Source: Sulfuricurvum sp. | GTDB taxonomy: Bacteria > Campylobacterota > Campylobacteria > Campylobacterales > Sulfurimonadaceae | Assembly: GCF_028710345.1 (NCBI RefSeq) | Contig: NZ_JAQTUH010000001.1 | Span: forward strand, 372,001 to 436,000 | Direction of reading: 5' to 3' | Length of the DNA stretch: 64,000 nucleotides | In this document: piece after piece, positions 1 through 64,000 of the stretch | How positions within the stretch are numbered: position 1 is the stretch's first letter | Layout of the letters: the number at the start of each line of letters is the position of its first letter | Translations under genes and position numbers: made by a program | The notes under the pieces: model-generated | Databases searched by the model: none | What the model was told of the DNA's origin: nothing | Seen by the model: the letters and a program-made list of their open reading frames with translations, nothing else

Positions 1-12
1 TACTTTTAGACC

Positions 13-36
13 TAAAAACGTCCATAGAGGACGTTT

Positions 37-39
<3 letters not shown>
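13..39. terminator. Intrinsic terminator of groESL
   Basis: An 11-bp perfect stem (13-23 with 29-39) and a 5-base loop are flanked by A and T runs, so it could work in both directions. The groEL stop codon (37-39) lies inside the right arm. Confidence 0.8.
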
Positions 40-1680
<1,641 letters not shown>

Positions 1681-1694
1681 TTAATAATAGATAA

Positions 1695-1955
1695 TTATTT
1701 AATAATTCCGAGTAAATCACTTGTAGTAATAACCAAATAGGTTTTACCTTCAAGTGTTAATTCGGTTCCTGAATACTTACCGAAAACAACGACATTACCA
1801 ACCTCTACATTGCTAACTTTATCGCTTACCGCAACAACAGTCCCTTGAGAAGGTTTTTCTTTAGCATTATCAGGAATAATGATACCTGATGCAGTTGTTG
1901 ATGATTCTTCGAGACGTTGAACCAAGACTCGTTTTCCAAGTGGTTGAAAATTCAT
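1695..1955 (-). CDS. groES: Co-chaperonin GroES (10 kDa subunit)
   Basis: This heptameric lid of the GroEL chamber has 86 residues, a normal length. It begins [17 protein letters not shown] and carries the mobile loop ([19 protein letters not shown]) and the Gly-Lys-Tyr-Ser-Gly motif. The frame stays open upstream to 2000, but the start is placed at the ATG ending at 1955 because AAAGGG lies 7 nt before it and homologues begin here. It is first in the groES-groEL operon. Regulation is probably by the promoter and HspR-like box at 1992-2043. Confidence 0.97.
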
Positions 1956-1991
1956 TACATTTCCCTTTAATATGATGTTTATATGCTCGGG

Positions 1992-2043
1992 ATTGTACAC
2001 GAGTTTGGGTTAATTGTCAATACTCTTAGTCACTATGACTCAA
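1992..2043 (-). promoter_or_regulatory. groESL sigma70 promoter with HAIR-like box
   Basis: Read on the minus strand, a perfect -35 TTGACA (2015-2020) and a -10 TACAAT (1992-1997) are 17 nt apart. Directly upstream, at 2025-2043, is TTGAGT-N7-ACTAAG. This resembles the HspR operator (consensus CTTGAGT-N7-ACTCAAG), with the left half matching and the right half matching at 4 of 6 positions. Control by HspR is inferred; no hspR or hrcA gene is in the window and no CIRCE element was seen. Confidence 0.7.
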
Positions 2044-2124
2044 TTAATATGAGCTTGTATTATACATATTAAATGTTGTGTTTATGTTTGTTTTACTTTT
2101 AGCTTTTAATAAGCAATGCTCTAC

Positions 2125-2130
2125 TATAAT
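2125..2130 (+). promoter_or_regulatory. -10 box of the tRNA gene
   Basis: A consensus TATAAT lies 24 nt before the mature tRNA 5' end, so the primary transcript would have a leader of roughly 16 nt. No clear -35 was seen. Confidence 0.6.
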
Positions 2131-2153
2131 TCCACTCTTCCAAACATAAAGAT

Positions 2154-2230
2154 GGCTGGGTAGCTCAGCTGGTTAGAGCGCTGGTCTCATAAGCCGGAGG
2201 TCGGGGGTTCGAGTCCCCCCCCCGCCACCA
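2154..2230 (+). tRNA. tRNA with CAT anticodon, probably elongator tRNA-Met
   Basis: A full cloverleaf can be drawn: acceptor 2154-2160, D arm with GCTC/GAGC, anticodon loop CTCATAA at 2186-2192, T arm with loop TTCGAGT, and an encoded CCA at 2228-2230. The GGC...GCC ends and D-loop fit elongator Met. A lysidine-modified tRNA-Ile2 also reads CAT and cannot be excluded. One acceptor pair is mismatched (T2157 against C2223), within a run of nine C (2215-2223), so a sequencing or assembly error there is possible. Confidence 0.88.
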
Positions 2231-2321
2231 TCTTTCTTTAAAATCACATATTCAAAACTTCATAAAATCTCACCATCCATTACAGATAGACCCTATTGTC
2301 GTGGCACTTTATAATTTATGT

Positions 2322-2546
2322 TATAATTTCTTTAAGGCCGACAGTCCGCCTACCTCTTCCGCTTTCATTTTGAAAGTATGGTAAACCTGATTTATTTTTA
2401 TACAACCTGATTTAGATTGATATTTCGGTTAGTTTCACTTTTGTTGCTTTGAGCGTTTTCGCGAAAACAAGAAGGTGAATGGAAGAACACTTTTAACATG
2501 CACATAGATGCAGTTTTCGCTACATAAACATTCAAAGGAATAAACA
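2322..2546 (+). promoter_or_regulatory. Promoter and long structured leader of the 542-aa gene
   Basis: A TATAAT (2322-2327) is followed by about 210 nt of leader. It holds a hairpin (2351-2354/2380-2383 enclosing CTTTC-ATTTT-GAAAG), an 11-bp direct repeat AACCTGATTTA (2384-2394 and 2404-2414), and a long hairpin (2434-2441/2472-2479, capped by GTTTT-CGCG-AAAAC at 2455-2468). The octamer GTTTTCGC recurs at 2513-2520 and could instead pair with 2461-2468, giving mutually exclusive folds. It may be a cis-regulatory RNA; I could not assign a named family. The gene's ribosome site is AAAGGAAT just before the ATG. Confidence 0.5.
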
Positions 2547-4175
2547 ATGAAGCACGGGATAGCAACCTGCACGCCTGAAAAACTATTTCCAGAGTCGATC
2601 ATACAGATCCGAAACCTTGCCAAATCATTAAAGACTCCGCTATCAGACCACAATGTGCATATTCCTCATGTCTCATTATTACATGTCGTCTCAAAAGCGT
2701 TTGGATATGAAAACTATAATACTGCACAAGCTTTACTAGGTAAAACTGAAACTAAAAGTCAACGTAATAAAAATATCACTATGCCAGCAAGAACATCCGG
2801 CAATGAATATTTTGACCGCTTTATGGATGCTATACGTGAACAAATGGGTGATGGAATGTTTGAATATGTCATGAAAGTTCATGATTATACAAATCCAGAT
2901 GGGAATCCAATGGAAACACTCACTAAATATGGATTTACAACTTATGATCGTTTAGCTAGTATATGTGTCGAAGAATTTAAAGATCTCCATATAGAGTTTT
3001 TTGATGTTACCAAAGAAGGATATGAAGCATTTTATACTAGATTTCCATTCAAAGAAAATCTAGTAATACTTGATGGCGAAGAAGAAGTTGTACTCTGTGT
3101 AATACCATCAAAAAATGAGAAACGTAAACAAATCATTGTTGCATTAGATCGGTTTATGTATTTAGCTAACATTCCTCCTTTTAAAGTAAAATATCTCAAG
3201 AATGATAATTTTAAAGAACGCTTATCTCGGTATACAGAGTCAAATATTGAATGGTATGAACAGTTGGCTAAAGGACGGAAACTATCCTTAAAACGTTTCA
3301 ACCCGAAAAAAATTCTATCAGAATCTATACCAACTGAACAAGAAGCGAATTATACTGTTCAGAACACGATAGCAGCAGTCAAACGCTCTCTTCTTCTTTC
3401 GGGAGTATCAACCCAAGATGCAGGACGATTGGCAGATTGGTGCGTTCGTTTCCTTGGTCTAAGTAATATTGAATTGGAACGTATTGTCAGTGAATATTAT
3501 TCTTTTGAAGAATATAGTAAATTCAATAAAGATACTTCAGGGACTATCGCAAACGAAAATGCCGAAATGTATATTTTTGCTTATTTTATTGCCGTATCAT
3601 CAATCCCAATAAAGATAGACGAATGGAAAAAATATGTTACCAAAAAGTCAGCGAAGGAACATATAAAGCGATTATTGAATGATTATAGCGGCATGCGATT
3701 TATCAGTAAAGATTTAGAAGTTATTTTTCAGAAAGACGTGAAAGATGCTTACGGTCTTTTGTGTAATTACACATACGATGAAATCGATAAGATTCGGTTC
3801 GCTTTTGTTGGAGATGCACTTAAAAGTGCCTTTGATAGTGCTGCAAAAATCCTTGAAGAGGAATGTAGTGCTTTCTTGAGTGAAGATGAGATAGTTAAAA
3901 TCTTTTCTGTTTTATGGTCTATCCAACAAAACGCCATACACAACAATGGTCCTCAACTTGAAACAATCAATTTTGCAAGTCTAAAAGAAAAAGATAACGA
4001 TAAGCTTATATTCAATAAAAACCAGATAGTTTTTTTGCAACAAATTAAACAAGAGAGCCTTTTAGAAATATTTTATAGTGGGCGTGAATCGTTCGTAAAA
4101 AGTATCACAAAATCTCTTCCTGATTTGATTGAAGTTCTGCATTCTGAAAAAAATATTGAAGTGGCTACAGAATAA
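2547..4175 (+). CDS. Unknown 542-aa protein with short glyoxalase-superfamily-like N-terminus
   Basis: The first ~65 residues (HVSLLHVVSKAFGYENYNTA) resemble a short conserved module annotated 'glyoxalase superfamily protein' in plasmid- and island-borne genes of Proteobacteria. It carries no visible metal-binding set, so enzymatic function is not implied. The remaining ~470 residues are charged and mostly helical, without a motif I recognise and without signal peptide or membrane spans, so the protein is probably cytoplasmic. The gene stands alone between a tRNA gene and a strong terminator. It is visibly more AT-rich than the hydrogenase genes and has an unusually long leader. Position next to a tRNA suggests island cargo; function unknown. 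Confidence 0.75.
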   Translation: MKHGIATCTPEKLFPESIIQIRNLAKSLKTPLSDHNVHIPHVSLLHVVSKAFGYENYNTAQALLGKTETKSQRNKNITMPARTSGNEYFDRFMDAIREQMGDGMFEYVMKVHDYTNPDGNPMETLTKYGFTTYDRLASICVEEFKDLHIEFFDVTKEGYEAFYTRFPFKENLVILDGEEEVVLCVIPSKNEKRKQIIVALDRFMYLANIPPFKVKYLKNDNFKERLSRYTESNIEWYEQLAKGRKLSLKRFNPKKILSESIPTEQEANYTVQNTIAAVKRSLLLSGVSTQDAGRLADWCVRFLGLSNIELERIVSEYYSFEEYSKFNKDTSGTIANENAEMYIFAYFIAVSSIPIKIDEWKKYVTKKSAKEHIKRLLNDYSGMRFISKDLEVIFQKDVKDAYGLLCNYTYDEIDKIRFAFVGDALKSAFDSAAKILEEECSAFLSEDEIVKIFSVLWSIQQNAIHNNGPQLETINFASLKEKDNDKLIFNKNQIVFLQQIKQESLLEIFYSGRESFVKSITKSLPDLIEVLHSEKNIEVATE

Positions 4176-4202
4176 AAAGTATTTAATAAAAGGGACAGGT
4201 TA

Positions 4203-4230
4203 AAATAGCCAAGTAATTGGCTATTTTTTA
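4203..4230 (+). terminator. Intrinsic terminator after the 542-aa gene
   Basis: An 11-bp perfect stem (4203-4213 with 4218-4228), a GTAA loop and a T run end the transcript 27 nt after the stop codon. Confidence 0.85.
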
Positions 4231-4364
4231 TTGATGATTTTGAAAAGATGTAAATACTGCAAAATAGGGGTCAGGTATTCAATCTTCATTTTTTGAAAAC
4301 AGAGGCAAGCTGAATTACAATAAATGAACCATAATCTGTTAACCGTAACCTTACGCACCTCATA

Positions 4365-4452
4365 GGAAGTGGGGCTTTAGCCCCGCCAAAAGCTTTGCTT
4401 GCTTTGTAATTTCCATCATAAAGCAACTAGGCGAGGCTAAAGCCTCACTTCC
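4365..4452. repeat. REP/BIME-like pair of palindromes
   Basis: Two 23-bp arms (4365-4387 and 4430-4452) are inverted copies matching at 21 of 23 positions. Each arm is also a hairpin by itself: GGGGCTTTAGCCCC in the first, GAGGCTAAAGCCTC in the second. The two differences between arms are paired changes that keep both hairpins intact. The layout is that of REP/BIME elements. Apart from this and the terminator, nothing else was seen in 4176-4558. Confidence 0.75.
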
Positions 4453-4558
4453 AAAAATAGCATTTCACATGTAAATTTTACAAAAGTGCAATAGGTGAGT
4501 AATATCAGTTACTTATTAGAGTAGTACAATATCGTATCAAGCAAGTTAGGGGGTAAGA

Positions 4559-4765
4559 ATGACCATTACTGTCAAAGATAGCTTTGCCGATCAAGTCATG
4601 GCGTTTTTAAAAACGCTACCCAAAGATGCCGTAGAAGTAGAATCTTCACGCCCATGGTATGCCGATGAGGTGAAACGCCGCGCGGATCAATACCGTGCCG
4701 GAGATATGGAGACTGTACCGCATAACGAAATGTGGGAGAGCATTGAGAGACAAATAAAGGCGTGA
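4559..4765 (+). CDS. Putative antitoxin of a type II toxin-antitoxin pair
   Basis: This 68-residue acidic protein starts at an ATG preceded by AGGGGGT. The N-terminal third (TITVKDSFADQVMAFLKTLP) looks like a short ribbon-helix-helix or Phd/ParD-type segment. The C-terminal stretch (ADEVKRRADQYRAGDMETVP) resembles the toxin-wrapping tails of ParD/RelB antitoxins. Its stop codon overlaps a GTG that opens a RelE/ParE-like toxin frame, the usual antitoxin-toxin coupling. The toxin is broken (next entry), so this may now be an orphan antitoxin. Family placement is by general resemblance only. Confidence 0.6.
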   Translation: MTITVKDSFADQVMAFLKTLPKDAVEVESSRPWYADEVKRRADQYRAGDMETVPHNEMWESIERQIKA

Positions 4766-5056
4766 AGATCGTTTACGACCCACAGTTTAACCGTGAAGCA
4801 AAGCCGCCAAAGAATTTTAGCTAAAGTTAAAGCCTACATCGAGACGTTAACCGATAACCCCCGCAAAGGACGGTTAAACGATGATGGAAACCGAGAGCTA
4901 ATACACCAAGGCTATACTATCCCTTATTTGATCGATGGGGATAATATAGTGATTTTGTTCATTCAAGCCCAACCACAGCCCATCATTAGCATCCAAATGA
5001 TCCATATCCTGAATTGTAGAAGATTGTTGTGGAGCAGTGGTTCTATAAGCAGATAG
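4762..5056 (+). pseudogene. Frameshifted RelE/ParE-like toxin
   Basis: From GTG at 4762 the frame reads VKIVYDPQFNREAK, the start expected for a ParE/RelE toxin, then stops after 20 residues. The next forward frame, open from about 4793, continues with RQRILAKVKAYIETL, NPRKGRL and ELIHQGYTIPYLIDGDN, the order seen in that family. The toxin therefore seems split by a frameshift, probably with a small internal deletion near 4795-4810. The expected C-terminal strand is also lost. A real programmed frameshift is possible but less likely, because the joined length is short. Confidence 0.6.
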
Positions 5057-5075
5057 GAGTGAAATCGCCGCTGTA

Positions 5076-5139
5076 CGCACCATATAAGCCCCTACAGAGA
5101 ACGAATATGGATTAGAGGATACCGATGGTGTGATTGATT
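5076..5139 (+). repeat. Degenerate duplicated segment, copy 1
   Basis: This segment, with CCATATAAGCCC and later GTGTGATTG, recurs with substitutions and small indels at 6004-6066. It can be read as the end of a decayed coding region (LYAPYKPLQRTN), and the second copy reads similarly. The two copies bracket the 159-aa minus-strand gene. Confidence 0.5.
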
Positions 5140-5256
5140 ATTGCGGCTGTAGAGTAGCGGAAATGCTACTTCTTTTCTTTTTTGAGCCGTGCTTTGAGTT
5201 CCTTGGTTTCTTTATTCTTTATTTTTCGTCGAAACTTAAAATGCATGTTGTATAAG

Positions 5257-5736
5257 TCACTTGTCTTTTAAATCTTTTTTCATTTGAAGTCTTATCTTTT
5301 TACGTTTTGCATGGTACGATTCTGAATCACCATATTCAAGATAATTACCGTATCTAGAATGCTCATGCTTCATCTCTCTATTATGCTTAATTGGACACCA
5401 AAACTCTTCTGTTCTTGCACCTATTGCTGCAGTATATTGTATAACTCCATTTACATATCCACAATAAATGCAATAAAACTTCTCCATAAAATTTAAGTAT
5501 TTCAAATGATGTCTATCAACAACAACATATTCACTTCGTTTTACTTTGGGAATTTCATATATAGTAAAATTGATTGCTTGGAAGATACTAGCTAAAATAT
5601 CAGCAAATACGGCGGGAATTATCATCATAAGTATAAACGGTGAAGTTAGAAAATAAGAAAGCTTACTCCTAGATAAGTATTCACGAGAAAATACATTAAG
5701 ATTAGGTTTTTGATTTTTTTCATTACTATTTTTCAT
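5257..5736 (-). CDS. Unknown membrane protein with CxxC and CPIKH motifs
   Basis: This 159-residue protein has one or two hydrophobic spans (about residues 27-55, LTSPFILMMIIPAVFADILA), then a soluble part with FYCIYCGYVNG near residue 88 and FWCPIKH near residue 113. It ends in a very basic Lys-rich tail. The paired cysteines could bind a metal or a [2Fe-2S]-like centre. I recognise it as a conserved hypothetical type but cannot name a function. The start ATG at 5736 gives the full hydrophilic N-terminus. It is AT-rich and lies between the two copies of a degenerate duplication, so it was possibly acquired. Confidence 0.65.
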   Translation of the reverse strand: MKNSNEKNQKPNLNVFSREYLSRSKLSYFLTSPFILMMIIPAVFADILASIFQAINFTIYEIPKVKRSEYVVVDRHHLKYLNFMEKFYCIYCGYVNGVIQYTAAIGARTEEFWCPIKHNREMKHEHSRYGNYLEYGDSESYHAKRKKIRLQMKKDLKDK

Positions 5737-6003
5737 TTTATTCCAAGTTTGTTAGGCTATGCACATTGAAGTTTTGATAAGGTGTTAAAACTATGTAAAT
5801 CACTTATATTTAGCATTTACTTAAGTACATAGTCAAGTTCTATTTGTTGAATTGTATCTAAATTTCAGTCAAAAAATTCAGGCATTTATGGCGTTTATAC
5901 ACATGTAACATTGTAGTGAGATCGGATCGATGAGAGGAAAAATATGACAGAATGAGTGAAAGGGTAACTCTTCTGCAAGTCAGTGGTTCTGATAGTCACT
6001 GAA

Positions 6004-6066
6004 CGCTCCATATAAGCCCTACAGACGACGAATATGATTTAGACAATACGAAGTTGTGTGATTGGT
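6004..6066 (+). repeat. Degenerate duplicated segment, copy 2
   Basis: Imperfect second copy of 5076-5139, sharing CCATATAAGCCC, CTACAGA and GTGTGATTG. Apart from this and a possible minus-strand peptide at 6157-6264, I see nothing in 5737-6302. Confidence 0.5.
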
Positions 6067-6156
6067 TTTTGAGTCTCGTACTTATTTGTGCTTCAATCTT
6101 CCCACTCTGTAGAGCGGGAATGCAGAATTGAAAATCTTACTAAACATCTTTTTGTA

Positions 6157-6264
6157 TTATTTGCTACAAAGCCCTTTTGTAGCCATTTCCAGTTCGGAAA
6201 CAATTTTTTTGCCCTCAGCTTCGTCTATTAACTCCAAGTTGGCACCTCCAAAAAAGACACCCAT
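6157..6264 (-). CDS. Possible 35-aa small protein or gene remnant
   Basis: On the minus strand a frame encodes MGVFFGGANLELIDEAEG and ends TKGLCSK. It remains open upstream to near 6300 and reads YDFIRQYIK before the ATG, but has no good start codon or ribosome site there. The composition looks like real protein, so it may be the tail of a decayed gene once following the lipoprotein operon. Evidence is weak. Confidence 0.25.
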   Translation of the reverse strand: MGVFFGGANLELIDEAEGKKIVSELEMATKGLCSK

Positions 6265-6302
6265 CTTGATATATTGTCTAATAAAGTCATATGTTTCCCC
6301 TT

Positions 6303-6650
6303 TTACTTTTTAGGATAAGCGGTAGCTGTAATGGTTGTTGTGTACACAGTCCCGATAAAAGCGTACGACCAAGATTCTTGAATGGTAATATCAGTAACAT
6401 AATCACCTTTTGCCTCTTCCATTAACTCGTCATACGCACTTTCATGACGTCCATTGATACCTGCTGGAATAAGCCATAGAAGTTGAAATCCACTTGATTT
6501 ACCTGTGATGGTTCGCCCTTTATCTTTTACGTCTTCATAGCTCTTTGGATCAACGCTTTTAAAGGTAATTGGCTTGCCTACACATCCACTTAACCAAATA
6601 CCAAAAATTACCATAGCTGAAATATTCAAAAATGTCTTTAGCTGATTCAT
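6303..6650 (-). CDS. Putative lipoprotein, second of a paralogous pair
   Basis: It encodes 115 residues from the ATG ending at 6650, a start chosen because it gives a clean lipoprotein signal peptide ending LSGC (lipobox Cys near residue 23). The upstream in-frame extension lacks one. The body carries SGFQLLWLIPAGINGRHESAYDEL and IQESWSYAFIGTVYTT, aligning with its neighbour's IPMGINSRNERAYENAL and YQENWFWWGIGTARTV, so the two are tandem paralogues. Stop and start codons overlap by one base (TAATG), implying translational coupling. It is probably anchored to a membrane facing the periplasm. Function not recognised. Confidence 0.75.
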   Translation of the reverse strand: MNQLKTFLNISAMVIFGIWLSGCVGKPITFKSVDPKSYEDVKDKGRTITGKSSGFQLLWLIPAGINGRHESAYDELMEEAKGDYVTDITIQESWSYAFIGTVYTTTITATAYPKK

Positions 6651-7003
6651 TATTTTACCTCCTTGATTGCATCGCCTGTGATTGTAACGGTACGAGCTGT
6701 TCCAATACCCCACCAAAACCAATTTTCTTGATAGGTGACATTCATTAAGCCAGTAGCACCAGGGACGCTTTCTAGAGCATTTTCATATGCACGCTCATTA
6801 CGTGAGTTTATTCCCATTGGAATAAAATAATATGCAGTGCCAAGCAATCCAAGTGAACCACTTGCAGAGCCTTCCGCTTTTCCTAGAGTTTCATATTTTG
6901 CGGGTGGAGCTTGCTCGATTTTTACTTGATGCGATGAGCATCCAGTCAGTAAAAATAAACCTATTACAGGAATAAGAGCTTGCGGTTTTAACATTTTTTT
7001 CAT
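6650..7003 (-). CDS. Putative lipoprotein, first of a paralogous pair
   Basis: It encodes 117 residues from the ATG ending at 7003, with AAAGGA nine bases upstream; a TTG three codons earlier is less likely. The signal peptide ends LLTGC (lipobox). The mature part has Gly-rich SASGSLGLLG, the shared IPMGINSRNERAYENAL block and a Trp-rich ENWFWWGIGT before a threonine-rich end. It is first in a two-gene operon with its paralogue. The family is small secreted lipoproteins, resembling TRL-like proteins only loosely; function unknown. Confidence 0.75.
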   Translation of the reverse strand: MKKMLKPQALIPVIGLFLLTGCSSHQVKIEQAPPAKYETLGKAEGSASGSLGLLGTAYYFIPMGINSRNERAYENALESVPGATGLMNVTYQENWFWWGIGTARTVTITGDAIKEVK

Positions 7004-7474
7004 AATATGCAATCCTTTATTTCATTACAGAAATCACTTCTTTTGATATGTAACATATATTAATAAGTTTATAGTATTTCAACTTAATTTGTGACTTTTA
7101 AACCTAAAAACATTAATTGGTTATTGCTCGCATTACAGTCCGTAACAAAATACTATACCATGGAAAGTACGACCAATAAAAGCCTAGTGGCGTTTGAGCG
7201 ATTAACATCAGATGGACAAAAAAGCGATGGTTAACATCAACATCACATTATATGACGTGTGCCATACACGGTAAACTTAACTCGTAAGAGGTCAGTTTTC
7301 ATATAATGAATGTTATGTTAAAGGTAACTTCAAATCCCGCTGTGAACGTAGGCAGTGGAATGACCCCCGTTTTATAGCCATAATACTTCTCCAATATTCC
7401 TTACTAGATTGCAAGAAAGCTCTAAGTGAATATTTTGTAACATTATTATTAAATATAATTACAAAGGTTGCATT
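7004..7474. other. Intergenic region without recognisable gene
   Basis: About 470 bases between the divergent lipoprotein and barrel genes. Short frames exist, such as a 24-codon one from ATG 7307 ending GSGMTPVL, but none is convincing. AT-rich flanks on both sides presumably contain the two promoters. Confidence 0.5.
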
Positions 7475-8071
7475 GTGAAAAAAATCGTTTCAGGTATCGT
7501 GTTATTAACATCTGTATTGGCGTTTGCCGGTGAAAATTCATCTGGATTTTATGTTGGAGCGGGTGTAGGAAATACGAGTTATAGTGATGATGGTTTTACT
7601 AAAGCTCTTGATGTGACCAGTAAAGCAAATACAGATGATTCGGGAACTATCGGTTATTTGGGATATCAGTTTAACAATATAGTTGGAATCGAAGCATCTT
7701 ATATCGATTATGGTAAATTTGCTAACGGAAGCAATGGATTTTCTCAAGAGCCGAAAAATATGAATTTTGCTGCTAATGTCGGCTACTCATTTTTAGATGG
7801 TCAGCTTCGTCCTTATGTTGTTGCGGGATTAGGTTATCTTAAAGCGAACTGGAAAAACCTCCCTTACTATGCAAGTAAATTAAGTGATTCAGCGGTTTCA
7901 TTTCATTATGGGCTTGGACTTCAGTACGAACCGGATTTTTTACATGGGTTAGGGGTTCGTGTAGCGTATGTTGCTGATGCATATGTTGCATCATTGGATA
8001 CTGGTTCTACAAGTGAAACATATACCCAAGTCCTAGGTCTTGGTTATATTGGTCTTCAGTACAAATTCTAG
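7475..8071 (+). CDS. Outer-membrane beta-barrel protein (OmpA/OmpW-like fold)
   Basis: This 198-residue protein has a GTG start and AAAGG 7 nt upstream. A signal peptide (MKKIVSGIVLLTSVLAFAG) is followed by alternating short amphipathic strands such as FYVGAGVGNTSYSD, GTIGYLGYQFNNIVGIEASY and a terminal LGYIGLQYKF. The aromatic C-terminal Phe is the typical BAM recognition signal. This fits the eight-stranded OMP_b-brl porin-like family, whose roles vary (adhesion, small-solute permeability). It is monocistronic and followed by a hairpin at 8094-8125. Confidence 0.85.
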   Translation: MKKIVSGIVLLTSVLAFAGENSSGFYVGAGVGNTSYSDDGFTKALDVTSKANTDDSGTIGYLGYQFNNIVGIEASYIDYGKFANGSNGFSQEPKNMNFAANVGYSFLDGQLRPYVVAGLGYLKANWKNLPYYASKLSDSAVSFHYGLGLQYEPDFLHGLGVRVAYVADAYVASLDTGSTSETYTQVLGLGYIGLQYKF

Positions 8072-8093
8072 TCATTAACTTTTCTCAATAAAA

Positions 8094-8125
8094 CTCTCAA
8101 AGCTGTCCAATCATTGCTTTGGGAG
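8094..8125 (+). terminator. Hairpin after the beta-barrel gene
   Basis: A 10-bp stem with one G-T pair (8094-8103 with 8116-8125) and a 12-base loop lies 22 nt past the stop codon. There is no T run, so termination would be weak or factor-assisted. Confidence 0.45.
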
Positions 8126-8236
8126 GGTGTACTAATTTGATTAATTGTGGAAAACCAAATCAAATCAAATACATTATTTAAAATATATGCTAAACTTATT
8201 TAAATTATTTGGATTCAAATATGTTAAGGGTATATA

Positions 8237-10381
8237 ATGAGAGCCTCAATTTCCTTCCTAATCAGTATCTTTAGTATAGTTTTGATATTGTCATCATGTG
8301 GCTCTTCTGATAATTCGTCAACTTCTGATAGTGTTGTCAGTATAGATCGTATTGATATAAACAGTAGCACCCCGTATATCGGCATTAATATTAGTCAATT
8401 GAGTTATTGGGACGGTGCAAATGCCATGGTTGACATGGTTTTTGAATCTGAGTTTCGATCTAGCGAATGGGGATACGATGTAGGAGCAGATGTCGATGGA
8501 GCTCCTACACAGGATTTTAATCTCATTTTTTCATCACGAAGAGTTGCAATCGGGACGTATAAGCTTGTCTTTAAAGGAGAAGCTGAGCTTTATGTCTCCG
8601 GTACTCCTGAGATAGATGGTGAAGCAAGCCCTTATATTACAAATCTTGTTTATGATGCAACACACAATCTTACAACAGCTGATGTTGTAATCCCAAGCGT
8701 TATTACTAATAATTCGTATATTAATTTTAGCAACACTCGTCGTACATCAACATCTGCATTTCATAGTGGTGTTACGGATATCCATTTATGGCGTTCGAGC
8801 TATCCAACAGATGGTTCAGTTATTTTTACCAAAGAGTTTCTTAGGGCAATGAAATCGTTCCATTTAATTCGATGTATGGAGTTTATTTCTACCAATGAAA
8901 ATGATTCGGTGAATTGGTCAGAACGGACAACGATGCGACACTTGGGACGACCGATAAGTGGTCGTGAACAACCTTGGGAGTTAATGGTTCTCTTGGCAAA
9001 TGAAACGGGTAATGATCTATGGATTAATGTTCCTACTCGAGCAAATGATGACTACATCACTAAGCTTTCTCAACTTTTACGTTATGGATCAGATGGGATA
9101 AATCCTTATACATCAGTGCAACAAAATCCTATCTACCCACCTTTAAAAGAGGGGATACGTGTTTATGTTGAATATGGAAATGAGCTTTGGAATCCTGGAC
9201 CGGGATTTAGTGGATTTTATTGGGCTCGCGATTTTGCTGATGTAGCTCGCGCTCAGTTAAATCATCCCATAAATTATGACGGTACCGTTACGGATGATCA
9301 ATATCTGGCACTTCGCCGTTGGATAGCGTATCGTTCCTCCGTGATCAGTTTAACCTTTAGAAGGACTTTTGGCGATAAAGCGATGATGAATACGGTACGT
9401 CCCATCCTCTCTGCTCAAGCGAGTAACGGGAATGCATATTTGAGTGAGGAGCTTAAGTGGGCAGAGGGATTTTATGGAAAGATTCGCAACAATGCTCCCT
9501 ATAACGATACTCTTCGAACTGTTAATGAATTGTGGTGGGGAGGTGGTGGAGCGGCTTACTACGATTCAAATGTCTCTCCGTCAAGTTCATCTCAAGCTAC
9601 AATGAAAGGGTATTTTGATGGGCTTCCAACGGATGATTTTGCAAAAATGGTTGCTATTGATGCTACATGGACACGAGGATTTGGATTGGCGAATGTCGCT
9701 TATGAGGGGGGGCCAGAACCTGGTGGAAGTGCATTAGGAGGAACTGATGGAAACTCAACCCTATCCGCTTTGTACAATGCAGATACAAGAATGAAAGAAC
9801 GAATGATTGATGCCCACCGAATTTTTGAAGGAAATGGTGGTCAATTATTTGTCTACTACGTTTATAGCAGTTCCATTCCATGGAGTTTTGTCAATGATGT
9901 AACACCATCATTAGTTTCAGATACTAATACAACTAAACTTCAGGCGACACAGTTTATACGTTATGCCCCAAAATCGGCTCCCACGTTGGGTACTCTTTTG
10001 CCTGCTACAATCAGCCTTCATGACATGGATAAATCAATTATAATGGATAGTGAGGCAGGATGGGGGTACGATGGTATGGCGTATCGTCTAAGTCCAAGAA
10101 CCGATACTACACATGGCGAATTTGCACTTATTCCTGTTCGCAGTGCAGAAACAAAAGTTTATCGCGTCTCGCTTGTCAATTATGATCCCCCACAAGGTGC
10201 TCAGATAGAAATTCTTATAGACGGTATATCAGCAGGTATATGGACACTTCAGGGGTTCGTCGATGGTCAGGCTCATGTTAGTTCATCACTTAGTGTGACG
10301 ATTTCAAAAGGATTGCATATTGTGAGAATTCGATCACTACAAGGAACGCTCTGGATGAAAGAACTCTCTGTCGCAATTTAA
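8237..10381 (+). CDS. Secreted glycosidase-like lipoprotein
   Basis: This 714-residue protein has a lipoprotein signal peptide ending LILSSC (Cys near residue 21). It resembles a family of large secreted proteins often annotated as cellulose- or carbohydrate-binding. The N-terminal part holds GINISQLSYWDGANAMVDM and YKLVFKGE, a central barrel-like part holds LWINVPTRANDDYI and YVEYGNELWN, and a C-terminal beta-sandwich follows. The Asn-Glu in YGNELWN matches the acid/base position of clan GH-A glycosidases. An actual hydrolase activity and substrate are inferred and unproven. It stands alone, with an AT-rich upstream region. It is odd in a presumed chemolithoautotroph and may act on extracellular polysaccharide. 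Confidence 0.65.
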   Translation: MRASISFLISIFSIVLILSSCGSSDNSSTSDSVVSIDRIDINSSTPYIGINISQLSYWDGANAMVDMVFESEFRSSEWGYDVGADVDGAPTQDFNLIFSSRRVAIGTYKLVFKGEAELYVSGTPEIDGEASPYITNLVYDATHNLTTADVVIPSVITNNSYINFSNTRRTSTSAFHSGVTDIHLWRSSYPTDGSVIFTKEFLRAMKSFHLIRCMEFISTNENDSVNWSERTTMRHLGRPISGREQPWELMVLLANETGNDLWINVPTRANDDYITKLSQLLRYGSDGINPYTSVQQNPIYPPLKEGIRVYVEYGNELWNPGPGFSGFYWARDFADVARAQLNHPINYDGTVTDDQYLALRRWIAYRSSVISLTFRRTFGDKAMMNTVRPILSAQASNGNAYLSEELKWAEGFYGKIRNNAPYNDTLRTVNELWWGGGGAAYYDSNVSPSSSSQATMKGYFDGLPTDDFAKMVAIDATWTRGFGLANVAYEGGPEPGGSALGGTDGNSTLSALYNADTRMKERMIDAHRIFEGNGGQLFVYYVYSSSIPWSFVNDVTPSLVSDTNTTKLQATQFIRYAPKSAPTLGTLLPATISLHDMDKSIIMDSEAGWGYDGMAYRLSPRTDTTHGEFALIPVRSAETKVYRVSLVNYDPPQGAQIEILIDGISAGIWTLQGFVDGQAHVSSSLSVTISKGLHIVRIRSLQGTLWMKELSVAI

Positions 10382-10438
10382 ACGTAAAAATATAAACTTT
10401 TCTATACTATGTGTCATAAATCATTATGAGGGACAGAG

Positions 10439-11149
10439 ATGAAGAGAGTAGTATTGAGTATTGTCACAATGGCTATAGCGATAAATGCCGGTGAGATTTC
10501 TAAAGTAAGCCATGATAAATTGAAATACTATATCAATAGGGATACTGATACATGCGAATATTCACAAGTACTGGTTGAAAATAGCTACGACAAAACATTT
10601 AAAAATCAAGATGATGCTTTAACATTTATGGTCAAGGATTTTGAAAAAGCGTATAAAGGCAAATGTAAAGCTTTTGAGAATAAAGAAGAAAAAAGTGTTG
10701 ATATCTTTTGTAAAGGAAAAGTGAATGACGATGATATCAATATCATCTTTTTCTCGGATAAAGATAGCTGTACCGTGTGGAATGAAAAAGATTTAGCGCA
10801 TCAAGCGTTGGTGAGTAGTAATGATATGCAACTCGATTACATGAGAGATGGTTTAAAAGATTTTCAGTGGATATATAATGAAAAAGAAGATAAATGTTAT
10901 CCGACATTAGAACTGTTTAATGCTACGATGAGCCAAAAACCTATTACAAAAGGGTATGTGGCGAAAAATATGAGTGGCTACTTCGATAGTTTTCGTACTA
11001 TTATGAATGATTCTGAGACAGTAGTAACGGTATATATGGATGATAATAGAGCAAAAATAGAGATGAAGTCTCCTAATGGCGAAGAGAGTACTTTTTATTA
11101 TGGTTCAACCATGGATAATTGTAAGTCATGGAAAAATGCGACTAACTAA
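10439..11149 (+). CDS. Periplasmic protein of unknown function
   Basis: This 236-residue protein has a signal peptide (MKRVVLSIVTMAIAINAGE), predicting export. The mature part contains cysteines in spaced pairs (DTCEYS, GKCKAF, DIFCKG, DSCTVW, DKCYPT, MDNCKSW), suggesting several disulfides. The two halves have similar endings, so an internal duplication is possible. GAGGGACAG precedes the ATG. It converges on the EAL-like gene with a 4-nt overlap of stop codons. No family recognised. Confidence 0.6.
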   Translation: MKRVVLSIVTMAIAINAGEISKVSHDKLKYYINRDTDTCEYSQVLVENSYDKTFKNQDDALTFMVKDFEKAYKGKCKAFENKEEKSVDIFCKGKVNDDDINIIFFSDKDSCTVWNEKDLAHQALVSSNDMQLDYMRDGLKDFQWIYNEKEDKCYPTLELFNATMSQKPITKGYVAKNMSGYFDSFRTIMNDSETVVTVYMDDNRAKIEMKSPNGEESTFYYGSTMDNCKSWKNATN

Positions 11150-12351
11150 CGGTTAGGGATAATCATCTCTAATTGTTCATGCGTAACACCATACGATTTT
11201 AGTAATAATGAAGCGGTGGTAATATCACCATTCTCAAGTTTTATTGTTGCACTATACACTCTGCCAAGTATACCCGATGAGACGAGTAGAGCATCTTTGA
11301 TCTCATCGCTAGGGTGAAGATCGTGTATGATTTGTTCTATTGGAATATTGAGTAAATTTTCAAGTAGTGAATACAAAGCAACCAAGCGTGCGCTTTCGAT
11401 AAGGGAAGGATTGGCATTTGGGGATGCTAAGGTAAGTAGTTTGAGTACTAAATTTACCCGTTTTTGAGATAACAGAGTACATTCGTTGACTTCACCTGTA
11501 GAGCTTGTCCCTGATTTGGAATAGATAATGAGTAATAACCATTGCATAAATGCATTTTTCCCCATTCTCTCTATCATCTCTTTTACTGATGAGGCTTTAT
11601 CAAGATGTTGGGGTGTTGTTGAGGTTAAAAACTGGATGAGTTGCAACGATAATGCACACTGCTGTTTGAAGGAGTTATAAATTTCTTCGAATGAGGCATC
11701 GCTTTGTAAAAGTGAGAAGAGGGAGAGGACATCACCGTTTTTCGGATCAATATGGTTGTGGGTAATGAGATGGGATTTGGCGAAATAAAATCCTTGAAAA
11801 TAGTGAAAACCTAACATTCGATAGGCTTCAAAAACTTCCAAAAATTCGATCCGTTGAGCAATGAGTTTCATCTGTCCATAAGGGTTTGGGCGAGAGTTTA
11901 ACTGTTCAATATCGGTTTGATTAACATCAAATTTGGCGAACTCCATACATTCAAAAATGGGGGCAAATCTTTCAAAATAATCAGGGTTGAAAGAGGCGTT
12001 GTCGAGTGCAAAACGGTATCCGATGGAGTGATAATAGCGGATCGCTTCGTGTATTTGAGCCGTATGGCGCATATCTTCGGTCAGCTCAAAGACAAATTTA
12101 TCTTTGGGTAGGGTACGGATAATATCGGTGAGGAGCAGTGGACCATCGGTATTAATAAATGCCAAATGATCACCGATACTCGACTTGGTCCCGATTTGAT
12201 TCAGTAGATTGACTAACACGGAACTGGTAGCACGACGGGGGTCATCAAAACTACATTTTCCCTCTTCATCCCGATAATAAAACTCATATCCGAAAATCGT
12301 TTCATCCCCATTAAGAATAGGCTGACGTGCTAAAGTTGGTCTTTTAGTCAT
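11146..12351 (-). CDS. EAL-like/HDOD signalling protein (YuxH type)
   Basis: This cytoplasmic protein of 401 residues has an EAL-related domain (about 1-200) followed by an HDOD domain (about 205-400). The EAL signature is degenerate. ARQPIL replaces the EAL motif, the later motifs survive only partly (FELTED, FALDNA where LDD is expected, KFDV) and FQGFYFAKS closes the domain. Several Mg and c-di-GMP catalytic ligands are missing, so c-di-GMP hydrolysis is unlikely; binding or scaffolding is more plausible. Such proteins are common in Campylobacterota and related groups. It is monocistronic and divergent from the hydrogenase operon at 12533. Confidence 0.85.
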   Translation of the reverse strand: MTKRPTLARQPILNGDETIFGYEFYYRDEEGKCSFDDPRRATSSVLVNLLNQIGTKSSIGDHLAFINTDGPLLLTDIIRTLPKDKFVFELTEDMRHTAQIHEAIRYYHSIGYRFALDNASFNPDYFERFAPIFECMEFAKFDVNQTDIEQLNSRPNPYGQMKLIAQRIEFLEVFEAYRMLGFHYFQGFYFAKSHLITHNHIDPKNGDVLSLFSLLQSDASFEEIYNSFKQQCALSLQLIQFLTSTTPQHLDKASSVKEMIERMGKNAFMQWLLLIIYSKSGTSSTGEVNECTLLSQKRVNLVLKLLTLASPNANPSLIESARLVALYSLLENLLNIPIEQIIHDLHPSDEIKDALLVSSGILGRVYSATIKLENGDITTASLLLKSYGVTHEQLEMIIPNR

Positions 12352-12496
12352 ATTTTTATTGGCTTTATGTTATAGATATTATGAAGTGTAGCGTATTTTT
12401 ATAATGATTTTCAAGAATAAATCATAAGGTTTTTCGATAGTGTGTTTTTTAGTAAAAAATAATCGATTTTGTAACATTTTTTAGTTTTTAATGTGA

Positions 12497-12502
12497 TATA
12501 AT
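12497..12502 (+). promoter_or_regulatory. -10 box of the Ech-like hydrogenase operon
   Basis: TATAAT preceded by TGTGA lies about 30 nt before the ATG at 12533, after a T-rich stretch. The -10 sits in a small palindrome GTGAT-ATA-ATCAC (12494-12506) that could bind a repressor. It is the only clear promoter before 21612. Confidence 0.6.
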
Positions 12503-12532
12503 CACTGGATAACCGTTCCTAAAGGGTCACAG

Positions 12533-14299
12533 ATGGAGATGGTATTAACACTTATTGGATTGCCGATTTTGGCATCATTGCTTTTACTCTTATTCCCTGA
12601 AAAAAGGGTTCAATATACTATTGCCGTGATAACTTTGTTTATTCTCAGTGTGGTCTCTTTATCCCTATTTAATCGTGTTGAGGTATTATCGTTTCACCTT
12701 TCTCATACGATAAATGGTGCGATTGTTGCTGCTGATGTCGTACTGCTTCTTTTCTTCTTTTATCAAGGTAAACTCTTTCATCATTCAAAAGTGATGGCGC
12801 TTGCAGCGGTACAGTTGGTATTGTATGGATATATCGAGTCTATTGCTCCAGAGGCGGGATCGGCAGAGATTGTCGTCAATAATCTATCTGCATTTATGTT
12901 TTTGATTATCAATGGAGTGGGGGGGATTATCGTCCTCTATTCGGTCAAATATATGGAGGATGAACCGACGTCTCCTCTCAAAAAGCGTCTTTTTGTCGGG
13001 GGGATGCTGGTGTTTCTCTCGGTGATGAATCTCATCGTCATCGCTAACTCTATCCTCCTCTTCTTTTTCTTGTTCGAGATGACGACACTCGCATCGTATC
13101 TGTTGATAGCCTTTAGAAATGATGAAGTGAGTCGTGCCAATGCCCTCAAAGCCCTCTGGATGAATCAGATCGGCGGAGTGGTGATTTTACTGGGAGCTTT
13201 GGTGGCTATCATCGGGTTTAAGACAGTCATGTTCGATACATTATTACAAAGTTCAGGGGGGATGGTGTTGTTTTCTATCGCACTTCTCTCGATGGCGGCT
13301 TTGGTGAAGGGGGCTTCGATTCCGTTCGAGGGGTGGTTGCTTGGGGCGATGGTGGCACCCACACCCGTGAGCGCAATGCTCCATTCGGCGGCAATGGTTA
13401 AAATCGCCCCCTATCTGATCCTCAAGCTTGCCCCTGCGTTGGCGGTGAGTATGGTCGGAGGGATTATCTCGATTATCGGGGCGTTGGTGTTCGTGAGCGC
13501 TTCGTATTTGGCACTCTCACGCTCGGTGCTCAAAGAGATTTTGGGATATTCCACCGTGGCGTTGTTGGGATTGATGATGTCATTGGCGGCTATCGGGAGT
13601 GAGGAGAGTATGAACCTCGCGATGGCGTTGATGCTTTTTCATGCCCTCTCTAAAGCGTTGCTGTTTCTCTCTGCAGGGGTGTTGGAGCGTCTTCATCACG
13701 CCAAAGATATTGAGGATATGAAAGGGATGGTGACCCGTTCGCCCAAAACCGTCGGATTTATCCTCTTTGGATTTGTCTCGTTGACCCTCCCGCCGTTCGG
13801 TCTGTTTATGGGGAAACTCTTTGCGATCAGCTCTATCGCCTCACTGCTCAAAGAACACCCCTCCAATCTGATCATCCTCCTCTCACTGATCGTCGGAAGC
13901 GCTTTGATGGTACTTCTCTATTTTAAAGTGGCGTCGGCACTTCTCTCTGCCCCTTGCGATGTTGAAGCCTCCGAAGCGATTGCGATCCCGAGTGGTTTTA
14001 ATGTGCCGTTGGTGTTGTTGAGTATTTTCATTGTGATCGGGGCGCTCGGCTACATTATGATGCAACACAATATTTTTGTCGTACTGTTGGCGTTGCCGAT
14101 GCTCTTTGTTTTTGCTCTCCCCTCCTTGATTCGTCGGATGGATCGGTATGACCGTTCACAGCCGTATCATTGCGGTGAAAAAGAGCCGTTTGATGCGGCG
14201 TTAGTTTATTATGAACCCTCTAACAAAGTTCAGTTGCTTCTTTATTGGGGTTTCGGAATTCTCTTTGTCGCCGTAGCGATGGTAGGAGCGTTGTCATGA
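12533..14299 (+). CDS. echA: Ech-like hydrogenase proton-pumping subunit (NuoL/EchA family)
   Basis: This integral membrane antiporter-like protein of 588 residues has about 15 hydrophobic segments. It carries the hallmark Lys/His-bearing region around KGASIPFEGWLLGAMVAPTP and SAMLHSAAMVK, and the C-terminal YHCGEKEPFDAALVYY, typical of the terminal part of Ech/Hyf large membrane subunits. It would translocate H+ or Na+ in a group 4 [NiFe] hydrogenase. It is first of six genes in the order of the Methanosarcina echABCDEF operon and overlaps the next gene by 4 nt (ATGA). The symbol follows that order; Hyf/Coo naming would also be defensible. Confidence 0.85.
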   Translation: MEMVLTLIGLPILASLLLLLFPEKRVQYTIAVITLFILSVVSLSLFNRVEVLSFHLSHTINGAIVAADVVLLLFFFYQGKLFHHSKVMALAAVQLVLYGYIESIAPEAGSAEIVVNNLSAFMFLIINGVGGIIVLYSVKYMEDEPTSPLKKRLFVGGMLVFLSVMNLIVIANSILLFFFLFEMTTLASYLLIAFRNDEVSRANALKALWMNQIGGVVILLGALVAIIGFKTVMFDTLLQSSGGMVLFSIALLSMAALVKGASIPFEGWLLGAMVAPTPVSAMLHSAAMVKIAPYLILKLAPALAVSMVGGIISIIGALVFVSASYLALSRSVLKEILGYSTVALLGLMMSLAAIGSEESMNLAMALMLFHALSKALLFLSAGVLERLHHAKDIEDMKGMVTRSPKTVGFILFGFVSLTLPPFGLFMGKLFAISSIASLLKEHPSNLIILLSLIVGSALMVLLYFKVASALLSAPCDVEASEAIAIPSGFNVPLVLLSIFIVIGALGYIMMQHNIFVVLLALPMLFVFALPSLIRRMDRYDRSQPYHCGEKEPFDAALVYYEPSNKVQLLLYWGFGILFVAVAMVGALS

Positions 14300-15114
14300 T
14301 TTGGGTATGGATAGCTTTGGCTCCGATTTTAGGAGGATTGGTCTATGGGGGAGAGAGGGTATTACGGGCTCGGATGCAGCGACGGCAGGGCCCTCCGTTC
14401 TTGCAACCGTTTTACGATATGTTCAAACTTCTCGATAAACGGACATTGATCGTCCACGCTCCTCATGCTCTCCTCGCACTCGCCCATTTTTTCGTCTTGT
14501 GGTTCAGTGTCGCGGCGATCTTTTTGGGATGGAATCTCCTCTATATCATTTTTCTCCACCTTTTCGCCCAACTTCTCCTCATTTTAGCGGGATACAGCGT
14601 ACGCTCCGCCTATTCGCATGTAGGAGCGAACCGAGAATTGCTGATGGTGGTGGCGTATGAGCCGATACTGATTTTGGTGGCGGTGGGGCTGTATCTGGTG
14701 AGCGGAAGTTTCGAGGTTTCACAGATCCTCAAATCTGGCGGTTACCTGAGCCAGTTGCCGCTGTTGTTTGCCGCATTGTTGATGATTATCCCGATCAAAG
14801 TGAAAAAATCGCCGTTCGATGTCGGTGAAGCGCATCAGGAGATTGTCGGTGGGGTCGAGATCGAGTACAGCGGGGTATTTTACGAGTTTTTGTATATGTC
14901 GCGGTTTCTCGAATATATCTTTATCTACAGTTTTGTTTACCTTTTCGGCGGCGAGTCGCATTGGCTAGGTGCAGTATTGGTCGCGGGGGTCTTTTTGCTC
15001 GTCAATCTCGTCGATAATGCGACCGTCCGTGTGAGACCTGCGCAGATGGTAAAAATCATCTATACGGTTGCAATGGGCTTGGCAATACTCAATCTCACGG
15101 GGGTGCTCCTATGA
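14296..15114 (+). CDS. echB: Ech-like hydrogenase membrane subunit (NuoH/EchB family)
   Basis: This 272-residue protein has about eight transmembrane segments and anchors the hydrogenase module to the membrane subunit. The family regions ARMQRRQGPPFLQPFYD and the conserved cytoplasmic loop SPFDVGEAHQEIVGGVEIE are plain. The start ATG at 14296 was chosen over upstream in-frame codons because it overlaps the echA stop (ATGA) and begins MIWVWIALAPILGG like homologues. It overlaps echC by 4 nt. Confidence 0.88.
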   Translation: MIWVWIALAPILGGLVYGGERVLRARMQRRQGPPFLQPFYDMFKLLDKRTLIVHAPHALLALAHFFVLWFSVAAIFLGWNLLYIIFLHLFAQLLLILAGYSVRSAYSHVGANRELLMVVAYEPILILVAVGLYLVSGSFEVSQILKSGGYLSQLPLLFAALLMIIPIKVKKSPFDVGEAHQEIVGGVEIEYSGVFYEFLYMSRFLEYIFIYSFVYLFGGESHWLGAVLVAGVFLLVNLVDNATVRVRPAQMVKIIYTVAMGLAILNLTGVLL

Positions 15115-15641
15115 AATTCTTTACCCCTTTTCGGAAAAAATCACCGTGGGTATTGCACTACAATGCGGGGAGTTGCAACGGCTGTGACATCGAAATCCTC
15201 GCCTCCCTCGCCCCCAAATACGATCTGGAACGTTTCGGGGTGATTAACACGGGAAATCCGAAACAGTCCGATATTTTCCTCGTGACGGGTCCGGTGACCT
15301 ACCGTTCCCGCGAGCGTCTCGTCGAGCTCTACTCCCAAATCCCTGAACCAAAAGTGGTCGTGGCGGTGGGATCGTGTACGGCGACGGGGGGTGTGTTTCG
15401 GGGGATGTACAACGTCGAAGACGGGATCGATCGTTATATCCCCGTCGATGTCTATGTCCCCGGATGTGCCGCATCGCCGCAACTCATTATCGATGCGATA
15501 GTTAAAGCTCTGGAAGTGCTCGAAGCGAAAAGTAAAGAGATCGAAAAGCCGTTCAAACTCTTCGGTGCAATAGAGACGATACATAATAAACTCAGCCGCC
15601 TCAACATGGCAACAAAGGTGGAACCTCATGCGAAAGATTGA
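15111..15641 (+). CDS. echC: Ech-like hydrogenase small subunit (NuoB/EchC family)
   Basis: This 176-residue cytoplasmic subunit carries the proximal [4Fe-4S] cluster. The four expected ligands are present: Cys22 and Cys25 in AGSCNGCDIE, Cys89 in VGSC, and Cys119 in VPGC. This contrasts with the three other small subunits of the window, which have lost the second Cys. No Tat signal, so it stays on the cytoplasmic face. It overlaps echD by 14 nt. Confidence 0.9.
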   Translation: MKFFTPFRKKSPWVLHYNAGSCNGCDIEILASLAPKYDLERFGVINTGNPKQSDIFLVTGPVTYRSRERLVELYSQIPEPKVVVAVGSCTATGGVFRGMYNVEDGIDRYIPVDVYVPGCAASPQLIIDAIVKALEVLEAKSKEIEKPFKLFGAIETIHNKLSRLNMATKVEPHAKD

Positions 15642-15972
15642 AACGACACTCACGACGCTGTTGAGCGACATCGGAGCGTTTTACGAAGCGAAAAAATGGC
15701 ATTTTCTAAGTGTTAACGGGATCGATTTGGGGGAAGGGAAGATCGAGCTCCAATGGATTTTCTCACAATATGGGGTTAAAGATGAAGTGGTGATTTATTA
15801 TGCCCTGAGCGATTATGAAACCCCTGTCCCCTCGATTGTCACTCTGATCCCCTCCGCATTTATGGGAGAGAGGGAAATTGTTGATATGTTCGGGCTGAAA
15901 GTGGAAGGTGCGGTGAGTGGACTTTATCTCGATGAGGATTCATTGCCGCATCCGCTTAGGGGGGAATCATGA
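15628..15972 (+). CDS. echD: Ech-like hydrogenase subunit (NuoC/EchD family)
   Basis: A 114-residue hydrophilic subunit with the NuoC-type ending FMGEREIVDMFGLKVEG and LPHPLRGES. It helps join the small and large subunits. It is short for NuoC but normal for EchD-type proteins. It overlaps its neighbours at both ends (14 nt and 4 nt), consistent with one translationally coupled operon. Confidence 0.85.
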   Translation: MRKIETTLTTLLSDIGAFYEAKKWHFLSVNGIDLGEGKIELQWIFSQYGVKDEVVIYYALSDYETPVPSIVTLIPSAFMGEREIVDMFGLKVEGAVSGLYLDEDSLPHPLRGES

Positions 15973-17054
15973 AAAAAACGATCCAAATCCCTCTGGGGTC
16001 ACAGCATATTTCTCTATTGGAGCCGATACGGTTTAAGTTTGAGTGCGAGAACGAAAAAATCATCGGGGTAGATGCCGATGTTGGGTTTGTCCATCGCGGG
16101 GTGGAGCTGGCATGTACTCGTAGTTTTGAGTTTAAACAGGTGGGGTATGTTGTCGCCCGTGTTTGTGGTCTTTGCGCTATTACCCATTCGCTCTCGTATA
16201 CGTTAGCCGTCGAAAAACTATTGGGCTATGTTGCAAATGATCGGATTAAATATCTGCGGATGTTGATGGTGGAGCTGGATCGTATCCACTCCCACATGCT
16301 CTGTCTCGCCCATACGGCGGAGAATGCAGGATTTGAAGCCCTCTTTATGCAGATTATGGGGGATCGGGAACTGATTATGGACGTTCAAGAGGCGATTAGC
16401 GGGAATCGTGTCCAGTTTGATTATATCTCCATCGGCGGAGTGAACCGTGATTTGACTCCCGAATTGGTGGCACTGATCCATAAAAACCTCGGATTACTAT
16501 CAAATAAAATTGATACGCTGATCGGAATGTTTGACAATAACTGGTCGCTCTCGCTCAAATACAAAGGGGTAGGGGTGCTGAGTCTGGAAGATGCGTACAT
16601 CTACAATGCTCTGGGACCGTTGGCTCGTGCGGCGGGATTGGCAACCGATGTCCGCGCTGAGACGAGTGATTTTCCTTATGAAGATATCGGGTATAAAATG
16701 ATTCTTGAATCTAGCGGAGACATCCATGCCCGTAACTTCATCCGCCTTCGAGAGATCGTTAATTCGATAGAAATGTGCCAAAATATTGTGAATAACCTCC
16801 CAGTAGGAGAGATCCAAGAGAAGGCAAAAGGGAAACCCAGCGGCGAAGCGGTGGTTCGCGTCGAAGCGCCGCGCGGTGAGCTCTTTTATCTGGTGCGGGG
16901 GAGCGGTCAAAATATGCTGGATCGTGTTCGGATCAAAACTCCGACCTTTTCGGCGATTCCGGCGATGATGGAGGTCTTTAAAGGCGCTGAGTATGCCGAT
17001 GCTCCCGCTATCCTCGCCTCGTTCGATCCGTGTATGTCGTGTACGGCGAAGTAG
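15969..17054 (+). CDS. echE: Ech-like hydrogenase large subunit (NuoD/EchE family)
   Basis: This 361-residue catalytic subunit has both NiFe ligand pairs: Cys66/Cys69 in RVCGLCAITHS and Cys355/Cys358 in DPCMSCTAK. It is therefore a hydrogenase and not complex I NuoD, which lacks them. The protein stops three residues after the last Cys, so there is no C-terminal peptide for a maturation protease to remove. That is known for sensory hydrogenases and some group 4 enzymes. Assembly would need only the Hyp proteins encoded at 33.8 kb and 46-51 kb. Confidence 0.92.
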   Translation: MKKTIQIPLGSQHISLLEPIRFKFECENEKIIGVDADVGFVHRGVELACTRSFEFKQVGYVVARVCGLCAITHSLSYTLAVEKLLGYVANDRIKYLRMLMVELDRIHSHMLCLAHTAENAGFEALFMQIMGDRELIMDVQEAISGNRVQFDYISIGGVNRDLTPELVALIHKNLGLLSNKIDTLIGMFDNNWSLSLKYKGVGVLSLEDAYIYNALGPLARAAGLATDVRAETSDFPYEDIGYKMILESSGDIHARNFIRLREIVNSIEMCQNIVNNLPVGEIQEKAKGKPSGEAVVRVEAPRGELFYLVRGSGQNMLDRVRIKTPTFSAIPAMMEVFKGAEYADAPAILASFDPCMSCTAK

Positions 17055-17063
17055 GAGGTTCAG

Positions 17064-17495
17064 ATGTTTAAATCAATGTTAGAAGCATTTTTGAATCTCT
17101 TTCGACCGATCCGAACCCACCAATACCCTGCCGAAGAGATAGTTTTGCCGAGCGGGTATCGGGGACTGATCGAATACGGGATAGATGCGTGTATTTTCTG
17201 TGATAAATGCGAAAAAGTGTGTCCTCCTGGGGCGATCCTCTTTTTTCAGAATGAAGATGGGACGAAAATGTATCGCTATAACCCGTGGCTCTGTATCTAC
17301 TGTGGCGAATGTGTTCGCGCCTGCCCGAAACCGCAGGAGGCATTGTGGCAAAGTGAAACGAAACAGCAATCTGCCCTAAAAGAAGATGGGGCAAACGATG
17401 GGTGGTTCGTGTGGGAAGCATCGTGCAAGGAGAGTCGCGAAGCATACGCGGCTGCTAAAAAATCGGCTAAAATTCAAAACAAGAGTGAGGAGTAG
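17064..17495 (+). CDS. echF: Ech-like hydrogenase polyferredoxin subunit (EchF/NuoI family)
   Basis: This 143-residue protein has two [4Fe-4S] motifs, CIFCDKCEKVCP and CIYCGECVRACP, between residues ~40 and ~90, plus a Lys-rich C-terminal tail. It passes electrons between a soluble ferredoxin and the EchC cluster. It lies nine nt after echE with its own AGGAGG. Its stop codon directly abuts the start of the fused flavoprotein-hydrogenase gene, so the two hydrogenases appear to share a transcript. Confidence 0.88.
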   Translation: MFKSMLEAFLNLFRPIRTHQYPAEEIVLPSGYRGLIEYGIDACIFCDKCEKVCPPGAILFFQNEDGTKMYRYNPWLCIYCGECVRACPKPQEALWQSETKQQSALKEDGANDGWFVWEASCKESREAYAAAKKSAKIQNKSEE

Positions 17496-17498
17496 ATG

Positions 17499-19928
17499 AT
17501 GCGCATTGTTATCGTAGGAGGCGGGATCGCCGCTGTCTATATCGCCAATTCTCTGATGGAGAAGGCTCCAAAATCCGAGGTGGTGATTGTTTCGGATGAG
17601 AAACACCCTCCGTATGATCGGATCCATTTGTGTAAGTTGGTAGAGGATTGTAACTGTGTTGACTCGATTGAGCTGGAACTGCACCCGAAAGTGAAGCTGG
17701 AACTAGATCAAAAAATCATCTCGATTGATCCCGCTCAAAAACGGGTTTTCAGTGAACATGCCGCATTTCATTACGATAAGCTGATACTTGCTACGGGATC
17801 GGTGCCCAAATCGTTGTTTGATATTTCACACATTGAGAATGCGGCAACTTTCCGTTCTCAAAAAGATTGTGAACAAATTGCGCAGGGGATGATAGGTCGC
17901 AATGTGGTGATCGTCGGAGCGGGACCGATCGCGCTCGAATTGCTCGATACTCTCATGCGCAGTGACGCTCCGCAGAGTATCACCTTGCTTGTGCGTAAAA
18001 ACTATCTCTACTCCGAGGTAATTAGCCGTGAGGGATTGGCACTGATTCAGGGGATTTTCGAAGCGGACAGCCGTGTAAGTATCCGATTCGGCGATCAAAT
18101 CGTGGATAAAGAGGTTGAGGGAAATGTTATAACCAAGGTGTTGACCAAGCAAGGGGAGATCGACAATCCGTTTATTATTTTCGGGGTCGGTATCGATCCC
18201 AATATCCCCTACGCGCGTGACCTCCTCGAATGTGACAAAGGTATTTTGGTCGATGAGAGGATGCGTACCTCGGATGAGAACATCTACTGCGTCGGCGAAG
18301 CGGCACAGCTACGTGATGGAGGATTTATCGCAGGACGGGTCAAAGAATGCATTCTCCAAGCAGATGTGGCTGTCGCACATCTGCTTGGAGATGCAAACTC
18401 ATCATTTAAAGAAGAGGTCTCGATCGACGGACTCAAAGTGGGATCATTTTTGTTCGCCGATGTCACCGCGACCGATTTCAACCCCAAAGATAGTGAGAAC
18501 GAAACGATTTTGATCACGCATGGGGATCGGATCGATCAGTATATCGTTAATAATGATCGTCTGAAACGGTTTATCGGGATCAACACCAACATCGATCTTC
18601 TGGCACTCAAACGGTTGATTGAAACTAATTCACCGATTGATGCGGCGTATCTCTACTCGAACCGTTTGATGTCCGAATACGGGAAACTCGTCTGTAGCTG
18701 TGAGGGGGTGCATGAACTGGAGTTGGTCGAGATTATCAAAGAGAATGCGGTGACGTCGTTCGCTGAGCTCAAAGAACACTCAAAAGCGGGACGAACGTGC
18801 GGACGTTGCAAGCAGGATATTTGCGCGATTATCAGCGCAACTCCCGTCGATCATGAGGAAGCGGCACGGTTACGTGCTGAAAAAGTAGCGGCAGCTCAGG
18901 CAGCAGAACTGGAAAAAGTGCGCGCTCGGATCGAAAAATACAACCGACTTCACCCAAAAAATCAGCTGAGTGCCGAGAACTTCCATGAGGCATTAGAATC
19001 GTTTGAAATGAGCCGTGAGTTTAACCGCTGGATTTCGATGATTACCGCATCGATGCATCTGCATCCGCAGTTTGAGGGGGTCGTGGAAGAGGGGGTGACA
19101 CAACTCAACAAAATCCCGATCATCTGGCTCGAACTCTCAGACTGTACGGGTAATTCGGAGGCGTTTATTAAAACCTCACACCCAAAAGTGGACGATTTGA
19201 TCCTCAAATATATCTCGCTCGATTATCATGAGCTATTGATGGCGGCTTCGGGGGATCAGTCGGAGTCTGCTCTGGAGAGCATACTCCATAATGATAGCGG
19301 CAAATATGTCTTGATCGTCGAGGGGGCAGTTCCGTTAGGGATGGATGGGAAGTTCTTGCGTATCGGTCCTAAGGGCGAGACGGGGGTCGATTTATTGCGT
19401 CGCGTCGCCAAAAATGCCGCAGCGGTGATCGCGGTGGGATCATGTGCCTATGATGGCGGTGTCGTTGCCGCCGCGCCTAATCCGACGGGTGCGGTCGGGG
19501 TTGCCGAAGCATTGGGAAGAACTGATATTATCAACCTCCCCGGTTGTCCGACCAACCCGATCAATATCGTCGGAACGCTGTTGCAGTACATCATGTTCGA
19601 TGAGTTCCCGAAACTCGATTCCAATAACCGCCCTGAATGGGCGTACGGTTTCCGTGTTCATGATAACTGTGAACGCAGAGGGCATTACGATGCCGATGAA
19701 TTTGTCCGTGAGTGGGGCGATGAGGGGGCGAAGAAAGGGTGGTGCCTTTTTGAAATGGGGTGCAAAGGGCCATACGCCGATCTCAACTGCTCCCTCGTGA
19801 AATTTAATGAGGGGACGAGTTGGCCGGTACAGGCGGGGCATGGATGTTTCGCCTGCGGTCAGGGGAAAATCGCATTTGATAGCTATGCTAATAATCGTAA
19901 ACTACCGGAGAGTGAAAATGAGCACTAA
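17499..19928 (+). CDS. Fusion of FAD/NAD(P)H oxidoreductase, BFD [2Fe-2S] domain and [NiFe] hydrogenase small subunit
   Basis: This is a single 809-residue frame. Residues 1-~385 form a NirB/rubredoxin-reductase-like flavoprotein: an FAD-binding GGGIAA at the N-terminus, ILATGS, a second dinucleotide fold VVIVGAGPIALELL near 133 and YCVGEAAQ. Residues ~395-445 form a BFD-type [2Fe-2S] domain with Cys399, Cys401, Cys434 and Cys437. A charged helical linker follows, and from ~538 a group 1-type hydrogenase small subunit begins. It has Cys549 in CTGNSE, GSC, PGCP and the HDNCERR, CLFEMGCKGP and CFAC medial/distal cluster motifs. There is no Tat signal, so the enzyme should be cytoplasmic. ATG 17499 has GAGGAG six nt upstream; ATG 17496 is the alternative. 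It likely transfers electrons between H2 and NAD(P)H; direction and partner are inferred. Confidence 0.9.
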   Translation: MRIVIVGGGIAAVYIANSLMEKAPKSEVVIVSDEKHPPYDRIHLCKLVEDCNCVDSIELELHPKVKLELDQKIISIDPAQKRVFSEHAAFHYDKLILATGSVPKSLFDISHIENAATFRSQKDCEQIAQGMIGRNVVIVGAGPIALELLDTLMRSDAPQSITLLVRKNYLYSEVISREGLALIQGIFEADSRVSIRFGDQIVDKEVEGNVITKVLTKQGEIDNPFIIFGVGIDPNIPYARDLLECDKGILVDERMRTSDENIYCVGEAAQLRDGGFIAGRVKECILQADVAVAHLLGDANSSFKEEVSIDGLKVGSFLFADVTATDFNPKDSENETILITHGDRIDQYIVNNDRLKRFIGINTNIDLLALKRLIETNSPIDAAYLYSNRLMSEYGKLVCSCEGVHELELVEIIKENAVTSFAELKEHSKAGRTCGRCKQDICAIISATPVDHEEAARLRAEKVAAAQAAELEKVRARIEKYNRLHPKNQLSAENFHEALESFEMSREFNRWISMITASMHLHPQFEGVVEEGVTQLNKIPIIWLELSDCTGNSEAFIKTSHPKVDDLILKYISLDYHELLMAASGDQSESALESILHNDSGKYVLIVEGAVPLGMDGKFLRIGPKGETGVDLLRRVAKNAAAVIAVGSCAYDGGVVAAAPNPTGAVGVAEALGRTDIINLPGCPTNPINIVGTLLQYIMFDEFPKLDSNNRPEWAYGFRVHDNCERRGHYDADEFVREWGDEGAKKGWCLFEMGCKGPYADLNCSLVKFNEGTSWPVQAGHGCFACGQGKIAFDSYANNRKLPESENEH

Positions 19929-21612
19929 AAAAATTATTATTGACCCGATTACACGAATCGAGGGGCATTTACGGATCGAAGTGGAGATTGATGAGAATAA
20001 TGTGGTTACCGAGGTATGGGCTTCAGGTCAGCTGTTTCGAGGGATCGAGACGATTTTAAAAGGGCGTGATCCGCGCGATTCGGGATTGATCGCTCAGCGC
20101 ATCTGCGGGGTGTGTACGAATGTTCATTATCGCGCTTCGATCAGTGCGGTGGAAGCGGCGTACGGTATTGAAATACCTCATAATGCCGAGATTATCCGCA
20201 ACCTCGTCACCCTCTCGTTGTTCGTTCAAGATCATATCGTCCACTATTATCACCTCCATTCACTCGATTTCGTCGATATAACGGGTGCGCTCAGTGCCGA
20301 TTGTAGCAAAGCTGCCAAAGATGCAGAGCAGTGGGGTGAACACCCTTATCGCAATTCGGATGGGCATCTCGAAGCGATCAAAGAGAAGCTGGAAGGGTTT
20401 GTCAAAGCGGGACGATTGGGACTCTTTGCCAACGGCTACTGGGGACACACTGCTTATCGTTTCAGCCCCGAAGAGAATCTGATCCATATGAATCACTATC
20501 TTGAAGCGTTACGTATACAGCGTGAACTCTCTAAGGCAGTGGCGATTTTTGCGGGTAAAACACCCCATCCTCAAAATCTCGTTGTCGGAGGGGTGACAAG
20601 CGTAGCCGATATGCTCAACCCTCAGCGACTGAACGACTTTTTGTTTATCATCAAAGAGACGAGGGACTTCATCGAACGTGCCTATATCCCCGATATGGTG
20701 ATGCTCGTCAATGCCTACCGTGACTCTATCAAATCAGGTGAGGGCCGCGCTAGCGGTAATTTTATGTGCTGCGGCGGATACCGATTCGGTAAAGATCAGC
20801 AGCTCTTTAGTAGCGGCGTGATTAAAGGGCATGATTTTGAGAGTGTCGAGCCGTTTGATTCGAGCAAAATCACAGAAGAGGCATCTCGCTCATGGTATGA
20901 GAACGATGCTCCCCTCTCACCGTATGAGGGAGAGTCGACACCGTTTTATACCGATTTAAACGATGATGGATCTCTCAAAACCGAGGGAAAATATACGTGG
21001 GTCAAAGCACCTCGCTATGATGGCGAAGTTATGGAGGTGGGACCTTTAGCTCGTATGATTATGGGATATGTCCAAAACTCTCCCGTCGTTCGTCCCTATA
21101 TGGAGCGATTTATGAAACGCTCCGGGATGGAGCTGATTGATTTCTCTACGACGATAGGGCGCAATGCCGCGCGCGCTGTTGAAGCGCAAATCTGTTGCGA
21201 TTATCTGTTTGACACGATGAGTGATTTGATCGAAAATATCAAATATTACGATGAGACGACGTGGACGAAATATGTGTTTGAAGAGCTTCCCCATGAAGCA
21301 AAGGGAGCAGGTATTTTCGAAGTGCCGCGCGGGGTTTTAGGTCATTTTGTCCGTATCGAGGAGGCTAAAATCGCCAACTATCAAGCGGTAGTCCCGACGA
21401 CGTGGAATGCTTCGCCCAAGGGAGCCAAAGAGGGACGCGGAGCGTATGAGGAGTCGTTGATTGGGATTCGCCTCGCCGATCCATCTGCACCGTTAGAGGT
21501 GTTACGCGCGGTTCACTCATTCGATCCATGTCTCGCGTGCGCGGTGCATGTAATCGATGCGACGGGAAAAGAATTATCACATTATAAAATAATGAATAGT
21601 TGTTCGGTATAA
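19918..21612 (+). CDS. [NiFe] hydrogenase large subunit, partner of the flavoprotein fusion
   Basis: This 564-residue catalytic subunit has Cys63/Cys66 in RICGVC and Cys538/Cys541 in DPCLACAVH. A 20-residue tail follows (ending YKIMNSCSV) that a maturation protease would remove after His544. It is close in sequence to HydB at 27336, so the two pairs look like duplicated group 1 enzymes, one adapted to the cytoplasm. The ATG at 19918 was chosen because MSTKKIIIDPITRIEGH matches the normal start. It overlaps the fusion gene by 11 nt. A dispersed repeat follows. Confidence 0.92.
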   Translation: MSTKKIIIDPITRIEGHLRIEVEIDENNVVTEVWASGQLFRGIETILKGRDPRDSGLIAQRICGVCTNVHYRASISAVEAAYGIEIPHNAEIIRNLVTLSLFVQDHIVHYYHLHSLDFVDITGALSADCSKAAKDAEQWGEHPYRNSDGHLEAIKEKLEGFVKAGRLGLFANGYWGHTAYRFSPEENLIHMNHYLEALRIQRELSKAVAIFAGKTPHPQNLVVGGVTSVADMLNPQRLNDFLFIIKETRDFIERAYIPDMVMLVNAYRDSIKSGEGRASGNFMCCGGYRFGKDQQLFSSGVIKGHDFESVEPFDSSKITEEASRSWYENDAPLSPYEGESTPFYTDLNDDGSLKTEGKYTWVKAPRYDGEVMEVGPLARMIMGYVQNSPVVRPYMERFMKRSGMELIDFSTTIGRNAARAVEAQICCDYLFDTMSDLIENIKYYDETTWTKYVFEELPHEAKGAGIFEVPRGVLGHFVRIEEAKIANYQAVVPTTWNASPKGAKEGRGAYEESLIGIRLADPSAPLEVLRAVHSFDPCLACAVHVIDATGKELSHYKIMNSCSV

Positions 21613-21635
21613 TACAAAATAGAATTTGTTTCATT

Positions 21636-21726
21636 CGTCATTCCCGCGTAGGCAGGCATTGTGCCCCCTGCGGGTAAATCCGGCTCTTTTTTTAAGATGG
21701 ATCCCCGGGTCAAGCCCGAAGATGAC
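21636..21726. repeat. Dispersed intergenic repeat (CGTCATTCCCGCG / GGATCCCCGGG family), copy 1
   Basis: Two blocks, CGTCATTCCCGCG (21636-21648) and GATGGATCCCCGGGTCAAGC (21696-21715), are shared with 25870-25932, where they occur in reverse order. Both contain short palindromes. It sits between the fusion-hydrogenase operon and the TetR gene. Confidence 0.7.
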
Positions 21727-21743
21727 AATGTAAAGGAAGTATT

Positions 21744-22337
21744 TTGGCACGACCTACAAAAGAAGAACGTAAAATCTCCATCATGACCAAAGCATTGGAG
21801 CTCTTCTCCAAAGAGGGATTTTACCAAACCACAATGCCCACCATTGCCGAAAAAATCGGGATGAGTGTGGGTAACCTCTATAACTATTTTACCTCCAAAG
21901 AGATGCTGGCAAAAGATCTCATCCTCTACATTGCCAATATTTTGGGTGAAGAAATCCGAGCCATCAATGAAAGCGGGGTGGGTACGCAAGAGAAAATCGA
22001 AGCGATTGTCCACATGTATTTCCGTGTTGCTAAAGATCGACCTGAGACCATCGAGTATTTTTTACGGGTTTATCTCTCTAACCGCGAAGTATTTCAAAAC
22101 TGCTGTGAGGGGATGATTTGCGTCTCCGCATTTGTCACCGAGATGATGATTTTCTTCGAAGAGGGTGTTCGGTGCGGTGAGTTGAGAGACCAAGATTTTT
22201 TTAGTGCGTTCGGTCTTTTTATGGGGTATTTGGGGGGGATGGTATTTATCCATGGAGAAAATATCCTCCCCAAACCGTTAGAAGAGTATGAACACACCAT
22301 CGCCGAAAATATCTACTATGCCCTCAAAACCCGCTAA
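21744..22337 (+). CDS. TetR/AcrR-family transcriptional regulator next to hydrogenase genes
   Basis: This 197-residue regulator has an N-terminal helix-turn-helix (ALELFSKEGFYQTTMPTIAE and VGNLYNYFTSKEMLAKDL, about residues 13-60) and a variable ligand-binding helical domain containing NCCEGMICVS. It uses a TTG start with AAAGGAAG 5 nt upstream. Its 3' end overlaps the next gene, a hydrogenase small subunit, so regulator and hydrogenase pair are translationally coupled. This raises the possibility that it reports on H2 or redox state. Its ligand and targets are unknown; the palindromes upstream of hydA and nikM are candidate sites. Confidence 0.88.
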   Translation: MARPTKEERKISIMTKALELFSKEGFYQTTMPTIAEKIGMSVGNLYNYFTSKEMLAKDLILYIANILGEEIRAINESGVGTQEKIEAIVHMYFRVAKDRPETIEYFLRVYLSNREVFQNCCEGMICVSAFVTEMMIFFEEGVRCGELRDQDFFSAFGLFMGYLGGMVFIHGENILPKPLEEYEHTIAENIYYALKTR

Positions 22338-23208
22338 AGTCATCTGGCTACAAGGGATTACCTGCAACGGCAATACCCACTCGTTTCTAAACGATCCCTC
22401 ACTGGGGGCTCTTTTAGAATCTATCGAATTCATCCACCATCCGATTCTACCCTGTAAAAAAACACTCAAAGAACTCGTCAAAAAACTTCCTAAATCGGAT
22501 ATTTTGATTTTCGAGGGGGCGTACCGAGCCGATTTTGAGCGTGCAGGGGTGAAGATGGAAACCCTTTTAGTTACCCTTGCCTCTAAAACCAAACATATTA
22601 TTGCATTGGGCAGTTGTGCGAGTTTCGGAGGGATTTTTAAAGAGGCTTCCCCCGAACATATCAGCGGAATACTTTTTGATAAAGAGAGTGAGAGCGGTCC
22701 TTTGCAGACACTGCGTAAAAAAGTGATTACCCTCAGCGGATGCCCCATCCATCCTAAATGGCTCAGTTTTGTCCTCGATATGATCGTTCAGGGAAAAAAA
22801 ATCACTCTCGATGAGTACCGCCGTCCCAAAGAGTTGTACGGCTATCTCGTCCACAACGGCTGTTTGCGTAATGAGTATTTCGAGTGGAAAGTAGACAGTG
22901 ATCATTTCGGAACCAAAGAGGGGTGCTTGTACTACGCCCAAGGGTGCCAAGGCCCCTTTACCCACGGTAGTTGTAACAAGATTCTCTGGAACGAAGTGAG
23001 CTCCAAAACCCGCGCCGGAACACCGTGCGTCGGATGCACCGAACCCTCATATCCGAGAACAGAACTCTTTAGCACCAAAACCTATATGTCGATTCCCGCT
23101 GAGATGCCGCTGGGAATACCGAAACGGAGCTATCTAGCCCTTGCGGGGGCGGCGAAATCGTTTCATATTAAACGGCTTGAGGGGAAATTAATCGATGATA
23201 ACGCATGA
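22318..23208 (+). CDS. [NiFe] hydrogenase small subunit, group 2-like, cytoplasmic
   Basis: It encodes 296 residues from ATG 22318; ATG 22288 is an alternative with a poorly spaced GAAGAG. It begins with VIWLQGITCNGNTHSF with no signal peptide, so it is cytoplasmic. Cluster ligands include Cys16 (in TCNGN, second proximal Cys replaced by Asn), GSC, SGCP, HNGCLRN, GCLYYAQGCQGP and CVGC. The subfamily resembles cytoplasmic group 2 hydrogenases of Campylobacterota and Aquificae. It overlaps the TetR gene upstream and its large subunit downstream (14 nt). Confidence 0.85.
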   Translation: MPSKPAKVIWLQGITCNGNTHSFLNDPSLGALLESIEFIHHPILPCKKTLKELVKKLPKSDILIFEGAYRADFERAGVKMETLLVTLASKTKHIIALGSCASFGGIFKEASPEHISGILFDKESESGPLQTLRKKVITLSGCPIHPKWLSFVLDMIVQGKKITLDEYRRPKELYGYLVHNGCLRNEYFEWKVDSDHFGTKEGCLYYAQGCQGPFTHGSCNKILWNEVSSKTRAGTPCVGCTEPSYPRTELFSTKTYMSIPAEMPLGIPKRSYLALAGAAKSFHIKRLEGKLIDDNA

Positions 23209-24490
23209 ACTAATCGAGCGAATCGAGGGGGAAGCGGTACTTGATTTTAGAACCGACAAAAGCGGAACCGTCCAAGAAGCCGACATCCGATTTGTCCATT
23301 TTCGGGGGATGGAAGCGATTTTGGAGGGGCGTAACGCCCTCGATGCCCTCGTCATCGCTCCGCGTGTTTGTGGTATCTGCGGACACTCCCATCTCATCGC
23401 GGCGGTGCGGATGATTGAGAACGTCTACATCGATGCGGGATTTTCGCTTTCTATCAGCCCCAAAGCGCATGCAATCCGCGAAATCACCCTAGAGTGCGAA
23501 CTGATCCAAAACCATATCAAATGGCTCTATCTCGTGATGCTCCATGAGAGCGGTAAACTCTTGGGAGAAGAGGCGAATGTATCGCTAAAAGCCCTTTATG
23601 TCACCTCGCAAATCAACCAACTCAGTGCCCTTTTCAGCGGGCAATGGCCACACAGCTCCTACGCCATCCCCGGAGGGGTGACGTGCGATCCAACCCATAT
23701 CGAGGTGATGCAGGCGTTGAAAATCCTCAGTGAGGTAGAGCAGTTCGTTGCCAAAGAGGTTTTGGGATGTCCGTTAGAGAAGTTCGAGTTGCATCTAAAA
23801 AGCGATTCGCACCGTGCGCTGGAGGGGGATTTCTCGAAACTCTTGCACCAGTTTGAGAAGTTAAATCTGCTGAATACGGGAAAAAGCCACGGACGGTTTT
23901 TGGTTTTAGCCGATAACGGAGGCTCACTCGACAACGGTGAACGAAGCGTCGCCGATGTTGCCCTCGTGAGCGAAGACAGCTCCCACACCTTTGCTCACGG
24001 TGGTAAAACTCATGCTAAAAATGCCCTCTACAGAGGAGCATTTTACGAGGGCGGACCACTCGCCCGCGCTCTTATCTCTGAGCGTCAGGGGATATCATCG
24101 CTTTATCAGAAGTATGGGGATTGTGCTATGACACGCTTGAGTGCCCGTATCGATGAGATGGTAACATTGATCGTTCATGTTCGCTCATTGCTCACATCCC
24201 TTGACCTCTCGCAACCTTCGTTTACACCTCCTTCCTCCATTCTGAGTATCAGCGGTTCTGGGGTAGGAATCGTCGAAGCTCCGCGCGGATCGCTAATCCA
24301 TCGTGCCAAAATTGAGAAGGGGAAAATAGTAGAGTATTCGATCATCACCCCGACGCAGTGGAATCTGGGTAACGGAACGGCTTCCAATCTCGGTGTGGCG
24401 CAAAAGGCGATGATCGGAGCCGAATCGATAGCCAAAGCGTCACTCATCTTTCGCACTTTTGATGTATGCTCGGTTTGTACGACGCATTAA
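23195..24490 (+). CDS. [NiFe] hydrogenase large subunit, group 2-like, without C-terminal extension
   Basis: This 431-residue protein has Cys59/Cys62 in RVCGICGHSH. The second ligand motif is FDVCSVCTTH (Cys425/Cys428), where Val replaces the usual Pro of DPCxxC. The chain ends at that His, so no cleavable tail exists. Absence of the tail is typical of H2-sensing HupV/HoxC subunits. The protein is also shorter than the other group 1 large subunits here. Coupling to a TetR gene supports a sensing role, yet a metabolic enzyme cannot be excluded. The ATG at 23195 has GAGGGGA upstream. Confidence 0.88.
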   Translation: MITHELIERIEGEAVLDFRTDKSGTVQEADIRFVHFRGMEAILEGRNALDALVIAPRVCGICGHSHLIAAVRMIENVYIDAGFSLSISPKAHAIREITLECELIQNHIKWLYLVMLHESGKLLGEEANVSLKALYVTSQINQLSALFSGQWPHSSYAIPGGVTCDPTHIEVMQALKILSEVEQFVAKEVLGCPLEKFELHLKSDSHRALEGDFSKLLHQFEKLNLLNTGKSHGRFLVLADNGGSLDNGERSVADVALVSEDSSHTFAHGGKTHAKNALYRGAFYEGGPLARALISERQGISSLYQKYGDCAMTRLSARIDEMVTLIVHVRSLLTSLDLSQPSFTPPSSILSISGSGVGIVEAPRGSLIHRAKIEKGKIVEYSIITPTQWNLGNGTASNLGVAQKAMIGAESIAKASLIFRTFDVCSVCTTH

Positions 24491-24564
24491 CGAGAGTAAA
24501 CGTTCTATCGTCTTTAAATAACATTTGAGATAGAATGCTTTTTATCAATTGTAGGAGGACTACA

Positions 24565-24762
24565 ATGAAGACAATCGAAAATTACAAATTCCGTGACATG
24601 ATCCTAAAAATCGGAAAAAAAGCGATCAAAGAGGCACAAGAACGGAGCCTTGCTAACGGTGTACCGAATGTATATCGTCGCGATGGAGTACCCTATTTTC
24701 AAATGCCAGATGGTGAAATCACCTCAAAAGTCCCGAAAGAGTACGAAGGGATTTATAAATAA
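24565..24762 (+). CDS. Small conserved-looking protein of unknown function
   Basis: A 65-residue basic, charged protein, with the start chosen at the ATG behind a strong AGGAGG (24553-24558). It includes KKAIKEAQERSLANGVPNVY and YFQMPDGEI. It resembles small hypothetical proteins with a short predicted helix and a beta-hairpin; no function is recognised. It follows the group 2-like hydrogenase by 74 nt and might be co-transcribed. Confidence 0.6.
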   Translation: MKTIENYKFRDMILKIGKKAIKEAQERSLANGVPNVYRRDGVPYFQMPDGEITSKVPKEYEGIYK

Positions 24763-24777
24763 ATTTTTTGAGTATCC

Positions 24778-24804
24778 CGTTCGCCCTGAGCCTGTCGAAG
24801 GGTG
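24778..24804. repeat. Dispersed palindromic repeat (CGTTCGCCCTGAGCC type)
   Basis: The segment CGTTCGCCCTGAGCC continuing TGTCGAAGGG is an imperfect palindrome of a kind widespread between genes in several proteobacteria. It lies just after the 65-aa gene and before two accessory genes. Confidence 0.5.
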
Positions 24805-24834
24805 TTTGATGCAAAATATATATAATGGATTGAA

Positions 24835-25239
24835 ATGGAACCAGTCACAACAATAAGTGCAATATTTTCTAGTATCAAGACGGCAACAGATATTGCTAAA
24901 CTGATTAAAGATAGTAATACATCTTTAGAAGAAGCCGAAATCAAACTTAAAATGGCAGACCTTATCAGTACACTCGCTGATATAAAAATTGAGCTTTCAG
25001 AGGTTCAAGTATCACAAAGAGAAAAAGAAGAAAAAATTTTAGAATTGGAAAAATTACTTTCCAAAAAAGAAAAAGTAACATTTAAAAATGATATGTATTG
25101 GATGGAAGGTGACGAAGTACCATTTTGTCAAGTTTGTTTTGAAAAAGATGCTAAATATCATCATCTTATAAGCGGACTTAATACTAATGGTTCAGCTATT
25201 TATCGATGTAAAATTTGCAATAATCAATATCTAAAATAA
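24835..25239 (+). CDS. Unknown protein with coiled coil and C-terminal zinc ribbon
   Basis: This 134-residue protein has an N-terminal helical part (TISAIFSSIKTATDIAKLIK), a coiled coil around residues 30-75 rich in Glu and Lys, and a C-terminal zinc-ribbon-like region with FCQVCF and YRCKICNNQ. Small proteins of this layout occur in phage-like and accessory regions. The gene is markedly AT-rich compared with the flanking hydrogenase genes and sits between two dispersed repeats, so lateral acquisition is likely. Function unknown. Confidence 0.6.
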   Translation: MEPVTTISAIFSSIKTATDIAKLIKDSNTSLEEAEIKLKMADLISTLADIKIELSEVQVSQREKEEKILELEKLLSKKEKVTFKNDMYWMEGDEVPFCQVCFEKDAKYHHLISGLNTNGSAIYRCKICNNQYLK

Positions 25240-25243
25240 TGTT

Positions 25244-25843
25244 ATGACACCTATCACCGACAACATGGACGTATTCGCCGAGAAATTCGAGAACATCGAT
25301 CTCCACGGCAAAAAGATTATCAAAGCCGAATTCGATGACTGCACTTTCGTCTCGTGTGATTTTAGCGAGACCTTTTTCTCCTCCTGCAAATTTACCGAAT
25401 GCCGTTTTGAAAACTGCAATCTGAGCCTGATGAAACTCACCAGTAGCAAAATGAGCGATGTCGAGTTTGTCTCGTGCAAGATGATCGGGATCGATTGGAC
25501 GATGGCGGATTGGAAGAGTTTGCTTAATGCCGACCCCTTGCGTTTTCGTGAGTGTATCCTCAATGACAGCAATTTTTTCGGTCTGAATTTGGAAGGGTTG
25601 GTGATGCGGGAGTGCCGAGCCAAAGAGGTTGATTTTCGCAACGGGACGTTTCAAAAAGCAGACTTTAGTTTGAGCGATTTCAAAGGGGCGTTGTTCGGAA
25701 ACACCCACCTCGAAGGGGTGAATTTTACCGACTCCTCCAACACTTCTATCGATGTACGCTCCAACCATCTCAAAGGGGCAATTTTCAACCGTTATGAGGC
25801 ACTGTTTCTTCTCGAATCGATGGGGATTGTACTGGTTGATTAA
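25244..25843 (+). CDS. Pentapeptide-repeat protein
   Basis: This 199-residue protein is made of A(D/N)LxX-type repeats, such as CTFVSCDFSETFFSSCKF and CRFENCNLSLMKL, then DFRNGTFQKADFSLSDFKGA, broken by a helical loop around residues 82-100. It would form a right-handed quadrilateral beta-helix. Some such proteins (Qnr, MfpA) mimic DNA and protect gyrase, but nothing in the sequence proves that here. It lies four nt after the zinc-ribbon gene. Its base composition is close to the host average. Confidence 0.8.
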   Translation: MTPITDNMDVFAEKFENIDLHGKKIIKAEFDDCTFVSCDFSETFFSSCKFTECRFENCNLSLMKLTSSKMSDVEFVSCKMIGIDWTMADWKSLLNADPLRFRECILNDSNFFGLNLEGLVMRECRAKEVDFRNGTFQKADFSLSDFKGALFGNTHLEGVNFTDSSNTSIDVRSNHLKGAIFNRYEALFLLESMGIVLVD

Positions 25844-25869
25844 ATGAACTTCTTGAATAACTCTTTTGG

Positions 25870-25932
25870 GATGGATCCCCGGGTCAAGCACGAGGATGAC
25901 GAAAGGCGTCATTCCCGCGAAGGCGGGAATCC
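25870..25932. repeat. Dispersed intergenic repeat, copy 2
   Basis: It contains GATGGATCCCCGGGTCAAGC (25870-25889) and then CGTCATTCCCGCG (25907-25919) with GGCGGGAATCC. These are the two blocks of 21636-21726 in opposite order. It closes the accessory block upstream of hydABC. Confidence 0.7.
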
Positions 25933-26063
25933 AGCTTTTATAAAAATTTAGAGTATGCAATATAATATTTCACCTTCATCTCTATTTGTCCTAAAATTAA
26001 ATAACAAACTAATTTATTAAATTAAATTTTATCTTTTAAATATTCGTTTAAGTTATCGAGGCA

Positions 26064-26086
26064 TACAATACTGAATGATTGTTCAT
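26064..26086 (+). promoter_or_regulatory. hydABC promoter with palindromic element shared with nikM
   Basis: A -10-like TACAAT (26064-26069) or AATACT (26067-26072) is followed by TGAATGATTGTTCA (26072-26085). The 18-mer TACTGAAT-R-A-Y-T-R-TTCAT (26069-26086) matches 43981-43998 upstream of the nickel importer at 15 of 18 positions. Placement at the promoter suggests a repressor or activator site; the binding protein is unknown. Confidence 0.6.
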
Positions 26087-26107
26087 TAATTATTTGAGGA
26101 GGGGATT

Positions 26108-27343
26108 ATGTCCGATAGAGTAGAAGCGGTTAAAAAGCTGTTCACTTCGAAAAGTTCGCGCGTCGAAACGAACAAAGGTGAGTCGTATTATCAAGACCTG
26201 TTCGAAAAATGTGAGGCGCGTCTGAATGAGATGCGTGCTCTTGCGCCAGCAAACAAACTCGATTTTAGCGATCTTTTAGAAGAGAACGGGATTGATCGAC
26301 GTGAGTTTATGAAATGGGCGAGTGCAACGACAGCGATGTTGATGCTCCCTCCTATGTTTACACCGCTTGTTGCGGACGCGGCGGTGATGATGAATCGCGC
26401 TCCTGTTATTTGGTTGGAACTTCAAGACTGTGCGGGTAACTCCGAAGCTCTTTTGCGTGCCGATGGACCGAAAATCGATGAGATTGTCCTCGACATCATC
26501 TCCCTCGAATTTCATGAAACGCTCCAAGCCGCTGCAGGTCATCAGGCTGAGAAACAGCTCGATGAAGCAATGGAACATTTCAAAGGTAAATACCTCCTTT
26601 TCGTAGAGGGTGCTATCCCTATGGGAATGGATGGTCAATACGGAACCATCGGGATTAAAGCCGAAACATTCCATGATCATCTCGTCCGCTGTGCTGAAAA
26701 TGCCGCTGCGGTTATCGCAGTCGGAAGCTGTGCGACATTTGGAGGGATTCCTGCTGCGGCTCCGAACCCTACGGGTGCTGTTGGAGTTATGGACGTTATC
26801 AAAAACAAACCTCTTATCAATATCCCCGCCTGTCCTGCGAACCCTGCCAATATGGTGGGTGTAATCTTGCACTATGTATTAACTGGACAAGTACCTGAAC
26901 TCGATTCACTTCTCCGTCCGAAATTTGCATTCGGTTATCGTATCCATGATAACTGCGAACGCCGTGCACACTTCGATGCGGGTGAATACGTCGAAGAGTG
27001 GGGCGATAAGGGTGCTCAAAACAACTTCTGTCTCTACAAAATGGGATGTAAAGGACCGATGACGTTTAATAACTGTTCTATCGTCCGTTACAACGAAGCG
27101 GTGAACTGGCCTATCGGGGTAGGACGCGGATGTATCGGTTGTTCGGAACCTGATTTTTGGGATAAATATGCGTATGAACGTCCGATGGCGGATGCTAAAA
27201 TCAAAGCACCGACGGGCGGCGTAGAGAAAAGTGTGGATGAATTCGGGTTGGGCATGTTGACCGCAGCCGGTATCGGTATTGCGATTCATGCAGCAGCAAG
27301 CGCCGTAGCAGGTAAACGAGAAGAAGGAGAGAGCCATGAGTAA
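26108..27343 (+). CDS. hydA: Membrane-bound [NiFe] hydrogenase small subunit
   Basis: This 411-residue iron-sulfur subunit of the periplasm-facing, quinone-reducing hydrogenase has a long hydrophilic N-terminus of 63 residues. It is followed by the Tat motif DRREFMK (Arg64-Arg65) and a hydrophobic stretch. The mature part has Cys108 in CAGNSE (Asn in place of the second proximal Cys), GSC, PACP, HDNCERR, CLYKMGCKGP and CIGC. A C-terminal hydrophobic helix (GLGMLTAAGIGIAIHAAASA) anchors it. A strong GAGGAGGGG precedes the ATG. It overlaps hydB by 8 nt and is clearly group 1, Wolinella/Helicobacter type. Confidence 0.95.
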   Translation: MSDRVEAVKKLFTSKSSRVETNKGESYYQDLFEKCEARLNEMRALAPANKLDFSDLLEENGIDRREFMKWASATTAMLMLPPMFTPLVADAAVMMNRAPVIWLELQDCAGNSEALLRADGPKIDEIVLDIISLEFHETLQAAAGHQAEKQLDEAMEHFKGKYLLFVEGAIPMGMDGQYGTIGIKAETFHDHLVRCAENAAAVIAVGSCATFGGIPAAAPNPTGAVGVMDVIKNKPLINIPACPANPANMVGVILHYVLTGQVPELDSLLRPKFAFGYRIHDNCERRAHFDAGEYVEEWGDKGAQNNFCLYKMGCKGPMTFNNCSIVRYNEAVNWPIGVGRGCIGCSEPDFWDKYAYERPMADAKIKAPTGGVEKSVDEFGLGMLTAAGIGIAIHAAASAVAGKREEGESHE

Positions 27344-29111
27344 GCACATTGTAGTAGACCCAATTACCCGTATTGAGGGGCATTTACGTATTGAAGCGGT
27401 TATTGATGACAACAATACGATTGTAGACGCGTACAGCGCATCGACAATGTTCCGTGGGATTGAAACGATTTTGCAAGGGCGTGATCCTCGTGACTGCGGA
27501 TTGTTGGCGATGCGTATTTGCGGTGTTTGTACCGGTACTCACTATCAACGCTCTATCGAAGCAGTAGAAGATGCGTTTGCTATTACGATTCCTAAGAATG
27601 CTCGTATCGTGCGTAACCTTATCCAAGGTGCGTTGTATGTGCACGACCATGTCGTCCATTTTTATCACCTCCATGCGCTCGATTTCGTGGATGTCGTCTC
27701 CGCACTCTCAGCTGATCCGGCTAAAACAGCGGCAGAAGCTCGTAAATGGGCAACCGTAGCAGGCTCAACGCCGTACATCGACGGTGAGAGCGAATTTAAA
27801 GCAATTCAAGAGCGTGTCGCAAAATTTGTTAAACAAGGGCGTTTGGGGATTTTCGGAAACGGTTATTGGGGTAATCCTCACTATAAACTCACTCCGGAAC
27901 AAAACCTTATCGGAGTTGCCCACTATTTGTTGGCACTTGACGTTCAACGCGATATGGCAAAAATGCAGGCGATTTTCGGGGGTAAAAACCCGCATCCGCA
28001 ATCTATCGTTGTCGGTGGGGTAACCTGTGTTCAGGATATTCAAAACCCTGCACGTCTTGCATTGTTTAAATCGCTCCTTCTTCAAGGGACGAAGTTTGTT
28101 AAAGAAGCCTATTTGCCAGACGTTTACATGGCGGGAACGATGTATGCGGGTGAAGCAACAGACTCTAAAGCAACTTTCAGTGAATTGATGGGGGGCAAAG
28201 GGGTCGGTGGAACCGGCGGCGGATTGCTCAACTTTATGAGTTACGGAGATTTCCGTCTCGATGATACAGGATTCTATAAATCAGCACTTCTCTTCCCTAA
28301 AGGGGTCGTGATGGGTGGAGATATCTCCAAAGTCCTTCCGTTGGATGAAGCAAAAATCATGGAAGACGTGACCCACTCATGGTATAAAGGGGATAAACCT
28401 CTCCATCCGTATGATGGGCAAACAATCCCAGAATATACAGGTCTTGATCGCAAAGAAGATGGAAACGCCTATCTTAAAACCAAAGAGAAATACAGCTGGA
28501 TTAAATCACCGATTTATAACGATGCTCGCGTCGAAGTAGGGCCGTTGGCACGTATGGTTATCGGTGTGGCGGCTAAAGATGAGCGTATTACCAAATACGT
28601 GACCAACTTCCTCAAACGGGGTAATCTTCCGGTTACTGTCCTCTTTAGTACCGTTGGACGTACTGCGGCTCGCGCCGTTGAGACGGAACTTATGGCGGAT
28701 GTGATGGTGGAGTGGATTGATGAACTCGCTAAAAACGTTTTATCGGGTGATAAAAGCACATGGACTGATTTTGACTTTGATAAAGTCAGTGTGAGTGCAA
28801 AAGGTCGCGGTATGGCGGAAGCACCTCGTGGAGCACTCGGTCACTGGGTAAGCATCGCTGATGGTAAAGTAGCGAATTATCAAGCTATCGTTCCATCGAC
28901 ATGGAATGCGGCACCACGTGATCATAAAAATCGTTTGGGTGCGTATGAAGCGAGTTTGATCGGGACGAAAGTAGCCAACCCTGAACAACCGTTGGAGATA
29001 GTACGTACTATTCACAGTTTTGACCCTTGTATCGCTTGTGCGGTTCACGTTGTCGATACCAAAGGTAAAGAGCTTGCTGTTTACAAAGTAGATACTTCCT
29101 GTAGTATCTAA
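27336..29111 (+). CDS. hydB: Membrane-bound [NiFe] hydrogenase large subunit
   Basis: This 591-residue catalytic subunit has NiFe ligands Cys62/Cys65 in RICGVC and Cys565/Cys568 in DPCIACAVH. A 20-residue C-terminal tail (ending YKVDTSCSI) is to be cut after His571 by a dedicated protease before Tat export with HydA. It has no signal of its own and is carried piggyback. The nearest candidates for the protease are at 37991 and 38548. The sequence is very similar to the large subunit at 19918. Confidence 0.96.
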   Translation: MSKHIVVDPITRIEGHLRIEAVIDDNNTIVDAYSASTMFRGIETILQGRDPRDCGLLAMRICGVCTGTHYQRSIEAVEDAFAITIPKNARIVRNLIQGALYVHDHVVHFYHLHALDFVDVVSALSADPAKTAAEARKWATVAGSTPYIDGESEFKAIQERVAKFVKQGRLGIFGNGYWGNPHYKLTPEQNLIGVAHYLLALDVQRDMAKMQAIFGGKNPHPQSIVVGGVTCVQDIQNPARLALFKSLLLQGTKFVKEAYLPDVYMAGTMYAGEATDSKATFSELMGGKGVGGTGGGLLNFMSYGDFRLDDTGFYKSALLFPKGVVMGGDISKVLPLDEAKIMEDVTHSWYKGDKPLHPYDGQTIPEYTGLDRKEDGNAYLKTKEKYSWIKSPIYNDARVEVGPLARMVIGVAAKDERITKYVTNFLKRGNLPVTVLFSTVGRTAARAVETELMADVMVEWIDELAKNVLSGDKSTWTDFDFDKVSVSAKGRGMAEAPRGALGHWVSIADGKVANYQAIVPSTWNAAPRDHKNRLGAYEASLIGTKVANPEQPLEIVRTIHSFDPCIACAVHVVDTKGKELAVYKVDTSCSI

Positions 29112-29121
29112 GGAGAGCATT

Positions 29122-29814
29122 ATGAGCTACAAACAAGTTAAACGGATGACTCCCGCCATGCGGATCATCCACTGGGTGAATGCGTTTAGTATGATTGGTG
29201 CTGTCATAACAGGGCTTTATATCGGTCATCCGTACTATCAAACGTTCATCGCTGATGGTGCAGTCGATAAATATGTGATGGCATGGAATCGTTACGGGCA
29301 CTTTATGATTGCGATTATTTTTGATGTTACATCGGTGATCATCGCCTATTTGTATTTTTTCAGCCGTTTTGAAAAACCGTATAAAAAATTGATACCCAAT
29401 GGAAAAAATGTAACTGAATTTATTGCCGTTTTGGTCAATTTATTGACGCTAAATCGTAGTAAAAAATTTGATTCATCGCATGCAGACAGTTTTAATACCG
29501 TCTATTTTACGATTTTTCATATACTGCTCATTTGGATGCTTCTCACAGGGCTACAAATGTATGTACATGGATTGGAATCGGGAATCAGCTCTATCGGGGC
29601 ATGGTGGCCGTGGTTGTTGCATATTGCAACCGATTGGACGATTCCATTTACGGGCGGAACATTGATGGATGTCCGTATTTCACATCATGAAACTATGTGG
29701 TGGATTATCTGCTGGGTCGTGTTTCATATCTACTACCAAGTGTGGAGAACGATTTTCTGGAAAGAAGGCGATATTGCCATCGTTATCGGCGGTTCTAAAT
29801 TCGTCAAAGAATAA
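29122..29814 (+). CDS. hydC: Hydrogenase cytochrome b subunit
   Basis: This 230-residue integral membrane di-heme cytochrome b hands electrons from HydA to menaquinone. It has about four or five membrane helices with candidate heme His residues in MRIIHWVNAFSMIGA, GHFMIAIIFDV, FHILLIW and HHETMWWIICWVVFHIYYQV. AAGGAGAG lies before the ATG, 10 nt after hydB. It completes the H2:quinone module. No hydD follows directly, unlike in Helicobacter and Wolinella. Confidence 0.93.
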   Translation: MSYKQVKRMTPAMRIIHWVNAFSMIGAVITGLYIGHPYYQTFIADGAVDKYVMAWNRYGHFMIAIIFDVTSVIIAYLYFFSRFEKPYKKLIPNGKNVTEFIAVLVNLLTLNRSKKFDSSHADSFNTVYFTIFHILLIWMLLTGLQMYVHGLESGISSIGAWWPWLLHIATDWTIPFTGGTLMDVRISHHETMWWIICWVVFHIYYQVWRTIFWKEGDIAIVIGGSKFVKE

Positions 29815-29851
29815 TTTAGCGAGTTAATTCTGTCATCGTGAACTCGTCACC

Positions 29852-29904
29852 CTGAACTTGATTCAGGGTCTCATAATTAGATGCTGAATCAAGTTCAGCA
29901 TGAC
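29852..29904. repeat. Dispersed palindromic repeat (CTGAATCAAGTTCAG family), two inverted units
   Basis: CTGAACTTGATTCAG (29852-29866) and its reverse complement CTGAATCAAGTTCAG (29884-29898) each lie in a longer palindrome, CCCTGAA/TTCAGGG and ATGCTGAA/TTCAGCAT. The second unit recurs at 36892-36906. The element fills the gap between hydC and the hydE-like gene and might act as a terminator hairpin. Confidence 0.75.
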
Positions 29905-30003
29905 AAATGTTAGTACAAGATGACAGAAAAAAATAGTCTTTTTATCACTTTCAAATGTGAATGTGGTCAAAGTACTATACTTTAAAATGATCAAAGGTCC
30001 ATC

Positions 30004-31926
30004 ATGGCATTCGCATTGGAGTTGATAACTCCGTTCTCCCAACCCACGATTAAAAATTATGTTATCTCCATTATTCGCTCTTTCGGACTCAAAGCGGTCG
30101 TTCATCAACAAAAAAACAAAATTATTTGCGCGTTTGATAAGAGTGACGAGAAGCTTCAGGGATGTTTGGAAGTGATTGCTAATACGTTGCCCGCTTCGTG
30201 TTTTATGAGTAGCTCACAGCACTATGAGCTAGAGGGGGAACCCGAATCAATTCCTGATTTCGATGTGGAATATCCGCCGTCACTCGGATTATGCCCCTCG
30301 TGTCAAAAAGAGATGTTCGATCCCTCCTCAAAACGGTACTATTACCCTTTTACCCACTGTACCCATTGCGGTGGGCAATACGGTTTTTTTGAAAAGTATC
30401 CGTACTTGCGCGAAAACACTGCATTAAAGTATCTTGTACCGTGTCCTGTATGTGAAGAAGAGAGCAAAAGCTTTGGGCGTCGTGAAAAGCAGGTTCTGAA
30501 CTCTTGTCACTCTTGCGGCATCCCTGTCAAACTGATTCACAAAGATAAAGAGCGCTATGCGAACGATGCGGGGAGTTTTAGAACGTTGTTTGAAGTTGCC
30601 GCCAAAGCGTTGCGTGATGGCAAAACACTCCTCATGAAAACAACGATGGGGTATCGGTTGTTTGAACGCTTAGACAAGCTTCCTCAAGGCTCCGTATTAA
30701 TGCTCTCTAATGCGATGAAAATCACCGACTATTGCTCTCTCATCAATGATGAGTTTAACGCATTACTCAGTATTGAGCGTCCGATTTTACACGTAGCACT
30801 CAAAGATGAAGCACTGCGCGAGACATTCGGAGCTTCGGTGGATGTCAAATACCCTGATGAGGGTTTCTCTATTCTTCTCGCTAAAGAGCTGAGCCTTTTA
30901 GGGATTGATTTTATCGCGTATACCTCTTTAGAAGAGCCATGTGAAGCCGATTTTGTAATGGATTTTGATTTAGAACTCAATCATCAAAGCGATATGCGAT
31001 TGTTTATCAACAAGGACATTAAATTTATCGCTTCAGGGGAGAGGGTTTCGTTTCCCTCTCGTTTAGCATATGGAGCTGATACTCTGAGCATCGCACATGG
31101 TCTTGTTGGTATCAGAGATGAGCGAGGAGTACTGTTCGATCAAATCGGTCGCTTTGAGAGCGCATCAACGCTGAAAGTCAATCAATTGGACTCTGAAACA
31201 CCTGCCGTAGAATCGGCTAACTTTCATCCGATAAGTGCCGATGAAGCCTCGTTTATGTCGGTGATCGCCGAGCATAATAAATTCGGAACCAAAGTCGTGG
31301 GTGCTTATTTCGAGGGGGAACCGTCGTTTCTCTATTATGACGGCAAAAAAGTGATTCGGGTTGTCCCTCCGAAACACTTTAGTGGGAGCGGTATCATCGA
31401 AGAAATGCGAGGATTACGCGAGGGGTCGGATCGCCTTATCGAGAGTGTCGAAAAAAACCATCCGCAGTTGCATGAAATTTTAATGAGAATCGAAAATAGC
31501 AATGTGAATCTTTTTGAAGCGACAGCGATGATTTTGGGTCTTCCTGAGGAGAGTTTCGAGGGAGTTGTAAAAGAGGCTTTGAAGTTTATCGGTAAAGGGG
31601 GGCTCCAAATCGATACCAAGGTGGAGGATAACCGTTTCAACCATGTTGCCTTTTTGGCAAGTATCATCAGTTATCGCCTCGCGGGTGTCGGTTCAGTGTA
31701 TTTAAGCTATTCAATTTTCGAATCTTTTGGAGATTATTTTAGTGAACTCCTCACAGAAATAAAAGGGAAAACAAAAGCAACCGATATCGTGTTGTGCGGG
31801 TCGTATTTTGCAGGACAGTCGCTCTTTAGTCGTTTACAAAGAAATTTGAAAGCAACTCCGATTTTGATGAATCGAAGTTACCCGATAGGGAAGGAAAATT
31901 GTGTTGTCGGTGGAGTCTTTTTATGA
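30004..31926 (+). CDS. hydE: HypF-related hydrogenase accessory protein (HydE-like)
   Basis: This 640-residue protein has a HypF-type zinc-finger region near residues 100-170: LCPSCQKEMFDP, HCTHCGGQYGF, VPCPVCEEE and CHSCGIPV. YrdC-like and Kae1/HypF-C-like parts follow, but with the usual active-site motifs eroded. The acylphosphatase-like N-terminus is not recognisable. The layout and position after hydABC match HydE of Wolinella and Helicobacter, which is needed for that enzyme. A true HypF is encoded at 33846, so this paralogue has a separate, uncertain role. The symbol is by position and resemblance. Confidence 0.65.
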   Translation: MAFALELITPFSQPTIKNYVISIIRSFGLKAVVHQQKNKIICAFDKSDEKLQGCLEVIANTLPASCFMSSSQHYELEGEPESIPDFDVEYPPSLGLCPSCQKEMFDPSSKRYYYPFTHCTHCGGQYGFFEKYPYLRENTALKYLVPCPVCEEESKSFGRREKQVLNSCHSCGIPVKLIHKDKERYANDAGSFRTLFEVAAKALRDGKTLLMKTTMGYRLFERLDKLPQGSVLMLSNAMKITDYCSLINDEFNALLSIERPILHVALKDEALRETFGASVDVKYPDEGFSILLAKELSLLGIDFIAYTSLEEPCEADFVMDFDLELNHQSDMRLFINKDIKFIASGERVSFPSRLAYGADTLSIAHGLVGIRDERGVLFDQIGRFESASTLKVNQLDSETPAVESANFHPISADEASFMSVIAEHNKFGTKVVGAYFEGEPSFLYYDGKKVIRVVPPKHFSGSGIIEEMRGLREGSDRLIESVEKNHPQLHEILMRIENSNVNLFEATAMILGLPEESFEGVVKEALKFIGKGGLQIDTKVEDNRFNHVAFLASIISYRLAGVGSVYLSYSIFESFGDYFSELLTEIKGKTKATDIVLCGSYFAGQSLFSRLQRNLKATPILMNRSYPIGKENCVVGGVFL

Positions 31927-31961
31927 TTAAAAAATAGACAGTCGTGAGATTAAAAAACTGT

Positions 31962-31967
31962 TATAAT
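31962..31967 (+). promoter_or_regulatory. -10 box of the chemoreceptor-hypF unit
   Basis: Consensus TATAAT lies about 40 nt before the ATG at 32008. It would drive the chemoreceptor and, 23 nt after it, hypF. Confidence 0.55.
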
Positions 31968-32007
31968 CTGTTTTAGTTATTTTAATTCTAAGCATGGAGC
32001 TTTGTAC

Positions 32008-33822
32008 ATGACCATACATAATCGACTTATGATGACGGCAGGATTAACCCTGTTGGTTCTTCTTATAGTGAGCTTTTTATCCTATTCTACAACTGAATCG
32101 GTTCGTATTAAAGGTGCAGCATACAATCAGATTGCCGATTCCAAAGATCTTATAGCCGATATACTTCCCCCTCCCGAATACATTATCGAAGCACGCTTAG
32201 CAAGTCTTGAACTCGTAGAAGATTCTAAAAAATTTGATAGTAATGTCAAACGAATTTCGAGTTTGGAGAAAGATTTTAAAGACCGCCAAGAATATTGGGA
32301 AAAAAGCGGGTTGGATTCGAAATTAAAATCGATGATTACCAGTGAAGCAAAAACGACGGCAGAACACTATTTTGCATTGGTCAACGATAAATTAATTCCT
32401 CTCGTTAAAGAGGGACGTATTGATGAAGCGCGAGCATTTGCACATGGGGATCTCGAAAAGGCGTTTGAAAAACATTTTGAGACTATTAATCCTATAGTTA
32501 AAGAAGCTACAGAACAAGCTAAAGCCAATGAAACAGCTGCGGATGGATTGGTCAGCTCAGGGCACGTAAAAATGGCTTTTGCTGCAATTGGTGGATTTAT
32601 TGTTGCTTTTCTCCTCTTTTTTCTTACAACACGACGTATCACTTCACGTTTGAGTGAATTTAAAAATGTAGCCGATGCTCTCTCCAGTGGAGATGCGGAT
32701 CTCTCTCGTCGTATTAACTTTGAAGGGCACGATGAGATTGTGGAAGTGGCAAACTCTTTTAACCGATTTTTGGACAAAGTAGCCGATATCGCCCGTGATG
32801 CACAGCGTGATGCACAGAGTTCACATGTTGCTAATGAAAAGGCTAAAAAAAGTCTTGTCCATTCTGAGATGATGATTAATCTCTCAGGTCATATGACAGG
32901 AGGGGCTGTGAGCGGAGCCAAAGATTTGCAAGAATCGGCACAACATGCAGTAGCTAGTTTAGGAAATGTAAATATCTTAAATGAATCAACTGCTGAAGTG
33001 GTAGCTGAGGTTAAAGAGAGTACGGGAGGAATTATTGATTCAATTAATCACATTTCTGAAATGATTAATGAAAATCGTGATAATGCTCAACAGTTGCAAA
33101 AAAGTATCGGTGACATATCTCAGGTGATTGCTTTGATTAAAGATATATCGGATCAAACCAATCTTTTAGCCTTGAATGCAGCGATTGAAGCAGCACGTGC
33201 AGGGGAGCATGGTCGTGGCTTTGCTGTTGTTGCTGATGAAGTACGAAAACTGGCTGAGCGTACTCAAAAAGCGACTTCTGAGGTAGAAATGTCGATTAAT
33301 ATGCTCAAACAAAGTGCCGGTTCGATGGTTGAGAGCAGTGAAACAACTGAAGAATATGCAGATGATTCGACCCGAAAACTTGATGCTTTTACGCAATCAT
33401 TGAGCGAGTTAATCGAAAAATCAGGGATTATTAAACGGGATAATCAGTTTATTTCGTATGAAATTTTTGGTATATTAGCAAAACTTGACCATTTAGTTTT
33501 TAAACTTAATGCTTACGGATCAATTTTTGATAATGAACTCAAAGCACAGTTTGGTGATCATCACGGATGTCGTTTGGGTAAATGGTATGAACATGGTGAT
33601 GGAAAAACTGCTTTTGGAAATACCAATGCGTATCGTCGACTTGAAGAGCCACATAAAATTATTCATGACAATGTTCTTCGTGCTTTAGAGTGTGTTAAAC
33701 GAGACGATTGTGTTGAACGTCGTGATGAACTTTCAGTCGCTTTTGGAGAGACAGAACGTCAAAGTACTATCCTTTTCGGGGTACTTAATGATATGATTAA
33801 CGAAGCTAGAGGAAAAGCGTAA
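32008..33822 (+). CDS. Methyl-accepting chemotaxis protein with C-terminal CZB domain
   Basis: This 604-residue chemoreceptor has a first membrane helix at ~5-27, a helical periplasmic sensor (four-helix type, ~30-180) and a second helix near 190-207. A HAMP domain follows, then the signalling domain with the hairpin tip [20 protein letters not shown] and [19 protein letters not shown]. The C-terminus is a CZB zinc-binding domain ([27 protein letters not shown]) with the expected three His and one Cys. CZB receptors respond to zinc and thiol or hypochlorous oxidation. ATG 32008 has GGAG eight nt upstream. Placement among hydrogenase genes suggests redox or energy taxis. Confidence 0.92.
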
Positions 33823-33845
33823 GTTTTATCCTAACAGGAGAAAAG

Positions 33846-36089
33846 GTGTCTGAACAATCCGATAACGTCCGAATCATTATACGCGGTATTGTTCAGGGGG
33901 TAGGGTTTCGTCCGTTTGTCTATCGTGAAGCAACCCGTTACGGCATTCGCGGATTTGTCTGCAATACTCCAGAGGGTGTCGTGATTGAAGCCCACGGGAT
34001 GCAGTGTGAGTCGTTTATAAAAGCGTTGAGAGAAAACCTCCCTGACCGTGCCCGTATCGATTCGATGGAGATTGAAGCGTGTGAATTTACGCCGTTCAGC
34101 GATTTTGAGATTCGTGAGAGTACTTTGGGATTTGGATCGGTTGCTATTCCTCTCGACACTGCTTTGTGTTCCGCCTGTCAAGCCGAAATGGATGATCCTC
34201 TCAATCGACGTTACCGCTATCCATTTATCAACTGCACCGATTGCGGCCCTCGCTATACTATCATCCAAACCCCTCCCTATGATCGCGTCCGCACCTCGAT
34301 GAAACATTTTACGATGTGCCCTGAGTGTTTAGAGGAATACAACAACCCAACTTCTCGCCGTTATCATGCCGAACCTATCTCTTGTCCTAAATGTGGACCG
34401 CAATTAAAATTCCTTGATAATAAGGGGATTGAGATTGCAGGTAATCCTATTGATCTTGCTGTGAGGTTGCTCAAAGAGGGGAAAATCATCGCCCTCAAAG
34501 GGCTGGGGGGATTTCATCTGATGTGCGATGCGACTAACGATGAAACGGTAGCAGAGTTACGAAGACGAAAGCACCGTAAAGCCAAACCGTTAGCGGTGAT
34601 GTTCGGCTCCATCGAACAACTCGAAACGTATGTATCGATCAATGAGGTGGAAAGAAACCATATCACGGGTTCTATTAAGCCTATCGTGATTGTTGATGCA
34701 CAAGCGGGGACAAACTTATCCCCTCAAATCGCCCCCCATATTCAAAGATTAGGGGTATTTCTCCCCTATACTCCGCTTCATCGATTGTTATTTGAGCAGA
34801 TTGATTTCCCTCTCGTTGCAACCAGTGCTAACATCAGCGATGAGCCGATTATGATCCGTTCCTCCGAAATCCTCAACCGTCTTAGTCATGTAGTGGATGG
34901 GATACTCGATCATGACCGTACCATTATCAATGCCCTCGATGATGCGGTGATTCAGATTGCCGAGGATCGGGTGGTGATGTTGCGTCTGGGTCGCGGATTT
35001 GCTCCCCATACTTTTGCTTTGCAACACCCTAGCGACAAAGCGGTTTTAGCTCTCGGTGCCCATCAAAAGAGTGCCATCGCCCTTGGGGTCAAAGAGAACA
35101 TGGTATTGAGTGGACATATCGGAGATTTGGGAAGTGTCGAAGCCGATGGCTATTTTGAGCGGACGGTACAGACCTTTAAACGGTTTTATGACGTTGAACC
35201 CTCAGTGCTCGTGCACGATCTCCATCCGCAGTACGCTTCGAGTGTATTTGTAGTGTCGCAAAAAAAAGAGCACTACGGACTCCAGCACCATTATGCCCAT
35301 ATCCTCGCCTGCATGGCGGAGTATGCTTTGAGTGAAAAAGTGCTCGGCTTTGCGTATGACGGTACGGGTTACGGATCGGACGGGAGTCTGTGGGGGGGAG
35401 AGGTGATGATCGCAGACACGCACGGTTATGAGAGAGTCGGACATCTCAAACCCTTTGCCCTCTTAGGAGGGGACAAAGCGATCAAAGAACCGAGACGGAT
35501 TGCGTTGTCATTGCTGTTTGAGAGTTATAGTCTCGATGAGGTGATGAGTCTAAAATCACCGACGGTGGAAGCCTTTTTACCCCACGAGATCCGAACCCTT
35601 CACCATATGTGGCTCAAAAATATAAACGCTCCCCGAAGCTCATCAATGGGACGACTTTTTGATGCGGTGGCATCCTTGGGGGGATTTGTCCAAAGTCTCG
35701 ACTACGAGGGGCAGGGGGGGATGATGATGGAGTCGTTTGTGGAGGATTCCATCACCGGAGCGTTTGCTTTTGAGGTAAAAGATGGGATGATAGACCTCTC
35801 CCCTATGGTTCGAGAAATTATCTCTCTAGAGGGGGATAAAACACAGATTGCCAGCCGTTTTATTTCTACGGTAGAAGCGATCATGAGCTATTATGCCGAT
35901 CAATATCCTGCATTGTCGATAGTCGTTGGAGGAGGGGTTTTTCAAAACCGTGCGTTGATGGCACGGCTCTATCGCCGCTTTGGCGCAGGGCGATTTTATG
36001 CCCAACAGCAAACGCCGATTAATGATGGATCGATTGCTCTTGGTCAGCTTTATTATGCGATACATAATGCGGAAAAAAGCTTCTCATGA
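33846..36089 (+). CDS. hypF: Carbamoyltransferase HypF
   Basis: This 747-residue maturation enzyme makes the carbamoyl group that becomes the CN ligands of the NiFe centre. Domains appear in order: acylphosphatase (GIVQGVGFRPFVYREA and RGFVCNT, ~10-95), two zinc fingers (CSACQAEM, CTDCGPRYT, CPECLEEY, CPKCGPQ, ~105-185), YrdC-like (KEGKIIALKGLGGFHLMCDA, ~200-380), and Kae1-like (HHYAHILACMAEY and YDGTGYGSDGSLWGGE, ~390-747). GTG start with AACAGGAG upstream. It is remote from the other hyp genes. Confidence 0.96.
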   Translation: MSEQSDNVRIIIRGIVQGVGFRPFVYREATRYGIRGFVCNTPEGVVIEAHGMQCESFIKALRENLPDRARIDSMEIEACEFTPFSDFEIRESTLGFGSVAIPLDTALCSACQAEMDDPLNRRYRYPFINCTDCGPRYTIIQTPPYDRVRTSMKHFTMCPECLEEYNNPTSRRYHAEPISCPKCGPQLKFLDNKGIEIAGNPIDLAVRLLKEGKIIALKGLGGFHLMCDATNDETVAELRRRKHRKAKPLAVMFGSIEQLETYVSINEVERNHITGSIKPIVIVDAQAGTNLSPQIAPHIQRLGVFLPYTPLHRLLFEQIDFPLVATSANISDEPIMIRSSEILNRLSHVVDGILDHDRTIINALDDAVIQIAEDRVVMLRLGRGFAPHTFALQHPSDKAVLALGAHQKSAIALGVKENMVLSGHIGDLGSVEADGYFERTVQTFKRFYDVEPSVLVHDLHPQYASSVFVVSQKKEHYGLQHHYAHILACMAEYALSEKVLGFAYDGTGYGSDGSLWGGEVMIADTHGYERVGHLKPFALLGGDKAIKEPRRIALSLLFESYSLDEVMSLKSPTVEAFLPHEIRTLHHMWLKNINAPRSSSMGRLFDAVASLGGFVQSLDYEGQGGMMMESFVEDSITGAFAFEVKDGMIDLSPMVREIISLEGDKTQIASRFISTVEAIMSYYADQYPALSIVVGGGVFQNRALMARLYRRFGAGRFYAQQQTPINDGSIALGQLYYAIHNAEKSFS

Positions 36090-36131
36090 ATTCCGCTATA
36101 ATTTTTGTATTTTAATACTTAGGAACTGTTC

Positions 36132-36836
36132 TTGTTGTACTCAAATTTTTCCTTTATCATTCAAAAATCGATTCAAACCATTTGTCTTGTATCTGTTTTA
36201 GCCATAGGTTTGGCAACACATGCAAATGCCGTAGAGATGAAGAGTCCTACAAAAGAGATAAAAAAATATGCCGTTCTCAAAGAGCCTAAAACAGTCGAAG
36301 AGCTTTTGAAAAACCTCAAATACGCCTATGATCACGATTGGTTTTTGAACGACGATTTCTACGCGGAACAAACTCTCAAGCGTGTGTTGGGGAGCCATAA
36401 CGATGAACTCCATACCTATTATTTCAATAATCAAGGGGACGAGGTTAATCACCTTATTGAAAATGGAAAGCTTCAATCATATGGGCATAACTTCAAATAC
36501 CGTCAACACCGTTCTGATAAACAAGCTCAACTGATACTTAATGGTATTCAAGCTGGTTATCGAAAAGGGAAAGGTGGCTCATTTCATGTAGCTTTTGAAA
36601 GCGGGGTGGTTTTTTTCGAAGAGGCCGAAGCGGTATTCGGGAGAGGGTGGACCAAGAAAGATGCGCGGGAGACGTTTACGGACAGCTGGACCCCATCACC
36701 GGCGACGTCGGAATACGGCAACTTGGTTATGGAATATTTCAAAGAGAGTGAGAAATCGAAGGGATACATCGGTATTTTTACCAACGAAGATGGTTCGGTT
36801 AATAGCATAACAATTGGAACACAGGAGAAACACTAA
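36132..36836 (+). CDS. Exported protein of unknown function
   Basis: This 234-residue protein has an N-terminal signal peptide ending near AIGLATHANA. Its TTG start lies 7 nt after AGGA. The mature part is hydrophilic, with conserved-looking WFLNDDFYAEQTLKRVLG and SFHVAFESGVVFFEEAE and one GRGWTKKDAR segment; no cysteines are obvious. It probably follows hypF in the same transcript (42 nt gap). I do not recognise the family. Confidence 0.65.
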   Translation: MLYSNFSFIIQKSIQTICLVSVLAIGLATHANAVEMKSPTKEIKKYAVLKEPKTVEELLKNLKYAYDHDWFLNDDFYAEQTLKRVLGSHNDELHTYYFNNQGDEVNHLIENGKLQSYGHNFKYRQHRSDKQAQLILNGIQAGYRKGKGGSFHVAFESGVVFFEEAEAVFGRGWTKKDARETFTDSWTPSPATSEYGNLVMEYFKESEKSKGYIGIFTNEDGSVNSITIGTQEKH

Positions 36837-36888
36837 TGGCAACAATATCCTTTGCTTCCACTTAGGAGAGTAGGAGCAAGGGAGATAG

Positions 36889-36912
36889 GTGCTGAATCAA
36901 GTTCAGCATGAC
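36889..36912. repeat. Dispersed palindromic repeat (CTGAATCAAGTTCAG), third unit
   Basis: GTGCTGAATCAAGTTCAGCA is the same palindrome as 29881-29901. It lies 61 nt before the DUF1016 gene. Confidence 0.75.
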
Positions 36913-36972
36913 ACAAAGGCTAAATCAAAATGAGTAAACGATATGATAAGATAAAAACAGTGGGAGTATGAA

Positions 36973-38001
36973 ATGAGTATTCAAAAAAAAGAAAATTTTT
37001 CAGAAATTTTAGAGCTAATCAGTTCTTCCAAGCAAAAAGCCTTTAGCACTGTAAATACGTTACTTATAGAGTTGTACTGGAATATAGGAGAGTATCTATC
37101 TGATAAAACAACTAAAGAAAATTGGGGTAAAGGTGTCGTTAAAGAACTAGCCAATTTTATACAGCTAAATGATCCGACACTCAAGGGATTTACGGATAGA
37201 AATCTTTGGCGGATGAAACAATTTTATGAAATGTATCATCAGAATGAAAAACTGTCAGCACTGCTGACACAATTAACATGGACAAATCATTTACTTATTT
37301 TATCATCATCAAAAAGTGATGAAGAGAGAGAATTTTATATGTTATTGGCCAGTAAAGCAAATTATTCATCAAGAGAGCTAGAAAGACAAATCAAAAGTGG
37401 AATATTTGAACGAACAGTGCTGGCAAACAAAAAACTCTCAGCAGTGATGACACAATTTCCACAAGATACTAAAAATGTGTTTAGAGATAGTTATACTTTG
37501 GATTTCTTGGCTTTACCGCAAAATCATAAAGAGAAAGATTTGCAAAAAGCACTTATATCTTCACTGAAAGATTTTATTTTAGAATTAGGTGTTGGGTTTG
37601 CTTTTATGGGGCAAGAGTATAGGTTACAGGTTGGTAATGATGATTTTTATATTGATTTGCTCTTTTATCATAGAGATTTAAGATGTTTGGTGGCGTTTGA
37701 ATTAAAAACTGGCAAATTTAAACCAAGTGATTTAGGTCAACTGGAATTTTATCTTGAAGCATTGGATAGAGATGTTAAACAAGAGTATGAAAATCCGAGT
37801 ATCGGTGTGTTACTGTGCAGAAAAAAAGATGATGAAGTAGTTAAATACGCACTCAATAGATCTCTCAGCCCTGCCGTGATAGCTGAATATGAAACCAAGC
37901 TTATCCCCAAAGAAATATTACAAAGAAAGCTAAACGAGCTTTATGAAGTATTTGAGATAGATGATGAGATAGTAATTGCAAAGGAAAATCATGGACGCTA
38001 A
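36973..38001 (+). CDS. DUF1016 / PDDEXK nuclease-domain protein (YhcG type)
   Basis: This 342-residue protein has a DUF1016 N-terminal domain (YWNIGEYLSDK, FTDRNLWRMKQFYEMY, LSSSKSDEEREFYM) and a PDDEXK-like C-terminal nuclease fold (FYIDLLFYHRDLRCLVAFELKTGKF, with the Asp and Glu-x-Lys expected of the active site). It is a presumed DNA-cutting or repair enzyme, common as mobile cargo and near restriction systems. It is clearly AT-rich and preceded by a dispersed repeat. It nevertheless overlaps the following hydrogenase protease gene by 11 nt, so it has become part of that operon. Confidence 0.85.
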   Translation: MSIQKKENFSEILELISSSKQKAFSTVNTLLIELYWNIGEYLSDKTTKENWGKGVVKELANFIQLNDPTLKGFTDRNLWRMKQFYEMYHQNEKLSALLTQLTWTNHLLILSSSKSDEEREFYMLLASKANYSSRELERQIKSGIFERTVLANKKLSAVMTQFPQDTKNVFRDSYTLDFLALPQNHKEKDLQKALISSLKDFILELGVGFAFMGQEYRLQVGNDDFYIDLLFYHRDLRCLVAFELKTGKFKPSDLGQLEFYLEALDRDVKQEYENPSIGVLLCRKKDDEVVKYALNRSLSPAVIAEYETKLIPKEILQRKLNELYEVFEIDDEIVIAKENHGR

Positions 38002-38548
38002 AGTAGCCCTAATCGGTTCGGGAAACGCATTTTTTATGGATGAGGGGATCGGTTTGTATGCCGGTAAATACTTCAAAGAGAACTTCACCTATGAGCCTTC
38101 GCTCGATGTTGTCGATGGGGGGACGCTAGGATTTCGTTTGATGCCGCTGCTCCAAGAGTATGAGCATGTATTGATCGTCAACACCAGTTCCAATGATGCT
38201 TTGGCGGTGGGGACGATAGTGGTGATGAGTGGCGATGAGCTGATAGAGCATCAAGGGATCAAAAAAACGGCGAACGAAGTTGAGATTACCGAGATGCTTC
38301 AAATCTGCTCGATGGCGTCTCATTGTGCGGCAACAACAATGGTGAGTATCGTCCCTGAAGACATCATCAGTGTCTGCGTCGATATAACCCCCGCTCTTCG
38401 CGCACATTGGGAGAGCTATATCGGGATGATCGTATCTGAACTCGCCAAATGCGGTATCACGGCTACGCTAAAAAATGAGGTCATGAGTCTGGATGAGATC
38501 ATAGAGCAGTTTGCTAATCCGAGCATCGAACACTCCAAAGGGTTCTGA
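37991..38548 (+). CDS. Hydrogenase maturation protease (HyaD/HybD family), divergent
   Basis: This 185-residue cytoplasmic endopeptidase would trim the large-subunit C-terminus once nickel is inserted. Motifs are GSGNAFFMDEGIGLYA (Glu of the metal site) and a His in ASHCAATT. The position equivalent to HybD Asp62 reads Asn (LIVNTSS instead of LDxxx), so one of three metal-sensing ligands is replaced. The ATG at 37991 has AAGGA five nt upstream. It overlaps the DUF1016 gene and shares one base with the next protease gene. Confidence 0.8.
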   Translation: MDAKVALIGSGNAFFMDEGIGLYAGKYFKENFTYEPSLDVVDGGTLGFRLMPLLQEYEHVLIVNTSSNDALAVGTIVVMSGDELIEHQGIKKTANEVEITEMLQICSMASHCAATTMVSIVPEDIISVCVDITPALRAHWESYIGMIVSELAKCGITATLKNEVMSLDEIIEQFANPSIEHSKGF

Positions 38549-39078
38549 TGCGCACGGTGGTATTGGGTGTCGGCAATGTTCTGGAAGAGGACGACGGCGT
38601 TGGGATATACGCATGCGCCTATCTAAACGCCAACTATACCTTCACCCCTGACATAGAGATTATCAATGGTGGAGTCGAGGGGATCAATCTTCTCAACCTC
38701 TTTATGGAGAATGACCGAATTATTATCCTCGATACAATCAATCTCGATGATGAGGCGGGAAGTATCTACAATATCCCCTCGTATGAGCTAAGCGGTTATG
38801 GGCTTAACAGCGGCGGTGCGCATGAAGTCGGGGTGATGCAGTGTTTGGATATGATCGAGTTAATGGGACATCCGCTCCCTGAGTCCAACGTCATCGGGAT
38901 TATCCCCAAAAGCATTACGTTTAATATGGGGCTGAGCGATGAACTGAGTGAACATTTTAGTAGCTATATAAATACAGTTATTAACTATCTTAGAACACTA
39001 GAGATTGATGCAACACCCAAAGAGGTTCACAAGGCTCTATTAGAGATTATAGAGGAGTTTAAATACCCTAGTCGATAG
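38548..39078 (+). CDS. Hydrogenase maturation protease (HyaD/HycI family)
   Basis: This 176-residue protease has all three metal positions: Asp in EEDDGVGIYA (Asp at the Glu16 site, as in HycI), Asp in IIILDTINLDD and His in GGAHEVG. It has an extra C-terminal helix (about 30 residues) beyond the family core. It is coupled to the preceding protease by a TGATG-type junction. There are two proteases and exactly two large subunits with a removable tail (19918 and 27336), which suggests one each; which serves which is unknown. Confidence 0.85.
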   Translation: MRTVVLGVGNVLEEDDGVGIYACAYLNANYTFTPDIEIINGGVEGINLLNLFMENDRIIILDTINLDDEAGSIYNIPSYELSGYGLNSGGAHEVGVMQCLDMIELMGHPLPESNVIGIIPKSITFNMGLSDELSEHFSSYINTVINYLRTLEIDATPKEVHKALLEIIEEFKYPSR

Positions 39079-39760
39079 GGTGAAAATAGAGTTGTTCAAG
39101 TATTTTAGGACGCTCTTTTAGATGAGTGTTAAACTTAAACTCCGCTTCTTTGAGATAGTAGGGGAAGTGCTCCTTGCTCACCCCTTTAAAACCAGTAATG
39201 AACTCTTCAAAATAGTGCCAAAACTGCTCGATAACATTGTCGTATTCGGATATTTTGATAATCTTACTGGTACGCATGAATTTGGAGAACTCTTTATAAT
39301 AGACCTCTTCGAGGTTATCTGCCACAAACTGCTGTTTAAACATCCCCAGTGAGGGCATTAGCAATGTATAAACTTTTTCTCCATAACTAAAAGTCAAAAA
39401 ATTATGGGAATCAAAAATAGCGGTTTTATCGTGACGTTTGGATTTTTCGATATAGAGGTACTCTTCATACTGAGTGTCGGAGGTACGGTGTAGTTGGTAT
39501 TGCTCTTCACAATATTCGGCACACAAATGGCGAAATTTTTGGTAATACTTCAAAACGCTACCGTAACTAAGATTGAGTGTTTTGGAAGCCAAAAGGGCAT
39601 TTTCATCGTCGCAAAATGCTTTGATTAAAGTTTTGATTTGATGGATGCGTTGAGGGCTGTATTTTTTTTTGCAGACGGAGCATTTCACCATACCATCACT
39701 GAGATGATAGAGGGTATGGTGGCAATAGATACAATGGCTTGTTACATTCATAAAAGACAT
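39068..39760 (-). CDS. IS1595/ISXO2-type transposase-like protein, probably domesticated
   Basis: This 230-residue protein has an N-terminal zinc ribbon (CIYCHHTL and CSVCKKKYS), a helix-turn-helix-like part (LLASKTLNLSYGSVLKYYQKF) and a C-terminus YDNVIEQFWHYFEEF followed by HFPYYLKEAEFKFN. The C-terminus matches the last conserved block of ISXO2-like DDE transposases. The middle, which should hold two of the acidic catalytic residues, is short and eroded. There is no space for inverted repeats: the gene overlaps the protease gene by 11 nt and lies 27 nt from the DUF481 gene. It is likely an immobile relic or a gene put to new use. Confidence 0.65.
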   Translation of the reverse strand: MSFMNVTSHCIYCHHTLYHLSDGMVKCSVCKKKYSPQRIHQIKTLIKAFCDDENALLASKTLNLSYGSVLKYYQKFRHLCAEYCEEQYQLHRTSDTQYEEYLYIEKSKRHDKTAIFDSHNFLTFSYGEKVYTLLMPSLGMFKQQFVADNLEEVYYKEFSKFMRTSKIIKISEYDNVIEQFWHYFEEFITGFKGVSKEHFPYYLKEAEFKFNTHLKERPKILEQLYFHPID

Positions 39761-39787
39761 TGTAGCAAAGGAAAAAGGGTACTGTTG

Positions 39788-40537
39788 TTAAAATGACCAG
39801 AGCAGATTGGTTACATAGACACTGTCCGATTTTTTCACATCAGCAGGAGGGCAACTGTCATAACCGTATTTGGCGGTAAAAGAGAGATTTAATTTTCCGT
39901 ATATCGGTACGATAAGTTCCAGTGTCTGCAATGAGACATAATCCGAAGTATTATCGAATTTCGGTTGAAAATAGCCTACGAAGCTAAGTCGTGTGGTGTT
40001 GGTGAAAGTCTGAGCCCATGCAAGATAGCTGTTGAGGCGGTTATTGTTTTCATTCGGATTGATTTGCGGATGGGTATAATCGATTTTTTCCAACATCCCG
40101 CCGACTCCAGCGTACCCTTTTCCCCATTCATTAGAGTTGAGAAAACGCCAGCGTGCTCCCGCACCTATGAGTGAGCGTTCGTTAATATCTTTAATTTTAT
40201 CCTGCTCGCTTTGGAGGAAGATTTCACCAATCCACTCTTGTGCATCATCGATAGCATGGATGTAACGGATATGGGCATAGAGCTTATCTTCATTTTTTGT
40301 CCCGTTGGATTTGCCGTAATTATAAGTAAGTGTTCCCCATGTGACATAGTCGAGTCCCTGATCGTATTGCACTTGTAATCCCAAAGAGTAGTCATCTTTT
40401 TCGGTATTGCCGCTTTTGGAACTGAGTGATCCCGAAACGTTACCGCTTAAACCGGGCTTTGCGCCAATGTCGACGGGAGCGATGGTCACGAGTGCAAACA
40501 AGGAGGTGGAGATACAGAGGAAGAGGAGAGAACGCAA
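39788..40537 (-). CDS. DUF481 outer-membrane protein
   Basis: This 249-residue protein starts at TTG 40537, chosen because AAAAGG lies 6 nt upstream and it yields a compact signal peptide (MRSLLFLCISTSLFALV). A GTG at 40603 would add 22 unlikely residues. The body is a series of beta strands (YSLGLQVQYDQGLDYVTWGTL, LIGAGARWRFL) and ends VTNLLWSF with a terminal Phe, the barrel-insertion signal. DUF481 proteins are salt- or stress-linked outer-membrane proteins of unknown transport role. It is divergent from the copper cassette. Confidence 0.8.
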   Translation of the reverse strand: MRSLLFLCISTSLFALVTIAPVDIGAKPGLSGNVSGSLSSKSGNTEKDDYSLGLQVQYDQGLDYVTWGTLTYNYGKSNGTKNEDKLYAHIRYIHAIDDAQEWIGEIFLQSEQDKIKDINERSLIGAGARWRFLNSNEWGKGYAGVGGMLEKIDYTHPQINPNENNNRLNSYLAWAQTFTNTTRLSFVGYFQPKFDNTSDYVSLQTLELIVPIYGKLNLSFTAKYGYDSCPPADVKKSDSVYVTNLLWSF

Positions 40538-40675
40538 TAGAGACCTTTTGGATGAAATAGATATGTAATTATAGCTTATGAGCGAATGAGAGGTTGTTAA
40601 CACCGTTATTATTAGGTTAAAGGGTTTAGTTCACATCAGTGATATACTGCTCTCATAAGAGAAAAAGGAGAGTCT

Positions 40676-41017
40676 ATGAAATCGAAATTATTGAGCGCCG
40701 TATGTGTCGGTTTAGTAACTGTTACTCCTATGGTATGGGGGATGGATATGGGTGAAAATCATTCCCATCCGAAAAGTACCGCAGTATCTGAGAATACGAT
40801 CCATGCCAGCGGAACGATCAAAGCAATCGCCGATAATCATGAAAGTGTCCGTATTTTTCATAATCCCATTCCAGAGCTGCGATGGTCATCAATGGTGATG
40901 GCGTTTGACGTTATCGATCATGAGTTAACCCATCCGTTGTCAGTCGGGGATCGAGTCGATTTTGAATTTATCCAAAAAGACGGAAAAAATGTCATAGTAC
41001 GGATGAAAAAACAATGA
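40676..41017 (+). CDS. CusF-like periplasmic copper-binding protein
   Basis: This 113-residue protein has a signal peptide (ending MVWGMDMG) and a small beta-barrel. HASGTIKAI, ELRWSSMVMAFDV and LSVGDRVDFEF correspond to the CusF signature of His, Trp and two Met that bind Cu(I) or Ag(I). A Met/His-rich stretch (MDMGENHSH) lies at the mature N-terminus. AAAAAGGAGAG precedes the ATG and TATACT lies at 40643-40648. First of a four-gene copper unit. Confidence 0.88.
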   Translation: MKSKLLSAVCVGLVTVTPMVWGMDMGENHSHPKSTAVSENTIHASGTIKAIADNHESVRIFHNPIPELRWSSMVMAFDVIDHELTHPLSVGDRVDFEFIQKDGKNVIVRMKKQ

Positions 41018-41211
41018 AATACGGGGCTTTTCTCCTCATATCGATAGCGCTTTTTCTCAGTGCGGATCAAGGGGCGAAGTCGCCTGTTTCAGCGGATGGT
41101 GCAGAAGGGAAGAGCGTATATGTTCCCCTAAAGCCTCCGATTGATCTTCGTGAAGAATCCCGTGTTCAGGAACGTGATCAAAATACGACCCATCAAGGGG
41201 GAAAACAATGA
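41014..41211 (+). CDS. Small exported protein of the copper cassette
   Basis: A 65-residue protein with a signal-like N-terminus (MKYGAFLLISIALFLSADQG) and a hydrophilic tail containing YVPLKPPIDLREES. It overlaps its neighbours by 4 nt on each side (ATGA), so it is translated as part of the unit. No metal-binding motif is evident and no family is recognised. Confidence 0.6.
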   Translation: MKYGAFLLISIALFLSADQGAKSPVSADGAEGKSVYVPLKPPIDLREESRVQERDQNTTHQGGKQ

Positions 41212-42560
41212 GAAAAGTTGTTGTTTTTTCATTCGCAGCAGCGGTACTTTTCTCCGGTTGTTCGACCCTTTCTCAAAGCGACGTATTTGATTCGATGAAT
41301 CAGATGACCTCTTCCAAAGGCTCGGGAGAGTTGACGTGGATCAAATCCGCAAAAGAGGAAGAAGCGGTTCGCTCTGAGGTAGAGAGGTTGTTAAAAGAGC
41401 CGCTTAGTGAAGAGAATGCCGTTCGGATAACCCTCATCAACAATCGCGCCTTACAGCAAACGTATGAGCAAATCGGAATTTCCCAAAGCGATCTTGTCCA
41501 AGCGGGGTTAATGAGTAATCCGTTGCTCGGTTATTCCATCGGGCGTGGTGGCGGTATCCGTCAATCGGGAGTGACATTGGAACTCGCTTTTTTAGATCTG
41601 TTGTGGATTCCACTGCGTCGTGAACTCGGAGGATTGGCGCTCGAAGAGACGAAACTGAGTGTCGGTGATACGGTGTTGCAAACGCTTCGGGATGCGAAAA
41701 AACGATATATCGATGCGCGGGTGGCGGAAGAATCGGTTCGGCTGAATGACGATGTCCTCAAATCGCACGAAGTATCGTTGCAGTTGGCGACGCGTCAATA
41801 CACTGCGGGGAACTTATCGAAGCGTGATGTATTGAAAATCCAAGACGAATACGCCCATGCACGGCTTGAATCGATCCGCCTCAACCGAGAGAGTGCCATC
41901 GCGCGCGAAGCCCTCAATAAACTCTTAGGGATTTATGGGGGACAAACCTACTACACCCTCTCCAAAGAGCCGCTTAGCCTCGGAAATCAGCCCCGAGAAA
42001 ACGGCGCTTTGGAACGTATTGCACTTAAACATCGTCTTGATTTTGCCTCAGCGCAAAAAAGGGTCGAATATGCGGCAAAAGAGGCGGGCTATAGTAAAAA
42101 AACCGCTCTTTTGGATGAGGTCACCGTAGAACTCGGAAGCGAAAAAAGCACCGGTGAGAGCCGTATCAATAGTATAGGGGTGAAAATTCCCATACCGATT
42201 TTTGATATGGGGCAGGGGCGTTTGAGCCGTACCCAGTCTCTGTACAACCAAAGTGTGCAGAATTTAGTCAGCTTGGCGGTCAACATCCGATCCGAGGTTC
42301 GTGAAGCCTATGCTACGGCACGCTATAACTACGATATGGCAAGTGAGTATCAAAACTCCATAGCGATCAATCGCGATATTTTGGAGCAGACACAGCTCTA
42401 TTATAACGGTATGCTGGACGGTATTTACGAGCTTCTTGGTGATCAGCGCCGATACCGAGATACAAAAATAGAGTCGCTAAAAGCGATCGGTGAATACCAA
42501 AAAGCACAAGCCGATTTGATCTACACTCTGGGGGGAGAGAACAATGCAACACAAAGATAG
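41208..42560 (+). CDS. TolC/CusC-like outer-membrane efflux lipoprotein
   Basis: This 450-residue protein has a lipoprotein signal ending LFSGC and the TolC-family duplicated helical hairpins (LINNRALQQTYEQIGISQSD, EEAVRSEVERLLK, VREAYATARYNYDMASEYQ). It forms a trimeric outer-membrane/periplasm channel. No RND pump or membrane-fusion partner lies in the window, so it must work with a distant pump or with this cassette alone. It overlaps the oxidase gene by 17 nt. Confidence 0.85.
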   Translation: MRKVVVFSFAAAVLFSGCSTLSQSDVFDSMNQMTSSKGSGELTWIKSAKEEEAVRSEVERLLKEPLSEENAVRITLINNRALQQTYEQIGISQSDLVQAGLMSNPLLGYSIGRGGGIRQSGVTLELAFLDLLWIPLRRELGGLALEETKLSVGDTVLQTLRDAKKRYIDARVAEESVRLNDDVLKSHEVSLQLATRQYTAGNLSKRDVLKIQDEYAHARLESIRLNRESAIAREALNKLLGIYGGQTYYTLSKEPLSLGNQPRENGALERIALKHRLDFASAQKRVEYAAKEAGYSKKTALLDEVTVELGSEKSTGESRINSIGVKIPIPIFDMGQGRLSRTQSLYNQSVQNLVSLAVNIRSEVREAYATARYNYDMASEYQNSIAINRDILEQTQLYYNGMLDGIYELLGDQRRYRDTKIESLKAIGEYQKAQADLIYTLGGENNATQR

Positions 42561-43881
42561 ACGGGAATTTTTAGGGTTGGGTGCGGCACTGATCGCATCC
42601 GCAGCACTAAGTTCCAATCTCAAAGCATCCGAACATGACCATACTGCACATGGAGGGATAAAGCGCCAGCTCACCTTCGTAAACAATCCTAAAAGGGTTC
42701 TCTCTCCGGCTACGATTATCACCCCCCCAGAGGGGAAAAACTACAATCCCGTCGTCACTCTTAACGGCTGGAGCCTCCCTTATGAGATGAAGGAGGGGGT
42801 TAAGGAATTTCACATTATCGCCGAACCCGTAGTACGGGAATTTGCCCCCGGTATGGTGGTGAACTGCTGGGGATACAATGGGACGAGTCCTGGGCCCACC
42901 ATCGAAGCGGTGGAGGGGGATCGGGTACGGCTGATCGTCACTAACAAGCTCCCCGAACATACGACGATCCATTGGCACGGACTGATTCTCCCCAACGGGA
43001 TGGACGGTGTCGGTGGTTTGACTCAGAGTGCTATCGCTACGGGTGAAACCTATGTCTATGAATTTACTCTGCGTCAAAGCGGAACGTTTATGTATCACCC
43101 CCATGCCGATGAGATGGTGCAGATGGCGATGGGGATGATGGGGATGTTTATTATTCATCCGAAAAAACCGCAAGAGCATCGGGTGGATCGCGATTTTTGT
43201 TTTCTCCTCTCCAGTTACGATGTAGCACCGGGAACTTATACCCCAAATCCCTCGACCATGACCGAATTTAATCTCTGGAGTTTTAACAGCCGTGTTTTTC
43301 CGGGGATCGATTCTATGAATGTTCGCGTCGGTGATCGTGTCCGTATCCGTGTCGGGAATCTCACCATGACCAACCATCCGATCCACATGCACGGGCATCC
43401 GTTCGAAGTGACCTGTACCGACGGGGGATGGGTTCCTAAAAATGCAAGGTGGCCGGAAGTGACCATAGATATCGGAGTGGGGCAAGTGAGAGCATTTGAG
43501 TTTGTCGCAACTCAAGAGGGGGATTGGTCGTTTCACTGCCACAAATCACACCACACGATGGGTCCAATGGGACACAGTGTCCCCAATATGCTTGGGGTGA
43601 AACAAGACGACCTCACCGAAAAAATAAGCGATCTGATGCCGGAGTATATGTATATGCCGATGGGGAAAAACGGGATGGCTGAGATGCAGGATATGGCAGA
43701 TATGGGGATGGCATTGCCGGAAAATACATTACCGATGATGAGTGGACAAGGGCCGTTTGGACCTATCGAGATGGGGGGAATGTTCACCCTTGTCAAAGTC
43801 CGCGCTAATCAACCCAAAAGGGATTACTCCGATCCGGGCTGGTATAACCATCCGCAGGGAAGCGTTGCTCGTAAACTCTAA
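42544..43881 (+). CDS. Multicopper oxidase (CopA/CumA-like)
   Basis: This 445-residue periplasmic enzyme oxidises Cu(I) or other metal ions with O2. A Tat motif DRREFLGLG lies at the N-terminus. All copper-binding blocks are present: HWHG, YHPHADE, HPIHMHGHPF and HCHKSHHTMGPM, giving the type 1 and trinuclear centres. A Met-rich segment near the C-terminus (MYMPMGKNGMAEMQDMADMG) probably binds Cu(I). It is last of the copper unit, followed by a strong terminator. Confidence 0.92.
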   Translation: MQHKDRREFLGLGAALIASAALSSNLKASEHDHTAHGGIKRQLTFVNNPKRVLSPATIITPPEGKNYNPVVTLNGWSLPYEMKEGVKEFHIIAEPVVREFAPGMVVNCWGYNGTSPGPTIEAVEGDRVRLIVTNKLPEHTTIHWHGLILPNGMDGVGGLTQSAIATGETYVYEFTLRQSGTFMYHPHADEMVQMAMGMMGMFIIHPKKPQEHRVDRDFCFLLSSYDVAPGTYTPNPSTMTEFNLWSFNSRVFPGIDSMNVRVGDRVRIRVGNLTMTNHPIHMHGHPFEVTCTDGGWVPKNARWPEVTIDIGVGQVRAFEFVATQEGDWSFHCHKSHHTMGPMGHSVPNMLGVKQDDLTEKISDLMPEYMYMPMGKNGMAEMQDMADMGMALPENTLPMMSGQGPFGPIEMGGMFTLVKVRANQPKRDYSDPGWYNHPQGSVARKL

Positions 43882-43893
43882 AGGGTTCGGTGG

Positions 43894-43942
43894 GTATTTT
43901 CTAAGATGTTTGTCCTAAAAACAACTAAGAAATACTTTTTTT
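43894..43942 (+). terminator. Intrinsic terminator of the copper cassette
   Basis: A long imperfect stem (about 43894-43911 with 43919-43935) is followed by seven T. Confidence 0.75.
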
Positions 43943-43966
43943 CAACTTCTTTATAGATAAATCTTC

Positions 43967-43998
43967 TATAATTACCACTATACTGAATAACTATTCAT
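43967..43998 (+). promoter_or_regulatory. nikM promoter with palindromic element shared with hydA
   Basis: TATAAT (43967-43972) or TATACT (43979-43984) serves as -10. TGAATA-AC-TATTCA (43984-43997) is a 6-bp-arm palindrome within the 18-mer shared with the hydA promoter (see 26064). It is a possible operator for nickel or H2 control of importer and hyp genes. No perfect NikR box was found. Confidence 0.6.
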
Positions 43999-44010
43999 AG
44001 AGGTGTTTAG

Positions 44011-44679
44011 ATGCATATACCGGACGGATTTATATCCCCCTCTACCTATATACCCGCAACGGTTGCGGCGATCCCTTTGTTGATTGTAGCGTGGAAAAAA
44101 ACCAAAGAGGCGATCAATGATGAGTCTTATGCGTTTTTATCATCATTGACGGCATTTTCGTTTGTCATCATGATGTTCAATATCCCCATTCCCGGAGGAA
44201 CCAGCGGGCACGCTATCGGAGCGGCTATTTTGGCGATATTGTTCGGTCCTTGGGTGGCGGCGTTTTGTCTATCGTTGACCCTCTTTATTCAGGCGCTTAT
44301 TTTCGGTGACGGAGGTCTCAGCGTCTTTGCCATCAACTCTTTGGCGATGGGATTTGTCGCTTCATTTAGCGCATTTTACGTCCACAAACTGCTCCATAAT
44401 AGAGTGAATAACAATCTTGCGCTGTTTTTAGCAGGGTGGAGCGGTATCGTTGCCGCGTCCGTTGTGGTTGCCGTGGCTTTGGGGATTCAGCCTCTGTTGG
44501 GTGTTGATGCGGCGGGGCATCCGATCTATTTTCCGTTCGGTCTTAATGTCACACTCCCCGCCGTTGTCGGTTCTCACCTCCTTGTTTTCGGAGTGGTAGA
44601 GGGATTTGCGACAATGTTGGTTATGGGTTTTGTCGAAAAAATCAAAAATCAAAGCACCGCCAAAGGAGCTACGGTATGA
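44011..44679 (+). CDS. nikM: Nickel ECF-type transporter substrate-binding subunit (CbiM/NikM)
   Basis: This 222-residue membrane protein has an N-terminal MHIPDGF, in which the amino group, His2 and nearby residues bind the metal, then about six membrane helices (PGGTSGHAIGAAILAILFGP is conserved). CbiM proteins carry Co(II) or Ni(II); location directly before hypB argues for nickel. It overlaps the next gene by 4 nt. Confidence 0.9.
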   Translation: MHIPDGFISPSTYIPATVAAIPLLIVAWKKTKEAINDESYAFLSSLTAFSFVIMMFNIPIPGGTSGHAIGAAILAILFGPWVAAFCLSLTLFIQALIFGDGGLSVFAINSLAMGFVASFSAFYVHKLLHNRVNNNLALFLAGWSGIVAASVVVAVALGIQPLLGVDAAGHPIYFPFGLNVTLPAVVGSHLLVFGVVEGFATMLVMGFVEKIKNQSTAKGATV

Positions 44680-44978
44680 GTCAAAACGGGAAATATTTAG
44701 TGATTTTTATCCTCGTTGTGATCGCTTTAACTCCGCTGGGGTTAATCGCCGAAGGACCTGCATGGGGTGAGTGGAGCGTGGATGAGATCCGCTCGATGAT
44801 AGGCTACGTGCCCCAATCGATCGAAACTACAAAACCTTTGATTTCGGCGATCATACCCGATTATGAAATCAGCGGTGTGAGTGCTTTGATGTCAACATGG
44901 ATCAGTGCGGCGCTCGGTGCGGGTTTGATCTTTGCCGTGATGATAGGTATCAAAAAGTTGAGTAAACGTGCCAGCTAA
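44676..44978 (+). CDS. Nickel transporter accessory subunit (CbiN/NikN-like, PDGLE type)
   Basis: A 100-residue protein with one membrane helix at each end (FILVVIALTPLGLIAEG and ALGAGLIFAVMIGIKKL) enclosing a periplasmic loop, the arrangement of NikN/PDGLE proteins that assist NikM. No strict PDGLE motif is seen. It overlaps the next gene by 11 nt. Confidence 0.75.
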   Translation: MSQNGKYLVIFILVVIALTPLGLIAEGPAWGEWSVDEIRSMIGYVPQSIETTKPLISAIIPDYEISGVSALMSTWISAALGAGLIFAVMIGIKKLSKRAS

Positions 44979-45516
44979 AACCTATTTTCTCCTCTATATC
45001 GGTGCTTTGATAGCCATATCGACTCTCAAGAGTTATGAGCCGCTCTTGATCGTCCTTGCTTTGCTATTGATCATGTCGGGTAAATCGGTACTTTCAATTG
45101 CCCGCCGATCCTTTATCTTGGTGGCACTTTTTTCATTGTTTATCACGTTGAGCTATTCTTTTACCCTTTATTTGAGAGATGAGTCGTTTTGGCACTACTT
45201 TGTGACCGTCAATTTGCGCTCGTTTGATATGATCTTTCTGACGCTCCTTTTTACCTCCAGAGTCAATATCTATGAGGCGGTCGCGTTTTCCAAAGATTTG
45301 AGTTTTTTACTGGTTTTGAGCGTCTCGAAAATCATGAATATGCAGCGCTCGTTCGCCGATTACACCGATGCGTTGAAATCACGTACACTGCGAAAACCGT
45401 CTCGACAGCAGATATACGGGTATTTGGGTTCTGCTATAGCGGGATTTTTGGATAAAAATATCCGAGAAGGAAAAGAGAATTTCGAAGCGATGAAATCGCG
45501 AGGTTTTCATGTTTGA
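44968..45516 (+). CDS. nikQ: Nickel transporter T component (CbiQ/NikQ)
   Basis: A 182-residue membrane protein, shorter than the usual ~240, with four or five helices. The coupling segment near the C-terminus, ADYTDALKSRTLRKP and ENFEAMKSRGFH, matches the conserved Ala-Arg-Gly-type motifs that contact the ATPases. GTG start. It overlaps the ATPase gene by 8 nt. Confidence 0.82.
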   Translation: MPAKTYFLLYIGALIAISTLKSYEPLLIVLALLLIMSGKSVLSIARRSFILVALFSLFITLSYSFTLYLRDESFWHYFVTVNLRSFDMIFLTLLFTSRVNIYEAVAFSKDLSFLLVLSVSKIMNMQRSFADYTDALKSRTLRKPSRQQIYGYLGSAIAGFLDKNIREGKENFEAMKSRGFHV

Positions 45517-46219
45517 CATCCGAAACGTCACTCTCAAAAGAGAGGCCAATACCGTTTTTGAAAACCTGAACCTCCATATCGGCGCAGGGGAAAAAGTGGT
45601 TCTTTTAGGGGTTAACGGGAGCGGGAAAAGCACCCTGTTAAAACTGCTCAACGGCTTGGAGTTCCCTGATAGCGGTGAGCTCTTGTTTGAGGGAAACCCA
45701 CTGAGTAAAAGTGCGTTGAAACAGAAGCAAACCAATGAATATTTTCGCCGCAACGTCGGACTGGTGTTTCAAAATATCGATGCGATGCTCTTTAATCCGA
45801 GCGTCTATGATGAGATCGCTTTCGGTGCCCGTCAACTGGAGTTTGACGATGTCGATGCGCGGGTACGCAACTATGCCGAACTGTTCGGATTAACACCGTA
45901 TCTGAAAAATGTCCCCTTCAAACTCAGCGGCGGGCAAAAACAAAAAATTGCTTTAGCGTGCGTCATGTCGCTCTCGCCGAAAGTGTTACTGCTCGATGAG
46001 CCGACCAGCGCGCTTGACCCTGCCAGTACGGCGAAATTTCTCGACATTATCGCCGCGCTCCCCATCACGACGATTACGGCGACGCACAACTTGGCTATCG
46101 CACCGAGACTCGGTGAGCGTGTCGTCATTTTGGATGAAAAAGGTAAAATCCTATACGATGGAACCAGTGAAAATGCGTATGAAATCGATCTCCTCACCCG
46201 AGCGGGATTGATAATTTAA
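45509..46219 (+). CDS. nikO: Nickel transporter ATPase (CbiO/NikO)
   Basis: This 236-residue ABC ATPase has Walker A GVNGSGKSTLLKLLNG, signature LSGGQKQKIALACV, Walker B VLLLDEPTSALDP and a switch His in TATHN. It forms the energising part of the importer with NikM and NikQ. It ends 22 nt before hypB and is probably in the same transcript. Confidence 0.92.
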   Translation: MFDIRNVTLKREANTVFENLNLHIGAGEKVVLLGVNGSGKSTLLKLLNGLEFPDSGELLFEGNPLSKSALKQKQTNEYFRRNVGLVFQNIDAMLFNPSVYDEIAFGARQLEFDDVDARVRNYAELFGLTPYLKNVPFKLSGGQKQKIALACVMSLSPKVLLLDEPTSALDPASTAKFLDIIAALPITTITATHNLAIAPRLGERVVILDEKGKILYDGTSENAYEIDLLTRAGLII

Positions 46220-46241
46220 ACAAACAAAAAAGGAAATAATA

Positions 46242-47111
46242 ATGTGTAAAGATTGCGGATGCTCGATTACTACCAATAACCACCAGCACGGACATACTCA
46301 TGTCGATGAGTTCGGACGAGAATTTACCCACGTCCATGACCATGATGCTGGAGAACACGCTCACGAGGGGGGGCATCATCACCATCACCACGACGATGAA
46401 CACTCTCATACCCATCAAGCGGCGCATGAAACATTGCACCATAACCCTCAGCTCAATGATGCGAAAACGATCTCCGTCATCAAAAAGATTTTGGACAAAA
46501 ATGACCAAGAGGCGCACCACAATCGTGAACACTTTAACGAACACGGAGTATTGGCGATCAATCTGATGAGCTCTCCTGGGAGCGGAAAAACGACACTTCT
46601 GGAAAAAATGGGCAGTTTGGCACCGTTTAAATTCGGAGTTATCGAGGGGGATTTGGAGACGTCACGCGATGCGGATCGTCTCACCGCAGTGGGGATTCCT
46701 GCCGTACAGATTCAGACGGGGAGTGCGTGTCATTTGGATGCGTTTATGGTACACAAAGGGTTGCATGATTTGCCGTTAGCACCGCTCGATGTCTGCTTTA
46801 TCGAAAATGTCGGGAACCTCGTCTGCCCTGCGAGCTACGATGTGGGATCGCATCTCAATATCGTCCTTGTCTCGATCCCTGAGGGGGAGGACAAGATCGC
46901 CAAATATCCCGTCATGTTCCGTTGTGCCGATCTGATTCTTATCACCAAAACCGATCTGTTGCCGTATTTTAAATACGACATCGAGCGGGAGAAAGCGGAA
47001 GCTCGGAAGATCAAACCGAACGTCGATATTTTGGAAGTGAATATCAACGACGAAGCCTCTATCATGAAGGTGATTGATTGGATTGAATTTAAACGAAAGA
47101 TGAGAAATTAA
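46242..47111 (+). CDS. hypB: Hydrogenase nickel-incorporation GTPase HypB
   Basis: This 289-residue GTPase delivers Ni to the large subunit with HypA. It has the N-terminal high-affinity nickel motif CKDCGC, then a His-rich storage region (about residues 12-70, including six consecutive His). The G domain carries SSPGSGKTTLLEK (P-loop), EGDLETSRDA and TKTDLLP, and the metal site at the dimer face shows GSACHLDA. AAGGAAATAATA precedes the ATG. Confidence 0.96.
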   Translation: MCKDCGCSITTNNHQHGHTHVDEFGREFTHVHDHDAGEHAHEGGHHHHHHDDEHSHTHQAAHETLHHNPQLNDAKTISVIKKILDKNDQEAHHNREHFNEHGVLAINLMSSPGSGKTTLLEKMGSLAPFKFGVIEGDLETSRDADRLTAVGIPAVQIQTGSACHLDAFMVHKGLHDLPLAPLDVCFIENVGNLVCPASYDVGSHLNIVLVSIPEGEDKIAKYPVMFRCADLILITKTDLLPYFKYDIEREKAEARKIKPNVDILEVNINDEASIMKVIDWIEFKRKMRN

Positions 47112-47112
47112 T

Positions 47113-47403
47113 ATGTGTTTATCTATCCCCTCCAAAGTGGTCAGTATCGACACGGAAAACAATATCGCAACCGTCGATACGATGGGTGTTCAGCGTAATG
47201 CAGGGCTGGATTTGATGGAAGAGGGTTCCGTCCAAATCGGCGATTATGTACTCCTTCATATCGGATTTATCATGAACAAGATCGACGAAGAAGATGCCCT
47301 CGAATCGCTTAGGGTTTATAAAGAGATACTGGACGTTATGGATGAACAAGAGAGGCTTGCCGCGATAGCAGAGAGTGATAATTGTCCGAGCGGCGGAGCC
47401 TGA
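47113..47403 (+). CDS. hypC: Hydrogenase assembly chaperone HypC
   Basis: This 96-residue protein begins MCLSIPSKVV, giving the essential Cys2 that carries the Fe(CN)2CO unit to the large subunit. It contains the conserved GDYVLLHIGF. It directly follows hypB by 1 nt and precedes hypD by 1 nt. Only one hypC is visible for four hydrogenases. Confidence 0.95.
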   Translation: MCLSIPSKVVSIDTENNIATVDTMGVQRNAGLDLMEEGSVQIGDYVLLHIGFIMNKIDEEDALESLRVYKEILDVMDEQERLAAIAESDNCPSGGA

Positions 47404-47404
47404 G

Positions 47405-48523
47405 ATGGGATTGGAACTCAAAAATCTTTATGATGATTTTCGAGATGCGGACACGATAAAAGCATACGCCAAAATCATCGCCGCAGATGCTCAAAAACTG
47501 ACCTACCCGATCAATATCATGGAGGTATGCGGCGGTCATACCCACACCATCATGAAATACGGTGTGTTGCAACTGCTCCCCTCCAATATCCATTTCGTTC
47601 ACGGTCCGGGATGCCCCGTGTGCATCATGCCCAAAGAGCGGATCGACCATGCCTATGTGTTGAGTATGCAAGAGAACGTTATTTTGGTGACGCTGGGCGA
47701 TATGATCAAAGTCCCCGGCAGCAACGGAAGTCTGCAAGATGCGCGAAGCAAAGGTGCGGATGTCCGTTTTGTCTACTCGCCTCTGGATTGTCTCAAGATC
47801 GCCCAAGAAAACCCCGATAAAACGGTGATATTCTTTGCCATCGGATTTGAGACGACGACCCCGATGACGGCCGCACTTTTGGATACGGTGATCCGCCAAG
47901 ATGTAAAAAATATCCTCTTGCACGTCAACCACGTTACGGTGCCTGAACCGATGCGCGCTCTGATCAGCGATGAGGCGTGTATCATCGATGCGTTTTTAGG
48001 GCCTTCACACGTCAGCGTTATCAGCGGAAGCAAAATCTACGAAGAGTTCCCGCGCGACTGGCATAAACCCGTCGTCGTGAGCGGATTCGAGCCGGTGGAC
48101 GTGATGCAGTCGATCAGCATGATCGTCAAACAATTTATCGAAAATCGATGCGAACTCGAAGTGGAGTATAATCGTGCCGTGACGCGTGATGGGAACCTAA
48201 AAGCCCAAGCGTTGAATGATAAATATTTCCATAAAGTGGACTTTCGCTGGCGCGGTTTGGGGGACATTCCCCAAAGCGGGATGGGTCTGCGGAGCGAGTA
48301 TGATCGCTACAATGCCGAGAAGATTTACGATGCGATATTGCCGAAAGAGGAGATCAACGATCACAAACTCTGCATTTGCGGTGACATACTAAAAGGGAAA
48401 GCTTCACCGCCGCAGTGCTCTATTTTCGGCACCGCGTGTAAACCGACTTCTCCGGTTGGAAGCTGTATGGTCAGCTCCGAGGGTGCGTGTTCGGCGTATT
48501 ATAAGTATGGGAATTTGGTATGA
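47405..48523 (+). CDS. hypD: Fe-cyanide scaffold protein HypD
   Basis: This 372-residue iron-sulfur scaffold is where the Fe(CN)2CO unit is built. It has family motifs MEVCGGHTH, HGPGCPVC, GFETTTP and ARS-like tracts, plus the C-terminal [4Fe-4S] Cys set (LCICGDILKGK, QCSIFGTACKP and GSCMVSSEGAC). The ATG at 47405 was chosen over upstream in-frame codons because it lies one base after hypC and matches the family start. Its stop codon overlaps the start of the inserted P-loop gene. Confidence 0.96.
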   Translation: MGLELKNLYDDFRDADTIKAYAKIIAADAQKLTYPINIMEVCGGHTHTIMKYGVLQLLPSNIHFVHGPGCPVCIMPKERIDHAYVLSMQENVILVTLGDMIKVPGSNGSLQDARSKGADVRFVYSPLDCLKIAQENPDKTVIFFAIGFETTTPMTAALLDTVIRQDVKNILLHVNHVTVPEPMRALISDEACIIDAFLGPSHVSVISGSKIYEEFPRDWHKPVVVSGFEPVDVMQSISMIVKQFIENRCELEVEYNRAVTRDGNLKAQALNDKYFHKVDFRWRGLGDIPQSGMGLRSEYDRYNAEKIYDAILPKEEINDHKLCICGDILKGKASPPQCSIFGTACKPTSPVGSCMVSSEGACSAYYKYGNLV

Positions 48524-49740
48524 GTAATATCGAAAAGCTAAAAGAATACCTGATAGGCGACAATGGGTATTTATTGAAAGAACTGAGTAACGGCAAAGCC
48601 ATGATGATCTCTGGTGAATGGGGAAGCGGAAAGACCCATTTTTGGAAAAATAAGATCGAACCAAAATTTAAAAAACAACCTTATGCATATGTAAGTTTGT
48701 ATGGTAAAACATCTATTGCCTCGATTGAAAATGATTTATACATGCAAATCTACAGCAATGTAAATAAAGAGGGTGATTTTATCAGTAAAGCATCTTCAAC
48801 GCTCATTACAACATACGCAAGGGTATTTAAACCTGTATCGATTATTGATGCAGGAGAGAGTGAGAAATTAGTTGTAGAAAGTAAACACAAAAAAGCAATA
48901 AAATCATTACAAAAAAATGCTGTGATTTGTTTTGATGACTTTGAGCGAAAATCGAAAGATGTTGATTTAAATGACCTTTTTGGTTTCATAACTCAATTGG
49001 CTCTGAATTTTAACTGCAAAATTGTTTTGATTTTGAATAGTGATGTTTTTGAGGGGAAAGAGAAAAAATTATTTGCAGATTTGAAAGAAAAATCTGTCAG
49101 TAAATTTTTTAAATTCAATCCAAGTGCAGAGAATTTATTTGAGATTATTTTCAATAAATATACGTTGGATGAAAAGCATAAAACGATTATTCTCAATGCA
49201 ATAAATGAGTTTAGTTTATTAAATGCTCGTATCTATGAAAATATTTTGGAGAGTTTTCAAGAATATAGTCAAAAAAATCCAGAAATGACAGAGCAGGAAA
49301 TAGGATATTTTGTACTTGCACTAATAAATTTCAATCTTTTTCATATTGTCTTTAAATTTTATGATTATAGTGATCCGTCTCTTGAAAATAATTTTAACTT
49401 ACCATCATTTTTTGCTGAGCAAAAAGATTTAACAATTAAATTAGTTAATTCATTGAGTAATCCATTTTTTCAAAGTCGTGATAAGTTTAGAACGCAATTG
49501 GAATTGATTGATCTTTTAAAAAATTTTATATCTTCAGATTATAAAAATACAAATGAACCTAATAAAAAAGCAGAAACAAAACCAACTGAAAAATTGACCG
49601 AAGATTTAAAAATAGTGAATAAATATGCAGATATTATTTGGTCGTATTGGAGATTAGAAACAAAATTAGAATATCGCAAAGATGTAAGTGAAGAAAGCAT
49701 TCGAAAAATAAACAATTTCATCGAAACAGGGATATTATAA
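48520..49740 (+). CDS. KAP-like P-loop NTPase inserted between hypD and hypE
   Basis: This 406-residue protein has Walker A GEWGSGKTHFW (residues ~33-43) and Walker B NAVICFDDFERKS (~133). A helical C-terminal region with no recognisable domain follows. It resembles KAP-family or antiviral-type ATPases. The gene is very AT-rich beside the hyp genes, indicating foreign origin. It nevertheless overlaps hypD by 4 nt (ATGA) and its stop codon directly abuts the hypE start, so the hypE ribosome site (ACAGGGA) lies within it. A hydrogenase role is not implied by sequence. Confidence 0.8.
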   Translation: MSNIEKLKEYLIGDNGYLLKELSNGKAMMISGEWGSGKTHFWKNKIEPKFKKQPYAYVSLYGKTSIASIENDLYMQIYSNVNKEGDFISKASSTLITTYARVFKPVSIIDAGESEKLVVESKHKKAIKSLQKNAVICFDDFERKSKDVDLNDLFGFITQLALNFNCKIVLILNSDVFEGKEKKLFADLKEKSVSKFFKFNPSAENLFEIIFNKYTLDEKHKTIILNAINEFSLLNARIYENILESFQEYSQKNPEMTEQEIGYFVLALINFNLFHIVFKFYDYSDPSLENNFNLPSFFAEQKDLTIKLVNSLSNPFFQSRDKFRTQLELIDLLKNFISSDYKNTNEPNKKAETKPTEKLTEDLKIVNKYADIIWSYWRLETKLEYRKDVSEESIRKINNFIETGIL

Positions 49741-50733
49741 ATGACAAAAACAATTACATTAGCCCAAGGCAACGGCGGCGAAGAGAACAACGAACTGATT
49801 AAAAAGGTATTTTACAAAGCTTTTAAAAACGAAATTTTAGAGCGCAGTGAAGATGCGGCGGTGATCGGGAATTTGGCGATGACGACGGATAGTTTTACGG
49901 TGAGTCCCCTCTTTTTTGCAGGGGCGGACATCGGTAAGCTCGCGGTGTGCGGTACGTGTAACGATCTCGCGATGATGGGTGCACAGCCTAAGTATTTGAC
50001 GTGCAGTGTCATCATCGAAGAGGGGTTTGAGGTTGAATCACTGGAGCGGATCGTCGAGAGCATGAGAAGCGAGTTAGCGATCAACGGTGCGGTGGTCGTA
50101 AGCGGCGATACCAAGGTAGTACCGAAGGGGAGCGTGGATAAGATATTCATCAACACCACAGGACTCGGTGAAATCGTCCAAGCGGGGATCAGCTCGAACA
50201 ACGTGAGCGAAGAGGATGTGATCCTTATCAACCGCGACATCGGGTGCCACGGGGCGACGATTTTTGCCGCGCGCGAGGGGATGGAAATGAGCAGTACCCT
50301 CAAAAGTGACTGTAACTCGCTCTATCCGCAGGTGAAAGCCCTTATGGATGCAGGGATTAAGATCACGGCGATGCGGGATGCGACGCGCGGAGGGGTTGCG
50401 GCGGTACTCAACGAGTGGGCGAGACAATCGAACGTCTGTATCGAGGTCGAAGAGGAAAAAATCCCCGTGAGCGATGAGGTCAAAGGGATTTGTGAGATGC
50501 TGGGCTTCGAAGCGACGGCTTTGGCGAATGAGGGGACGTTTGTGTTGGCGATCCACAAAGACTCCGCCGCAAAAGCCCTAGAGATACTGGGAGGCTTCGA
50601 GGTGTGCGCGATGGCTTCAGTGGTGGGAGTAGTAACCCAAAAGTATCCACAAAAAGTGATCTTGAAAAGCCCGTGGGGGACGTCTCGATTTTTAGAGACC
50701 CCAAACGGTGAACTACTCCCGAGGATCTGCTAA
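49741..50733 (+). CDS. hypE: Carbamoyl dehydratase HypE
   Basis: This 330-residue protein converts the HypF-made thiocarbamate to thiocyanate for HypD. It has the AIR-synthase-like fold (GNLAMTTDSFTVSP, GTCNDLAMMGAQP, ATRGGVAAVLNEWA) and the essential C-terminal PRIC, whose Cys receives the carbamoyl group. Only one base is shared with hypA (TAATG). It is separated from hypD by the P-loop gene. Confidence 0.96.
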   Translation: MTKTITLAQGNGGEENNELIKKVFYKAFKNEILERSEDAAVIGNLAMTTDSFTVSPLFFAGADIGKLAVCGTCNDLAMMGAQPKYLTCSVIIEEGFEVESLERIVESMRSELAINGAVVVSGDTKVVPKGSVDKIFINTTGLGEIVQAGISSNNVSEEDVILINRDIGCHGATIFAAREGMEMSSTLKSDCNSLYPQVKALMDAGIKITAMRDATRGGVAAVLNEWARQSNVCIEVEEEKIPVSDEVKGICEMLGFEATALANEGTFVLAIHKDSAAKALEILGGFEVCAMASVVGVVTQKYPQKVILKSPWGTSRFLETPNGELLPRIC

Positions 50734-51074
50734 TGCACGAATACTCAATCGTACAAGCATTGTTAACCCAGTGCGAGGATATAGCCCGTGAGAACGAAGC
50801 CGAATCGGTCTCTAAAATCGTCGTAAAGATCGGGAAAATGTCAGGCGTTGAACCGCACTTGCTCGAAATCGCGTTTAACACATTTAAAGAGAAAACGGTG
50901 TGTGACGGTGCCGATTTTGTCCTAAATATTCAGCCGCTCGTGATCGAGTGTAAAGGGTGCGGTGTGCAGACGACGTTGGATGAAGTTTACTATAAATGCC
51001 CCGCGTGTGAGAGTTTGGATGTCAAAGTGATAGACGGTGAAGATATGTTTTTAATGTCATTAGAGATGGAGTAG
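50733..51074 (+). CDS. hypA: Hydrogenase nickel-incorporation protein HypA
   Basis: This 113-residue nickel metallochaperone begins MHEYS, giving the nickel-binding His2 and Glu3, and contains a zinc site with CKGC and CPAC near residues 73-93. It works with HypB. It is the last recognisable hyp gene of the operon. Confidence 0.95.
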   Translation: MHEYSIVQALLTQCEDIARENEAESVSKIVVKIGKMSGVEPHLLEIAFNTFKEKTVCDGADFVLNIQPLVIECKGCGVQTTLDEVYYKCPACESLDVKVIDGEDMFLMSLEME

Positions 51075-51077
51075 GGT

Positions 51078-51827
51078 ATGCAAGAGTATTGGGAATTATA
51101 TATGAAAACCATCGATGGTGCTATCGCCTCGGTGTTGGTTAATGCAGGGATTTCGGCAGAGTTGCCGAGTGAAGACAAGTTCTATGTCGGATTTATCAAG
51201 CTCACCATGAAAGCACCGAATGATCGCGGGCTGATCTCGGAAGATGAAGAGGCACAGCTCTCGTTTATCGAAGATAAAATTGAGATGGAGGCGTTGCGCT
51301 ACCGTATCGGCAGTTACGTCGGAAAGATCGTCTCTAATGGCGAGATGACCTTTATTTACTACCTCAAACACGAATTTGAATGGCCTGATGTCGTGAAAGC
51401 GGCGATGGGGGCATTTCCTGATTATGAGTATTCCAGCGGCTCAAAAATGGACGGGGATTGGGATGTCTATCATAAACTCCTTTTCCCAACCCCTATGGAA
51501 TGGCAGATTATCCAAAACCACAAAGTGTGCGATCATCTAAAATCGCAAGGCGATTCGCTCCATCTACCGCGTGCGATTGAGCACAAAGCTTATTTTGAAA
51601 CACTCGAAAAACGCTCCGAATTTGTGAGTGCAATCGAAGTGGAAGGGTTTAAGGTGAAAGAATTCATCGATGCGAATGAAAACACTCCGATGGTAGGGAT
51701 CAGTTTTTATCGTCAAGATAAACCGTTTTATTACGATATTGACACGTTGAGCCTCCATTTGATCAATCTGTCCGTTCAATTTAACGGCGCGTATGACGGC
51801 TGGGAAACGAGCGTCGTTAAAATTTAG
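51078..51827 (+). CDS. DUF695 / RraB-like protein of unknown function
   Basis: This 249-residue cytoplasmic protein has an N-terminal part (EYWELYMKTIDGAIASVLVN) resembling DUF695. Its C-terminal part (DHLKSQGDSLHLPRAIEHKAYF and FVSAIEVEGFKVKE) resembles RraB, the inhibitor of RNase E. This two-domain combination is known in several phyla and its role is unclear. It starts three nt after hypA and could be part of that transcript. Confidence 0.7.
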   Translation: MQEYWELYMKTIDGAIASVLVNAGISAELPSEDKFYVGFIKLTMKAPNDRGLISEDEEAQLSFIEDKIEMEALRYRIGSYVGKIVSNGEMTFIYYLKHEFEWPDVVKAAMGAFPDYEYSSGSKMDGDWDVYHKLLFPTPMEWQIIQNHKVCDHLKSQGDSLHLPRAIEHKAYFETLEKRSEFVSAIEVEGFKVKEFIDANENTPMVGISFYRQDKPFYYDIDTLSLHLINLSVQFNGAYDGWETSVVKI

Positions 51828-51930
51828 TAATTTTACACTGAAAACCTATTCACTTTTAAGAAACTTTAATCTATTCACGGTGATAATGTGTATAAGAACG
51901 TCTCACATTAATATCAAATAGGAGTTAATA

Positions 51931-53361
51931 ATGAATACCGAAGAAATCATGAAAAAGATAAAAGCACAAGAGGGACTTACTCGCCGTGATGCCTTAAAAA
52001 TGATGGCACTTTCGCCGATAGCGGCCTCGGTGTTAGCTGGAACTGCCGCTCCTGCAACGGCGCAAGCGGCATCCTCCAATGCGGTCGGTAAAATCGTGAT
52101 CGTGGGGGGAGGATCGGGTGCGCTGATGGTGCTTGCGCGCTTGCGTCGCGCTCTTACTAATCCCGATATTACGATTATCGCTCCCAATGAAAAACACGTT
52201 TACCAACCGGGACAAATTTTTGTCGCGGCAGGTGAGTATGCTCCTGAGGATATTATTTTCGATAACACCGGTTATATCGGGGACGATGTAACATGGATCA
52301 AAGACGAAGCGGCTACGTTTGACCCCGACAATAACAAAATCACGACGAAAAAAGGGACGGTTGTCGGGTATGACTATCTTGTTGTCGCGACAGGGGTTCA
52401 GTACCACTATGAGCAAATTGAAGGACTCACTGTGGATATGCTCGGTAAAAACGGCATTGCCAGTGTCTATCAGAGTGACCTCGCCGCAGGTACGGCTGAG
52501 GGGGGAACGATAACGCACGAATGGTTCAAAGCACTCAAAGAAGCGGCAAAAACATCTAAACCGCGTGTTATCTGTACTCAACCATCCACTCCGCTCAAAT
52601 GTGGTGGCGCTCCACAAAAAATCCTTTATCTCAGCGATGATTTCCTCAAGCGGGATAAACTAACCGCTGAGTTCACCTTTGCAACGGCGGGTGAAAAACT
52701 GTTTGCTCTCCCTGAGATTGAAGCGGCATTGGACAAAGTCCAAAAAGGGTATGGCAATATCACCAATAAATTCGGACATGAGCTGATCCGTATCGATGCT
52801 GAGAAAAAAATAGCAACTTTCCACCACAAATATCAAGTCAAGGGTGAGTTTGACAAAGAGTACAATGAATACGAGATGATTGATAAAGAAGAAGATATTG
52901 ATATCGAATACGATTTTATCCATATTACCCCTCCTACAGCGGCAGTTGACGCGGTAGCGAATTCACTCCTTGGATGGCAAAAAGGCTCAGCTAAAGGGTG
53001 GCTCGAAGTGGATCGTGAGACATTGCAACATCGTCGCTACAAAAATGTCTTCGGGATCGGGGATGTGTGTGGTATCCCTATCGGTAAAACGGGGGGAAGC
53101 GCACGTCACCAAGGACCGATTGTTGTCGGAAATCTTATTTCAGTGATGGAGAAAAAAGAGCCTACATTGAAATTTGACGGTTACACTGTGTGTCCTCTTA
53201 AAGTCTCTTATGGTGAAATCATTATGGCAGAGTTTAACTATGATGGCTTAGCACCGTCATTCCCTCTCGATCCGGCGCAGCCGCGATGGGTTTGGTGGGC
53301 GTTCGATTTATATATGCTTCAACCGATGTATCGCTATCTAATGCTTAACGGGCTGATGTAA
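51931..53361 (+). CDS. Tat-exported SQR/FCSD-family flavoprotein
   Basis: This 476-residue protein has an N-terminal Tat-type signal (LTRRDALKMMALSPIAASVLAG). The flavoprotein follows with FAD-binding IVIVGGGSGALMVLARL, a conserved CGGAPQKI block, FGIGDVCGIPIGKTGG and a Cys in YTVCPLKVSYGE. The paired cysteines fit the redox trisulfide site of sulfide:quinone oxidoreductases. It probably oxidises sulfide or related sulfur compounds in the periplasm; donor and acceptor are inferred. Preceded by AATAGGAG, it stands alone. Confidence 0.82.
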   Translation: MNTEEIMKKIKAQEGLTRRDALKMMALSPIAASVLAGTAAPATAQAASSNAVGKIVIVGGGSGALMVLARLRRALTNPDITIIAPNEKHVYQPGQIFVAAGEYAPEDIIFDNTGYIGDDVTWIKDEAATFDPDNNKITTKKGTVVGYDYLVVATGVQYHYEQIEGLTVDMLGKNGIASVYQSDLAAGTAEGGTITHEWFKALKEAAKTSKPRVICTQPSTPLKCGGAPQKILYLSDDFLKRDKLTAEFTFATAGEKLFALPEIEAALDKVQKGYGNITNKFGHELIRIDAEKKIATFHHKYQVKGEFDKEYNEYEMIDKEEDIDIEYDFIHITPPTAAVDAVANSLLGWQKGSAKGWLEVDRETLQHRRYKNVFGIGDVCGIPIGKTGGSARHQGPIVVGNLISVMEKKEPTLKFDGYTVCPLKVSYGEIIMAEFNYDGLAPSFPLDPAQPRWVWWAFDLYMLQPMYRYLMLNGLM

Positions 53362-53473
53362 AAGTAACAGTAAATATTATTTTTTGTAATAAATACGTAG
53401 TTTTAAGTTAAATAGTATGTTATATGCATTAGTATGAATACTTACACTAAGGCAAAAAACATACGGGGTGAAA

Positions 53474-53860
53474 ATGAGCTCAGAAACTGTACTAAAAGAT
53501 ACCGATTTTTTGGTATCGCAAACGGATGAAAAGGGAAAAATCCTTTTTGCAAACGAAGATTTTTGTAAAATCGCAGGGTATACACTGGATGAATTAGTTG
53601 GAAAACCTCATAGTATTGTTCGTCATCCCGATATGCCACGTGCCGCATTCAAAGATTTATGGGATACCGTTAAAAGTGGTAAAGTGTGGAGCGGTTACGT
53701 TAAAAATGTGACTAAAAGCGGAGGATTTTATTGGGTTTATGCTACGGTATATCCCAATATCGCATGTGATAATGGTGTTTGTGGATATATGTCTTGTCGT
53801 CGTAAAGCTTCTATGGATGAAATTTCCGAAGCAACACGTTTGTATAAAACGATGAGCTAA
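53474..53860 (+). CDS. PAS-domain energy-taxis sensor (CetB/Aer N-terminal type)
   Basis: This 128-residue soluble PAS protein ([53 protein letters not shown]) has the FAD-binding character of Aer. It lacks membrane and signalling parts, which are encoded by the next gene. This is the split arrangement of CetB and CetA in Campylobacter, though there cetA comes first. A GTG at 53468 is an alternative start. Confidence 0.8.
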
Positions 53861-53870
53861 GGGAGATGGC

Positions 53871-54980
53871 ATGAACAATTCAACAAAAATAACTATTTTG
53901 GTCATTTTATCTGTGCTTGGTGCGACAATAGGACTTTTGACGCAAAGTGTCGGTGTTCTTATCGGAGCACTTATTGTTACTCTTATAACTGCTATCTGGT
54001 TGATTGGTTCAACAAATGAGGGTGAATTAAAAATTAATACTCAACTGGATGCATTTTTACAACTAATGCAGTTCAAACGTAATCGTATTCCAAAAATGGT
54101 TGGAGAGAGCGGGAGCACTGAAGCAAAATTAAATGCATTAGCGAGTGCACACGAAGAGATGCTGTTACAAGATACACTTGTAGCAGGAGAGATGGTACTT
54201 TTAGCCGATAAGGTACGACAGGGACACTATGCGTGCCGTGTAGGGAGCGATTCTAAAACACCTCATGTTCATTTGCTTCGAAAAACAATGAATAATATGT
54301 TGGATGCAACTGAAAAAAATCTCGATTGTGCAATCAAGATTTTAGAAGCGTTGAGTGAGGGGAAATTCTCCATGCGAACGACGGTTAATGTTGAAGGTAA
54401 AATGGGGAAAATGCTCTCTAAAATCAACGAACTTGGTGTTGCATTAGAGTCAATGGAACACCAAAACAATGAAGCCAAAGAGGTTTTGGATAACAATACG
54501 AAAAACCTCAAAGCAACGATAGAAGATCTTCGCTCGACCAAATTTGTGGAACTTAACGGAATGATTAACTCTACCGTAGAGCGTATCCAAAGCGTTGCCA
54601 GTAAAGAGCACGAACTCTCAGGTAATCTCCAAACACTCGTTGGAAATGCCCAAGAGACGAAAGCGATATTGGTAACGATTGGAGATATTGCCGATCAAAC
54701 AAATCTTCTAGCACTCAATGCTGCGATTGAAGCGGCACGTGCAGGTGAACACGGTCGTGGATTTGCGGTTGTTGCCGATGAGGTACGAAAACTCGCTGAA
54801 CGTACCCAAAAATCCCTTTCTGAAATCTCTGCAACGATTAATGTTTTGATTCAAGCGATCAATGACAACAGCGAATCTTTGAACCAAAATATGGATGAGA
54901 TGATGGATTTGACCCGTTATGTTGCAACCGTTGATGATAAAATGGATGAATTACTAATTTCTATGAATGCTATGAGTTAA
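53871..54980 (+). CDS. Chemoreceptor signalling subunit (CetA-like)
   Basis: This 369-residue protein has two adjacent membrane helices at ~8-47 ([15 protein letters not shown] and [18 protein letters not shown]), no periplasmic sensor, a HAMP-like linker and a chemoreceptor tip ([20 protein letters not shown]). It would relay the redox signal sensed by the PAS partner to CheA. It starts 10 nt after the PAS gene. Together they form an Aer-equivalent in two chains. Confidence 0.82.
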
Positions 54981-54982
54981 CT

Positions 54983-55016
54983 CAGTGCGCACCTCATTAC
55001 GAGGTGTACTGCTTTT
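54983..55016 (+). terminator. Hairpin terminator after the CetA-like gene
   Basis: A stem CAGT..GCACCTC / GAGGTGT..ACTG with an ATTAC loop is followed by CTTTTG. Confidence 0.6.
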
Positions 55017-55095
55017 GTCCATAATTTCACCTCCTCTACGACGCGACTCTCCATTTTTTTAAGTATTATATGAAAAATTATTTTGGGATACCATA

Positions 55096-57693
55096 ATGCA
55101 ACTTCCGCAACCTACTTATTTTAAAGATTATACCCCGAGTGACTATACGATACCTACGTGTAGCCTTGAATTTATTATCGATAGCGGTTCTACCCGTGTC
55201 GATAATGTGATGGAGGTTGTCCGAACCAACCCTAATGCCAAAGAGCTTCGCCTCAATGGTGAGATGATGGAGTTGGAACTTTTGTGGGTGGATGATGTAT
55301 TGATGGAGGAGGGGAGGTATGCACGTTATGATGATGCGATAGTGATTCCTCTCGATACCGATTCGGCGCGCATACGGGCTATTACGAGACTCTATCCTGA
55401 TGAGAATACCGCGCTAGAGGGGTTATATCGCTCAGGTGGCATCTGGTGTACCCAAAATGAGCCTGAGGGGTTCCGACGCATCACCTATTTTATCGACCGC
55501 CCCGATGTCATGACTCGCTTTACCACCAAGATTATAGCCAACCAAGAGCGATGTCCGATACTCCTCAGCAACGGTAATCTACGCGGAACCGCGACGCTAG
55601 AGAATGGAAAACACATGGCATTGTGGGAAGACCCGATTCCTAAACCGTGTTATCTGTTTGCTCTCGTGGCGGGGGATTTAGGGAGTATTCACGACACCTT
55701 TATCACGATGAGTGGCAAGAAGGTCGATTTGGCGATTTATTGTGACCGTGGCAATGAGGAGAAATGTCACCATGCGATGCGCAGTCTCAAAAAATCGATG
55801 GAGTGGGATGAGGTTACCTATGGACGCGAATACGATTTAGAGGTTTATAACATCGTTGCGGTGGATAGTTTCAACATGGGGGCGATGGAGAATAAAGGGC
55901 TCAATGTTTTTAATTCCCATTATGTGTTAGCCGATGAGAAAAGTGCAACCGATGGGGATTTTATGGGGATAGAGTCGGTTATCGCCCATGAGTATTTTCA
56001 TAACTGGACGGGGAATCGTATCACGTGTAGAAACTGGTTTGAGCTCACCCTCAAAGAGGGGTTGACAGTTTTTCGAGACCAATGTTTCAGTGCCGATATG
56101 AATTCACCCCTCATTCAGCGTATCGATGACGTGAAATCGCTCCGTGAACGGCAGTTTTTAGAAGATGCAGGCCCCACTGCTCATCCGATCAAGCCTGATC
56201 ACTTTATCGAGATTAACAACTTCTACACCGCCACCGTTTATGAAAAAGGTGCTGAAGTGATTCGGATGCTCCATACCCTTTTGGGGGAAGAGAAATTCCG
56301 CCTCGCGACAGACTATTATTTCGAAAAATTTGATGGACAAGCGGTGGGAACCGAAGAGTTTTTGGAGTCAATGCAGTCTCAAAGCCCTATTGATTTGAGT
56401 CAGTTTAAACGGTGGTATTCCCAAGAGCGGACACCGATTCTTACTATCTCCAGCGAGTATGAAGAAAACAATCAACGTTTAAAACTGAAAATCATCCAAA
56501 CCATTCCAAAAGACACCCATGGACGAGAACAGCTCCCCTATGCCTTCCCTTTTGCGCTGGGATTATTAGAGTGCGAGGGAAAAGAGTTTATTCTCAAAAG
56601 TTCCAATGCAAAGATGGTTCGAGATGGGATTGTTTGGATTGATGAAGCGATAAGTGAGTTGGTGTTTGAGGATATTGCTTCTCAACCGAAACTCTCTCTC
56701 AATCGCAACTTTAGCACCCCTGTTAAAATCGTATGCGATGAGATTGACTATCCGTTTTTAATGGCGCACGATAGCGATGGATTTGTACGCTACGAAGCGT
56801 CCCAAGTGTTTGCGATGGAGACGTTGGAGGATATGATGAGAGGCGAAGAGATTAATCCCCAATTCATCAAAGCGTATGGGATGATTTTAGAAGATACATC
56901 ATTAGAGGCGATGTTTAAAGCGGAACTCCTAGCCCTTCCGAGCATCAACACAATGATGCAACGTCAAGAAATCCTCGATGTCCCCGCCATCCACCGTGCG
57001 ATAGAAACCGTGAAAAAAGAGTTAGCACACACCTATAAAGAGCTACTGATTCGGGATATTTCGGCACTTTATACTCCTCAAAACTCCTCCATCGATGCTG
57101 TGAGTATGGCTAATCGTGCATTGCTTAACCGCTGTTTAGGGGTGTTGATGAGCCTCGAAAATGAGGCAGTTTCGGCAATGTGTCTCAACCATTACCGTGA
57201 ATCACTCTCGATGAGCAGCCGTTTGGTCGCTTTGGATTTACTCGAAAACTATGCCCCTGAACTCGCGGGTGAAGCGTTGAACAATTTTTATCAACAACAC
57301 TCTCACGAGACGTTGATTATGAACAAATACTTTGCACTTTTGGCATCATCACAACGCGAAGGAACACTAGAGCGGGTAATAGCACTCCAAGAAGATAGCG
57401 CGTTTGATATCAAAGTCCCAAATCTGGTACGTGCACTTTATGGAGCATTCTCACGTAACGCAGTAGCGTTTCATACGAGCGAAGGGTACGCATTTATCGC
57501 CGATAAAGTGATCGAGATGGACGCACTGAATCCCCAAATCGCTTCAGGGCTTGCCGGAGCATTTAAAAGTTACTCGAAACTCTCTCCCCTGTTAAAAGAG
57601 GATATGGGAACTCAGTTAGAACGGATTAAAAATCATGAGGGGCTTTCCAATAATGTCTATGAGATTATCACAAAGATTTTAGAAGTAGAGTAA
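55096..57693 (+). CDS. pepN: Aminopeptidase N (M1 family)
   Basis: This 865-residue cytoplasmic zinc aminopeptidase has normal PepN length. It carries GAMENKG (substrate recognition) and the zinc motif HEYFH at residues 298-302 with Glu321 in LKEGLTVF, plus GNRITCRNWFELTLKEG. A long helical C-terminal domain follows. It is general peptide turnover machinery unrelated to its neighbours. It converges with the SQR-like gene at 57700. Confidence 0.96.
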   Translation: MQLPQPTYFKDYTPSDYTIPTCSLEFIIDSGSTRVDNVMEVVRTNPNAKELRLNGEMMELELLWVDDVLMEEGRYARYDDAIVIPLDTDSARIRAITRLYPDENTALEGLYRSGGIWCTQNEPEGFRRITYFIDRPDVMTRFTTKIIANQERCPILLSNGNLRGTATLENGKHMALWEDPIPKPCYLFALVAGDLGSIHDTFITMSGKKVDLAIYCDRGNEEKCHHAMRSLKKSMEWDEVTYGREYDLEVYNIVAVDSFNMGAMENKGLNVFNSHYVLADEKSATDGDFMGIESVIAHEYFHNWTGNRITCRNWFELTLKEGLTVFRDQCFSADMNSPLIQRIDDVKSLRERQFLEDAGPTAHPIKPDHFIEINNFYTATVYEKGAEVIRMLHTLLGEEKFRLATDYYFEKFDGQAVGTEEFLESMQSQSPIDLSQFKRWYSQERTPILTISSEYEENNQRLKLKIIQTIPKDTHGREQLPYAFPFALGLLECEGKEFILKSSNAKMVRDGIVWIDEAISELVFEDIASQPKLSLNRNFSTPVKIVCDEIDYPFLMAHDSDGFVRYEASQVFAMETLEDMMRGEEINPQFIKAYGMILEDTSLEAMFKAELLALPSINTMMQRQEILDVPAIHRAIETVKKELAHTYKELLIRDISALYTPQNSSIDAVSMANRALLNRCLGVLMSLENEAVSAMCLNHYRESLSMSSRLVALDLLENYAPELAGEALNNFYQQHSHETLIMNKYFALLASSQREGTLERVIALQEDSAFDIKVPNLVRALYGAFSRNAVAFHTSEGYAFIADKVIEMDALNPQIASGLAGAFKSYSKLSPLLKEDMGTQLERIKNHEGLSNNVYEIITKILEVE

Positions 57694-57699
57694 TCTATT

Positions 57700-58875
57700 C
57701 TACATCCCGGGTATACGGGGGATATAACCCATTTTCGACATTTTGTAATACCAGCCCCATCCTATTTTCATCCAATGCCCTATAATTGGCATCGGGATAA
57801 GGAGGGCTTTTTTATCGTCACGGTAAACAAATCCGGCACCATTACCCATATCCATCATGCAGAGGATGTTGATATGATCTTGATAGGTTTTTTTCTCACC
57901 TGATTTAAGTCTTAAGGTGATTGCACTGTTATGGGCAGCATTTCGAGCCATCACTTCGGCAATATGCCCCTGTTTTGCTTTCCAATCGGGTCCCTCTAGC
58001 GCGGCAACATCCCCGATGGCATACCAGTGTTCCACCCCTTCAATTTCACAATAATTGTTGATACGGATAAAGCCGGCGCCATTTTTTTGGAGATCTGACT
58101 CTTTTATGAGATCCATCCCATTACCCGCAGGGATAAACATAGTTAAATCACTTTCAAGGACGCTATCATCTTCAAAAATGATACTGTTTTCTTCAAAACG
58201 CTTAATTTTTTTACCGTATCGTTCTTTGAAATTATTTTTTTTGAACATTGTCGCCATTAATTTTAGTGCCTTCTCTCCCATTCTTGCTCCAGGAGAGATC
58301 ATCGGTGCAAAAAATGTCATCTCATAGTTGTTGCGAATACCGAGTTTTTTGAGTTTATGATGGAGGTTGAAAAAAAGTTCAAAGCCGGGACCTCCTCGTA
58401 CACCGCTGGGGTCATTTGGATTGCCGCCGAAACCAAAGGCGATTTTTCCAAACCCTTTAGCGATTAATGCGTCGATTTTCTTTTTGAGTTCAACCGATTG
58501 TTCGGGTGCTCCACAGATAGAGAGGGTATGCTCTAACCCTTCGTGTTTGACTTTAGCGGCACCGGTTGCAATGACTAGATGAGAAGCTTTTCGTACTCCC
58601 CCCTCTTGGAGTGTAATAGTTTTTTCAGAGGCATTAATGGATACAACACGATCAATAGTGAGTGTAAAATTATGGCGTGCGGCAATTTTGTCGAGGGAAA
58701 ATGAAACATCATCAAAATGAGCCGTTTTGACAGGGATCCAGATTGCAATAGGATAGATAAATAGGTAACTCCGCTCACTGATGAGTTCAACGTCAAACCC
58801 CTCTTTACGGTAATAAATTGCAGCTTCGACACCAGCTATACCGCCACCCAAAATCACAACTTTTTTGTATGACAT
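57700..58875 (-). CDS. Sulfide:quinone oxidoreductase-like flavoprotein
   Basis: This 391-residue protein has FAD-binding VVILGGGIAGVEAAIYY, a second strand-turn ATGAAKVKHEG, HWYAIGDVAALEGP and the segment ILCMMDMGNGAGFVYRDD seen in SQR-family proteins. It has no signal peptide; the C-terminal aromatic helix (GHWMKIGWGWYYKM) probably docks on the inner face of the membrane. A different SQR type from the genes at 51931 and 59243. Exact substrate not provable. Confidence 0.8.
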   Translation of the reverse strand: MSYKKVVILGGGIAGVEAAIYYRKEGFDVELISERSYLFIYPIAIWIPVKTAHFDDVSFSLDKIAARHNFTLTIDRVVSINASEKTITLQEGGVRKASHLVIATGAAKVKHEGLEHTLSICGAPEQSVELKKKIDALIAKGFGKIAFGFGGNPNDPSGVRGGPGFELFFNLHHKLKKLGIRNNYEMTFFAPMISPGARMGEKALKLMATMFKKNNFKERYGKKIKRFEENSIIFEDDSVLESDLTMFIPAGNGMDLIKESDLQKNGAGFIRINNYCEIEGVEHWYAIGDVAALEGPDWKAKQGHIAEVMARNAAHNSAITLRLKSGEKKTYQDHINILCMMDMGNGAGFVYRDDKKALLIPMPIIGHWMKIGWGWYYKMSKMGYIPRIPGM

Positions 58876-59242
58876 AATAATGCCTTTTATTAATTATATA
58901 AATGAATTATATGTGTTATGACGAATAAAGTCAATAGGATTTGCAATTATGACGTCAATTGTGAATAATTTTTGATATATAATATTTTATAAATATAAAT
59001 ATTAAAAAAACAAATGATGTGACTTTAAAATTAATTATCTTTTATAACTCTCAAAGGATAATAAAATTGGATGATAATAAATTTAAGGGTTGAGTTGCTT
59101 TTAATTGGGAAAAAATGTAACACTGAGTGCTTTTGTATTAAATTTAGTCTAAAATACAGAGTTAATTTTAAGGATGTGATATAAATGTGATGTTATAGGG
59201 TTATAATCAACTTTTATGGAATTATTCAACGAAGGAGAAGCA
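58876..59242. promoter_or_regulatory. Divergent SQR intergenic region with palindrome
   Basis: This AT-rich 367-bp region serves two SQR-like genes. CAATTA-TGACGTCA-ATTG (58944-58961) is an 8-bp palindrome flanked by CAAT/ATTG and could bind a dimeric regulator. TATAAT at 59202-59207 is the probable -10 for the plus-strand gene, about 36 nt before its ATG. Confidence 0.5.
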
Positions 59243-60712
59243 ATGGCAAGAGTAGTCGTCCTCGGTGGCGGTGTCGCCGGACATACTGCAGCAACGTTCG
59301 CAGCAGATTGGCTCGGAAAAGATCACGAGGTAGTGGTAGTAACCCCTAACTCAAAATGGAACTGGATTCCCTCAAATATTTGGGTTGGAGTCGGTCAAAT
59401 GACAAAAGAAGAGGTTACTTTCGACCTTGCTCCTGTATATGAAAAAGCAGGTATTACCTATAAACAAGCAAAAGCAGTAAGCCTTAATCCTGAAGGAAAT
59501 GCAAGTGGTGATAAACCGTTTGTTACTATCGAGTATACCGGTCAAGGTAAAGCAGGAAAAAGTGAAGAAGTAACGTATGATTACCTTATCAACGCTACCG
59601 GACCAAAACTTAACTTCGCTGCAACTCCGGGTCTTGGAGATGCAAACGGTTTAGGTGAATTTACTGTTTCAGTATGTACAGCGGATCACGCAGATCATGC
59701 AGCACACGAATTTGCTAAAGCTATTGAAAAAATGAAAAAAGGGGAACGTCAAAAATTCCTTATCGGAACAGGTCACGGTATGTGTACTTGTCAAGGTGCA
59801 GCATTTGAGTACATTTTCAATATTGAACATGAACTTCGTAAAGCAGGCGTTCGTGACATGGCGGATATGCAATGGATCTCTAACGAATCATTCCTTGGTG
59901 ACTTCGGTATCGGTGGATTGCACATGAAACGCGGCGGTTATGCAGCATCATCACGTCTTTTCGCAGAATCGTTATACTCTGAGCGTGGTGTTAAATGGTT
60001 GATCGGTGCACACGTTAACAAAGTTGAAAAAGGTAAAGTTTCTTATGAGCTTCTTGATGGTTCAATGGGTGAACAAGAATTTGACTTTGCGATGTTGATT
60101 CCACCGTTCGCAGGTGTCGGTCTTAAAGCATACGACAAAGCAGGTGAAGATATCACTGCAACCGTATTTGCACCAAATGGATTTATGAAAGTTGACGCGA
60201 ACTACAGTGCCGGTGCGTATGAAAACTGGAAAGCATCTGACTGGCCACGTACATACCAAAATCCGACGTACAAAAATCTCTTCGCAGCAGGTATCGCGTT
60301 TGCTCCTCCGCATCCGATCTCTAAACCGATGACGACTCCAAACGGAACACAAATTTTCCCTACACCTCCACGTACAGGTATGCCAAGTGGTATTATCGGT
60401 AAAGCGGTTGCGCACAGTGTTTGTGATTTGATCAAAAAAGGACCAAGCGCTCACTTGCATGAAGCGTCTATGGCAGAGATGGGTGCGGCGTGTGTTGCAT
60501 CAGCAGGTAAAGGTTTATTTGACGGTACAGCAGCAGCATTGACTGTTTATCCTGTTGTTCCGGATTTTGAAAAATATCCTGGTCTTGGACGTGATTTGGA
60601 TTACACATTCGGTGAAATCGGTCTTGCAGGTCACTGGATTAAACACATCCTACACCACATGTTTATCTATAAAGCCAAGCTCAATCCGGGCTGGACAATG
60701 ATCCCTGAGTAA
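59243..60712 (+). CDS. sqr: Sulfide:quinone oxidoreductase
   Basis: This 489-residue membrane-associated flavoprotein oxidises sulfide to polysulfide and passes electrons to quinone. It has FAD-binding VVVLGGGVAGHTAATFAA, cysteines in VSVCTADHADH, GMCTCQGAAFEYIF and HSVCDLI, and a C-terminal amphipathic helix (GHWIKHILHHMFIYKAKLNP). The ATG at 59243 has GAAGGAGA before it. An in-frame ATG at 59216 lacks one. It is highly expressed-looking in codon use and is followed by a 53-aa gene in the same unit. Confidence 0.88.
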   Translation: MARVVVLGGGVAGHTAATFAADWLGKDHEVVVVTPNSKWNWIPSNIWVGVGQMTKEEVTFDLAPVYEKAGITYKQAKAVSLNPEGNASGDKPFVTIEYTGQGKAGKSEEVTYDYLINATGPKLNFAATPGLGDANGLGEFTVSVCTADHADHAAHEFAKAIEKMKKGERQKFLIGTGHGMCTCQGAAFEYIFNIEHELRKAGVRDMADMQWISNESFLGDFGIGGLHMKRGGYAASSRLFAESLYSERGVKWLIGAHVNKVEKGKVSYELLDGSMGEQEFDFAMLIPPFAGVGLKAYDKAGEDITATVFAPNGFMKVDANYSAGAYENWKASDWPRTYQNPTYKNLFAAGIAFAPPHPISKPMTTPNGTQIFPTPPRTGMPSGIIGKAVAHSVCDLIKKGPSAHLHEASMAEMGAACVASAGKGLFDGTAAALTVYPVVPDFEKYPGLGRDLDYTFGEIGLAGHWIKHILHHMFIYKAKLNPGWTMIPE

Positions 60713-60733
60713 AGAAAAAAGGAGAAACTATTC

Positions 60734-60895
60734 ATGAATGAAATCGAAAAATACGTTAAACCATACGATGCAAACTTTACGACAATGGTACCGACAAATT
60801 TTGTTAAATTTTTTCGTACTTGTAAAATTTGGCAATTATTCCGCTTTATCGTCATCAACATCAAAATGTTGATCGTCGTTCGTAAAAGCCACTAA
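60734..60895 (+). CDS. 53-aa small protein downstream of sqr
   Basis: The short frame starts MNEIEKYVKPYDANF and ends LIVVRKSH. AAAGGAGAAA lies 7 nt before the ATG, and a strong terminator begins 4 nt past the stop codon. The middle (TNFVKFFRTCKIWQLFRFIV) is an amphipathic-to-hydrophobic helix with basic residues, suiting membrane association. Position between sqr and its terminator suggests it is co-transcribed and may help or anchor SQR; that is inference. It contains one Cys. Confidence 0.75.
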   Translation: MNEIEKYVKPYDANFTTMVPTNFVKFFRTCKIWQLFRFIVINIKMLIVVRKSH

Positions 60896-60899
60896 CCTC

Positions 60900-60923
60900 A
60901 AGCCCCTTTGGGGGCTTTATTTC
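60900..60923 (+). terminator. Intrinsic terminator of the sqr unit
   Basis: A 7-bp stem AAGCCCC/GGGGCTT (60900-60906 with 60911-60917) with a TTTG loop is followed by TATTT. Confidence 0.8.
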
Positions 60924-60940
60924 CAAATGAAAGTTTTCTA

Positions 60941-61765
60941 ATGCTTAAAGAATTGATCACCTACCCTGATGAACGGATCCGATATATTTCCGCCGATATC
61001 CGAAAATATGATGATGAGTTGTTTGAACTGCTGGAAAACATGCATGATACGATGGCACATCACGGACTTGATGCCATCTCTGCGATACAAATTGCTATCC
61101 CTTTTAGTGCTATTTTGATTCAAAACGGCGATGAGATCATAGAAATGGTCAATGCACGCCTTATTATGAATGAAGGAGCCGAAGAGATAGATGAAGTGAA
61201 CCCTTATTTTCCAAAAGGGTTTAGCGCAAAAATTAAACGCTACAGTAAGATTAAGGTAGTGTATGAAAACCGTCATGGGGAATTACGCCATTTGGATGCT
61301 GAAGGTGATTTATCATTTCGTTTACAGCGTCAGATGGATTTTCTCTTTGGTGGAACACTTTTGGATAAACTCGGCAAAGATGCACGAAAAATGGCGGAAG
61401 AGGTTTTGGTTTCTCAACATGAAGGGATTTATGACTTTGGTGTTTCGTGCCCAACCGTTTTTGTTCGCGATTATTTTAAAAAAGGGGCAAAATATCTTAT
61501 GGGCGGTGTAGCCCTTAGTTTTATTACTCCTCTTTTTGTTTCGCCATCTATGCGAGAAATGATTTATAGAGTAGATAAATATACGCTTGTTGGTGTTGTA
61601 CTTTTAATGATAATTTATTTCTTTTATTCGCAACACGAAGCAAAACTGTATAAACAGTGTACCAGTTGTCAAATCGGCAATATTATCGGCACGGTTGCGA
61701 TTATGACACTTCAATTACTCATTGTCGCATTAGGTGTTTTTCTCTGGATTGCTCCTTGTAAATAA
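60941..61765 (+). CDS. Peptide deformylase-like membrane protein lacking the metal ligands
   Basis: This 274-residue protein aligns by pattern with peptide deformylase over residues ~1-160 (ELITYPDERIRYISADI; GLDAISAIQIAIPF in place of GLAAxQ). Where EGCLS should supply the metal Cys it reads EVNPYFPKGFSAK, and where QHExDHL should supply two His it reads QRQMDFLFGG. All three metal ligands are thus absent, so deformylase activity is not expected. Two or three membrane helices follow (~200-270), with CTSCQIG between. It would be an inner-membrane protein with a pseudo-enzyme domain in the cytoplasm; function unknown. Confidence 0.7.
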   Translation: MLKELITYPDERIRYISADIRKYDDELFELLENMHDTMAHHGLDAISAIQIAIPFSAILIQNGDEIIEMVNARLIMNEGAEEIDEVNPYFPKGFSAKIKRYSKIKVVYENRHGELRHLDAEGDLSFRLQRQMDFLFGGTLLDKLGKDARKMAEEVLVSQHEGIYDFGVSCPTVFVRDYFKKGAKYLMGGVALSFITPLFVSPSMREMIYRVDKYTLVGVVLLMIIYFFYSQHEAKLYKQCTSCQIGNIIGTVAIMTLQLLIVALGVFLWIAPCK

Positions 61766-61789
61766 CCACAATAGATTCAAGGCAGGATA

Positions 61790-63721
61790 ATGGATTTTCC
61801 AAGTTTTTCGTACCTTTATCATGCCCAGGAAACATTGGCAACTCAAAAAGATTCTATATTAGATGAATGGATTTCGCAAAAGCAGTGTGCAGCTATTTTA
61901 GGACGTCATTCTATTGATCCAAAATGGTTTAAATCCAAATATGCTTCTGCCGTGTTTGATTATTTCATGGGGGTTGTTGCGGGAGAGGTAGAGCTCGGGC
62001 AATGTCCTGTTATGAAAGAATTTATTGATTATTTGAAAAATCAAGAGATTCGTTCAGATGAGCTTTTTTTATTGTGTACTCACTTTAAACGTTCTGTTAT
62101 TAATAATACTTACCGTTCAGGTATTAATACTCAGGGATTATTTGAAGCAGTCAGCTATCTGTTTGATACCAATTTCTCTAGTATTTTAACCCTCTATAAC
62201 GATACTATTTATCAAAAAGAGCAAGAGGCTATTGAAGCCAATAAAGCCAAAGAATATTTTCTCTCCAATATGTCACATGAAATACGTACACCGCTCAATG
62301 CAATTTTAGGATTTGTCAATTTGCTGAAATCGGAAAGTTTGGGTGAGCGAATTGACGATTATCTTGATATTATTGCCCAAAGTGGAGAGAATCTTCTTCA
62401 TATCATTAATGATATTCTCGATTTTAGCAAGCTCCGTAGCGGTGAATTTGTTATTGAACCATTGCCTTTTAATATCCAGAACAAGATGAGAAATGCACTA
62501 GAACTTTTTGTCCCCAGTGCACATGTAAAATCGCTCTCAATCGACTATACGATTAGTCCAAAAATTCCCCATTGTATTGTTGCTGATTCGTTTCGAATAC
62601 AGCAAATATTAGGAAATCTTTTAAGCAATGCTATTAAATTTAGCTCACCCAATCTTCCGATTGAAGTGAGGGTTGATTTTGATCCAGAACAATCCATGTT
62701 AATTATTGAGGTTCGAGATTTCGGTGTTGGTATATCACAGCAAGACCAACAACGTATTTTTGACCCTTTTTATCAATCATCTGAAGGGATGAAACAATCA
62801 GGTGGCGGCAGTGGATTAGGGCTCTCTATCTGTAATCAGCTTGCTAAGCAAATGGGTGGTGAGATTACCCTTGAGTCTAAAATTGGTTGGGGTAGTTTAT
62901 TTGTGGTGAGACTTCCTGTGACAATCACCGAAGACGAGACGTGTGAGGTAAAAGCTTCCAGAGGCAATATAGGGGCGTATTATGGATATGTCCTTGTTGC
63001 TGAAGATAATGGAGCAAATCAAGAGTTGATTCGAATGACGCTAGAGCGTTATGGATTAAATGTGACTATTGTGGATAATGGATTAGATGCTTATCGATAT
63101 ATTAAAACGAACACTTATGATTTTGTCTTGATGGATGAGCAGATGCCCGTGATGAACGGGAGTGAGGCAGTCAAAAAAATACGTCTATATGAACGAGAAA
63201 ATAATCTTCGCCATCTTCCGATTATTGCATTAAGTGCCAATGTAATTAAAGGGGCGCGTGAACGAGCCCTTCAACATGGATACGATGCTTTTATGGGAAA
63301 ACCTTTTAATATCAGTGAACTTGAGTTGGTGTTAGAGATGTATCTCGAAAGTAAGTTGTCTTTTGAAAAACCAATGCTCAAGGATAATAGTCATGTTTCA
63401 GAGATGGAGAGGATGCAAAAAGCCTTGATGCTTGAACCGGAACAAATCAAAAAACTTTTAGAGTTGTTTCATACGAATATGGGACGCATGCTCAGAGAGT
63501 TACGATTGGCAATCGAAGCAAAAGATTTTGAAACAATCGCAGGTGTTACCCATACCATTAAAGGCTCCAGCGCGAATTTTAGATTTGAAGAGTTTTCACG
63601 GTTGGCTGCCATATTAGAGGAATCAGCGACTCGTGATCAAGAAAGATTTGATTTTGAAGATGCTTTGTCAGTATTTGAAAATGAGTATTACAAACTTCCA
63701 AAAGTCGAAGAGATTGAGTAG
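61790..63721 (+). CDS. Hybrid histidine kinase with receiver and HPt domains
   Basis: This soluble 643-residue sensor kinase has a helical N-terminal input domain (~1-155, RsbR/bacterial-globin-like by pattern only). The HisKA domain has the phospho-His in SNMSHEIRTPLNAI (~165), then an HATPase domain (GNLLSNAIKFS, DFGVGISQQDQQRIFDPFYQ, GSGLGLSICNQLAKQMGGE). The receiver has FVLMDEQMPVMNG with the Asp, and the C-terminal HPt has HTIKGSSANFRFEE. No membrane helices are visible, so it senses a cytoplasmic cue. The response regulator gene downstream is convergent. Confidence 0.9.
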   Translation: MDFPSFSYLYHAQETLATQKDSILDEWISQKQCAAILGRHSIDPKWFKSKYASAVFDYFMGVVAGEVELGQCPVMKEFIDYLKNQEIRSDELFLLCTHFKRSVINNTYRSGINTQGLFEAVSYLFDTNFSSILTLYNDTIYQKEQEAIEANKAKEYFLSNMSHEIRTPLNAILGFVNLLKSESLGERIDDYLDIIAQSGENLLHIINDILDFSKLRSGEFVIEPLPFNIQNKMRNALELFVPSAHVKSLSIDYTISPKIPHCIVADSFRIQQILGNLLSNAIKFSSPNLPIEVRVDFDPEQSMLIIEVRDFGVGISQQDQQRIFDPFYQSSEGMKQSGGGSGLGLSICNQLAKQMGGEITLESKIGWGSLFVVRLPVTITEDETCEVKASRGNIGAYYGYVLVAEDNGANQELIRMTLERYGLNVTIVDNGLDAYRYIKTNTYDFVLMDEQMPVMNGSEAVKKIRLYERENNLRHLPIIALSANVIKGARERALQHGYDAFMGKPFNISELELVLEMYLESKLSFEKPMLKDNSHVSEMERMQKALMLEPEQIKKLLELFHTNMGRMLRELRLAIEAKDFETIAGVTHTIKGSSANFRFEEFSRLAAILEESATRDQERFDFEDALSVFENEYYKLPKVEEIE

Positions 63722-63724
63722 CGG

Positions 63725-64000
63725 CTACTCTTCGAGATAGTAACCGATTCCCGAAGCGTTTTTAATAACATCGGTTGGTAGCTTATTGCGTAAACGCCAT
63801 ACGAGGGTTCGAACACTGTTATCGCTTGCCCCCTCTTCTCCCCACACATAATCGGTTGCTTGTGAAAAATCAACAACACTTCCAAGCTGCGCAACCAATA
63901 ATCGAATAAATGCGTTCTCTTTTTTAGTGAGTTTTATTTTTTGATTTTTGTAAAATGTTTCACCCATCGAAATATCGTGACGATACCCATCTCCAAACTC
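63725..64000 (-). CDS. OmpR-family response regulator, C-terminal part (cut by window edge)
   Basis: This frame is open to the window end and incomplete at its N-terminus. It encodes a winged-helix DNA-binding domain (LTKKENAFIRLLVAQLGSVV, DNSVRTLVWRLRNKL, GIGYYLEE). The receiver domain lies beyond 64000. An ATG within this part would give 80 residues but only a fragment. Stop codons of this gene and the kinase gene lie 4 nt apart on opposite strands. Confidence 0.85.
   Translation of the reverse strand, partial: EFGDGYRHDISMGETFYKNQKIKLTKKENAFIRLLVAQLGSVVDFSQATDYVWGEEGASDNSVRTLVWRLRNKLPTDVIKNASGIGYYLEE

Follow-up and report, generated by a model that had tools for sequence, protein, structure and literature searches.

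A tetR–hupS–hupL gene module in Sulfuricurvum as a candidate H2-responsive regulator of hydrogen uptake and nickel genes

The window, by which we mean the whole stretch of 64,000 nucleotides of Sulfuricurvum sp. that was analysed, contains a gene for a TetR-family regulator followed directly by the genes for the two subunits of a cytoplasmic [NiFe]-hydrogenase. These three genes (referred to below as the triad) and the features with which we associate them are as follows, with positions counted from the first letter of the window:

21744–22337, plus strand: tetR, TetR-family one-component regulator; TTG start; PF00440 (TetR_N), E 4.6e-14
22288–23208, plus strand: hupS, small subunit of a cytoplasmic group 2d [NiFe]-hydrogenase; PF14720 and PF01058
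23195–24490, plus strand: hupL, large subunit of the group 2d [NiFe]-hydrogenase; PF00374 (NiFeSe_Hases)
26072–26085, no strand assigned: putative operator 1, TGAATGATTGTTCA, 22 bp upstream of hydA
26108–27343, plus strand: hydA, small subunit of a membrane-bound uptake hydrogenase (group 1b type); likely TetR target
27336–29111, plus strand: hydB, large subunit of the uptake hydrogenase, with a 20-aa C-terminal tail
29122–29814, plus strand: hydC, cytochrome b subunit in the same operon as hydA and hydB, assigned in part by synteny
43984–43997, no strand assigned: putative operator 2, TGAATAACTATTCA, 13 bp upstream of a nickel/cobalt transporter gene
44011–44679, plus strand: gene for the CbiM/NikM-type substrate-specific subunit of an ECF nickel/cobalt transporter; PF01891, E 6e-56

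As the preliminary description of this DNA had stated, tetR overlaps the small-subunit gene, the overlap being 50 bp; hupS and hupL overlap by 14 bp. HupS carries no Tat signal and lacks the N-terminal extension found in HydA, and the tetR–hupSL cluster as read contains no histidine kinase gene. On one side of the triad is a hydrogenase whose small subunit is a fusion (17496–21612) and on the other is hydABC (26108–29814); the CbiM/NikM-type gene is followed by CbiQ/CbiO-like genes and then by hypB. In the flanking hydrogenase, which has its own large subunit and is widespread in the genus, the small subunit is extended at its N-terminus by a fused FAD/NAD oxidoreductase-like and BFD-like region (810 aa). 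A repeat-like element (GGATCCCCGGGTCAAGC...) occurs twice, at 21630–21735 and 25870–25940, on either side of the tetR–hupSL region, and a pentapeptide-repeat gene lies between hupL and hydA; we rejected the latter as a component of the system because it occurs in only some genomes of the genus. Farther along the hydrogenase cluster are a gene for a second, divergent HypF-like protein (30004–31926; HypF zinc finger, with the rest a weak match), which adjoins a full hypF (33846–36089) and is kept in the cluster across genera, and a gene for a methyl-accepting chemotaxis protein with a CZB domain (32002–33822), a possible link between chemotaxis and hydrogen use.

The large subunit ends exactly at the His of its second ligand motif (...FDVCSVCTTH), which bears out what had been noticed earlier, and both of its CxxC ligand motifs are intact (L1, RVCGICGHSH; L2, DVCSVCTTH). 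In a maximum-likelihood tree, HupL falls in an 11-row clade (100/100) with the enzymes of Aquifex, Hydrogenobacter and Persephonella, apart from groups 2a and 2b, and the 2b sensors HoxC and HupV form a separate clade (100/99) with HupL outside it. By this tree HupL belongs to the group 2d (Aquificae-type) [NiFe]-hydrogenases, the group to which its Campylobacterota relatives have also been assigned (PMC12286921); the enzyme is thus a group 2 hydrogenase, as the preliminary description had assumed, but not a member of the sensor clade to which it had been likened. HydDB describes group 2d as having an 'Unresolved role. May generate reductant for carbon fixation or have a regulatory role' (PMC5037454). 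The reading of D-V-C in place of D-P-C in the second motif, singled out earlier, is correct, but it is typical of the lineage (DVC, DIC or DLC across 2d; DSC in 2a), and we therefore rejected it as a peculiarity of the HupL of this genome. All 75 HupL relatives whose end is intact stop at the same position and have no C-terminal tail. Of the group 2 enzymes in our comparison, those of 2a (Thermus and Sulfobacillus, tail of 19–20 aa) and one GGDEF-linked enzyme are tailed and, unlike HupL, adjoin a protease gene, and those of 2b and 2d have no tail. Tail absence, which had been put forward as the mark of a sensor, is indeed shared with HoxC and HupV, but it characterises group 2d as a whole, even Aquifex with its non-adjacent tetR; we rejected it as sole evidence for a sensor, and the missing tail is compatible with a sensor role while alone proving nothing. 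The Phe gas-channel residue of HoxC is absent from HupL, as judged by eye from the alignment.

The AlphaFold model of TetR (pLDDT 90) has an all-helical TetR fold, and its Foldseek matches are TetR proteins. Two cysteines of the ligand domain, C121 and C126, form a CX4C motif that is invariant in 75 of 75 sequences and recurs in the orthologs from Aquificota; the model places both cysteines in a loop between helices 100–110 and 128–143, where pLDDT is 73–79. Between genomes, conservation is slightly higher in the ligand domain than in the DNA-binding domain (65.6% versus 61.7%), an order that is unusual among TetR proteins. At one triad locus (L085, G058:C3:112908–114081) two further TetR paralogs, 42–49% identical, stand in tandem at a distance of ~7 kb from the triad, and directly past them is an operator-like palindrome.

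In Campylobacterota, hydA of the uptake hydrogenase is preceded at ~30–50 bp by a palindrome, TGAATGATYATTCA. Both of the palindromes that the preliminary description had named as possible TetR sites are present in the window (operators 1 and 2), and only four such palindromes occur in the entire 3.0-Mb genome, two being these, which argues that the two in the window are not there by chance. The other two (C4:264187 and C16:1556) have no recognisable hydrogen genes adjoining them and were treated as chance matches. Operator 1 is directly downstream of a TACAAT hexamer (26064–26069); a sigma-70 scan recovered no promoter with its -10 element at 26064–26069, and the start site was placed by eye.

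A weight matrix trained on the operators of this genus alone was then applied to loci outside the genus. It found a match in front of hydA at 64 of 64 triad-type (HupL-bearing) loci elsewhere in the phylum, with scores of 12.1–26.3 bits, and in front of none of 12 control hydA genes (9 orthologs from genomes without TetR and 3 distant second copies), among which the best score was 4.2 bits (Fisher 6e-10, shared ancestry ignored). The shuffle null averaged -0.1, with its 99.9% quantile at 14.2; of the 64 hydA scores, 58 lie above that quantile and six below it. Where hydA is 10–25 kb from the triad the operator is kept (genomes G110, G236 and G063) or is present in weaker form (G268). In G164, which has no TetR, hydA is 86% identical and the operator is absent, and in G209 the triad-linked hydA has the operator and a remote second hydA is without it. 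At six Aquificota loci (L273, L276, L279 and L300–L302), TetR adjoins hydA, not hupSL, and the same operator precedes hydA.

The predicted regulon extends beyond hydABC. Ten genomes together contain 21 perfect palindromes, of which ~15 stand in front of hydA, hypA, hypB, hypE or genes for NicO-type nickel transporters; the reversed control pattern gave 5 matches. Of the other genomes in the genus, all six with the CbiM-type gene have a counterpart of operator 2 in front of it, as does G057; G051 and G055 have none at that position. In Aquificota, many loci with the gene order hypB–tetR–hupS–hupL have the operator in front of hypB. TetR targets unrelated to hydrogen metabolism had been named in advance as an outcome that would speak against a hydrogenase–TetR connection; the predicted sites precede uptake-hydrogenase, maturation and nickel genes. 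Also in the window is a gene for a zinc-ribbon protein with a weak match to IS1595 transposases (39068–39760), homologs of which adjoin or diverge from the operator in the hydrogenase clusters of other genera (L259, L260, L265 and L271).

TetR and HupL occur together almost without exception. Among 249 Campylobacterota genomes (TetR called at E up to 1e-55), 52 encode TetR, 52 encode HupL and 51 encode both, adjacent every time (p ~6e-51, shared ancestry ignored); G253, the only genome with HupL for which no TetR was called, has a frame-broken TetR adjoining HupL. The three genes are on one strand in all 119 triad loci. TetR with intact cysteines is kept in G018, G033 and G189, where no HupL match was found, and in G189 the operator still stands in front of hydA, so that TetR may work there without HupSL. 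In Aquificota, TetR is present in 8 of the 8 HupL genomes checked, against a base rate, for TetR alone, of 51 of 121 genomes (hypergeometric p = 7e-4, shared ancestry ignored). Because tetR is not next to hupSL in Aquifex and several other Aquificota, linkage alone does not explain the pairing. TetR distances also track HupL distances once HydA distances are removed (partial r 0.74, permutation p 0.001), which is weak evidence given that linked genes are inherited together. At the genomic level, comparison of sequences gives strong support to the coupling of a hydrogenase with a one-component TetR regulator: the signalling layout proposed in the preliminary description gains from the near-obligate co-occurrence, the co-divergence and the operator before hydrogen genes. 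Its claim to novelty holds in part, since the adjacency of tetR and hupSL had already been reported in Sulfurospirillum multivorans (PMC5357620), with the same gene arrangement as here; in the open-licence PMC literature we found no report of the operator regulon, or of a TetR–operator network that ties group 2d to uptake-hydrogenase and nickel genes.

We propose that tetR–hupS–hupL is an H2-responsive module in which TetR represses the hydABC, nickel and hyp genes and HupSL is the H2 sensor that relieves this repression, a reading to which we assign a probability of roughly two in three. The gene module, its conservation, the putative operator and the predicted targets are drawn from sequence, the operator being assigned to TetR from conservation and co-occurrence. 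In particular, a dimeric TetR repressor would bind the TGAATGATYATTCA palindrome over the start region of hydABC and hold the operon off, and would act likewise at related sites before the genes for nickel uptake and hyp maturation. HupSL, as a cytoplasmic, tail-less group 2d hydrogenase, would turn over H2 and signal to TetR through contact and/or electron transfer to C121 and C126; release of TetR would then allow the uptake hydrogenase to be made and nickel to be imported. A more specific version, in which electrons from H2 would pass through the Fe-S relay of HupSL directly to the CX4C motif of the TetR dimer, giving a kinase-free H2 switch that uses no diffusible signal and is common to Campylobacterota and Aquificota, is one that we offer tentatively and think doubtful in its full detail. 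Published physiology bears on the proposed module in both directions. In Aliarcobacter butzleri, H2 raises hynAB 2.3–6.2-fold and lowers huaSL (PMC12286921), and two other Aliarcobacter genomes carry the triad and the operator, which together we count as support. In S. multivorans, hydB is constitutive, not H2-induced, which we count against it, and hupL transcripts are almost absent (PMC5357620); that group 2d enzymes have been found barely expressed or detected (PMC5357620, PMC10052474) we count as support. Also against the module we count the three genomes with TetR and no HupL match, the six hydA scores under the shuffle quantile and the missing Phe residue of HupL.

The palindrome might belong instead to some other regulator of hydrogenases, with TetR and HupSL forming a separate system with other targets. 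This is compatible with an assignment made by comparative genomics only, but among hydA orthologs the presence of the operator follows that of TetR, the pattern extends to Aquificota, and a short inverted repeat is the typical form of TetR operators; we regard such a regulator as very unlikely. Scarcely any weight goes to the view that TetR is a repressor of its neighbours hupSL and has no wider role, as Kruse et al. (2017) proposed for the TetR encoded upstream of hupSL in S. multivorans (PMC5357620). That tetR lies upstream of hupS and overlaps it, and that hupL is nearly silent in S. multivorans, accord with that view, but the operator stands in front of hydA at every one of the 64 loci tested and, counting strong sites, in front of tetR–hupSL in only 13 of 123 operons. 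Because so few of these operons carry the operator, the target of TetR would be hydrogen uptake and not hupSL; here the data indicate hydABC, hyp and nickel genes. We likewise rejected autoregulation through a matrix match at 21593, since this match falls within the codons for MNSCSV, the conserved C-terminal end of the large subunit encoded upstream; the scarcity of strong sites at tetR promoters disfavours autoregulation further.

A less remote reading, which we still consider unlikely, is that TetR does control the hydABC, hyp and nickel genes but itself senses a metal, a redox state or a small metabolite, and that HupSL is a co-inherited, metabolic cytoplasmic hydrogenase, supplying for instance reductant for the reverse TCA cycle. 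Small ligands are usual for TetR proteins, the invariant CX4C could be a metal site or a thiol switch, TetR persists in the three genomes without a HupL match, and the literature long favoured ferredoxin reduction for Hase III of Aquifex and for the group 2 enzyme of Nautilia. On the other hand, no HupL was found without TetR among the 249 genomes (the TetR of G253 being frame-broken), and unlinked TetR and HupL pairs of Aquificota still co-occur. Moreover, the enzyme is hardly detected in Aquifex, where the authors thought a ferredoxin role unlikely (PMC10052474), and huaSL expression falls with H2 in A. butzleri (PMC12286921).

The proposed TetR–HupSL module invites comparison with the group 2b sensors HupUV/HoxBC, which act with the kinase HupT/HoxJ and the regulator HupR/HoxA (as on pHG1 of C. 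necator). These are likewise cytoplasmic, two-subunit and tail-less, and are encoded with a regulator; the inferred targets are again an uptake hydrogenase, with a nickel permease gene nearby. The two differ in clade, in the second ligand motif (DVC in HupL versus DPC in 2b), in the length of the large subunit (431 aa versus 485 aa) and in the partner, a one-component TetR in all 119 triads versus a histidine kinase and a sigma-54 response regulator. Closer kin are Hase III of Aquifex, Hup2 of Hydrogenobacter and HuaSL of Campylobacterota, all of group 2d, which share the clade, the tail-less end and the ligand motifs of HupL. By sequence, the closest solved structures are of group 2a (Huc of M. 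smegmatis, Thermus, cyanobacterial HupSL), with 7utd matching the large subunit at E 4e-40 and the small subunit at E 8e-53. The authors of one study suggested that an H2 sensor is absent from a Campylobacterota species; in major chemolithoautotrophs of vents and sulfidic waters, TetR–HupSL is a candidate circuit for H2 control, and it would offer a compact part for H2 biosensors. Whether group 2d enzymes supply reductant or regulate becomes directly testable through the predicted TetR–operator regulon, which is tied to group 2d in two phyla of hydrogen-dependent bacteria. Six relatives within the genus (G002, G005, G007, G008, G013 and G024) display two diverged versions of the triad (TetR 65% and HupL 48% identical) despite neighbouring hydA genes that are 92–94% identical, as if the putative sensor–repressor module had been swapped as a unit.
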